The notes beneath the pieces are model-generated. The model did no database searches. It saw nothing but the letters and a program-made list of their open reading frames with translations, and was not told where the DNA came from. This document shows, piece by piece, positions 1-35,479 of a stretch of DNA of 35,479 bases. The stretch is from Bacteroidales bacterium (GTDB taxonomy: Bacteria; Bacteroidota; Bacteroidia; Bacteroidales; P3): positions 1 through 35,479 of the forward strand of contig JAFSQF010000015.1 in assembly GCA_017446745.1 (NCBI GenBank), in the 5' to 3' direction. Both the position numbers and the translations under genes were made by a program. Numbering within the stretch: the stretch's first letter is position 1; every line of letters starts with the position of its first letter.

Positions 1-119
1 ACGTTGTCTCCGCAGCCATGTAGCGACAGGAGGCCAAACGCAATCACGAGCACCAACGGAAGAAGCTTTCCCCGTTTTGGAGAATCATGTCTTCTTCCCG
101 TTATGTGGTCTTTGTTCAT
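1..119 (-). CDS. N-terminal end of a lipoprotein, cut by the window edge
   Basis: Reading leftwards from an ATG at 119-117 gives about 39 residues: a basic N-terminus (MNKDHITGRRHDSPKRGK), a hydrophobic stretch (LLPLVLVIAFGLLSL) and a lipobox ending in HGC, followed by GDN. This is a typical signal peptidase II signal, so the product should be an outer-membrane or periplasmic lipoprotein. Nothing of the mature domain is inside the window, so the function cannot be given. The start is the first ATG of the frame; the upstream DNA is AT-rich and has no clear ribosome binding site, as is usual in Bacteroidota. Confidence 0.6.
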   Translation of the reverse strand, partial: MNKDHITGRRHDSPKRGKLLPLVLVIAFGLLSLHGCGDN

Positions 120-573
120 AAGCTATAATATGTTGAGCAATTGGTCAATTTTATTTGGCATTCATGGCAATTCACGGACATTTTAGGATATTCACGTTCT
201 AATTATAATTGCTGGTTAATTGCTGGTTAATTGCTGGTTAATTGCTGATAATTGCCGTTAAAATAATATGAACGCTATTATTGACCATTTACTTAATGAC
301 AGTTAATTATCTATAATAAAGAAAAATACACTGCCATTTAATGTCCGTTTTCATAATTTAAAACCACTGCAAATATACACAATAATCCGTTATGCCACAT
401 CTTTCACCGTGTTTTTTTCTTTTTTCCGGTCCTCGAACCATTTGTGTGCCTTTGTTCCGCTTCCTTGCCGACAGTATCGCTTACGTTTCAGCGCACAGGG
501 GGGGGGAGACGCACCGATGCCCCTGTCTGCTGCTGTCTGAAATCGAGAATCAGGCGTTTCTTATTGGTTTCTA
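120..573. other. AT-rich intergenic stretch, no gene seen
   Basis: Upstream region of the lipoprotein gene at the left edge. It holds an 11-bp tandem repeat (207-253), AT-rich DNA without a convincing coding frame, and a run of nine G at about 508-516. An open frame starting at 392 runs into the palindromic repeats at 574-645 and is not protein-like, so I do not call it a gene. Confidence 0.6.
207..253. repeat. 11-bp tandem repeat, about four copies
   Basis: The unit GCTGGTTAATT occurs three times exactly (211-243) and a fourth time with a change (GCTGATAATT, 244-253). It lies upstream of the minus-strand lipoprotein gene. Similar short word repeats occur in other spacers of this window (7681-7705, 10590-10625, 16160-16215, 30742-30779). 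Confidence 0.85.
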
Positions 574-645
574 CCGTGGGCTAACGCCCACGGCTATTAT
601 ATTTTTGTTCTACGCTTCGCTATCGAAAGAGCCACTGGCTCTTTC
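574..645. repeat. Composite palindromic repeat (two hairpins)
   Basis: A perfect 8-bp hairpin, CCGTGGGC-TAAC-GCCCACGG (574-593), is followed after about 30 bases by a perfect 9-bp hairpin, GAAAGAGCC-ACT-GGCTCTTTC (625-645). The first stem returns at 6838-6858 with a different loop. This is a REP-like dispersed element. It stays open in one frame, which produces a spurious reading of about 90 residues. Confidence 0.8.
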
Positions 646-716
646 TTCACCCCTATGGTGCTCTAATTAGAAGTCACCTGATTGACGTAGTGGTAAAAAT
701 GAAATTTGTCACATTC

Positions 717-1370
717 TTAACCCAAGTTCAACCCTGAAATTTTTTTTGGAACATTTTTCAACCAGTCAGATTTGTAAAGTGTTTATCTATAGTAATACAA
801 GTTTCGCATATATGCGAAATGTTTGATATTAAGTCGCCTATGGCGAGAAATCTTACAAATCTAGTCAAATCAAACAGATAAATATTGAAAGATTTGAAAG
901 GATTTGCGAGATTTCTGTCGCGAAGCGACACTCATTATCACCAACATAGAACTTGCGAAAGTTGAGTAACCTCATCAGAGAAATCGAATGGACCAACCGC
1001 CAGTTGAAGACCAACCTGTGCTATATCCCGCGAGCTTGACGAGCGTATGGCCCGCGAGCTTGACGAGCGAACACCATACGACTGCAACTCAAACAGAAAG
1101 TTAAGAACTGCCACTGGACTGAAATCGTGCGACGCATGCAGACACAGAAACTTGTCACCACTGGCGGCAATCAACCCGTTTGACGAGGTTGTCGAAACCC
1201 GCATCTGCAGCCTGCCCACCAAAGCTACGGCAGACATCTACGACAAACTTGGCTACCGCCACTACCCATTACGAAAAATGAAAATCTGTAGTACCCAAAC
1301 ATGAAACCCCGAAGCGCCAAATCGCTCAAGACAGGACGGTTAGATTAAGCAAGGGGTGAACTTGGGTTAG
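717..1370. mobile_element. Degenerate element with CTAACCCAAGTTCA inverted ends
   Basis: The left end (717-737) reads TTAACCCAAGTTCAACCCTGA and the right end (1351-1370) is the inverted form, closing in GAACTTGGGTTAG. The interior has no intact frame. Close to the right end a frame of about 40 codons (1182-1300) is conserved with the copies at 1464-1580 and, inverted, at 24885-24955; it ends in residues HYPLRKMKICSTQT and a stop. Most base changes among copies are silent or conservative, so this was once the C-terminus of an element-encoded protein, presumably a transposase. The left 80 bases match the inverted right end of the copy at 24840-25253. I cannot name the IS family. Confidence 0.6.
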
Positions 1371-1649
1371 GAGGCGAAGCTTCCCAGCTTTGCCAATGTG
1401 ACGACAAATGCAGCGGCGGGATTGTTGTAGCGTTGGTCGGGCTGGGAAGCCCGACCTCCTACAGAGGTAGTCGAAACACGCATCTGCAGCCTGCCAACCA
1501 AAGCCGCGGCTGACATCTACGACATACTTGGCTATCGCCACTACCCATTCCGAAAAATGATAATCTGTAGTACCCAAACATGAAACCCCGAAGCGCCAAA
1601 TCGCTCAAGACAGGATAGTTAGATTAAGCAAGGGGTGAACTTGGGTTAG
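1185..1649. repeat. Direct duplication of the element's right end (1185-1370 and 1464-1649)
   Basis: About 186 bases are repeated at a constant offset of 279: codons of the degenerate C-terminal frame, its stop, the following about 70 bases, and the terminal GAACTTGGGTTAG. The two copies differ mainly at third codon positions. This suggests two related elements merged here rather than a recent tandem duplication. The 90 bases between them carry the hairpin at 1435-1456. Confidence 0.75.
1435..1456. repeat. Perfect 9-bp hairpin repeat
   Basis: GGTCGGGCT-GGGA-AGCCCGACC forms a perfect stem with a 4-base loop. Its composition and intergenic setting resemble the other palindromes of this window (574-593, 6838-6858, 8521-8540). 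It sits between the two duplicated element ends. Confidence 0.7.
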
Positions 1650-1833
1650 AAACCGATTTTGCTTTTGTTGATAAGAAGATTGATAGATTCAAAGATTCAA
1701 AGTGAAGATTTGTATCTCCAATCAAAAAAGAAGCCTGATTCGGGTATACTGAATCAGGTTTCTTTCTTTACAAATCACTCATTCTCTTTCATCCATAACA
1801 CAATAAAACTTCGTAATCGGCGTTATAAAAGAC

Positions 1834-3216
1834 ATGGAATCTCAAAACATAGAATATAAACAAGTCTGGAAAGACGACTATCTTAAATGGATATGCGGTT
1901 TCGCTAACGCACAAGGAGGCACAATTTTTATTGGCATTGACGACAACGGTAATGTTTGTGATTTGAAGGATGTCAAAAAATTGATGGAAGATATACCCAA
2001 TAAAGTTCGTGATGTGTTGGGTATTGTGGTGGATGTCAACCTTCATCATAAGGAAGGAAAAGAATATCTTGAAATCGTTACCAACGCCTATCCTTATCCT
2101 GTCAGTTACAAGGGACAATATCATTATCGCAGTGGAAGTACAAAACAAGAATTAAAAGGTGCTGCTCTTGACAGATTTATGTTGCGTAAGCAAGGTAAAA
2201 CTTGGGATGGTGTTCCAATACCCAACCTGTCAACAGACGAATTAGACAACACTTCGTTCAACTTGTTCAGGGGATATGCCAAACAAGGTGGTCGAATGGA
2301 TGAAGCTGATTTAAAGGAAAGTAATTCTGGACTTGTTGAGAAACTGCGTTTGGTGGATGGATTGTATTTGAAGAGAGCTGCCGTATTATTGTTTCATGCA
2401 GACCCAGAACGATATGTTACAGGTGCTTATATCAAGATTGGCTATTTCAAGAAAAATGCAAACCTGATATTCCAAGATGAAGTACACGGAAGTTTGTTCC
2501 AACAAGTGAAGGTTGCAATGGACTTGCTGACAACCAAATACCTCCGTGCTTTGATTAGATATGAAGGCATCCAGAGGATAGAGTCTCTCCCTGTGCCACG
2601 AGAAGCGCTTCGAGAGGCATTGCTCAATGCAATAGTTCATAAGGCATATGAGTCATTAACGCCAATACAGATTTCTGTATTTGATGACAGACTTGAAATT
2701 TTTAACTGCGGTTACTTGCCAGAAGATTGGAACATTAAGAAGCTATTAGGCAAACACAACAGCCGTCCATATAATCCAGATATTGCAAACGCATTCTTTA
2801 GAGCAGGCGAAATTGAGACCTGGGGACGTGGTATTGAAAGAATTATAAGTGCTTGTAAAGATGCAGGTGTACCCAAGCCAGGAATTAAATATACAAACGG
2901 GGAACTGATGATAACATTCCATTTCAGCAAAGAATATCAAAACGTCGTTTCAAATCCCCATAAAAAAAGCATCGTAGAAAACATCGTAGAAAACGAAAAT
3001 GGCATCGTAGAAAACATCATAGAAAAACTACCAGAAACCCAATCTCAAATAGTTCGTATCATATTAGCAACCCCATCAGTTACAACAAAGGAAATTGCTG
3101 ATAATCTTTCGATTGCACAACGTAATGTGCAAAACCACATACGAAAACTTAAAGAGCGTGGTATTATTCGACGTGTGGGGCCAGACAAAGGCGGGTATTG
3201 GGAAATGGTGGTATGA
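1834..3216 (+). CDS. AlbA_2/Schlafen-type ATP-binding transcriptional regulator
   Basis: 460 residues in the layout of the RecG-like/AlbA_2 ATP-binding family. An N-terminal AlbA_2 (Schlafen AAA_4) domain covers roughly 1-115 (IEYKQ near 6, FANAQGGTIFIGIDDNG at 23-39). A HATPase_c-like region follows (REALLNAIVHKAY at 256-272, ETWGRGIERI at 328-337), and a C-terminal winged helix occupies about 400-460 (TTKEIADNLSIAQRNVQNHI). A low-complexity linker at 379-397 repeats IVEN, matching a 12-bp repeat in the DNA. Proteins of this type are usually called DNA-binding or regulatory and are common in accessory regions; the target is unknown. The gene stands alone between element remnants at its 5' side and a small gene and a hairpin array at its 3' side. 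It is AT-rich compared with the block from 4 kb on, which suggests transfer. Confidence 0.85.
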   Translation: MESQNIEYKQVWKDDYLKWICGFANAQGGTIFIGIDDNGNVCDLKDVKKLMEDIPNKVRDVLGIVVDVNLHHKEGKEYLEIVTNAYPYPVSYKGQYHYRSGSTKQELKGAALDRFMLRKQGKTWDGVPIPNLSTDELDNTSFNLFRGYAKQGGRMDEADLKESNSGLVEKLRLVDGLYLKRAAVLLFHADPERYVTGAYIKIGYFKKNANLIFQDEVHGSLFQQVKVAMDLLTTKYLRALIRYEGIQRIESLPVPREALREALLNAIVHKAYESLTPIQISVFDDRLEIFNCGYLPEDWNIKKLLGKHNSRPYNPDIANAFFRAGEIETWGRGIERIISACKDAGVPKPGIKYTNGELMITFHFSKEYQNVVSNPHKKSIVENIVENENGIVENIIEKLPETQSQIVRIILATPSVTTKEIADNLSIAQRNVQNHIRKLKERGIIRRVGPDKGGYWEMVV

Positions 3217-3270
3217 GTTTGTCATCTTTGTTCTTTATTATTTTCGGAGATATTTGAATAAAGCAGAAAA

Positions 3271-3489
3271 ATGGAAGTTGACAAATCAAAAGTAAACAAA
3301 TGGCTTAAGCTATTAAATGACAACACATACAATAAACGAGTTGTTTTGTTAACAATTCTTGAGGATTGTTCTTACGAAGAACTGGAACTTATTTACAAAA
3401 AGAGTCCCAGCTTGTTAAAAGGATTATTATCCCTGTCCTTTTTGAAAAGAACGTCATATAGTCAATTGTTTAATAATAACGTAACCTAA
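3271..3489 (+). CDS. Small hypothetical protein (72 aa)
   Basis: An AT-rich frame 54 bases after the AlbA_2-type gene, same strand. The product is lysine- and leucine-rich and probably helical (KWLKLLNDNTYNKRVVLLTI, then EELELIYKKSPSLLKGLL). It has no signal peptide, no membrane segment and no motif I recognise. Length and composition are compatible with a real small cytoplasmic protein, but there is no clear ribosome binding site, so it may also be a chance frame. Confidence 0.4.
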   Translation: MEVDKSKVNKWLKLLNDNTYNKRVVLLTILEDCSYEELELIYKKSPSLLKGLLSLSFLKRTSYSQLFNNNVT

Positions 3490-3710
3490 GTAAACGGTCA
3501 AAATTAGCGCTCATATTCTTTTAACAGCAATTAAACAGCAATTATTTATAGAACATGAATGACCATGAATGCCCGTGAATTATCGTAAATGCCAAATAAA
3601 TTTGACTAATTAAAAAATTTCTGTTGTATGGAGGTTCATAAAACAATACTCTTTAAGAATGCTGAATAATACCTTCAAATTAGGCACATTACGGCTGTCA
3701 TTGTTTTTTG

Positions 3711-4051
3711 AAAACGGATTAAAAATCCTAATAATAAACTGTTTCGGATTGCAAATCCGAAACAACGGTTGTAAACGGATTAAAAATCCTAATAATAAAC
3801 TGTTTCGGATTGCAAATCCGAAACAACGGTTGTCATTGTTTTTTGAAAATGGATTAAAAATCCTAATAATAAACTGTTTCGGATTGCAAATCCGAAACAA
3901 CGGTAACAACGGTAAACGGAAAACGGATTAAAAATCCTAATAATAAACTGTTTCGGATTGCAAATCCGAAACAACGGTACAGCGGTAAACGGTAAACGGA
4001 TTAAAAATCCTAATAGTAAACTGTTTCGGATTGCAAATCCGAAACAACGGT
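3711..4051. repeat. Array 1 of paired hairpins, five units
   Basis: Five copies of a unit of about 58 bases start near 3711, 3773, 3846, 3919 and 3993. Each has a weak hairpin GGATT-AAA-AATCC, a constant AT linker (TAATAATAAACTG), a strong hairpin TTTCGGATT-GCA-AATCCGAAA and the tail CAACGGT. Short variable spacers (TGT, AACAACGGTAAACGG and the like) separate units. The array ends 18 bases beyond the stop of the minus-strand trmH gene. The same design with other bases is seen at 6384-6782. It is not CRISPR, since both hairpins and the linker are conserved. Confidence 0.9.
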
Positions 4052-4069
4052 ACAAATAAACGTATTTGG

Positions 4070-4783
4070 TTACAAAAGATTGCGCATCAGTGTATCTATC
4101 ACATTCTTGCCGTCGCGGATTGTTTGCATGGCCCAGTGTAGTTTCAGCGTCAGTTGCTCGTCGGGCGAGAGTTGCCAGCTGCTGTCGTCGCTGCGGCGCA
4201 GACGTTCGGTGGCGCTGAAAAGGCTTAGGGCGGCGCACACGGAGATATTGAAGCTTTCGGTGAAGCCATACATTGGTATTTTCACGTAAGCGTCGGCGCC
4301 GTCGATGGCTTCGCGTGTCAGCCCGGTCAGTTCGGTGCCGAAGACCAGAGCCACAGGTTTGCTGAGGTCGAGGTCGCCAATCATGGTGTCGTTCTCGTGG
4401 GGCAGGGTTGCCACGATGCGGTAGCCTTTGTCGTGCAGGTGTCTATAAGCCGCATGGATGTCGCTGTGCTTGTAATAGTCGACCCATTTGCTGCTTCCCA
4501 CGGCCACATCGCCGGCCGGGTTGAAGGGGTTTCTGTTTTCAACCACGTGGACGTCCTGCACGCCGAAGCAGTCGCAACTGCGCAGCACGGCGCTGGCGTT
4601 GTGCGACTGGTAGATGTCTTCCAGCACCACCGTTACACGGCGGGTGCGCTGTGGGGCAAGCCGGTCGAAGAGCTGACGCCTGTTTTCGGAAAACAGCTCG
4701 GAGGCAGCGTTATATAGGGTTTCTTTCTGTTCGAAACTCAGGGTGTCGAACAAGTCGTTGTGGTCTATTGTTCTTTCTGGCAC
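4070..4783 (-). CDS. trmH: TrmH-family (SpoU) RNA 2'-O-ribose methyltransferase
   Basis: 237 residues with the three SPOUT motifs: motif 1 around 61-74 (HNASAVLRSCDCFG, with the Asn and Arg that act in catalysis), motif 2 at 145-155 (ALVFGTELTGL) and motif 3 at 169-185 (IPMYGFTESFNISVCAA). These form the trefoil-knot S-adenosylmethionine site. The length and the short helical N-terminal extension fit TrmH, which methylates G18 of tRNA; methylation of another RNA cannot be excluded. The start overlaps the end of the TatD-family gene by 19 bases, so it is the last gene of a kce-tatD-trmH operon. Array 1 of paired hairpins follows the stop. Confidence 0.85.
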   Translation of the reverse strand: MPERTIDHNDLFDTLSFEQKETLYNAASELFSENRRQLFDRLAPQRTRRVTVVLEDIYQSHNASAVLRSCDCFGVQDVHVVENRNPFNPAGDVAVGSSKWVDYYKHSDIHAAYRHLHDKGYRIVATLPHENDTMIGDLDLSKPVALVFGTELTGLTREAIDGADAYVKIPMYGFTESFNISVCAALSLFSATERLRRSDDSSWQLSPDEQLTLKLHWAMQTIRDGKNVIDTLMRNLL

Positions 4784-5400
4784 GATAATTGGTTGTTAGA
4801 GGTTGTGATTAAGAGGTAATAGGCTGCCACATGAGCTTTTATTTCGTCGATGGGGAGGCCTTTGATTAGTGCTGCGGCAGAGTAAACGGCATCGATGCCG
4901 CAAGGGTTGTCGTCGGTTTCGAGCATATAGTGTCCTTGCCATTGTTGAAAGGTGTTGCGGACTTTCAGCCGTTGAGGCTCAAGGAGAGCCGCTCCGAAGG
5001 AGATGCCGATGTCCTTAGATGCCAACTGCCGGGCGAGTTGTAGAGACCCCGTGAAGCCGTGAATCACCCAAGGCATGGAATAATGTTTTCTGAGGGCTAT
5101 GATTTCGTTGAAGGCGTGTACGCAGTGGAGAACCACGGGTTTTCGGAGATCTTCGGCGATGTCGAGCTGCCAACGGAGATAGGTCATCTGCAGATCGAAA
5201 GGGGTGTTGCATGCTTTGTCGAGGCCGCATTCGCCAACGAAATGGGCTTCGGCGAAGCGTTGCATGATGTGTGGCTCCGCCATAGGGGCAGTGCGGCGTT
5301 CTGAAGCGTAGTCCGCCAAATGCCATGGGTGGAAACCAAAACTGCGGGGGGTGACGACACCCTCCGCAGTGGGTTGATGAGTATGGAAGTCGATGGTCAC
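4765..5400 (-). CDS. TatD-family metal-dependent hydrolase
   Basis: 211 residues, shorter than the usual 250-265 of TatD. The metal site pattern is present in order: H6-x-H8 (FHTHQ), E57 (GECGLD), H92 (VLHCVHA), H114 (WVIHGFTG) and D163 (LETDD). It is therefore a probable TIM-barrel metallohydrolase, related to TatD DNases. The N-terminal part between the HxH and the Glu is compact, which explains the short length and is common in Bacteroidales. It overlaps kce by 4 bases (ATGA) upstream and trmH by 19 bases downstream, so translation is coupled. The natural substrate is unknown. Confidence 0.8.
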   Translation of the reverse strand: MTIDFHTHQPTAEGVVTPRSFGFHPWHLADYASERRTAPMAEPHIMQRFAEAHFVGECGLDKACNTPFDLQMTYLRWQLDIAEDLRKPVVLHCVHAFNEIIALRKHYSMPWVIHGFTGSLQLARQLASKDIGISFGAALLEPQRLKVRNTFQQWQGHYMLETDDNPCGIDAVYSAAALIKGLPIDEIKAHVAAYYLLITTSNNQLSCQKEQ

Positions 5401-6266
5401 TTCTTGAGGCCGAGGATTTCGCGTGCCTCGTCGCTGTTGGCCACGGGGCGGCCCAGCAGTTTGGCCATGCGCACCACCTTGTCGACCAGCTCGCCGTTGC
5501 TCTTGGCCAGCACGCCGCGTTCGAGGTAGAGGTTGTCTTCGAAGCCAACGCGGACGTTGCCGCCCATGACGATGGCGGGGGCTGCGAGGGTGAAGGCGTT
5601 ACGCCCGATGCCGGTGGCTGTCCAGGTGCTGCCGGCGGGGATATTCTTCGACATCCACACCAGGTTGTCGACCGAGGCAGAGGCGCAGCCCAGCACGCCG
5701 AGGACGAAATTGAACTGCATAGGTACCAGGGGCAAGGGCTTGCCGTCGGGGCCGTTAACGCCGAAGGCGCTGGGCACCTGCCCTTTGCGAGCCATGTGGA
5801 CTATGGTCTCGAGGTGGCCCATCTCGAAGCACTCGTATTCGGGCTTGATGCCTTTCTCAATCATGCGTTTGCCGAAGGCGCGCATGGTGGGCATGGTGTT
5901 GTCGAAGATGTCGTCGCCGAAGTTGCAAGTGCCGCAGTCGAGGGTAGCCATCTCGGGGATGGGGGTGGTGTTGGTGGAGTCGAGGCGTTCGTCGGGTGTC
6001 ATGCCCACAGCACCTCCCGTGGAGGGTATCAGGATCACGTTGGGGCACTCTTTGAGGATGGCCTCGGTGCACTCTTGGAAGCGGACGTGGCTCTGGGTGG
6101 GAGTGCCGTCGTCCTCGCGGACGTGGAGGTGGACAATGGCGGCGCCGGCATCGACAGCCGATTTGGCCTCGCGCACTATCTCTTCAACGGTGTAGGGGAC
6201 GTTTGGGTTCTGCTCCTTGGTGACTTCGGCGCCGCAGATTGCAGCGGTAATGATCAGTTTTTCCAT
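5397..6266 (-). CDS. kce: 3-keto-5-aminohexanoate cleavage enzyme (BKACE family)
   Basis: 289 residues of the DUF849/BKACE family. It should convert 3-keto-5-aminohexanoate plus acetyl-CoA to acetoacetate and 3-aminobutyryl-CoA in lysine fermentation. The zinc ligands H46 and H48 (VHLHVR), S82 and the late R-x-G-x-E-D motif (R239 to D244) are at the positions expected for Kce. BKACE members vary in substrate, so a related beta-keto acid is possible. It is the first gene of the kce-tatD-trmH operon. The partners of the pathway (kdd, kal, kamA, kamDE) are not in this window; butyrate kinase lies 4 kb away. A Bacteroidetes -7-like TACATTTG lies on the minus strand at 6342-6335, but without a well-placed TTTG. 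Confidence 0.85.
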   Translation of the reverse strand: MEKLIITAAICGAEVTKEQNPNVPYTVEEIVREAKSAVDAGAAIVHLHVREDDGTPTQSHVRFQECTEAILKECPNVILIPSTGGAVGMTPDERLDSTNTTPIPEMATLDCGTCNFGDDIFDNTMPTMRAFGKRMIEKGIKPEYECFEMGHLETIVHMARKGQVPSAFGVNGPDGKPLPLVPMQFNFVLGVLGCASASVDNLVWMSKNIPAGSTWTATGIGRNAFTLAAPAIVMGGNVRVGFEDNLYLERGVLAKSNGELVDKVVRMAKLLGRPVANSDEAREILGLKK

Positions 6267-6383
6267 AGTAATATTCTATTTATTATTTTATTAATCAATA
6301 ATTTCTGTTTGCTGTTGAGGGGTTGGTGCATTTGCAAATGTACACATTTTTTTGCAAATGGCGTCTAAGCAATAAGTAAAAAA

Positions 6384-6782
6384 AGGATTTTTAATCCGAT
6401 ATTTTGCGGATTACAAATCCTTATAATATTTTGCGTCGGATTGCAAATCCGACGCAACCGATATTTTGCGGATTAAAAATCCTTATAATATTTTGCGTCG
6501 GATTGCAAATCCGACGCAACCGAAATCCGACGCAACCGTTATTTTGCGGATTAAAAATCCTTATAATATTTTGCGTCGGATTGCAAATCCGACGCAACCG
6601 AATCCGTTATTTAGCGGATTAAAAATCCTTATAATATTTTGCGTCGGATTGCAAATCCGACGCAACCGAAACCGAGTTATTTTGCGGATTAAAAATCCTT
6701 ATAATATTTTGCGTCGGATTGCAAATCCGACGCAACCGAAATCCGACGCAACCGACGCAACCGAAAATCCGACGCAACCGAA
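6384..6782. repeat. Array 2 of paired hairpins, five units plus partial tail
   Basis: The unit is about 61 bases: GCGGATT-AAA-AATCC, the linker TTATAATATTTT, then the strong hairpin GCGTCGGATT-GCA-AATCCGACGC and the tail AACCGA. Full units begin near 6400, 6461, 6539, 6608 and 6678. A run of partial strong-hairpin right arms (ATCCGACGCAACCGA) follows at 6739-6782. Arms are compensated relative to array 1: TTTCGGATT pairs with AATCCGAAA there, GCGTCGGATT with AATCCGACGC here, while the core GGATTGCAAATCC is shared. It lies upstream of kce and downstream of lpxH, both on the minus strand. Confidence 0.9.
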
Positions 6783-6791
6783 CTGTTTTTA

Positions 6792-6886
6792 ATATGCCGC
6801 CCCTACGGGGCTCAAATAGAATAGAGTACTTCGATCCCCGTGGGCTTTCGCCCACGGCTATTATATGCCGCCCCTACGGGGCTCAG
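6792..6886. repeat. Composite palindromic repeat
   Basis: Two copies of TATGCCGCCCCTACGGGGCTC (near 6793-6813 and 6865-6885), each with the small hairpin CCCC-TA-CGGGG, flank a hairpin CGTGGGC-TTTC-GCCCACG (6839-6857) followed by GCTATTATA. The middle hairpin and the trailing GCTATTATA also occur at 574-603, so this is a dispersed, modular REP-like element. It fills the space behind array 2. Confidence 0.8.
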
Positions 6887-6925
6887 AGAGGTTGGTGCAT
6901 CATTACACTTTATTTTTTACCGTCA

Positions 6926-7678
6926 CTAAAGTGCGGTGAATGATTGCAGGCGGCAGGTGTTGCCGTCGAAGATGGCATAGTCGCGGTGCTCTATCCAGTT
7001 GCCCACGTTGATGTAGGTGGCGTTGCCAATGGGGCGTTCGATGGGGGTGTGGCGGTGCCCGAAGAGGAAGTAGTCGTAGAGGGGTAGGCCGGCGGCTTGG
7101 CGTTCCTGCTGGCGCTGGCGGCAGTATTGGAAGATGCACTCGCGTTCGTCGCCCAGATAGCCATTCTCGGCGATGCTGTTTTTGCGTCGGCTGCTGCTGC
7201 TCCAGCGGTGGGCTATAGGGAAGCCTATGTTGGGATGGATGCCGGCGAAGAGCCACTGGTTGAGGGGGCTGCGGAAGAGGCGTTTGAGGAGGTTGTATTT
7301 ATGGTCGGAGGGGCAGAGGCCGTCGCCATGTCCAAGCAGGAAACGTTTCCCATCGATGAGCATCTCCTCGTTGTCGTTGTGCATCGTCACGCCGATTTCA
7401 TTGCTCAGGTAGTCGAACAGCCACATGTCGTGGTTGCCGATGAAGAAGTGGATTTCCACGCCGTTGTCGGTCATTTGGGCCATTTTGCCGAGGAGCCTCA
7501 CGAAGCCTCGCGGGACGGCCTGCTTATAGCTGAACCAGAAATCGAAGATGTCGCCCAGCATGATGAGGCGCTGTGCGTGGGGAGCTATGGCGTCGAGCCA
7601 GCGCACCAGGTCTTGCTCGCGCTGTCGGGTGTCGGCTCCGCTACCCAGATGAGCATCGGTTATAAAATAGGTGGCCAT
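6926..7678 (-). CDS. lpxH: UDP-2,3-diacylglucosamine diphosphatase
   Basis: 250 residues of the calcineurin-like metallophosphoesterase fold. Metal-binding motifs are all present: D8-x-H10 (TDAHLG), GDIFDFW (42-48), GNHD (81-84), HGDG (117-120) and the final FGHRH (206-210). Together with the internal RSPLNQWLF and HRWS segments this fits LpxH, which releases UMP from UDP-2,3-diacylglucosamine to give lipid X in lipid A synthesis at the inner membrane face. The gene follows the DUF4369 lipoprotein gene by 18 bases and is probably co-transcribed with it. Its 3' side borders the palindromic repeat and array 2. Confidence 0.85.
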   Translation of the reverse strand: MATYFITDAHLGSGADTRQREQDLVRWLDAIAPHAQRLIMLGDIFDFWFSYKQAVPRGFVRLLGKMAQMTDNGVEIHFFIGNHDMWLFDYLSNEIGVTMHNDNEEMLIDGKRFLLGHGDGLCPSDHKYNLLKRLFRSPLNQWLFAGIHPNIGFPIAHRWSSSSRRKNSIAENGYLGDERECIFQYCRQRQQERQAAGLPLYDYFLFGHRHTPIERPIGNATYINVGNWIEHRDYAIFDGNTCRLQSFTAL

Positions 7679-7696
7679 TCGGATTGTTCGGATTGT

Positions 7697-8464
7697 TCAG
7701 ATTGATTGGTTCTCGGCCTGACGGAGTTGCCGTTCGCTGCGTGCGCGTTCTATGCGTGTGCGATAGTAGAGGGTGTGAGGGTTGTCGGGGCATTTTTCCT
7801 CCAGTCCCTCCAGGACCATCTCGAAGACTTCAAAGTCGGGCTCGGCATAAAAAACACGCATGGAATGGTTGAAGGGAGCGTCGATGGCATAGAGGGTGGC
7901 CAACGAGCCGGCATTGTCCTGGATGAAGTTGTAGAACATCAGGTAAACCGTCTGCCGTTCGCCGACGAACATCGAGTCGGTTTCGTCGTGGGCGAGTGCG
8001 TAGGCCTTGTCGTCGAGGGTTTCGCGGTTGTGCTTGTCGATGGCGATGATGTCGCTGATGGCCATATTGGCGTCGTTCACGTAGTTCATGATTTGCCACA
8101 TGAGTTGCGAGCCTTCAGAGCCTTCCACGCGATAGTTGGTGCTCAGAGCGGCGGCATTGCCGGAGACGGTGATGGTTTCGCCGTCGGCAGGGAGGAGGAC
8201 GATGTAGTCGTAGAGGCTGGTGTGGAGGTTGAAGAAAGTCTGGTAGTCGGCGTGCATCTTGAAATGGAAATGGCCTTTTTCGTCGCAAGGTATGGAGTCG
8301 ATGAACTGAGGCCCGTTGTCGGGGGTCATCTCCTCCACGTAGAGCATTTTGTTTGCGGCATTGTCGAGGGTGCCCTCGACGGTGAATTTCAGTCCGGACT
8401 GCTTGTCGGAGCCTGAGCAGGCTGCGAGGAGTAGCGGGAATAATAGGATGAGGATTTTTTTCAT
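7697..8464 (-). CDS. DUF4369-like lipoprotein
   Basis: 255 residues from the ATG at 8464. I prefer this start over one 18 codons upstream because it gives a clean lipoprotein signal (MKKILILLFPLLLAACSGS, Cys at 16). The next residues (FTVEGTLDNAANKMLYVEEM) match the beta-rich start of DUF4369, a domain often placed in front of thioredoxin-like proteins in Bacteroidota. No CxxC thioredoxin motif follows; the rest is helical, and the C-terminus is rich in Arg, Glu and Gln. It is presumably an outer-membrane lipoprotein of unknown role. It heads a two-gene unit with lpxH. Its upstream spacer carries ATTCGTG-type short words. Confidence 0.7.
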   Translation of the reverse strand: MKKILILLFPLLLAACSGSDKQSGLKFTVEGTLDNAANKMLYVEEMTPDNGPQFIDSIPCDEKGHFHFKMHADYQTFFNLHTSLYDYIVLLPADGETITVSGNAAALSTNYRVEGSEGSQLMWQIMNYVNDANMAISDIIAIDKHNRETLDDKAYALAHDETDSMFVGERQTVYLMFYNFIQDNAGSLATLYAIDAPFNHSMRVFYAEPDFEVFEMVLEGLEEKCPDNPHTLYYRTRIERARSERQLRQAENQSI

Positions 8465-8520
8465 TAGTAAACGTTCGTAATCATTAAAATTCGTGTAATA
8501 CGTGAGATTCGTGTTCAAAT

Positions 8521-8540
8521 CGCAGGCGAGGACGCCCGCG
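8521..8540. repeat. Short hairpin repeat (8-bp arms, one mismatch)
   Basis: CGCAGGCG-AGGA-CGCCCGCG can fold with 8-bp arms and a single mismatch. It is of the same kind as the other GC-rich palindromes between genes here. The rest of the spacer up to 8701, between the lipoprotein gene and the end of aroC, is AT-rich and shows no gene. Confidence 0.55.
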
Positions 8541-8701
8541 TACCACGTTGCATAAACACAGTTGTTTTGACTTTGTACCTGCCTGATTGTATCAACTTAA
8601 TTTTTGATGATTGCTTAAAGCCTGCTTAATCAAAAAAAACATGGTCAACAATTCAACAAATAAACAGTTGAATAGTTCAGGTGCTGTAGCTTGTTTGAGA
8701 G

Positions 8702-9637
8702 TTACGATGAGCCCAATAGGTCGGCGATGACAAGTGCTGTCATGGCTTCCACAACCACTACGGTGCGAGGGATGTGGTTGCGGTCGTGTCGGCCGTGTGG
8801 GGTAATGGTTTTGGTGGTGCCGAGAGGCGTAAGGCATTGGGTGGGGATGGGGAGCGTTGCTACGGGATGGAAAGCGGCGCGAAACAGGATAGGCATGCCG
8901 TTGCTTATGCCGCCTTGAATGCCGCCGCAGTGGTTGGTGACGGTGCCGAGGCTGCCATCCGAGCGCCATTGGTCGGCCCACTCGCTGCCTTTCATGTGGG
9001 CTGCGGAGAAGCCCTCGCCCATTTCGAAGCCCGTGGCCGAGGGGATGCTCATGATGGCTGCTGCGAGGCAGGCATTGAGCTTGCCGAAAATGGGGTTGCC
9101 GACACCTGCGGGGAGGCCACGGACGGTGCACTGGATAATGCCCCCCGAGCTGTCGTTCTCGGCGGGCGTGGGGTTGTAAAGAACGGAGGCTTCGACGTTT
9201 ATGAGCCGTTGCCGGAGAACCATTTTGGCGAGAGCGCCAGCGGCGACCCGCACGGCCGTTTCGCGTGCCGAGGCACGCCCCCCGCCGCGGAAGTCGCGCA
9301 GCCCATAGCGTTGCTGCCATGTGAAGTCGGCATGGCCGGGGCGGTAGCAGTCGGCCAGGTCGTTGTAGTCGGTGCTGCGCTGCTCTTTATTTCTTATAAT
9401 GAAAGCAATAGGAGTGCCTAAGGTGACGCCGTTGAGGATGCCCGACAGCAGTTCCACGTCGTCGGGTTCTTGGCGTGTGGTGGCGTCGGCGCCAAGGTGG
9501 CGTCGTGCCATCTCGCTGAGGAGCAAATCATAGTCGACGGCTACCCCCGGGGGGCAGCCGTCGACTATGCCTCCTATGGCTTGGCTATGCGATTCGCCAA
9601 ACGAGGTCAGGCGGAAATTATGACCGAAAGTGTTCAA
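8702..9637 (-). CDS. aroC: Chorismate synthase
   Basis: 311 residues; the enzyme makes chorismate from 5-enolpyruvylshikimate 3-phosphate with reduced FMN in the last shared step of aromatic amino-acid synthesis. Signatures in order: FGESHS (13-18), RPGHADFT (99-106), the flavin-binding GGGRASARET (118-127), ATGFEMGEGF (201-210) and HGRHDR (281-286). It is shorter than the usual 350-360 residues, with trimmed loops, which is common in Bacteroidales. The start is TTG at 9637-9635, fixed by the conserved MNTFGHNF and because the codon just before it in the same frame is the TAA of the FKBP gene. The two genes are thus directly adjoined with zero spacing. Confidence 0.93.
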   Translation of the reverse strand: MNTFGHNFRLTSFGESHSQAIGGIVDGCPPGVAVDYDLLLSEMARRHLGADATTRQEPDDVELLSGILNGVTLGTPIAFIIRNKEQRSTDYNDLADCYRPGHADFTWQQRYGLRDFRGGGRASARETAVRVAAGALAKMVLRQRLINVEASVLYNPTPAENDSSGGIIQCTVRGLPAGVGNPIFGKLNACLAAAIMSIPSATGFEMGEGFSAAHMKGSEWADQWRSDGSLGTVTNHCGGIQGGISNGMPILFRAAFHPVATLPIPTQCLTPLGTTKTITPHGRHDRNHIPRTVVVVEAMTALVIADLLGSS

Positions 9638-10498
9638 TTATTTCACTATTTCAATAAGCTCGACGTCGAAGATGAGGGTGGATCCCGGTGGGATGTCGCC
9701 CACGGGGTTCTCGCCGTAGCCGAGGTTGTAGGGGATGTAGAGCATATATTCCGAGCCCTCGTCCATCAGCTGCAGGCCTTCGGTCCAGCCGGGGATTACG
9801 GCGCCCACGGGGAATTCCATGGGGGTGCCACGGTCGTGGCTGCTGTCGAACTTGGTGCCGTCGATGAGCGTGCCGGTGTAGTGCACCTTGACTGTGCTGT
9901 TGGCCGACGGACGTTTGCCGTTGCCTTTCTTCAACACTTTGTATTGAAGGCCACTTTTGGTGGTGTAGACCGACTTGTTGTTGGCGTTCTCTTTCAAGAA
10001 TTTCGCGCCTTCCTCCTTGTTCTTGCCCACCGATTCCATCATCTTCTGGCGCTTCTCCTGTTCGCGTTTGTCGAACTGCTGCTGGAAGCGTTGCAAGATG
10101 GGTTGCATGGTGTTGCGGTCCCAGGTGTTCTTGCCTTCGGCCATATCGATTAGCGACTGTGCCACGACGCGGAGGTTGAGGCCCAGATTCTGCTGCTGCC
10201 AGTTGGTGGCGATATCCTTGCCGATGGCGTATGAGGCAGAGTCGTTGAAGCTGCTGATGGCTGGTTTAGAGTGCTTTCTCAGCTCCTTGTTGGCGTTGTC
10301 CACCTGACGTTGCAGCTCGTCGTTCTGCTCCACCATTTTGTTGTAGGCATCGGCTTTCTGCTTGAGTTGGTAGTAGTAAGCCTCGTCGATGACCGCCTTG
10401 CCCTTTTTTATGGTGACGTCGGGCGTTTGTGCATGCAGGAGAGAAAATTGGAGATTGAAAAACGATAATAGTGCTGCTGCAAAAAGAATTTTTTTCAT
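9638..10498 (-). CDS. FKBP-type peptidyl-prolyl cis-trans isomerase, exported
   Basis: 286 residues. A signal peptide (MKKILFAAALLSFF to LLHAQ, about 1-24) is followed by a charged, helical FKBP N-terminal dimerisation domain (about 60-170, rich in Lys, Gln, Glu, with DIATNWQQQNLGLN) and a C-terminal FKBP domain (about 180-286). The latter has the usual VKVHYTGTLIDGTKFDSS, PVGAVIPGWTEGLQLM and PPGSTLIFDVELI segments. It resembles FkpA/Mip and should fold proteins in the periplasm. It ends in TAA directly before the TTG start of aroC. A strong inverted repeat (10545-10589) lies upstream, between it and butyrate kinase. Confidence 0.88.
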   Translation of the reverse strand: MKKILFAAALLSFFNLQFSLLHAQTPDVTIKKGKAVIDEAYYYQLKQKADAYNKMVEQNDELQRQVDNANKELRKHSKPAISSFNDSASYAIGKDIATNWQQQNLGLNLRVVAQSLIDMAEGKNTWDRNTMQPILQRFQQQFDKREQEKRQKMMESVGKNKEEGAKFLKENANNKSVYTTKSGLQYKVLKKGNGKRPSANSTVKVHYTGTLIDGTKFDSSHDRGTPMEFPVGAVIPGWTEGLQLMDEGSEYMLYIPYNLGYGENPVGDIPPGSTLIFDVELIEIVK

Positions 10499-10544
10499 GA
10501 TGCAAAAAGGTAGTCGTTCAATAGTTGTTGAAAATTACTTAAGA

Positions 10545-10589
10545 GACCGGTGACACGATATTCTGCCGACGGCATTCGTGTCACCGGTC
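10545..10589. terminator. Perfect 14-bp inverted repeat between buk and the FKBP gene
   Basis: GACCGGTGACACGA (10545-10558) and its exact reverse complement (10576-10589) enclose 17 bases that contain a further GCC/GGC pairing. The position just after buk on the minus strand fits a transcription terminator, but the downstream T-run on that strand is poor (TAATTTT). It may instead be an mRNA-stabilising hairpin or an operator ahead of the FKBP gene. The stem itself is certain; the role is inferred. Confidence 0.5.
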
Positions 10590-10622
10590 GCTAATCACTA
10601 ATCTCTAATCACTAATTACTAA

Positions 10623-11714
10623 TTACTTATAAATCTTCGCCTTGGCGCCGTCGAGGATTTCCTTGCCGCACATGGCCAGGGCCAGCATCTCGTTCTCGCC
10701 CTTGTAGATTTTGACCGGGGCGATCCAGTCGATGCGTTTTGTTATCTCGGCCATCCAAGGCTTGCTGTAGGCGATGCCGCCGGTGAGGAGGATAGCGTCG
10801 ACCTTGCCGCACACCACAGCGGCGAGACGGCTGATTTCCATGGCCACCTGATAGCAGAAGGCGTCGACGAGGAGTTTGCATTTCTCGTCGCCTGCCAGGG
10901 CTTTCTTCTCCACCTCGTAGGCGTCGTTGGTGCCGAGGTAGGCCACGAAACCGCCTTCGGCGGTGACCATCTTCTTCAGCTGAGCTTCGGTGTATTTGCC
11001 GCTGCAAGCCACCTCGATGAGTTTGGAGGCGTTGATGCTTCCGCAGCGGGTGGGGGAGAAGGCGCCGAGGCCGCAGAGAGCGCGGTTGACTTCCACCACG
11101 CGGCCGTGGTTGTGGATGCCCACGCTGACGCCGCCGCCCATGTGGGCGATGATGAGGTTGAGGTCTTCATAACGCTTGCCAAGTTCGCGGGCGTAGAGCT
11201 TGGCGGTCATCTTCTGGTTGAGGCAGTGCCAGATGACGCCCTCACGGCTGGGGTCGAGGTCGAAAACGGGGTGGCCGCTGATTTTGGCGAAGTCGGGGCG
11301 CTCGTCGACGATGCCCGGGTCGGAGATATAGGCATGCTCCAGGCCAATTTCGCGCGATATGGAATCGGCGATGAGAGCGCCGAGGTTGCAGGCATGCTTG
11401 CCCTGGATGCCGTCGTGGCATTCCTGTTTCATGAGGTCGTTGACCTCGTAGGTGCCCGATTCGCAGGGACGAGTGAGGCCGCCGCGCCCCATAACGATAG
11501 CAATCTCGTCGGTGCCCACGTTGTGGCGTTTCAGCATGTCGAGGATAGCACCCTTGCGGTAGTCGAACTGGTCGGCGACCTCCTTGAATTTCTGGATCTC
11601 CTCGATGGGATGGCTCAGGTTTTCAGTGAATACTTCGTTTTCACCCTCGTAGATGGCAGCCTTGGTGGATGTGGCGCCAGGGTTGATTACTAAGGTATAT
11701 TTCTTCGTGCTCAT
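10623..11714 (-). CDS. buk: Butyrate kinase
   Basis: 363 residues of the ASKHA acetate/butyrate kinase family. Phosphate-binding motifs are visible: INPGATSTKAAIY (10-22), IIAHMGGGVSVG (188-199) and the adenosine-side LLTGGIAYS (319-327). The length and residues such as GAFSPTRCGSI match Buk rather than acetate kinase (about 400 residues). It converts butyryl phosphate plus ADP to butyrate and ATP. No phosphotransbutyrylase (ptb) gene adjoins it here; in Bacteroidales it is often elsewhere. It appears to be transcribed alone, from the AT-rich region shared with the divergent mltD-like gene. Substrate could also be isobutyrate or another branched acid. Confidence 0.9.
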   Translation of the reverse strand: MSTKKYTLVINPGATSTKAAIYEGENEVFTENLSHPIEEIQKFKEVADQFDYRKGAILDMLKRHNVGTDEIAIVMGRGGLTRPCESGTYEVNDLMKQECHDGIQGKHACNLGALIADSISREIGLEHAYISDPGIVDERPDFAKISGHPVFDLDPSREGVIWHCLNQKMTAKLYARELGKRYEDLNLIIAHMGGGVSVGIHNHGRVVEVNRALCGLGAFSPTRCGSINASKLIEVACSGKYTEAQLKKMVTAEGGFVAYLGTNDAYEVEKKALAGDEKCKLLVDAFCYQVAMEISRLAAVVCGKVDAILLTGGIAYSKPWMAEITKRIDWIAPVKIYKGENEMLALAMCGKEILDGAKAKIYK

Positions 11715-12047
11715 ATTTTATTTATTGTTTGATTTCTTGCGAGGTTTTAGTTGTTGAAAGGTTTAATGCCCCTAAGAAGAGGCTGCTTTTCGTTATTGCA
11801 TAATAATATAGAAATATGGGTGCAAAATTATAAAATTTTTGTAAAAGTATAGAAGTCAATTTTCCTAAAATGCTATTTTTTCTGTCTAAAATTGTTGAAA
11901 ACTTTATTGATATAATTGTAAGCCAGTATTTTGTGATTTGATTACTTTTTTTTATTTTTTTTTGCTTTTTCAATTTTTTAACCTCTTTAATGCTGTCCGA
12001 CATACTAAAAAAAAGTTTTTTGAGTTAATAGAAACAAATTTTAGATA
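11715..12047. promoter_or_regulatory. Divergent AT-rich promoter region (buk / mltD-like)
   Basis: 333 bases between two genes that point away from each other, so it must hold both promoters. It is about three quarters A+T with long T and A runs. A -7-like TAATTTTG lies on the minus strand at 11830-11823, but no TTTG is properly spaced. No convincing small gene: an open frame in it is low-complexity Lys/Ile/Asn sequence. Confidence 0.45.
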
Positions 12048-13313
12048 ATGAAAGTGTTCCGCATAAAAGAAATATTGTCTTTTTCATTTGTTGTGATGCT
12101 TACTGTTGCCGTGGGGAGGGTGGAAGCTCAGACCGACGCGGACGTGGTGGATACAAACTATTTCATGACCCTTGATGCCGCCAACTACGACAGTCTGCTC
12201 AACAACTTCTATATGCACCAGTTCCGCAAATCTGCCACGCGCCATCAGAACCGCAAGGCTTCGCAGATGTATGCCGATTTCGACAATATACCCGATTCGG
12301 TGTTCGTGGAGCGGCTTCAACGGCTCCACACCGTGGTGCCGATGACCTACAACAGCGAGGTGCGCGCCTATATCAAGGTGTATGTGCGCATCATGAGCCA
12401 GCGCCTGGATGCCATGCTGTCGTTGTCGGAGTATTACTTCCCGATGTTTGAGGAGACGCTGGACCGCTATAAGGTGCCCGAGGAGCTGAAATACCTGACC
12501 ATAGTGGAATCGGCGTTGAATCCGCAGGCCACGTCGAGGGCCGGGGCTGCCGGCTTGTGGCAATTCATGTATCGGACTGGCAAGCATTACGATTTGGAGG
12601 TCAACTCGCTGGTCGACGAGCGTCGCGACCCCTTCAAGTCCACCGTTGCCGCGGCGCGCTACCTGCGCACGCTCTACGACATGTATGGCGACTGGCAGAT
12701 GGCCATGGCGGCCTACAACTGCGGGCCGGGCAACGTCAACAAGGCCATAGCACGTTCGGGAGGGAAGGGCACGTTCTGGCAGATATACCATTACCTGCCG
12801 CGCGAGACACGTGGCTACATCCCAAAGTACATAGCGGCCACCTATATCATGAACTACTACCATGAGCACGGACTGAAGGCAGGGCACTACGATATACCCA
12901 TCCGCACCGACACCGTGCAGCTGCACCGCGATGTGCATTTCGGTGTGGTGGAGCGTTATACGGGCATACCCGTCGAGCAACTCCGCCAGCTGAACCCACA
13001 GTTCCGCTCCAATGTGGTGCCGGCATCGTCGCGCACCTACGCCATCTGCCTGCCTACCGACAAGGCATCGCTATTCCTTATCAATGAGGATTCTATCTGT
13101 GCCGCTTCGCGCGACTCCGTCTCGAAGAATGCCGTGGTGGCGGTGGCACAGAGCAACGTGATATACCATAAGGTGCGCAAAGGCGAGACACTCACGTCGA
13201 TAGCAAAGAAATATGGCGTTACGGTGAGCAACCTGAGGAAATGGAACGGCAAGAGCAAGACGGCGACGCTGAAGGCGGGGACACGCCTGAAAATCTACAC
13301 GTCTCAAAAATAG
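12048..13313 (+). CDS. mltD: MltD-like lytic transglycosylase with C-terminal LysM
   Basis: 421 residues: a signal peptide (about 1-27, ending VEAQ), a helical lead region, an SLT lysozyme-like domain at about 140-285 with the catalytic Glu at 154 (TIVESALNPQ), the GLWQFM and AYNCGPGNV motifs, then one degenerate LysM-like segment (about 300-345) and a clear LysM at 372-418 (YHKVRKGETLTSIAKKYGVT). It should cleave peptidoglycan glycan strands in the periplasm. There is no lipobox, unlike E. coli MltD. It is the first gene of a cell-wall cluster followed by DivIC-like and NlpC/P60 genes. Confidence 0.88.
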   Translation: MKVFRIKEILSFSFVVMLTVAVGRVEAQTDADVVDTNYFMTLDAANYDSLLNNFYMHQFRKSATRHQNRKASQMYADFDNIPDSVFVERLQRLHTVVPMTYNSEVRAYIKVYVRIMSQRLDAMLSLSEYYFPMFEETLDRYKVPEELKYLTIVESALNPQATSRAGAAGLWQFMYRTGKHYDLEVNSLVDERRDPFKSTVAAARYLRTLYDMYGDWQMAMAAYNCGPGNVNKAIARSGGKGTFWQIYHYLPRETRGYIPKYIAATYIMNYYHEHGLKAGHYDIPIRTDTVQLHRDVHFGVVERYTGIPVEQLRQLNPQFRSNVVPASSRTYAICLPTDKASLFLINEDSICAASRDSVSKNAVVAVAQSNVIYHKVRKGETLTSIAKKYGVTVSNLRKWNGKSKTATLKAGTRLKIYTSQK

Positions 13314-13362
13314 GCGCGAAAACGGCAATGAGGAACACAAATGATTATTATTCTGACTTGAG

Positions 13363-13674
13363 ATGAAGAATTTTAAAGATACTTTGATGTGGAAGATCGT
13401 AAAAAACAAATATTTCATTGTTTGTTTTGTCTTCTTGCTCATCATATTGTTTCTCGACGAGAATAACCTTATGGTAGTCCGTTCGTTGAAACGCGACGTG
13501 TCGGAGTTGGAATATATCATCGACACAATGCACCGCGGCATTCGACAGGACAGCATACAGGCCGAGAGGCTGAAGTACGACCTGGATTCGATAGAGCGTT
13601 ACGGCCGCGAGGTGTATTTTATGAAACGCGACGATGAAGATGTTTTCGTAATAAAAGAGGAGGACGAAAAATGA
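13363..13674 (+). CDS. FtsB/DivIC-like septum formation initiator
   Basis: 103 residues with the build of FtsB/DivIC: a short cytoplasmic part, one membrane helix (about 19-32, FIVCFVFLLIILFL), a coiled coil (about 38-80, VVRSLKRDVSELEYIID to LKYDLDSIERYG) and the motif YGREVYFMKRDDEDVFVI, close to the 'reyy.....E.vy.i' ending typical of the family. It should act in the FtsQLB-type division complex. It overlaps the next gene by 4 bases (ATGA), which implies coupled translation. Its neighbours both act on the cell wall. Confidence 0.8.
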   Translation: MKNFKDTLMWKIVKNKYFIVCFVFLLIILFLDENNLMVVRSLKRDVSELEYIIDTMHRGIRQDSIQAERLKYDLDSIERYGREVYFMKRDDEDVFVIKEEDEK

Positions 13675-14294
13675 AAAAGCGTATCGCACTGGTTGCCATT
13701 GCTGCGGCGGCCATTGGCATGCTGACTTCGTGCAGCGCCATCAAGAAGTTCCTTAATACCGAGCTACAGGATGAGGACTATATCGTGGGGCAGCTCTATG
13801 CCGACGAATACGTGAAAGAGACGCCGTTAAAGATAGAGCGCCGGAAGCCCGATGCCGGAGGTGGCAGCCAGGGCAGCAGCCGGACGGGCTTGGAACTGAC
13901 CGACAAGGACAATAAGGCACTCTATGCCGCCATCGACAAATGGTACGGAACGCCATATAAGTATGGCGGCTGCAGCACCAGCGGAGTGGACTGCTCATGC
14001 TTTGTGGGCAACATATATAAGACGGTGTATGGCGTTACGTTGAAGCGCAGCGCCAACGACATACAGCAGGATATGAGCAAGATGGTGGGGCGCAAGGAAT
14101 TGAAGGAGGGCGATGTGGTTTTCTTCACCAATTCGAATGGCAAGGTGTCGCATGTGGGTATTTACCTCAAAAACGACCTTTTCGTGCATTCCTCCACGTC
14201 GAACGGCGTCATCATCAGCTCGCTCGACAACAGCTATTGGAAGCAGCATTTCTACAAGGGCGGCCGACATAAGGCCGTGAAAACGAAATATTAG
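13671..14294 (+). CDS. NlpC/P60-family lipoprotein endopeptidase
   Basis: 207 residues. Lipoprotein signal with lipobox LTSC (Cys 21), a linker rich in Gly, Ser and Arg, and an NlpC/P60 domain at about 80-200. The catalytic triad residues are visible: C108 (GVDCSCF, where the usual GF is CF), H161 (SHVGIYL) and H173 (FVHSS). It should cut peptide stems of peptidoglycan, probably at the outer-membrane periplasmic face. It is the last gene of the cluster; its stop lies only 8 bases from that of the convergent nuclease gene, with no separate terminator visible. Confidence 0.88.
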   Translation: MKKRIALVAIAAAAIGMLTSCSAIKKFLNTELQDEDYIVGQLYADEYVKETPLKIERRKPDAGGGSQGSSRTGLELTDKDNKALYAAIDKWYGTPYKYGGCSTSGVDCSCFVGNIYKTVYGVTLKRSANDIQQDMSKMVGRKELKEGDVVFFTNSNGKVSHVGIYLKNDLFVHSSTSNGVIISSLDNSYWKQHFYKGGRHKAVKTKY

Positions 14295-14302
14295 AGGTTC
14301 GT

Positions 14303-15106
14303 TTACCGAATCCGCTCGTTTCCGAAAACTGACATATCGTCGTTGTTTTTGATTTTTGCTGCCATTTCGGGGTCCAGGTCGGGGAAGAAGGAAAAGCCGG
14401 TGATGCGTTCCACCTGGGCTATGGTGTTGGTGTACAAGTCTTTTTTGCGGTCTCCGTCGGTGTTGCGGCAGATGAAGCCTATGCCGATGGGGTTGTTGGG
14501 GTCGAGGTAGGCTATGACCTTAAAGAAAGCCTCGGGCACGGGGATGCGGTGCGGCCCTATGGTGTCGTGGTCGCTGTTGAAGAATATGGGGCCGCAAACG
14601 ATAACGATTTCGCCGTAACGTTTAGCCCATTGCCGGCACGACATCTCAATCTGGTTCCACAGGCCGCTGTTGAGGTTGCGGTTCTGAGGGCAGCAGTTGG
14701 TCATGAGGAAACTCTCGTACATCACGTCGGCATCCCATTTGCAGTCGCCGGCGGGGCACATGTGGCCGTGGTCGTAGCCGGAGCCCTTGTAGTCGTAGTA
14801 GTAGGCCCGAGGTTCGGGGACCTCATGGTCGTCGTGCCAGGCGTTCTGAGGGCGTTTGGCGTTGCCGTCGGTGTGTTCGGCGGTGAGGGTCCATGCCACC
14901 CAGTTGGGCTGGCGGGTGTCGCGGTTGTAGGAGGTGGTGTATGCCGTGCGGAGGAGTATCTGCTCGGGATGGTCGGCGAGGGGGGCCACATAGGATAATG
15001 CCGCGGAGGTTTGCGGGCTTACCGAGGCGCAGGCGCCAAGGATAAAGGACAACGCCGCCCCCACCAGGAGCGGCGCTATCCTATAGAGAGTTTTCAGCAG
15101 AGTCAT
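14303..15106 (-). CDS. DNA/RNA non-specific endonuclease, lipoprotein
   Basis: 267 residues with a lipobox (ILGAC, Cys 26) and an NUC1-type beta-beta-alpha metal nuclease domain. The active-site block reads GYDHGHMCPAGD (110-121), where the standard is DRGH, so His replaces Arg before the Gly-His while the presumed base His 115 is kept. The metal-side Asn follows in CPQNRNLNSGLWNQIE. It is probably anchored in the outer membrane or periplasm and degrades nucleic acids for nutrition. The start codon overlaps the floA stop (TGATG), so it is the last gene of the long minus-strand run. Confidence 0.82.
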   Translation of the reverse strand: MTLLKTLYRIAPLLVGAALSFILGACASVSPQTSAALSYVAPLADHPEQILLRTAYTTSYNRDTRQPNWVAWTLTAEHTDGNAKRPQNAWHDDHEVPEPRAYYYDYKGSGYDHGHMCPAGDCKWDADVMYESFLMTNCCPQNRNLNSGLWNQIEMSCRQWAKRYGEIVIVCGPIFFNSDHDTIGPHRIPVPEAFFKVIAYLDPNNPIGIGFICRNTDGDRKKDLYTNTIAQVERITGFSFFPDLDPEMAAKIKNNDDMSVFGNERIR

Positions 15107-16083
15107 CAGTCTTTCTTGACGGGGTTGTTGACGGGTTTGGAGATGCTTTCGCGCATGTCGGTGTCGGCCTGAATGTTTTTCATGCGGTAGTAGTCCATGA
15201 TGCCCAGGTTGCCTTTGCGGAAGGCTTCGGCCATGGCCATAGGCACTTCGGCCTCGGCCTCGATAACCTTGGCGCGGGCCTCCTGTGCTTTGGCCTTCAT
15301 CTCTTGTTCCTGAGCCACGGCCATAGCGCGGCGTTCCTCGGCCTTTGCTTGGGCGATGTTCTTGTCGGCGTTGGCTTGGTCCATCTGAAGCTGTGCGCCG
15401 ATGTTCTTGCCCACGTCGATGTCGGCGATGTCGATGGAGAGGATTTCGAAGGCTGTGCCGCTATCCAGTCCTTTGGTGAGCACCAGCTTGGAGATGCTGT
15501 CGGGATTTTCGAGCACCTGCTTGTGGCTTTGTGCGGAGCCTATGGAGGTGACGATACCCTCGCCAACGCGGGCCAGGATGGTCTCTTCGCCGGCGCCACC
15601 CACCAGCTGCTTGATGTTGGTACGCACCGTAACGCGAGCCTTGGCAATCAGCTGGATACCGTCCTTGGCTACGGCGGCCACCGGCGGGGTGTCGATCACC
15701 TTGGGGTTGACGGAGGTCTGCACGGCATTGAGCACGTCGCGGCCGGCGAGGTCGATGGCGGTGCAGGTCTTGAAGTCGAGGTTCATGTTGGCTTTGTCGG
15801 CCGAGATAAGGGCTTTGACGACGCTGTTGACGTGGCCGCCGGCCAGATAGTGGGCTTCAAGCTCGTTCTGCGACACGTTGAGGCCTGCCTTGGCGGCGGA
15901 GATACGGTTGTTGACGATTACCGAAGGCGGCACCTTGCGGAAGCGCATGAAAATTAGTTGGATGAGCGATGTGTGGACACCCGAGATGAGGGCTTGGAAC
16001 CAGATTCCGATTGGCACGAGCCACAAGAAGAGTATCAAAAAAATGATACACGCGAAAATGATAATAATAGTGATAAGATCCAT
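15106..16083 (-). CDS. floA: Flotillin-like protein FloA
   Basis: 325 residues, close to the usual 325-335 of FloA (UPF0365). A membrane hairpin fills about 4-30 ([22 protein letters not shown]), then the SPFH-like domain ([20 protein letters not shown], then [10 protein letters not shown] and [20 protein letters not shown]), and an Ala/Glu-rich coiled coil from about 225 to 290 ([20 protein letters not shown]). FloA organises membrane microdomains. The NfeD-like partner that often precedes floA is not beside it here; the upstream gene, 151 bases away, is clpS. Confidence 0.92.
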
Positions 16084-16139
16084 GATTGTTTATTGTTTAA
16101 TTGGTTAATTGCTTGACTGCCTGTTGTCTGCTTGTTGTT

Positions 16140-16222
16140 TGGTAAAAAATAAAGTATAAAATTCGTGTCAATTCGTAGACAAATAATTCGTGGTAATTCG
16201 TGCTAATTCGTAGACAAAAAAA
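16140..16222. repeat. Spacer with iterated ATTCGT words
   Basis: Between floA and clpS the words AATTCGTGTCAATTCGTAGAC, AATTCGTGGTAATTCGTGC and AATTCGTAGAC recur with small changes (about 16159-16216). No gene and no strong hairpin. The same ATTCGTG word appears in the spacers near 8490-8515 and 32690-32720. Confidence 0.65.
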
Positions 16223-16234
16223 CAGGTACACCGA

Positions 16235-16519
16235 TCATTGAATAATTTCGGAGGACAGCTGTTTGTTGAGGAGAGCGGTGTGCATAGGGAGTAGCTCCTC
16301 GTAGCCGCCTGTTTTTACGATGCATTTGCCAGTGTAGTGAATCATGATGGTGCATTGTTGCGCCTGCTCGTAGGTATGGCGGCAGATGTCCACCAAAGCC
16401 TTGATGACGTAGTCGAAAGTGTGGTAATCATCGTTGTGGAGCACCAGTTTGCTGCCGTCGTCGTCCAGGACGTCAACATCCTGTTCCTCTTGTCCTTTAT
16501 ATTTCTCGTCGTCTTTCAA
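16235..16519 (-). CDS. clpS: ATP-dependent Clp protease adaptor ClpS
   Basis: 94 residues. The substrate-binding and ClpA/ClpC-docking residues are present: HNDDYHTFDYV (28-38, with N29 and D30) and the pocket His in MIHYTGKC (about 61). ClpS delivers N-degron proteins to the Clp protease. The first 22 residues are acidic and disordered, as in many Bacteroidota members. It lies 82 bases after ispF, within the porU-porV-ispF-clpS-floA-nuclease run. Confidence 0.9.
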   Translation of the reverse strand: MKDDEKYKGQEEQDVDVLDDDGSKLVLHNDDYHTFDYVIKALVDICRHTYEQAQQCTIMIHYTGKCIVKTGGYEELLPMHTALLNKQLSSEIIQ

Positions 16520-16601
16520 TGTTGAAAGGGTTTTAGTTGTTGAACTGTTTGATTGTTTGATGTTTTAATAGTTGATTTCTCAATCTCGTAGTGGTTTCCG
16601 C

Positions 16602-17078
16602 TCATTCGCTGAGGATTAGCACGTTTGCCAAGGCGGAGATGCCTTCCTCGCGGCCTTCGAATCCGAGATGTTCCGTTGTGGTTGCTTTAATAGAGATGTT
16701 GTCCAAGGGCAGGTGCATGACGTTGGCAAGGGTTTGACGCATCTGAGGGATGAATGCCGCCACTTTGGGTTTCTGCATGATAAGGATGGCGTCGACGTTG
16801 CCAATGGTGTATTTCTTTTCTTTCAGCAGTGTGCACACCTTGTCGAGGAGCCGTTTGCTGTCGATGCCCTTGTAGGCCGGGTCGGTGTCGGGGAAGTGCT
16901 GGCCTATGTCGCCCAGCGCTGCCGCGCCGAGCAGAGCGTCGCAGATGGCGTGGATAAGCACATCGGCGTCGGAGTGGCCCACGAGGCCTTTGCTGTGAGG
17001 CACCTGTATGCCGCCAAGCCATAGAGGAAGCCCCTCTTTGAGTTGATGCACGTCGTAGCCTATGCCTGTTCTGAACAT
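16602..17078 (-). CDS. ispF: 2-C-methyl-D-erythritol 2,4-cyclodiphosphate synthase
   Basis: 158 residues, the normal IspF length. Zinc ligands D9 and H11 (GYDVHQL) and H43 (VLIHAICDALLGA), plus the substrate loop VGHSDADV (34-40) and the C-terminal KATTTEHLGFEGREEG with its conserved Thr-Glu. It closes the cyclodiphosphate in the non-mevalonate isoprenoid pathway, forming a homotrimer in the cytoplasm. It is 38 bases after porV; the order porU-porV-ispF also occurs in Porphyromonas gingivalis, supporting the porU and porV calls. Confidence 0.95.
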   Translation of the reverse strand: MFRTGIGYDVHQLKEGLPLWLGGIQVPHSKGLVGHSDADVLIHAICDALLGAAALGDIGQHFPDTDPAYKGIDSKRLLDKVCTLLKEKKYTIGNVDAILIMQKPKVAAFIPQMRQTLANVMHLPLDNISIKATTTEHLGFEGREEGISALANVLILSE

Positions 17079-17116
17079 TTCAATCGTTGAAAGATGATTA
17101 TTAATTGAGACGGAAT

Positions 17117-18304
17117 TTATTTCGACTTGTCGAAGTTGAGGGTTAGAGAGACGCGGACGGTGTTGGCCAGGGGGTTGGTGCTGAAGCTGGTGGTGGGGAG
17201 GAGGTAGGAGAGGTCCACGGCCATTTTTTTGTAGCGGAAGCCTACGCCGAGGGTCAGATACTGCCGTGCACCTTTGGTTTTGTGCTCGTAGAAATAGCCC
17301 AGGCGAGCGGCGAGGGCGTTGGAATACCAGTATTCGGTGCCAAGTGAAAGGCTGATTTCGCGCAGTTCCTCGGAGAGGCCTCCCGGGGCGTCGTTGAAAG
17401 AGCGGAGGGCACCCATGACGGAGCTGGTGCTCCGATAGTCGGTCATGTCGTCATAGGAGCCATACCAGGTGCTGTCGTCGGGGTTGAATTGGGGAGGGGT
17501 GGGGACGAGGAGCTTATTGAGGTCGAGGAGCACATTGATGCGGTTGTATTCGTCGATGTCGTAGCTGTAGCGAGCGCCGAGGCGCAAGTTGGCGGGGAGG
17601 AACTCGCTCTCTGCTGCGTCGTCGGAATAGGAGAGTTTGTTACCGAGGTTGCTGATAGTGAGAGCGCCGGCCACTTGCTGGTCGCGGTTAATGTCGCGCT
17701 GGTAGTAAAGACCCACGTCGGCAGCCAGGGCGTTGGCAGCTTTTGTCGACTGGTCCTGGACGGTGAGGCCCTGGGTGAGGTCGTCGTGGATGAAACGTCC
17801 GGTGGCGCCGATGGACAGGTAGTCGGAGAGCTTCATGGAGTAGGAGACATCGACGGCGAACTCGTTGGGCTTGAAGAGGCCTTGGTCGTTGCCGTCAAGG
17901 TCGGTATGCTGAATATCGCCCATGGTGAAGTAGGTGAGCGAGAAGCCCACGGTGCTGCGCCTGTTGATGCGCTTGTAGCCGCCGAGGTAAAGGAAGTTCA
18001 TCTCGCTGTCGAGTTTGCGGAGCCAAGGGGTGTAGGTGGTGCTGATGGCCATGTCGATAGGGGCGAAGGCCAGCTTGGCGTTGTTCCAGTGGTTGGAGTA
18101 GGCGTTGGGTTCGTAGGCGGCGCCGGCGTCGCCGAGGGCGCCGCTGATGGCGTCGGGGGCAATGAGGAGGATGGGGATGCCGGTGGAGATATAGTTGTTG
18201 CTCTGGCCTACGATTTTGTCGTTGTCGTATTGGGCGTGAGCCACGCTGGCGAAGCCGGTGGCGACGGCCAACAGGACGATGCTTTTCAAAAAAATGTTGT
18301 TCAT
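17117..18304 (-). CDS. porV: Type IX secretion outer-membrane protein PorV (LptO)
   Basis: 395 residues. A signal peptide (1-25, ending AHAQ) precedes a FadL-like beta-barrel starting with GIPILLIAPDAISGALGDAGAA, the hallmark start of PorV. Many aromatic, amphipathic strands follow, and the end is a strand with VRVSLTLNF. PorV shuttles folded cargo from the SprA translocon to the attachment complex and holds the PorU sortase on the cell surface. It is read after porU with a 74-base spacer. PorQ and LptO-like paralogs are alternatives, but position and N-terminal motif favour PorV. Confidence 0.92.
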   Translation of the reverse strand: MNNIFLKSIVLLAVATGFASVAHAQYDNDKIVGQSNNYISTGIPILLIAPDAISGALGDAGAAYEPNAYSNHWNNAKLAFAPIDMAISTTYTPWLRKLDSEMNFLYLGGYKRINRRSTVGFSLTYFTMGDIQHTDLDGNDQGLFKPNEFAVDVSYSMKLSDYLSIGATGRFIHDDLTQGLTVQDQSTKAANALAADVGLYYQRDINRDQQVAGALTISNLGNKLSYSDDAAESEFLPANLRLGARYSYDIDEYNRINVLLDLNKLLVPTPPQFNPDDSTWYGSYDDMTDYRSTSSVMGALRSFNDAPGGLSEELREISLSLGTEYWYSNALAARLGYFYEHKTKGARQYLTLGVGFRYKKMAVDLSYLLPTTSFSTNPLANTVRVSLTLNFDKSK

Positions 18305-18378
18305 CTATTCAATTTAGAAGTTGATGCTGGGGAAACGATGAAAGATAGACTTTATTGTGTCGTTATGGTTAAAAAAGG

Positions 18379-21300
18379 TTATTTGACGACAATTTTGCCG
18401 TTTTGGACAATTTTGTCGCCATTGTTGTCGATGGCTGTGAAGCGGGCCAGGTAGATGCCCGGACGGGCGTGCGAGCCGTCGGGGTAGGTGAGGTCCCAGC
18501 ACACGGGGCCGGCCACGTAGCTGTTGGCGTTTACCGCCGGCGAGGCATCGACGATGCGCCGGCCCTGGAGGTCGAAGATCTCAAGCCGGGCGCTCTCCAG
18601 CGTCGTGGCGCGGTTCATCTCGAGGCGAATGCACACGTGGTCGGAAGCGGGGTTTGGCATGGCATGGAGCTGCGCAAAGGCGGTGTCGGCGTTTTTCACC
18701 ACGAACGAGATCTCCGCTGAAGCGGAATAATTGAATATGTTCCAGGCTTTCACGGTGATGGTGTGCCGTCCGGAGGGCAGCGAGGAGTAGAGGTATCGGA
18801 TGGTGCCGTTGAGGTCGTTGTTGATGTCGGTCTCGTAGAAGTCGTTGAGGACGACGATGTTGTTTGGGTTACCGTCGAGGATGGCCGTGATGTCGTGGCC
18901 GAGGCCGCTGCCCACCGAGTTGATGCCCAGCGAGTCGTGGAGGAGGACGAGTAGGGTGGGGTTGGGGTCGGTTACGGCGCCGTTGCGGAAATTGGTGTCG
19001 TTGATGAAGAGGCGTAGCGAGGGGCGAACATCGTCGACGAGGGCATCGGGGTCGAAGCCGCCGAGCATGAGGTTCTGGTACACGCCGGAGGCGTCTTCGG
19101 TGGCACTCTTGGCGTAGTGCGCCAAGCGGCAGAGGTCGAAGGCGTAGGCCACGTCGCGCGGCACGATGAAGTGGTAGCTGAAGCGTCCGCCGCTGACGGC
19201 TACTGAGCCGCGGTAGAGGAGGCTGTTCTGCTGGGTGAAGCCCACAGCGCAGCCCTCGTTGTCGTTGGCAAGGGTGCGGGAGAGCCTCTCGCGGTCGTAG
19301 ACTTCTGGGAAGATGCGGCCGTCGAAGTCGCTGACCAGGTTGCCGTCGAGGTCGCGAATCTCGCCCTCTACGGTGACGGTGCTGAGCACCAGGGCGGTGT
19401 CGTAGCGTGCGGGGTCGACGGGGCGTCCGTTGATGGAGGTCACCACAACGCGGTGCTTGGGGAAGCTCAGCGTCAGAGCCGGGTCGCCGACGAGTGTCAG
19501 GGCCTGAGTGGTTATGCGTTGGTTTTTAGCAGTGCGTATGCCCTCGCCGATGGTGTGGTTGGGGTCGAGGCATTGCATAATCATGGCGGTGTTGACCGAC
19601 TGGATGTGCGAGATGGGGCGCGAAGCGGCGATGCATCCGATGCCGGCGCCATGGGCCAGGAGGAACTCCTCGGCGCCACAGGTCTCGGCGGGGTCGTCGA
19701 AGCGTCCGAAGGTGCAGGTGCTGGTGATGAAGAAAGGCAGCTGTAGGGTGTTGGCATAGCCGCTGATGTCGCTTTTCATCATGAAGCGTTCGGTGCCAAT
19801 ATATTGTGAAGAGCCGTGGCCTATGTAGTTGAGCAGGAGGCATCCGTAGTCGAGGCGTTTCTTGAGGGCGTTGTTGACGTCGGGGTAGTATGAGCCGTCG
19901 GCGCCGGACTGCTGCACGTAGGCGTCGGCGTAGATTTTTTCGACGGTGAAATGTGGGTAGGTGCTGTTGATTTGGCGTGCCGTCACTTCCGACGACCAGG
20001 TGAAGCTGGTGTCGTAGGGCTTGTCGGGGTCGGCGTCGTCGGCCAGCAGGGTGATGGTGTTGCGCCAGTCGCCCCGAATGTTGTCGTCGAGCAGGTCGGC
20101 ACGCATCATGTAGCGTTCTATTTTGTCTACCAGCCGCGCGGCCTCGTCGGCATCCTTGGCCGGGAGGCGTCCCACGCTGACGTCGAGGCTTTCGTAGACC
20201 GAGCCGGTCTCGTTGTCGTCGAGGAAAGTGAATATGTCGTCGGTGGCGATGGAGTGCGAGCCGTCGTCGTCGAACGAGGCGAGGGGTTCGTAGGTCACTA
20301 CATCGGTGATGTTGTGCTTCAGCAGGTTGCGGTTGTCGTAGGTGCCTTTGCCAAAAAGGAGCAGATGCTTGGGGCAACGCAGCGAGGTGTCGTTGAGCGA
20401 ACGGTTGCGGAACAAGCGCAGCAGCTGACGGACGGCCATGGGGTCGCGCTGTCCGCCGCTGAATTCGTTGAACACCTCGTTTTGTGAGGCCACGAGCACC
20501 TCCATATCATCCATGATGCTGTGCAGGTTGGCCAGGCGTTGAGCTTGCGAGCGCAAGTCGGGGTGGCATACGATGACGAAGTCGGGCTGCGTGCTGCCAT
20601 GGAGGTCTTGGTTGGGGAGGGGCAGCACTGTGGCGGGCTGTAGGGCCGCGGAGGGCTGGAAGGCCACGAAGAGGTGCCTCTGGTTGGTGGGCGAGGTGAA
20701 CGTGAGGGTGTTGCCGCTCCGCGAGCAATGCATGTCGGCCACGTGGTTGTAGTCGGTCACGTCCCAGATGCGGGTGTCGGCGCTGGTGCCGGCCACGTTG
20801 TAGGGGTGCACCTCGCTGTCGAGGGCGTCGCAATAGAAGAAAGAGGTCTCGCCGTCCATCATGATAGGGGTCGTGGCGTCGACTTCCACATAGTCCAGAT
20901 AGCCCTCGGCAAGGTTTTCGCTATAGCGGTAGGCGAAAACGGCATTGATGTCGGTGCCGTTGGGCTCAATGCTCTGTACGAACGTGGAGTAGCGGTTGCT
21001 GCTGTTGAAAGGGTGCGAGAATGAAGTGCCGTTGATGGTGGCCGTGAAATTGCTGCTCTGCTGTGATATGGATGCCAGGGCGTAGCCCACTTTCATGGCC
21101 GACGGGGTGGCGTGAAGATGAAGGGCTACAGAGTGCTGGCTGTTCGAGGCGAAGAATTTCTCGCCCACCCAGATCTGGCCCGTCCGGTGTGTGTTCAGCA
21201 GCTCTTTCTCGTAGTGTAGCAGGGTGTGGCAGGTTGTGATGGCCTCGCCCGAAGCTTGCTGGGCGTCGGCTTGTGCTATGCGCAGGTGTGAGCCCTCTTG

Positions 21301-21744
21301 AAGGGTGAGGAAGAGGTAGTTGGCGGTGTCGTAGGGGTGGGTCAGTAGCTGGTACATGTCGAGGCTGCTGTTGTATGTCCAGCGGTTTGGCCCGGCGGCG
21401 TAGAAAAGGATGTAGTCGTCCTGGTCCATAATGCCGTTGGCGTTGGCGTCGTGCACCTCTATGGCCATCTCGGCCAGGTCGTCGGGGCGTGGGGTGCTGT
21501 TGTTGAGGTCCATAACGCCTCCGGGATGGCCAAACATCGCGATGTCGGCGGTTTTGCAGCCTTGCAGCGAGGCGATGTCGGTGGGGGAGAGGCGGTAGAT
21601 GCCATCGGCGGTCACGCCGATTTTCCACCACGGGCCAGTGGCAAGCACGGAATGGTTTGCCGTCTGGGCCTGGAGGCGTGGCATGGCAAAGGTGCAGAGC
21701 AGTACAGTTGCTGCCATGAATCTGAAGAGGACGATTCTTTTCAT
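18379..21744 (-). CDS. porU: Type IX secretion sortase PorU (C25 gingipain-like)
   Basis: 1121 residues. Signal peptide ending LQAQ, a long N-terminal beta region, a C25 (gingipain-like) cysteine peptidase domain with the catalytic His in NYIGHGSSQY and Cys in ITSTCTFGRFDD (around residues 640-680), then Ig-like domains and a type A T9SS C-terminal signal starting LHAMPNPASD and ending in GIYLARF to KIVVK. PorU removes C-terminal signals of T9SS cargo and attaches the products to A-LPS at the surface. The large size and the intact frame argue against decay here. It heads the minus-strand run with porV and diverges from porP. Confidence 0.94.
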   Translation of the reverse strand: MKRIVLFRFMAATVLLCTFAMPRLQAQTANHSVLATGPWWKIGVTADGIYRLSPTDIASLQGCKTADIAMFGHPGGVMDLNNSTPRPDDLAEMAIEVHDANANGIMDQDDYILFYAAGPNRWTYNSSLDMYQLLTHPYDTANYLFLTLQEGSHLRIAQADAQQASGEAITTCHTLLHYEKELLNTHRTGQIWVGEKFFASNSQHSVALHLHATPSAMKVGYALASISQQSSNFTATINGTSFSHPFNSSNRYSTFVQSIEPNGTDINAVFAYRYSENLAEGYLDYVEVDATTPIMMDGETSFFYCDALDSEVHPYNVAGTSADTRIWDVTDYNHVADMHCSRSGNTLTFTSPTNQRHLFVAFQPSAALQPATVLPLPNQDLHGSTQPDFVIVCHPDLRSQAQRLANLHSIMDDMEVLVASQNEVFNEFSGGQRDPMAVRQLLRLFRNRSLNDTSLRCPKHLLLFGKGTYDNRNLLKHNITDVVTYEPLASFDDDGSHSIATDDIFTFLDDNETGSVYESLDVSVGRLPAKDADEAARLVDKIERYMMRADLLDDNIRGDWRNTITLLADDADPDKPYDTSFTWSSEVTARQINSTYPHFTVEKIYADAYVQQSGADGSYYPDVNNALKKRLDYGCLLLNYIGHGSSQYIGTERFMMKSDISGYANTLQLPFFITSTCTFGRFDDPAETCGAEEFLLAHGAGIGCIAASRPISHIQSVNTAMIMQCLDPNHTIGEGIRTAKNQRITTQALTLVGDPALTLSFPKHRVVVTSINGRPVDPARYDTALVLSTVTVEGEIRDLDGNLVSDFDGRIFPEVYDRERLSRTLANDNEGCAVGFTQQNSLLYRGSVAVSGGRFSYHFIVPRDVAYAFDLCRLAHYAKSATEDASGVYQNLMLGGFDPDALVDDVRPSLRLFINDTNFRNGAVTDPNPTLLVLLHDSLGINSVGSGLGHDITAILDGNPNNIVVLNDFYETDINNDLNGTIRYLYSSLPSGRHTITVKAWNIFNYSASAEISFVVKNADTAFAQLHAMPNPASDHVCIRLEMNRATTLESARLEIFDLQGRRIVDASPAVNANSYVAGPVCWDLTYPDGSHARPGIYLARFTAIDNNGDKIVQNGKIVVK

Positions 21745-22021
21745 GCCATTATTAACTATTATGTTTCTTATTTATTGTTGACGGGTGAAAATAATGTTCC
21801 GTGGAGGCGAAAAATAGTGCGCTACGAAGCGTTCGAAAAAGGGTTCAATTTTTGTTTTTTGTGGTTTATTTTGGTTCTTTTTGGAACAAAAATAACGGTA
21901 ATTACGTATATCATCGATGTTGAATTATAATATTTTGTAAAATATTTTTTCTAATTGTATAATTAATTGGAATAATATTCGTAATATTGCCAATTATTTT
22001 TAGGCTCATTTTATAACGTAT
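21745..22021. promoter_or_regulatory. Divergent promoter region between porU and porP
   Basis: 277 AT-rich bases separate two divergent T9SS operons, so both promoters should lie here. A -7-like TATTTTTG is on the minus strand at 21894-21887; no matching TTTG is at the expected spacing. No gene or strong hairpin was seen. Confidence 0.45.
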
Positions 22022-23026
22022 ATGATGAAGAAAGTAACAAAAATTGCCTTGCTCGCTGCGTTGCTTGTTGGGGCTGTTCAGAGCGGTAAAGCTCAGGATG
22101 TTGTTTTTTCACAGTTCTATGCCAATCCCATGTACATGAACCCTGCCTTTGCGGGGTCGAAGGTGTGTCCTCGCATCTCTATCAACTATCGTTCGCAGTG
22201 GCCCGCTCTGGTGAGTGCATTCACCACGGTGTCGGCCTCCTACGACCAGTATATTGATGCCCTTCATGGCGGCATAGGGGCGCTGCTGATGACCGACCGA
22301 CAGGGAGACCATGGCGCGTTGCAGACCAGCTCGGCTGCCGTCATGTACGCTTTCCGCTTCCAACTGGGGCGCAACGTTTGGGTCAATGCCGGCCTCAAGG
22401 CCGGGGTGACCAACACGAGCCTTGAATGGGATGGCTTGCGCTTCCCCGACATGATCGACCCCGTGGCCGGTTATATATTGAGCACCGGAGCCAAACCGCC
22501 GGCCGACGGCACAAGCAAATGGTACCTTGATTTCGACGCCGGCGCTTTGATCTATGGCCAGTCGTGGTATGCTGGCTTCTCTGCCGCCCACCTCACGCAG
22601 CCCAGCAATGGCTTCTATGGCGTCACTAAGCTGCCCATGAAGTTCACCGGCAATATTGGCGGACTGATAAACATCGCCGAGGAGGCGCGCCGCACCTCGT
22701 CGCTCGGTCTGGGCACCCCGGTCCTGTCGCCCAATTTCATCTATCAGTATCAGGCCGGATTCCATTATTTCAACTATGGCCTCTACCTCGACTGGATGCC
22801 TTTCCTGGTGGGTGTGTGGTTCCGCAACGGCCTCGAGAATGCCGACGCTTTCATCTTCCAGGTCGGCTTCCAGCAGGACTATTTCAAGATTGGCTACAGC
22901 TACGACGTCACCGTGTCGAAACTCTCCAACAACACTTCGGGAGCCCACGAGTTTAGCATCGGTATCCTTCTGCCGTGCCCCGAGAAGAAGCATAAAGTCA
23001 AAGCAATACGCTGCCCGTCGTTCTAA
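22022..23026 (+). CDS. porP: PorP/SprF-family type IX secretion membrane protein
   Basis: 334 residues. Signal peptide (about 1-24, ending GKAQ) followed by DVVFSQFYANPMYMNPAFAG, the defining start of the PorP/SprF family, then beta-barrel strands up to a C-terminal HEFSIGILLPC. PorP family proteins help the PorK/PorN ring and are needed for secretion or attachment of T9SS cargo. The family has many paralogs, but the position 131 bases in front of porK marks this as the porP of the core locus. The second Met may be the real start. Confidence 0.9.
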   Translation: MMKKVTKIALLAALLVGAVQSGKAQDVVFSQFYANPMYMNPAFAGSKVCPRISINYRSQWPALVSAFTTVSASYDQYIDALHGGIGALLMTDRQGDHGALQTSSAAVMYAFRFQLGRNVWVNAGLKAGVTNTSLEWDGLRFPDMIDPVAGYILSTGAKPPADGTSKWYLDFDAGALIYGQSWYAGFSAAHLTQPSNGFYGVTKLPMKFTGNIGGLINIAEEARRTSSLGLGTPVLSPNFIYQYQAGFHYFNYGLYLDWMPFLVGVWFRNGLENADAFIFQVGFQQDYFKIGYSYDVTVSKLSNNTSGAHEFSIGILLPCPEKKHKVKAIRCPSF

Positions 23027-23157
23027 TAGGATGATGGAGAGGACGGTGGTTGGCCGCATTGCTAGTGCTGGCCTTGCCCTCTTGGACAACAAAAGTTGAA
23101 ACAAATTGAAACATTCTTCCATCAATCACGTAAAATAAACGAAAAGCATATATCATC

Positions 23158-24714
23158 ATGAAAAACGTCAGAATCCTATCTCTTTTGTTGGTGGCAGCCG
23201 TTGTCATGACCGGCTGCAGCAAGCAGAAGTCGGCCACCACGGGTTGGAACTACAACGACCCGGAATGGGGTGGCTTTGAAGTGTCTGAATACAACGAGCA
23301 GATCACCGCTCCCGGTCTTGTCTTCATCGAAGGCGGTGCCTTCACCATGGGACGTGTGAGCGACGATTCGCGCTTCCAGTGGAACAACGTGGCCCATAAC
23401 GTCACCGTCTCGTCGTTCTATATCGATGAGACCGAGGTGACCAACCAGGCCTACCGCGAATATGTTTATTGGATGAAGCGTGCCTACGGCGAGGAGTATC
23501 CCGAACGGGTGCGTGCCATCTATCCCGACACCAACTGCTGGCGCGACAAGCTGGCATGGCGCGAGGGTTTCGTGGACTATTATTTCCAGAGCCCCATCTA
23601 CGACCAGTACCCCGTGGTCGGCGTCACCTGGGAGCAGGCCTCCAAATACTGCATCTGGCGTACCGACCGCGTCAATGAGAAGATTCTTGTCGACAAGGGC
23701 ATCATTGTCCTCGACCTCACCGACCTGCGCGGCGAGACGGCATTCCAGACCGACGTCTACCTTGCCGGACAGTACCGCGGCGAGTCGAAGAACGAGCTCG
23801 ACAACCTCGACCCCAGTGCCGGTGGCGAGCCCCGTCAGGTGCGCCGCGAGGATGGTATCCTGGTGCCTCACTACCGCCTGCCCACCGAGGCAGAATGGGA
23901 GTTCGCTGCCCTCGGCATGATTGGCAACACCTACGACGAGCGCATCGTCGAGCATAAGACCTACCCCTGGGCAGGCTCCAGTGTGCGCTCCGCCAACAAG
24001 AAATACTACGGTCAGTTCCTCGCCAACTTCAAGCGCAGCCGCGGCGATGCCATGGGCGTGGCAGGCAACTTGAACGACGGTTGGGATTACACTTGCCCCG
24101 TCAAGTGGTACTTCCCCAACGACTATGGCCTGTACAATATGGCCGGCAACGTCAGCGAGTGGTGCATGGATGTCTATCGTAAGGACCAGAACCCCGTGGG
24201 TGGCGAAGACATGGATCCCTATCGTGGTAACGTCTATCGCGCCCCGACCTATATCGACGAGGAGATTGCCATCAACGACACCACTGGCAGCATCATCTAT
24301 AAGAACGTCGACGACGACCTGAACCGTCGCAACTACCGTCAGGCCGACAATATCAACTACCTCGATGGCGACTATGCCAGCAATATCTACGATTATCAGA
24401 GCAACCAGAGCATCACCGAGTGGGTGGCTGTTGCCGACGAGGAGGATATGGGTGACGCAGCCGGCGAGGGCGAGGATGTCCTTGGCAATCCCGACAGCGT
24501 AACCAATATGATGTATCGCCGCAATGTCGACAACCCCCGCAACGTCACCTCGTTGCTGAGCAACAAGGTGCGTGTGGTGAAAGGCGGCTCGTGGAACGAC
24601 CGCGCCTACTGGATGCAGGCCGGCACCCGTCGCTTCTACGAGCAGGACCGCTCCACCAGCTGGATAGGTTTCCGCTGCGCCATGGACCGCCTCGGCTCCA
24701 ACACCAAGCAATAA
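23158..24714 (+). CDS. porK: Type IX secretion ring lipoprotein PorK/GldK
   Basis: 518 residues. Lipoprotein signal with lipobox MTGC (Cys 20), then an FGE-sulfatase-like domain from GLVFIEGGAFTMG (about 54-66) to the last strand WIGFRCAMDR. Within it are YIDETEVTNQAYREYV, RLPTEAEWEFAA and NMAGNVSEW, typical of GldK. PorK forms the periplasmic outer-membrane ring with PorN. A Gly/Asp-rich insert occurs at about 425-445. In related genomes porL, porM and porN follow directly; here a strong terminator comes 40 bases after the stop. Confidence 0.94.
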   Translation: MKNVRILSLLLVAAVVMTGCSKQKSATTGWNYNDPEWGGFEVSEYNEQITAPGLVFIEGGAFTMGRVSDDSRFQWNNVAHNVTVSSFYIDETEVTNQAYREYVYWMKRAYGEEYPERVRAIYPDTNCWRDKLAWREGFVDYYFQSPIYDQYPVVGVTWEQASKYCIWRTDRVNEKILVDKGIIVLDLTDLRGETAFQTDVYLAGQYRGESKNELDNLDPSAGGEPRQVRREDGILVPHYRLPTEAEWEFAALGMIGNTYDERIVEHKTYPWAGSSVRSANKKYYGQFLANFKRSRGDAMGVAGNLNDGWDYTCPVKWYFPNDYGLYNMAGNVSEWCMDVYRKDQNPVGGEDMDPYRGNVYRAPTYIDEEIAINDTTGSIIYKNVDDDLNRRNYRQADNINYLDGDYASNIYDYQSNQSITEWVAVADEEDMGDAAGEGEDVLGNPDSVTNMMYRRNVDNPRNVTSLLSNKVRVVKGGSWNDRAYWMQAGTRRFYEQDRSTSWIGFRCAMDRLGSNTKQ

Positions 24715-24754
24715 GCCTCGACTTACTTCTCGCAACTCATAATTGTCTTTTCAT

Positions 24755-24790
24755 AAAAAAAGCCGTTCTCTATCAGAACGGCTTTTTTTT
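24755..24790 (+). terminator. Rho-independent terminator of porP-porK
   Basis: A-run, stem GCCGTTCT (24762-24769), a 5-base loop, stem AGAACGGC (24775-24782) and eight T. The arms extend through the A and T runs. A textbook terminator, probably active on both strands. It closes the operon after porK. The T-tract is directly followed by the group IIC intron-like fragment. Confidence 0.95.
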
Positions 24791-24839
24791 GTTCGCCCGA
24801 CATGGGCATAATCTAACGGGTGCAAGTCTCGAGCGCGGC
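24791..24839 (+). mobile_element. Truncated 5' end of a group IIC intron (fragment)
   Basis: Directly after the terminator T-tract the sequence reads GTTCGCCCGACATGGGC, then, about 15 bases on, GGGTGCAAGTCTCGAGCGCGG. This matches the layout of group II intron 5' ends, in particular class C introns such as that of Oceanobacillus iheyensis (GUGUGCCCGGCAUGGGU ... GGGUGAGAGUCCCGAA). Class C introns insert behind terminator stems, exactly this position. Only about 49 bases remain; no reverse transcriptase and no domain V/VI are visible. The fragment is cut by the next element. The match is from memory, not from an alignment. Confidence 0.55.
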
Positions 24840-25253
24840 CTAACCCAAGTTCACCCCTTGCTTAATCTAACTATCCTGTCATGAGCGATTTGGCGCTTCG
24901 TGGTTTTATGTTTGGGTACTACAGATTTTCATTTTTCGGAATGGGTAGTGGCGATAGCCGAGTTTGTTCATCTCGCTGTCTCTTTGGATTATATCGCGGT
25001 TTTGTCGTAAAAAACATACGGCAAAATTACGAGCGTTTTCGTTAAGCCGAATGCAGAGGGCAAATCACAAAGTGTTTGCACTATGCTGAGGCGAGAAAAC
25101 GGCCCTTGAAAAGGAACAATATTTCATACGCTCTGGGTAGTACAAACCGACTTTCGCTATTTTGCAGACTAGGTATTATTATAGATCAACACTTTACAAA
25201 TCTGATTGGTTGAGAAATGCCCAAAAAAAAATTCAGGGTTGAACTTGGGTTAG
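24840..25253. mobile_element. 414-bp element with CTAACCCAAGTTCA terminal inverted repeats
   Basis: Begins CTAACCCAAGTTCACCCC and ends GAACTTGGGTTAG; the outer 14 bases of both ends are perfect inverted repeats. On the minus strand the part next to the 24840 end encodes DSEMNKLGYRHYPFRKM and KICSTQT before a stop, the same C-terminal remnant as at 1182-1300 and 1464-1580. The other end matches 717-800. It is therefore an internally deleted, non-autonomous relative of the elements at 717-1649, in the opposite orientation. No target-site duplication is obvious. Confidence 0.7.
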
Positions 25254-25409
25254 TTTCGGAAGTAGGTGGTTCCGATAGGTATCGACATACCATCCATCAA
25301 CCAGAATATACTTATTGGGAGCATATTCCACTAAAATGCAATCACCATTCTGTGCTGGAAGTACGTCTATTCTCATTTTTGTGAGATTTTTTGCTCTCAA
25401 CTGAGACAT
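25236..25409 (-). pseudogene. 5' fragment of a metallo-beta-lactamase-fold hydrolase
   Basis: From an ATG at 25409, or more likely the in-frame ATG at 25376, the frame reads MRIDVLPAQNGDCILVEY and then ILVDGWYVDTYRNHLLPK. This is the first beta-strand pair of MBL-fold proteins of the ComEC/Rec2 type (usually GDCILI...ILIDGG). After Lys the frame enters the inverted repeat of the neighbouring element and stops within six codons, so the HxHxDH metal site is lost. It begins 2 bases after the stop of the nuclease-like gene, hence it was the third gene of that operon. Confidence 0.6.
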
Positions 25410-25411
25410 TT

Positions 25412-26077
25412 TTATATGGCATAGGTGTAGTTGTGGGAGATACGACGATATTCAAAGCCAAGAGATTCTATCGGTGGACTTGAAATAATAACACCGTCCT
25501 CACCTGCCTGACGCTCTGCTTCTACCTGTCCTCGGGAAAACACACTAACCGGATTTCCAATCAATTCCAGTTCGTCGAATGTGTATAACTTATAAGAACA
25601 CAAGCATACCCGCTTTGTCTGCGAGGCAAAATGCGCTGCTATCTCCGGCACATCATTCAAGGTTTGCAGCGACACCAGCAATTGCTGCTCAACCTTCTCA
25701 AACTTACCGCCCGGATATTCTTTCTTCCCCACAATCGGTTCCGTCAAGTTCTCCATCCCTTTTCCCGAACTGGTTATCTCATCAAGAATGATTGTCTGTC
25801 CATCCTCTGATTCCAGAATACAGTCACATTTCAGTCGCTTCTCATGGAATTTTGTACCCGCATACTTGTCAATATAACCTTCATAGTCAAGTACGGCAAT
25901 GTCACGCTGGGGCTCGTTTCCGAATGAAGCATACCCGTTTCCTGCCTCCACAATAATCGCTCCACCAACCTCCTTCAGGTCAAAACGACTGTCCGTTGTG
26001 TGACTCTCATCAATCTCCACCACGCGTCTCTGTCCGTAATGGCGGGCGAAATATGTATCAATCAACGCCTTTATCAT
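25412..26077 (-). CDS. PD-(D/E)XK-like nuclease partner of the upstream ATPase (module 1)
   Basis: 221 residues of no family I can name. The central part, KCDCIL (83-88) and TIILDEITSS (95-104), has the Asp, beta-strand and Glu-x-Lys layout of PD-(D/E)XK nucleases, but with Thr in place of the Lys. A second Asp (RDIAVLDYEG) and Lys-rich GKKEYPGGKFEKVEQQL surround it. The module 2 protein at 30983-31477 has the same block with a proper E-S-K. It overlaps the ATPase gene by 4 bases (ATGA), so the two should be made together. The fold is inferred from motif spacing; activity is uncertain because of the Thr. Confidence 0.5.
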   Translation of the reverse strand: MIKALIDTYFARHYGQRRVVEIDESHTTDSRFDLKEVGGAIIVEAGNGYASFGNEPQRDIAVLDYEGYIDKYAGTKFHEKRLKCDCILESEDGQTIILDEITSSGKGMENLTEPIVGKKEYPGGKFEKVEQQLLVSLQTLNDVPEIAAHFASQTKRVCLCSYKLYTFDELELIGNPVSVFSRGQVEAERQAGEDGVIISSPPIESLGFEYRRISHNYTYAI

Positions 26078-27213
26078 ATCGCCTCATATCGTTCATAGAT
26101 GTCCGTGATATCCTCCGACAGTCGGGCCGTGTCTATCAAGTGTACACCTTCGTTCTTCACCTTTAGGTCTCTCATCTCACCGTTCTGTATGGCATACACA
26201 TTCAGTTCATCGAAACTGATGGCAGCACCATCCACCTTGTCCTTCTTGTCAGCGGCCTTCAGCAGTAGATTTAGTTGGTTGATGATATATGGGCTATGCG
26301 TTGTAATCGTGAGGGTATGTTTCCGCCTTCCGTTGCAACACGCCACGATGAAGTTCAATAGGTCTCGCTGTGTGGTCGGATACAGGTTCAGTTCTGGCTC
26401 CTCTATCACAAAACTAGTCCTGTGCGTCTCCAACAGGCGCCCTATACGCAATTCCGTGGCACGGCTGCTGCCGTCTTTCACCAGATAATTCCTCACATTC
26501 CTGCGGTCACGCTCCTGGGCCACACTCAGAGTCTTGCCCTCCACACTGTCCTGATAGAAAATCTTGGAGTAGAAGTCCACAGCCACTGCCACAGGAACAA
26601 TACTTTGCAATCCGCTCGACCCGTCATCCAGCCTTATGTCATACTCTTTCCCGTCATCCACCACTTTATTCCTGAGTTCGCCGTCTTCCATCTTTTGATA
26701 GTATTTTATCCCCAGATGTCCAAGGTTCAACCTGTTCACATAGTCATAATGGCTCCGTGCACTGTCAAAATCCACTGCAAAACTCCTGATGTTGTTATCT
26801 TTCATCTGCAACATATCCCTGATAGCTACGGCACGCTCTGCAGGCACATACAGCACCTTCACACGCTCATACGTCTGTTTGGCTTTCAATGTGATGTTGC
26901 ACATCCCCTCACCATACCTGATGACCGTGTAGTCCGACTCATATTCTATCACAGAGTCTTTCCGCAAATAACCGTGCATCGAGTGGAAATTCTCCAACTG
27001 AGGCAGAAACATTTTCTTATACTGCACCAAGTCATCCTGACGGTCAGGATGTGTCTGGACCTCTTTCTCCATCCAGGTGCAGTAGCTCACAATCTTTGCG
27101 ATAGTACTCTTACCACTACTCTGCCTACCAATGAAGAAATTGAATCTCTTCAGTTCAAATGAGACTTCCTTCACAGGTCCCACGTTCTTTATATGCAGTT
27201 TTATCATAAACAC
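26074..27213 (-). CDS. AAA_21/OLD-like ATPase (module 1)
   Basis: 379 residues of the SMC/ABC-like ATPase class used in OLD, Septu and similar defence genes. Walker A GRQSSGKST (29-37), a middle VPAERAVAIRD (123-133), a signature-like DGSSGLQS (197-204), Walker B FVIEEPELNLYP (268-279) and switch His 306 (TTHSPYII). There is no fused TOPRIM domain as in OLD or GajA, so any cutting activity must come from the partner gene that overlaps its stop. The start may be the third residue (MIKLHIKNVGPV). A Bacteroidetes -7-like TATTTTTG lies at 27266-27259 on the same strand, about 46 bases upstream. Confidence 0.8.
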   Translation of the reverse strand: MFMIKLHIKNVGPVKEVSFELKRFNFFIGRQSSGKSTIAKIVSYCTWMEKEVQTHPDRQDDLVQYKKMFLPQLENFHSMHGYLRKDSVIEYESDYTVIRYGEGMCNITLKAKQTYERVKVLYVPAERAVAIRDMLQMKDNNIRSFAVDFDSARSHYDYVNRLNLGHLGIKYYQKMEDGELRNKVVDDGKEYDIRLDDGSSGLQSIVPVAVAVDFYSKIFYQDSVEGKTLSVAQERDRRNVRNYLVKDGSSRATELRIGRLLETHRTSFVIEEPELNLYPTTQRDLLNFIVACCNGRRKHTLTITTHSPYIINQLNLLLKAADKKDKVDGAAISFDELNVYAIQNGEMRDLKVKNEGVHLIDTARLSEDITDIYERYEAI

Positions 27214-27370
27214 GACAATTTAAGAGTCTGCCAACTCGAAGGTAAAAAAAACTTATTGCAAAAATAACGTCTTTCCCCCGAATTTATTGCATTCCTTCAC
27301 AACATTTATTCTTCTTTAACGCAGAGCCTAAGAGCAGAATCATGAATTAGTCCCTGCCTTCCCTGATTCT

Positions 27371-27972
27371 CTATTTGATATTCTCACTCAATGCAGTCCT
27401 AATTCCTTCCAAGACTATAAGAAACTTCCATGCAGCCATAATTTCCATTTCTGGGTTTAGGCAATATACGATATCCAAGGTGTCTCTTACAGAGTCTCCT
27501 TGGTAGTGCGACAAAGCATTTCTTACCTCTGGCTTAAAATACCGTATTTGAGTATAAGCGTTCAGATCTGCCTCAATATCGTCTGCTGCATCATGCTTAC
27601 CTATAGCAGGTTTTATCATCTTACGCCAAAGCGTGTCGTTACGCTTACTTTCCTCATATCCATAAGGTTGAGAAAGCGCAGAATTAATGTATATTTTGTT
27701 CCTCGATAAATGTAGGAAATTCTCTCATAAGTGCTCTCAGATTCAATAATAGCACGCCATAGCGCATCTCTATTCGAAACAGAATAATTGGAATATAGAA
27801 GGATATCGATGATTGACTGATAGTATTTTCTGATTTCATCAGGCCCACTAGATGATAACGCATCATATAATGTCAGATAACGTGGAAATTGTCCAGATAC
27901 CATAATATGGATTGATGCCTCCAATGGCTTGGAAAACCAACTGTTCGCTCTGAAAGCGTGCAAAGATTCCAT
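27371..27972 (-). pseudogene. HEPN-like protein gene with a one-base frameshift
   Basis: The first part starts at the ATG at 27972 (MESLHAFRANSWFSKPL), two bases after the stop of the small frame before it. Near 27725 the reading breaks: the frame that continues gives NFLHLSRNKIYINSALSQPY and then WRKMIKPAIGKHDAADD, while the original frame turns unlike protein and stops at 27616. One added A in the short A-run there would join both into a helical protein of about 200 residues. Its C-terminal part has VRNALSHYQG, a clear HEPN R-N-x3-H motif. It lies next to ApeA, another HEPN protein, on the same strand. The last 82 codons also have their own ATG (27619). Confidence 0.5.
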
Positions 27973-27973
27973 A

Positions 27974-28177
27974 TTAACGCCCCTTTCGTATCTTCCTAAT
28001 AATAGAACTAAACCTTGAAGAGCACAAGGCATTCAGGTCCTCAGTATTCGTCCAATCTATGTATTCCTTGATGACAGGCAACAACTTGTATATCGTTTCT
28101 ATATCTTTGAGTTTCTTTTCCTCCGGTTCTGCCAGGAAATCATCTACCTTGTACCAAATTTTTATTCCGTTATGAAC
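27974..28177 (-). other. Open frame without a usual start codon, after apeA
   Basis: A frame of 67 codons begins after a TAG and overlaps the last bases of apeA. It reads WYKVDDFLAEPEEKKLKD, then YKLLPVIKEYIDWTNTEDLN and ends SSIIRKIRKGR. It is acidic then basic, helical and protein-like, and its stop sits two bases before the ATG of the HEPN-like gene, as in a coupled operon. It contains no ATG or GTG; TTG codons lie in the middle. It may be a small protein with an unusual start, or the tail of a gene whose start has been lost. No motif recognised. Confidence 0.35.
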
Positions 28178-29475
28178 CTACTATTGCTATTCTTGAAAAT
28201 CATGTCAATCGCCGCATTATCCAGCCCCAAATCTGATAGCACACAACATATCAGCAGCCTACGCACTTTCTTGGTCAAAGCATGAAGTTCAAATCCATCC
28301 AGGATATGTTCTTTTCTTGAGCGGGGCATAAAGTGCGCATAGTAGTCTCTCGAATCCACCAACTCATCCACATTGATGCCATCTCTTTTAATCCGCGAAA
28401 CGTCCGAAAACTTGTCTATTACCGTCTTCATACGATTGGTGATGCTTCCCTTGTATTTCGACCTTATGCAATATCCGTCGAGTGCTCGCGCCAAAATCAA
28501 AAAGTCCATATTGCTGAACAGCCTCTTCTTCTCCAAACTGTCCACAAGATTATTCCTGACCGGATACATATCGTTAACATCAGCATACCAGGCTCGCATT
28601 ATTTCTCCATAACGGTCTTTAATAGCTTCATATCCAAACAGAAACCTTGCATTATCAACCTTTTCCGAGTCTTTTCCTCGCCAATGGCTTGAAAAGAAAT
28701 CGATGGAATGGTAATGCTTATCTCCGCTGTCGTACTCTTGATAGTAATCCTCGTCATAGAAAGACATTTCCGACGCCTCAACCACTCGCATCGTAGCCAA
28801 CGAGAGGAATTCCTCAAACTGATAGACTCGCGAAAGCAACTTGTTGAAAGACACCATTTCTTTATGCGATATTTCCAACCAAGACGTTTGTCCTATTCCG
28901 TTATTCAACATCGCATAGTCACCAGTAAAACTTGCCCCTCCCTTTATCTGCAATTTGAAACCATCATCAAGTTCCACTGCATTCAGAGTCTTGCCGCCCA
29001 CAATGGCTTCAAACGACAAACTTATAATCTGCCCTTTCTTTTCCTTATCCTCCAGAAAGGTCTCTCGCAGAACTCCAGGATGACACCAATGAGGCAACTC
29101 AGGATAATGCACGGCTATTTTAAACCGCCCTTCATCATCCATCCCTCCATAATGTCTGCCAATGAAGCAATATATGCAAGTATAACGGATGATTGGGAAG
29201 AAGCTTGACATATTCACACTCCCCGACGGGTAACACTTCACCAGTGTCACCTTCTTGGCATTGCCCAAGACACCGTGAATAATACCTTCTTCCGCTTTAT
29301 TCAGGAAAGCCACTACAGCATTATTTTCCTTGTCAAACGTACCTATCAGCTCAAGGATGATGCTTTCACCCGGCTTATAGGACAGCACCCCTGCCACCAT
29401 TTTGTCCGGATCATCTGGCCTCCACCAGTACCCTTTGAATTCAAATGCCTCGTCAAGCCTCATCTTCATCATCAT
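28162..29475 (-). CDS. apeA: Anti-phage HEPN protein ApeA
   Basis: 437 residues, or 433 from the fifth Met. The N-terminus (FEFKGYWWRPDDPDKMVAGV, then ILELIGTFD) matches the ApeA N-terminal domain with its GYWW motif. The C-terminal third is a HEPN-type helical bundle with the RNase motif in DSRDYYAHFMPR (R-x4-H, around residue 376). ApeA is a known single-gene anti-phage system thought to act by abortive RNA cleavage. The gene overlaps the preceding HEAT-like gene by 23 bases and ends in RFITE as family members do. It is intact, unlike some neighbours. Confidence 0.8.
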   Translation of the reverse strand: MMMKMRLDEAFEFKGYWWRPDDPDKMVAGVLSYKPGESIILELIGTFDKENNAVVAFLNKAEEGIIHGVLGNAKKVTLVKCYPSGSVNMSSFFPIIRYTCIYCFIGRHYGGMDDEGRFKIAVHYPELPHWCHPGVLRETFLEDKEKKGQIISLSFEAIVGGKTLNAVELDDGFKLQIKGGASFTGDYAMLNNGIGQTSWLEISHKEMVSFNKLLSRVYQFEEFLSLATMRVVEASEMSFYDEDYYQEYDSGDKHYHSIDFFSSHWRGKDSEKVDNARFLFGYEAIKDRYGEIMRAWYADVNDMYPVRNNLVDSLEKKRLFSNMDFLILARALDGYCIRSKYKGSITNRMKTVIDKFSDVSRIKRDGINVDELVDSRDYYAHFMPRSRKEHILDGFELHALTKKVRRLLICCVLSDLGLDNAAIDMIFKNSNSRFITE

Positions 29476-29917
29476 TTAACGTCCACTGATGCCCTGGCAG
29501 TCTTCCGGGAAGCATAAGGTTATCTTCCCATCGCTGACTCTGTTCCCCATAGTATCTCAATCTATCTATCTCCAACGTAGCCCAATTGCTCACGTCCGGA
29601 TTCTTGTGTTTCGTCAGCGGCTCTATCAACTTTGCTCTGGCATCATAGGTTGAAGTTGGTCCTGAGAACGAACCCAATTTGTCGCTCAAAGCAGCTCTAA
29701 CCAGCTTGTCACTTCCATAGTTGTCCATCAGCAGCATCACCGCCTCCGACAACCCATCACCATTTAGTAGCGGAGCAAGCGCCATCAATCGGTATGGCCC
29801 CACGTCCGGATGCTGTCCGCACCAGGCAATAATCTCTTGCATATTCTCCTTCTTGAATATCAATTCAGGGTAGGGATTGTGCAAAGCACTGAATCCGAAA
29901 GCATAGTAAAACTTCAT
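29453..29917 (-). CDS. HEAT-like helical protein, possibly the C-terminal half of the TIR-like gene
   Basis: 154 residues. Pairs of helices such as PYRLMALAPLL, DKLVRAALSDKLGSF and NPDVSNWATLEIDRL look like HEAT repeats, ending in an acidic tail (NDDEDEA). The start overlaps the TIR-like gene by 53 bases in another frame. Dropping one T of the TTTT at about 29903-29906 would fuse both into one protein of about 259 residues reading RPNDEVYYAFGF, which resembles the RPNxxVxYE motif in TIR-like proteins. A separate HEAT-type gene is the alternative. No catalytic residue is visible. Confidence 0.5.
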   Translation of the reverse strand: MKFYYAFGFSALHNPYPELIFKKENMQEIIAWCGQHPDVGPYRLMALAPLLNGDGLSEAVMLLMDNYGSDKLVRAALSDKLGSFSGPTSTYDARAKLIEPLTKHKNPDVSNWATLEIDRLRYYGEQSQRWEDNLMLPGRLPGHQWTLNDDEDEA

Positions 29918-30233
29918 CGTTGGGTCTTTCTCTTAAATCCGGTTTCTGGTTTACCCACCGCTGCAACCTGTTGAATTTCTTATCTACAGATATATCCGCA
30001 ATGAAGATGTGGCATTCGTCATTCCTTTTCAGACAGGTGTCTATCATATCCGGAGTTCCAGGTTCACCACCAGTCCCTTCAAGTATCTCGAAGGACATGT
30101 TCTTTAGTTCACCTTTACCCTTCACTTCGCTTGCCGCCTTCTCAATGCACGACCAGATAAACTGTTTGTTATTCAGTTTATCCGTCTTTGACGACGTTTG
30201 CCAAGAGAAAAATATCTTCAACACGTTTTTCAT
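29865..30233 (-). CDS. TIR-like nucleotide-binding domain protein, probably frameshifted
   Basis: 122 residues. The start KIFFSWQTSSKTDKLNNKQF, followed by FEILEGTGGEPGTPDMID and HIFIADISVD, is the signature of a TIR-like/predicted nucleotide-binding domain common in bacterial defence genes (FxSWQ ... GxPGxPD ... DIFIAD). The domain should go on past RPNDEV, but the frame leaves after a T-run and stops (CFAQSLP), while the overlapping frame continues. So it is likely the N-terminal half of a gene broken by one base, or a truncated domain. In intact relatives the domain is thought to bind or cleave nucleotides. Confidence 0.55.
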   Translation of the reverse strand: MKNVLKIFFSWQTSSKTDKLNNKQFIWSCIEKAASEVKGKGELKNMSFEILEGTGGEPGTPDMIDTCLKRNDECHIFIADISVDKKFNRLQRWVNQKPDLRERPNDEVLLCFRIQCFAQSLP

Positions 30234-30271
30234 TCTTTCTTCTTATCACCTAATCATTCACCCTGAACCAT

Positions 30272-30454
30272 TCACCCTGAACCATAAGTCTTTCTTTTAT
30301 CTTCATCCAGTTCACGCTCAGCTATATCCCAGATGCAAACCTCAGCGTGTTCCACGGGAATATTTGCGATACAGTCAGAGTGTCTCTCCACTTCCGCCAC
30401 TCTCCGTCCTTCAATATAAACGCAACTATCTTCACCGCCTTCTTTGCGAACCAT
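30272..30454 (-). CDS. Small hypothetical protein (60 aa)
   Basis: A short frame 38 bases upstream of the TIR-like gene, same strand. It reads CVYIEGRRVAEVERHSDCIA, then EVCIWDIAERELDEDKRK. The composition is protein-like and codon use resembles the neighbours. The stop is followed by a direct repeat GGTTCAGGGTGAATG. No motif was recognised. It could be a small partner of the TIR-like protein or the remnant of a longer gene, since no promoter or ribosome site is clear. Confidence 0.4.
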   Translation of the reverse strand: MVRKEGGEDSCVYIEGRRVAEVERHSDCIANIPVEHAEVCIWDIAERELDEDKRKTYGSG

Positions 30455-30647
30455 GAATCATGAACCATTATTCTTCACCGTAAGTATTCCCTTTCACGCC
30501 ATTGCATCTGGCCGCACGGGGTGTAACTGCAATTGTCATTGTTATCTCTTTGTTTTTTTTCACTTCGTTTATTATTCTTTTTCATCATTGATAACGAAAC
30601 CATTCCGTTTTTATTGCATCTCCTTTAAAATTTCTGTTTTTATTCAA
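30455..30647. other. AT-rich spacer, no gene seen
   Basis: Between the terminator of the module 2 operon and the 60-residue gene. It is T-rich on the plus strand and carries short words such as ATGAACCATTATTC. The promoter of the TIR-like/ApeA group may lie here, but no TAnnTTTG with a properly placed TTTG was found. Confidence 0.4.
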
Positions 30648-30679
30648 ATAAAAAAGGCTGGCGCCCATAGGCACCAGCC
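30648..30679 (-). terminator. Rho-independent terminator of the module 2 operon
   Basis: On the minus strand GGCTGGTGCC-TATG-GGCGCCAGCC, a 10-bp stem with one G-U pair, is followed by TTTTTTATTTG. It lies 140 bases after the M42-like fragment and separates the ATPase/nuclease module 2 from the TIR-like/ApeA group. Confidence 0.85.
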
Positions 30680-30741
30680 CTTGTTTATTGCTAGCTATAC
30701 TTCAGACCACATTCAAGCATTCAATCAATAACGCACTCACA

Positions 30742-30779
30742 CATTCAAACATCCAAACATTCAAACATTCAAACATTCA
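30742..30779. repeat. 8-bp tandem repeat CATTCAAA
   Basis: CATTCAAA, CATCCAAA, CATTCAAA, CATTCAAA and a partial fifth copy. The flanks repeat relatives of the word (CATTCAAG, CATTCAAT, CACACATTC) from about 30709 to 30805. It lies between the M42-like fragment and the terminator, in a spacer without a gene. Confidence 0.8.
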
Positions 30780-30821
30780 CGCACTCTCACATTCACACAC
30801 TCACAATTCACTAATCCTCAC

Positions 30822-30977
30822 TCATGCTGCCATTCGCCGTGGGACAGGGACCTGTCCCTCCGTCCCCACCACCCTGTCCACGTACCGGCCCATCCTCTCC
30901 CTGAAGATGTCCTGCACCGCCCCTTCATATCCCGAAGGTGCCCCCGCCGTCAATAGTATGTCCAGTAATTCTTCCAT
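30822..30977 (-). pseudogene. N-terminal fragment resembling an M42-family aminopeptidase
   Basis: 51 codons from an ATG 5 bases after the nuclease stop: MEELLDILLTAGAPSGYEGA, then VQDIFRERMGRYVDRV. The pattern L-L-T-x-x-G-x-S-G-Y-E-x-x-V with the following YVD is that of the start of M42 metallo-aminopeptidases. The frame then runs into the palindrome AGGGACAGGTCCCTGTCCC and stops, so the metal site is missing. It is most simply a gene fragment at an old deletion border. A genuine small protein cannot be ruled out. Confidence 0.45.
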
Positions 30978-30982
30978 TGCTC

Positions 30983-31477
30983 TTATTTCACTATCAATCC
31001 TTTGCTCATTGCGCCTTGCTCATTCAGCACTTTCACGCAGGCATCATCAAATCCCCACAACTTGAGGGTCTTCTTCATTGTCATCTTCAACTGGTCAAGC
31101 ACCGGTGGCAGCCACTCTTTCTTGTGCCCGTTGATTATCAAGCAAAACTCATAGTTCTGACGGGCTAAGGGTATTGATTGCAGACTCTGTGGTACAAGGT
31201 CAGGTTGCTGGCGTTTCTGGTGAACGGCACTATAGTAGGTGTAACTGTCCGTGAACTTCTGTGCGATATCTTCTGCAAATAACAGAAACGAGCCAGCGTT
31301 CTGAGGTTGTGGCGACGAACTCTTTGACTCAATCAAACACACTTTGCCATTGTGTTGTACCACACATTCACATGGCTTTACGCCCTCAATCTTGCTAAAA
31401 CGCTCCGACTTCTCAATATAGAAGATATCGTTTTCATCAAACGAGAACGTCATGCCCGACTCTTCAAATGTCACCAT
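30983..31477 (-). CDS. PD-(D/E)XK-type nuclease (module 2)
   Basis: 164 residues. The block KPCECVVQHNGKVCLIESKS (34-53) gives the PD-(D/E)XK pattern: Glu 37, a beta-hairpin, then E50-x-K52. The rest is helical with a Trp/Lys-rich stretch (HKKEWLPPVLDQL). The same block, with Thr for Lys, is in the module 1 protein at 25412-26077. It starts 11 bases after the stop of the ATPase gene, so both are one operon. The likely role is a nuclease controlled by the ATPase in a defence module; the family is not one I can name. Confidence 0.6.
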   Translation of the reverse strand: MVTFEESGMTFSFDENDIFYIEKSERFSKIEGVKPCECVVQHNGKVCLIESKSSSPQPQNAGSFLLFAEDIAQKFTDSYTYYSAVHQKRQQPDLVPQSLQSIPLARQNYEFCLIINGHKKEWLPPVLDQLKMTMKKTLKLWGFDDACVKVLNEQGAMSKGLIVK

Positions 31478-31488
31478 ATCGCCCCCTC

Positions 31489-32493
31489 CTAAAGATTGAT
31501 TTCTTCTGTATAAAGCCTTATAGACTCCTCAATAATCGGATTCTGAGGCATCTCCTCACGAAGATCGGAAGTTCCCCAGCCACCATTTTCATCAAACGAC
31601 ACCACGGGAATAGACATTTTCTTTTGATGTGCCAGCAGGTACAACTTCTTTATCACAAAATAGGAGTGTGATGCAATGAAAAACTGCAGACCGGCCTTCG
31701 TCAGTTCCACAATGATGTCCATCAGTTGCGACACCAGCCTAGGGTGCAATGCACATTCTGGCTCGTCAATGAAGATGATGGAGTCCTTCGAGAGATAATG
31801 GTTCCCCAACAAGGCATCCAATATTGAGAGTTTCTTCACACCCTCTGATGCCATGGCTATGCTGATAGTCTGTTTCCCTTCACGGAACGCCCATTCCTTC
31901 CGCTCCGTATCATATTCTATATGCCCGCCAATGGCGCTTTCCAAAGCGGTTCTTGATACGGAAAACTCTTTGTAGTTGCGCCCCTTCGTGCTGGGTGTCA
32001 AGGCTTTTGCAAGATCATAGTAAGTGTCGTCAAAACCAAATTCCTGATAGTCATCTCGCACTCTGACTATAATCTGTTGCAGAGAGATAATCTCCTTGGC
32101 GGGCAGAAAGATGGAATTCTGCTGACGGGGCTGACAGGTGTTCTTCGTCACCGTCACTTGTTTGTTCGCCGATGGACCGAAGGTATATGCAAATTCCTGA
32201 TCTCCATCCAGAGTCATGGCAAATTCCACAGTCTTGCTTCCGATAGAGACCAGTTTGCCCAGTTGATCCGGCTGATAGGTCCAGTACAATTTGTCGAACA
32301 GAATCTCAGCTTCCCGCCTCACCTCTTTGCCACGTTTGTATGCCTCAATGGTTTTGATGGCTGAGTAGAGAGCCTTCAGCAGGTATGTCTTACCCGACTT
32401 GTTCGGTCCTATCACCAAGTTAATCCTACCGGTGTTCTTCCATTGGAAGTCCTTTACCGGTCCGAATCCCTTTATCGTTGTCGAAGTTATCAT
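31489..32493 (-). CDS. AAA_21/OLD-like ATPase (module 2)
   Basis: 334 residues from the ATG at 32493, chosen over one 28 codons upstream because MITSTTIKGFGPVKDF matches the usual start of this ATPase class. Walker A GPNKSGKT (29-36), middle FLPAKEIISLQQ (129-140), signature-like ASEGVKKLS (215-223), Walker B IIFIDEPECALHP (239-251) and switch His 276 (IASHSYFV). The middle PAK/E motif and overall order match the module 1 ATPase, so the two are related. There is no fused nuclease; the next gene supplies a PD-(D/E)XK candidate. It is likely a sensor or clamp in a two-gene defence system. Confidence 0.8.
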   Translation of the reverse strand: MITSTTIKGFGPVKDFQWKNTGRINLVIGPNKSGKTYLLKALYSAIKTIEAYKRGKEVRREAEILFDKLYWTYQPDQLGKLVSIGSKTVEFAMTLDGDQEFAYTFGPSANKQVTVTKNTCQPRQQNSIFLPAKEIISLQQIIVRVRDDYQEFGFDDTYYDLAKALTPSTKGRNYKEFSVSRTALESAIGGHIEYDTERKEWAFREGKQTISIAMASEGVKKLSILDALLGNHYLSKDSIIFIDEPECALHPRLVSQLMDIIVELTKAGLQFFIASHSYFVIKKLYLLAHQKKMSIPVVSFDENGGWGTSDLREEMPQNPIIEESIRLYTEEINL

Positions 32494-32781
32494 ATCTTTA
32501 TGTCTTCTAAGCCTAACAGTTGACAAAGTTAACGATTCTTCCCCAATATTATTGCTACACCCCTCAAAAATTGCCATATTTTAACATTTGCCAACAAATC
32601 CCATACACAAAAACACCAATTATCCGCTTAATCCGTATAATCCGTGTTCGCATAAGAAGGTTCTCTAATTCTCCAATTCTTGACAGATTAATATTCGTTT
32701 CATTCGCAGGATTCGTGTTCGAAATATTTCTGTGCTATCTGTGATTTCTGTGTGACATTTGTGTTAAGGTTAAGGTTATCG
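32494..32781. other. AT-rich spacer with ATTCGTG and TCCGT words
   Basis: 288 bases between the module 2 ATPase and the cupin gene. It repeats short words (CTTAATCCGTATAATCCGTG, ATTCGTGTTCG, GGTTAAGGTTAAGGTTA at 32763-32778). It presumably holds the promoter of the ATPase gene. No gene was seen. Confidence 0.5.
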
Positions 32782-33180
32782 TTATGGTTTTAGCACCCCT
32801 TCCACCTCATGCGGCACAAACGGCCCTTCTTTGCACTCGAAGATGACGCTCCCCGGCTCCAAGGACTCCAGTTTATGCCAAACGTTCTTGGGGATATCTA
32901 CGCCGTAGATGCCATCTTCTGCGCAAAGCACCACTGACTCTATCACAGTGCCATCGTCATTATAGGTCGTGGAGCGCACCTTGCCGCGCAGGATAACGAA
33001 AGACTCATCCTTGGTGGGATGTCGATGGATAGGAACCTCTGTGCCGGGCTCCACTGCATTAAGCATACGATGACATTTGTCCTCCAACGACTGATGGAAG
33101 TTGTAGTTCATCCGCAAACGTGGTGATTCTTTTGCCTCCGATGAAACCTTATCAAGTAAAGTCAGGTCGATTACCTTCAT
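32782..33180 (-). CDS. wbuC: WbuC-family cupin metalloprotein
   Basis: 132 residues of a single cupin domain. The metal-site segment HRHPTKDESFVILRGKVR (52-69) has the HxH...E pattern, and the later VWHKLESLEPGSVIFECKEG (100-119) gives the last His and the typical WbuC end ECKEGPF. WbuC proteins occur in O-antigen and capsule loci; the reaction is not firmly known. The start overlaps the aminotransferase end by 4 bases, so it is the second gene of a sugar-modification operon. Confidence 0.8.
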   Translation of the reverse strand: MKVIDLTLLDKVSSEAKESPRLRMNYNFHQSLEDKCHRMLNAVEPGTEVPIHRHPTKDESFVILRGKVRSTTYNDDGTVIESVVLCAEDGIYGVDIPKNVWHKLESLEPGSVIFECKEGPFVPHEVEGVLKP

Positions 33181-34433
33181 CCAACTATCGCCTCCTTGAT
33201 ACTCTCCACAATATACCTCACATCCTCATCTGTCACATACGGCCCAGCGGGAAGGCACATGCCGATCTTGAATAATGCCTCGCTCACTCCATTCACGTAT
33301 GCAGGAGCATCCTTATAGCATGGCTGCTTGTGCATAGGCTTCCACAGCGGACGGGCCTCTATCTGCGCCTGGTCCATAATCATACGCAAGGCCTCCACAT
33401 TGGCGTTGGGCTCACAGTCGGTATGCGCACTTGTTGCAGCATGTATCACACCAGCAGCGCCCCCCCACAGCACCCGTCACGATGGCCTTGTAGGCATTCT
33501 CCTGACCCTTAATCTTCACATTCTCATCAATGGTGATGGTGCAAAGCCAGAAGTTTGAGTCATAGCGGCTGTCGGGATTCCCGTGTACGGTAATACCCTT
33601 CACATCCTTCAGCAGCTCCTCATACAGCGCCTGCACATGCTTATGGTGGGAAATGTGGTCGTTCACCACCGTCATCTGTCCACGACCGATACCTGCACAG
33701 ATGTTACTCATACGGTAGTTATATCCAATCTTCTCGTGCTGGTAGTAGGGGTAGCTCTCGCGGTACTGCGTGGCATACATCATAATCTCGCGCCATTCAT
33801 CCTCGTTGGCGGTCACCAAGGCACCGCCCCCAGAGGTTGTAATCATCTTGTTGCCGTTGAAGGAGAGCACACCGTACTTACCAAACGTTCCCAGCACCTG
33901 CCCATTCCAACGGCTACCGAAGCCTTCGGCAGCATCCTCCACCACAGGGATATCGTAGCGGTTGGCGATCTCCATGATGCGGTCAATCTGGTACGGCATA
34001 CCATACAGCGCCACCGGCACGATGGCCGCAGGCTTCTTGCCCGTCTTGGCGATGCGGTCTTTGATGGCCTCTTCCATCAGTTCAGGGTCCATATTCCATG
34101 AATCCTTCTCCGAATCCACGAACACAGGTGTTGCACCCAGGTAGGTTATTGGGTGAGAAGAAGCGCAGAACGTAAAGCTCTGCACAATCACTTCGTCGCC
34201 AGGTTTCACACCGCAGTTCAACAATGCAAGATGCACCGCTGCCGTTCCAGCAGACAAAGCAACAACACGTTTGTTTTCACCAACAAACGCTTCCAGATCT
34301 TTCTCAAACCCGTTGACGTTGGGCCCCAGGGGCACCACCCAGTTGGTATCAAAAGCTTCCTTGATGTATTTCTGTTCAAGTCCTGCTTCGCTCATGTGAG
34401 CCAACACAGGTAAATTCTTTTTCTTTCTGACAT
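33177..34433 (-). pseudogene. DegT/DnrJ/EryC1/StrS sugar aminotransferase, two frameshifts
   Basis: About 417 codons when joined. The start should be ATG at 34433 (MSERKRIYLC); one missing T near 34410 shifts the frame to LAHMSEAGLEQKY. The middle part holds the whole PLP core: GTAAVHLAL, ALYGMPYQ, VVEDAAEGFGS and the Schiff-base Lys in SFNGNKMITTSGGG. At a run of seven C (33461-33467) the frame shifts again to GGAAGVIHAATSAHTDC and on to PLWKPMHKQP and LCLPAGPYVTDEDV near the end. PglE-like PLP enzymes of this kind put an amino group on UDP-4-keto sugars for glycans. Both breaks are one-base homopolymer changes, so they may be sequencing errors. Confidence 0.75.
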
Positions 34434-34532
34434 AATATGATGTTTTAGTTATACTCGATTACTAGTGATGCGTTAATTTTAAATTTGTTTTTATAATTTA
34501 TTGAAATTATTATATTTATAGCGATTTTAACT

Positions 34533-34563
34533 TTTGGCGATTTGAAATGAATGAGTATCTTTG
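34533..34563 (+). promoter_or_regulatory. Bacteroidetes-type promoter of the IS4 transposase
   Basis: TTTG (34533-34536), a 19-base spacer and TATCTTTG (34556-34563), an exact match to the Bacteroidetes -33 TTTG and -7 TAnnTTTG consensus. The start codon at 34584 follows 20 bases later, after TAACACTGCAAGGAT, where AAGGA may serve as a ribosome site. Confidence 0.75.
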
Positions 34564-34583
34564 CAGCCTAACACTGCAAGGAT

Positions 34584-35479
34584 ATGAACACAGGACGATA
34601 CATTTTCTCTCAGGTGACCGACTTCATACCACGATACGAGTTCGACAAGTGCGTTGCACGATACTTCGGTGATTACCATACGAGGAGTTTTACATGCTAC
34701 AACCAGTTTCTGTACCTGCTGTTCGGTCAGCTTACGGCTTGCCAATCGATGCGTGATGTCTGTCTGTGTCTGGAGGCGCACAAGAACAGCCTGTATCATC
34801 TCGGCATAGCCGTCTCGGTCGACAGCACGTCGCTCACCAAGGCCAACGAGAAACGGGACTACCGCATATACGAGGATTTCGGACGCTACCTGATTGGACT
34901 TGTGAGGCCAATGTACTCTTCCGAGGCCGTGCCCAGCGTGGATTTGCCCGAATATGAACTTATGGCTGTGGACTCCACGACAATCTCATGCAGCATCAAG
35001 CTGTTGGCCTGGGCTCTCGGCAAATACTCCAAAGGCGCCGTCAAGATGCACACTGTGATGAGTCTCAGAGGAAGCATTCCTGTAGACATACACATTACCC
35101 ACGGCAAATGGCACGACAGTAACATGCTAGATGTGATGAATTTCAATCCGAACGACCTGTTTGTCATGGACAAGGCCTATGTCGACTTCGAGGCTCTGTA
35201 CCGCATGCACAAGGCAGGCGCTTTTTTCGTGACGCGTGCCAAGGAGAACATGAAGTACGAGGTGATTGAGTCCATAGGCGGGTTTGACGCCGATATTGGT
35301 GTCCGTGGCGACTACATCATCCGTGTCACCGGCACCAAGTCAAAGAAACTCTACCCCGAACCGATGCGGATGGTGGTGTACTATGATGCCGACAATGACA
35401 GAGAACTCGCATTCATCACCAACAACACGGAGATTGCCGCCATCGATGTGGCAAACCTTTACAGAAACCGTTGGCAGAT
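34584..35479 (+). CDS. IS4-family transposase (DUF4372 type), cut by the window edge
   Basis: 298 codons from ATG at 34584, open to the end of the window. An N-terminal DUF4372 domain (MNTGRYIFSQVTDFIPRYEF, then LLFGQLTACQSMRD) precedes the DDE domain: first Asp in LMAVDSTTISC (about 132), second Asp in FVMDKAYVDFEALY (about 194), then GAFFVTRAKENMKYEV. It stops at NLYRNRWQ, just before the expected YREK-type Glu. The frame is intact so far, so the element may be active. It points away from the aminotransferase gene. Its left inverted repeat should lie between 34434 and 34530. Confidence 0.85.
   Translation, partial: MNTGRYIFSQVTDFIPRYEFDKCVARYFGDYHTRSFTCYNQFLYLLFGQLTACQSMRDVCLCLEAHKNSLYHLGIAVSVDSTSLTKANEKRDYRIYEDFGRYLIGLVRPMYSSEAVPSVDLPEYELMAVDSTTISCSIKLLAWALGKYSKGAVKMHTVMSLRGSIPVDIHITHGKWHDSNMLDVMNFNPNDLFVMDKAYVDFEALYRMHKAGAFFVTRAKENMKYEVIESIGGFDADIGVRGDYIIRVTGTKSKKLYPEPMRMVVYYDADNDRELAFITNNTEIAAIDVANLYRNRWQ

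What the first reader, a model, noticed from the sequence alone, without database searches (positions are those of the whole stretch)
25236..32493. Two similar ATPase plus PD-(D/E)XK modules frame ApeA and a second HEPN protein
Seen: module 1 (27213 to 25236) and module 2 (32493 to 30822) each have an AAA_21/OLD-like ATPase, then a small protein with a C-[DE]-C-[IV]-[LV] strand followed by an E-x-[TK]-S-S strand. Both ATPases share a middle PA[EK] motif in addition to the Walker motifs. Known: ATPases of this class work with nucleases in OLD, Gabija and Septu, but none of those pairs has this partner as far as I can tell. Between the modules are ApeA, another HEPN-like protein and a TIR-like/HEAT gene. 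Inference: a defence island with two paralogous copies of a little-described ATPase/nuclease system, module 1 having once carried an MBL-fold third gene.
Basis: partly seen in the sequence, partly recalled or inferred. Interest (0 to 1): 0.8.

Follow-up and report, generated by a model that had tools for sequence, protein, structure and literature searches.

The report
Two OLD-type ATPase–nuclease defence pairs
This stretch of a bacterial genome carries two different examples of the same kind of two-gene phage-defence device (a sensor ATPase plus a small nuclease-like partner), one already listed as a candidate system and the other an odd variant whose partner lacks a usual catalytic residue.

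Summary
In detail: both modules are ATPase + small-protein gene pairs with the stated motifs. They are not recent paralogues. Module 2 matches both parts of the PADLOC candidate HEC-02. Module 1's ATPase matches PDC-M29A; its partner matches no library family but is a remote PDC-M29B homologue by profile comparison, so I call it PDC-M29-like. The ATPases share 21% identity; the partner families give no significant profile match. The architecture is not undescribed: WonAB (2025) is a tested OLD-ABC ATPase + PD-(D/E)xK abortive-infection pair, and such dyads are reported beside BREX. Of 52 M29A-like ATPases read, 49 are followed by a [D/E]...E-x-[K/T] partner: 42 E-x-K, 7 E-x-T. The window is in the E-x-T group, whose seven members share a lysine exactly 7 residues before the conserved helix Gln. 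I read both modules as sensor/effector abortive-infection devices, module 1 with a moved or lost catalytic lysine. HEC-02 also sits within one BREX operon and directly after a BREX-2 gene on another plasmid. A 65-bp upstream segment is shared by module 1 and a second HEC-02 pair of this genome. Structure prediction failed (pLDDT 36).

The parts
26074..27213 (-). module 1 ATPase, OLD-class ABC ATPase, PDC-M29A-like (the ATG at 27207 may be the real start rather than GTG 27213)
   Evidence: PADLOC PDC-M29A 2.8e-64; Pfam AAA_15 2.3e-13, AAA_21 1.7e-12; Walker A K35, SSG-L-Q, EEPE, H306 invariant in 5 of 5 aligned
25412..26077 (-). module 1 partner, 221 aa, remote PDC-M29B homologue with D85, E100-x-T102, K125, Q132
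   Evidence: no hit in PADLOC, Pfam or NCBIfam at E <= 1; profile match to M29B, E 2.1e-7 alone and 3.5e-9 with two sisters; alignment A3
31489..32493 (-). module 2 ATPase, HEC-02A (334 aa; an ORF start at 32577 exists, homologues start at 32493)
   Evidence: PADLOC HEC-02A 2e-140, Pfam AAA_21 2.8e-19; start by homology
30983..31477 (-). module 2 partner, HEC-02B, PD-(D/E)XK-like with E37, E50-x-K52 and K74
   Evidence: PADLOC HEC-02B 9.3e-46; E-x-[KR] and the later Lys kept in 12 of 12 aligned
28162..29475 (-). ApeA-like protein, a separate defence gene between the modules
   Evidence: Pfam ApeA_NTD1 5.2e-38, HEPN_Apea 2.6e-12; PADLOC PDC-S58 1.5e-52
27371..28032 (-). broken HEPN-like gene in two frames (R-x4-H motif RNALSH, by eye)
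   Evidence: read from sequence; no family hit for the pieces
   Evidence: read from sequence; no significant family hit for the pieces
25239..25388 (-). short ORF resembling the N-terminus of an MBL-fold protein; probably not part of module 1
   Evidence: by eye; no Pfam hit
27256..27320 (-). 65-bp segment upstream of module 1 shared with two other contigs of the genome; contains a promoter-like core
32520..32587 (-). weaker copy of the same upstream segment in front of module 2
   Evidence: second-best place in the window for a 70-base matrix built from the other three copies: 26.3 bits, next 10.5 and -5.8

Best explanation
Each module is a two-gene abortive-infection device: an OLD-class ABC ATPase as sensor and regulator, and a small PD-(D/E)XK-like protein, encoded directly after it, as effector. 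By analogy with WonAB and PARIS, a phage signal changes the ATPase state and thereby releases or switches on the effector, which cuts a nucleic acid the cell needs (an RNA of translation, by analogy) and stops phage production. Module 2 is HEC-02. Module 1 is PDC-M29-like; its partner keeps the Asp and Glu but has Thr at the E-x-K lysine, and the group's shared K125, seven residues before Q132, may stand in for it. Shown here: gene pairing, families, conservation. Inferred: fold, complex, activation, target.
For: Family hits. Pairing in 49 of 52 ATPases. Among weak Pfam hits of 19 M29B proteins, NERD (3 members), NucS_C (2), PDDEXK_9 (1) and HSDR_N_2 (1) are PD-(D/E)XK-type (that label recalled); the nine other families have one member each. 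Two ATPases of the M29A tree have instead a small partner that reads, by eye, like a TOPRIM nuclease (L021, L028), the nuclease type of PARIS. A HEC-02 pair lies between brxC and pglX on one plasmid and directly after BREX-2 pglX on another; PARIS genes lie within Salmonella BREX (PMC11341690, passages). WonAB: both genes, ATPase residues and nuclease Lys needed; translation stops (PMC12137116, passages). PARIS mechanism: PMC11455837, whole text.
Against: No phage test exists for either module. Module 1's partner lacks the E-x-K lysine. Its AlphaFold2 model is unusable (pLDDT 36.3), and profile searches of the PDB found no nuclease relative. WonAB sequences were not compared, so homology to it is untested. 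For WonAB the authors rule out simple sequestration of WonB by WonA (PMC12137116), so the PARIS-style holding model may not carry over. Salmonella PARIS was not triggered by Ocr in the study cited for its BREX location (PMC11341690).
Confidence: 0.68

Rival explanations
1. The module 1 partner is a catalytically dead PD-(D/E)XK domain used as a ligand or nucleic-acid sensor or as an adaptor, so module 1 works by a different effector route.
For: E-x-K lysine replaced by Thr in 7 of 7 members of the group; inactive REase domains paired with NTPases are described as sensors (PMC12839542, passage).
Against: D85, E100 and Q132 are invariant in all 9 aligned sequences and K125 in all 7 E-x-T members, which a dead domain would not need. 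The E-x-K sisters L056/L058 nest inside the E-x-T group with support, so the residue seems exchangeable.
Confidence: 0.25
2. The pairs are restriction-like: the effector cuts phage DNA directly rather than a host RNA.
For: Many PD-(D/E)XK enzymes are DNases (recalled); GajA of Gabija, another OLD-class protein, cleaves DNA (PMC12796447, passage).
Against: In WonAB, phage DNA replication goes on (2.7-fold lower), WonB overproduction does not degrade genomic DNA, and translation stops (PMC12137116).
Confidence: 0.2
3. The two modules and the genes between them form one composite system.
For: In G013 a module-1 type pair lies 115 bp upstream of a HEC-02 pair on the same strand; both modules share an upstream element.
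Against: The five other module-1 type loci read (L004, L010-L013) have no HEC-02 next to them in the stretch held, which is short for L010, L012 and L013. In G205 and G369 the two ATPase families are on different contigs. Clustering is normal for defence islands.
Confidence: 0.06
4. The island is decaying and the pairs are non-functional relics.
For: The neighbouring HEPN-like, TIR-like and MBL-like genes are broken.
Against: All four module genes are open reading frames of full length with the ATPase motifs kept.
Confidence: 0.08

Closest known systems
WonAB (Vibrio prophage WASA-1; PMC12137116, passages)
   Same: two genes: OLD-class ABC ATPase then a small PD-(D/E)xK-variant protein; the residue positions given for WonA (K34, E300, H333) resemble those of some M29A-like ATPases, e.g. 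L004, L015, L017-L019, L026 (K33-34, E293-304, H328-338)
   Different: sequence relation not tested; most M29A-like ATPases have other spacings (often K39, E283-285, H317-319); WonB needs its Lys (K71), module 1 has Thr at the E-x-K position
PADLOC PDC-M29 (candidate)
   Same: module 1 ATPase matches M29A at 2.8e-64; partner is a remote M29B homologue by profile
   Different: partner not found by either M29B model; E-x-T, and an insertion carrying K125
PADLOC HEC-02 (Hma-embedded candidate)
   Same: module 2 matches both components over nearly full length
   Different: no difference found; no experimental test found
PARIS (AriA/AriB), OLD class 4
   Same: split OLD-class ATPase plus small nuclease; both PARIS and HEC-02 occur in BREX loci
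   Different: AriB is a TOPRIM nuclease; here the partner is PD-(D/E)XK-like
PD-T4-4
   Same: two genes of similar organisation, modelled with a PD-(D/E)xK nuclease in PMC12137116 (legend); PD-T4-4_A hits both ATPases (8.6e-20 module 2, 1.4e-13 module 1)
   Different: other ATPase inserts and C-terminal extension according to that paper; no PD-T4-4 nuclease model hit the partners here
Septu, Gabija, OLD
   Same: related ATPase class (PtuA, GajA and Old hits)
   Different: other or fused nuclease (recalled, and PMC12796447 passages)

Membership tests
HEC-02 (module 2) | HEC-02A ATPase | tested here: met
   PDLC04214 2e-140, profile positions 1-335 of 338
HEC-02 (module 2) | HEC-02B adjacent downstream | tested here: met
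   PDLC04221 9.3e-46, positions 1-169 of 171; 11 bp apart
PDC-M29 (module 1) | PDC-M29A ATPase | tested here: met
   2.8e-64 over positions 1-336 of 410
PDC-M29 (module 1) | PDC-M29B partner by PADLOC model | tested here: not met
   0 families for the window protein; 3 of the 9 members of A3 match M29B
PDC-M29 (module 1) | PDC-M29B homology by profile-profile comparison | tested here: met
   E-x-T group vs M29B probability 93.6, E 2.1e-7; with the two sisters 96.1, 3.5e-9
PD-(D/E)XK superfamily (module 1 partner) | Asp, then E-x-K on the next strand | tested here: not met
   D85 and E100 present, Lys replaced by T102 in 7 of 7
PD-(D/E)XK superfamily (module 2 partner) | Asp/Glu, then E-x-K on the next strand | tested here: met
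   E37 and E50-S-K52 in the window; E-x-K in 11 of 12 and E-x-R in 1 of 12 HEC-02B
PD-(D/E)XK superfamily | alpha/beta fold of the superfamily | tested here: inconclusive
   model of module 1 partner pLDDT 36.3, no fold search made; no PDB profile hit of use; module 2 partner never folded
WonAB | sequence homology to WonA and WonB | not tested
   I did not obtain WonAB sequences
WonAB | both genes needed; translation arrest on phage infection | not testable with these tools
   bench work
PARIS | TOPRIM (AriB) partner | tested here: not met
   module 2 partner matches only HEC-02B models, module 1 partner none
OLD-class ABC ATPase | Walker A, ABC signature, Walker B with E-P-E, H-loop; Pfam AAA_15/AAA_21 | tested here: met
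   PDB profile hit of module 1 ATPases to an OLD family protein, 6p74, 7.1e-5 over 70 positions

The most novel reading that the evidence does not exclude
Module 1 stands for a subfamily of OLD-ABC/PD-(D/E)XK-like pairs in which the catalytic lysine has moved from the E-x-K strand (now Thr) to an insertion-borne position before the next helix (K125, seven residues before Q132). It would be an active effector invisible to current nuclease and PADLOC models. In this genome it would be expressed from the same type of upstream element as HEC-02 pairs, as part of a small set of co-regulated defence operons.
Probability: 0.25. Interest if true: 0.55.

Novelty: new variant of a known kind. Interest (0 to 1): 0.4.

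Why it matters
WonAB is the only OLD-ABC ATPase + PD-(D/E)XK pair whose working is dissected in the papers I read; its authors speak of a larger, as yet uncharacterised family of ABC-ATPase sensors paired with nuclease effectors. The census here (42 E-x-K, 7 E-x-T, 2 TOPRIM-like and 1 absent partner for 52 related ATPases) points to effector exchange on a fixed sensor, and it names residues (D85, E100, K125, Q132) that make the missing-lysine question testable with a few substitutions. HEC-02 in BREX loci, as PARIS is, suggests a back-up role that can be tested with anti-restriction proteins.

Tried and rejected
Rejected: recent paralogy of the modules; an MBL third gene as part of module 1 (none of six relatives has it in the stretch held, by eye); the shared 'SS' after E-x-[TK] as evidence of homology; the relaxed upstream motif as a defence-specific element. 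With up to 2 mismatches that motif occurs in 50 of 118 genus genomes, with 0 matches of the reversed control pattern; of the 30 loci read, most precede assorted genes that do not look like defence by eye. So the core is a general promoter type, and only the longer 20-base extension is special.

Led nowhere: small protein 1 in plasmids, phages and viral contigs (no relative); HEC-02B in viral contigs by single sequence. The module 1 ATPase has relatives in 3 of 72,556 plasmid and 1 of 50,697 phage records at E <= 1e-15 (26-30% identity), which I did not open. Profile searches of the PDB with the partners gave nothing of use. AlphaFold2 of the module 1 partner with a two-row alignment gave pLDDT 36.3, so I made no fold search. 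The second structure job (module 2 partner) never got into the queue. The A7 alignment was plainly misaligned and not used. The exact 23-base pattern in viral contigs gave one hit, at the edge of a phage coding gene, taken as chance. Krishnan et al. 2020 and Steczkiewicz et al. 2012 were not held and are known to me only through citing passages and recall. Paper searches found 0 and 1 papers.
Full report
What is there. Module 2 matches both parts of the PADLOC candidate HEC-02 (A: 2e-140; B: 9.3e-46). Module 1's ATPase matches PDC-M29A at 2.8e-64; its partner matches no family at E <= 1. The ApeA-like gene has ApeA_NTD1 and HEPN_Apea and matches PDC-S58.

One kind, two families. The ATPases align at 21% identity; the profile match between the ATPase families is confined to the Walker B to H-loop region, 70 columns. 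The partners show no significant match to each other (probability 0.4, T vs HEC02B probability 3.6). M29B of the usual type against HEC-02B gives probability 70, E 4.1e-5, over 60 columns, so a distant common fold is plausible but not shown. An ATPase tree with two HEC-02A rows puts these on a long separate branch.

Census of module 1 relatives. All counts include the window's own genome. The small protein was found in 3 of 190 genomes of the family, in 3 of 393 of the order with a profile, and in one genome contigs locus (L004). The ATPase profile at E <= 1e-30 was found in 32 of 393 genomes of the order and 14 of 296 of the phylum. I read 52 ATPases: the window, L004, L009-L013, 28 more, 15, and two viral contigs (L111, L112). 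Dropped as the same places again: L001, L005-L008, L014, L025. Not read for lack of a locus: G450:C207 and G202:C76. Viral L113 was left out as too distant. Of the 52, 42 are followed by a partner with [D/E]...E-x-K, 7 by C-D...E-x-T, 2 (L021, L028) by a different small protein that reads like a TOPRIM nuclease, and 1 (L057) by none. The regular expressions were imperfect: that missed L022 and L041 and mis-scored L032 and L047, and that labelled L022, L036 and L042 'other'. I scored these by reading the sequences. The ATPase of L049 has an internal stop but an intact partner; L050 and L052 are nearly identical. In the 7 E-x-T pairs the genes overlap by 4 bases every time.

The E-x-T variant. 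In alignment A3 (the 7 E-x-T members plus the E-x-K sisters L056 and L058) the window's F32, C84, D85, E100, Q132, V143, G207 and F208 are invariant. K125 is invariant in the 7 E-x-T members, always 7 residues before Q132, within a stretch that this alignment leaves as a gap in the two sisters. On the ATPase tree of 49 of the 52 (L041, L049 and L057 were not in it) the E-x-T label needs three changes, at least two of them forced by supported branches: L056/L058 nest inside the group and L011 falls outside it. The exchange therefore looks repeated or reversible. The partner's homology to M29B rests on hhalign (E 2.1e-7 alone, 3.5e-9 with sisters). Evidence for the PD-(D/E)XK fold is indirect: weak Pfam hits of the 19 M29B proteins to NERD (3), NucS_C (2), PDDEXK_9 (1) and HSDR_N_2 (1), with nine other families hit by one member each. 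The AlphaFold2 model (pLDDT 36.3) decides nothing. By the E-x-K test the module 1 partner fails as a PD-(D/E)XK member, so I call it PD-(D/E)XK-like.

HEC-02. HEC-02A at E <= 1e-40 occurs in 8 of 295 order genomes, the window's included, and in 0 of 14 control genomes; the window's own genome and G205 each have two copies. The second own copy, on contig C46, is HEC-02A 5.7e-119 and HEC-02B 1.3e-50. Twelve HEC-02B sequences were aligned, one of them (L067) incomplete. L009 (partly masked), L069 and L115 (no such partner seen), and L070 and L072 (incomplete) were left out. E-x-K is in 11 and E-x-R in 1; a later Lys (window K74) is in 12 of 12. A HEC-02 pair also lies on an IMG/VR contig (L114). 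On plasmids, 7 of 72,556 records carry HEC-02A at E <= 1e-15, the best 53% identical, from Comamonas. Of the 4 I opened, all have the partner next door. In Methylomonas the pair lies between brxC and pglX; in Polaromonas it directly follows BREX-2 pglX, with a hypothetical gene behind it. PARIS genes sit within Salmonella BREX (PMC11341690, passages), where, however, Ocr did not trigger that PARIS.

Co-location. In G013 a module-1 type pair is followed, 115 bp on, by a HEC-02 pair, then by ORFs that read like a cytosine methyltransferase and a restriction enzyme. With the window this makes two genomes with both near each other. The other five module-1 type loci (L004, L010-L013) have no HEC-02 adjacent in the stretch held. 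I read this as island clustering.

How it most likely works. WonAB (PMC12137116, passages) is an OLD-ABC ATPase with a PD-(D/E)xK-variant partner. Both genes and the ATPase and nuclease residues are needed; infection is aborted with translation stopped; overproduced WonB is toxic only with active WonA present, which its authors take to rule out simple sequestration. They place it in a larger uncharacterised family of ABC-ATPase sensors paired with nuclease effectors. PARIS (PMC11455837, whole text) shows an OLD-class ATPase ring holding a nuclease until a phage anti-restriction protein releases it. PMC12839542 (passages) reports OLD-ABC ATPases paired with HNH, PD-(D/E)XK or PIN nucleases in 594 taxa around BREX-type systems as likely back-up effectors. 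I transfer a sensor/effector mechanism to both modules by inference. Whether release or activation is the switch is open, and for module 1 so is catalysis.

Print status. Searches for 'PDC-M29' and for 'HEC-02' with 'PADLOC' found 0 papers. HEC and PDC systems are described as candidates of unknown mechanism or not experimentally validated (PMC10855318, passages). WonAB appears in 2 papers (passages of both read). Only this open library was searched.

Noticed in passing
window 27256-27320; G000:C46:56404-56468; G000:C87:15120-15186; G046:C50:81370-81410: A 65-bp segment just upstream of module 1 is 88% and 81% identical to segments upstream of a second HEC-02 pair and of a DUF1653-led operon whose three genes have no PADLOC hit. 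A 41-base pattern from it (up to 3 mismatches) occurs in only 2 of 189 family genomes. The one place outside this genome lies between a Drt3b reverse transcriptase and a PDC-S01 candidate, about 120 bp before the latter. Its core resembles a general promoter of the genus.
   Followed up: partly
window 32520-32587 and 30580-30649: Weaker matches of that element in front of module 2 (26.3 bits) and some 350 bp upstream of the TIR-like gene (10.5 bits); the next place in the window scores -5.8 with the 70-base matrix. With shorter blocks of the matrix the module 2 place still ranks second, but the third place stands out less.
   Followed up: partly
window 30980-30850: Right after HEC-02B, a short stretch reads by eye like the N-terminus of an M42-type peptidase (MEELLDILLTAGAPSGYE...), cut short.
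   Followed up: no
L004 5948-6568 and 8802-9386: The two-gene module lies between two copies of the start of a wecB-like gene (name by eye), the first one interrupted, as if the cassette came with a duplication of its target.
   Followed up: no
L021 827-1354; L028 842-1363: Two PDC-M29A-like ATPases have, in place of the E-x-K partner, a small protein that reads by eye like a TOPRIM nuclease; no PADLOC hit.
   Followed up: partly
L139, L140: HEC-02 pairs in BREX loci on plasmids of Polaromonas and Methylomonas.
   Followed up: yes
window 33412-35477: A transposase gene (DUF4372 + DDE_Tnp_1) on the + strand at the window's end, next to a DegT aminotransferase gene; a similar-looking aminotransferase ORF lies beside the C87 operon.
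   Followed up: no
window 18379-21744 and 22022-23026: A C25-family peptidase with a weak secretion-tail match and a PorP/SprF type IX secretion membrane protein.
   Followed up: no
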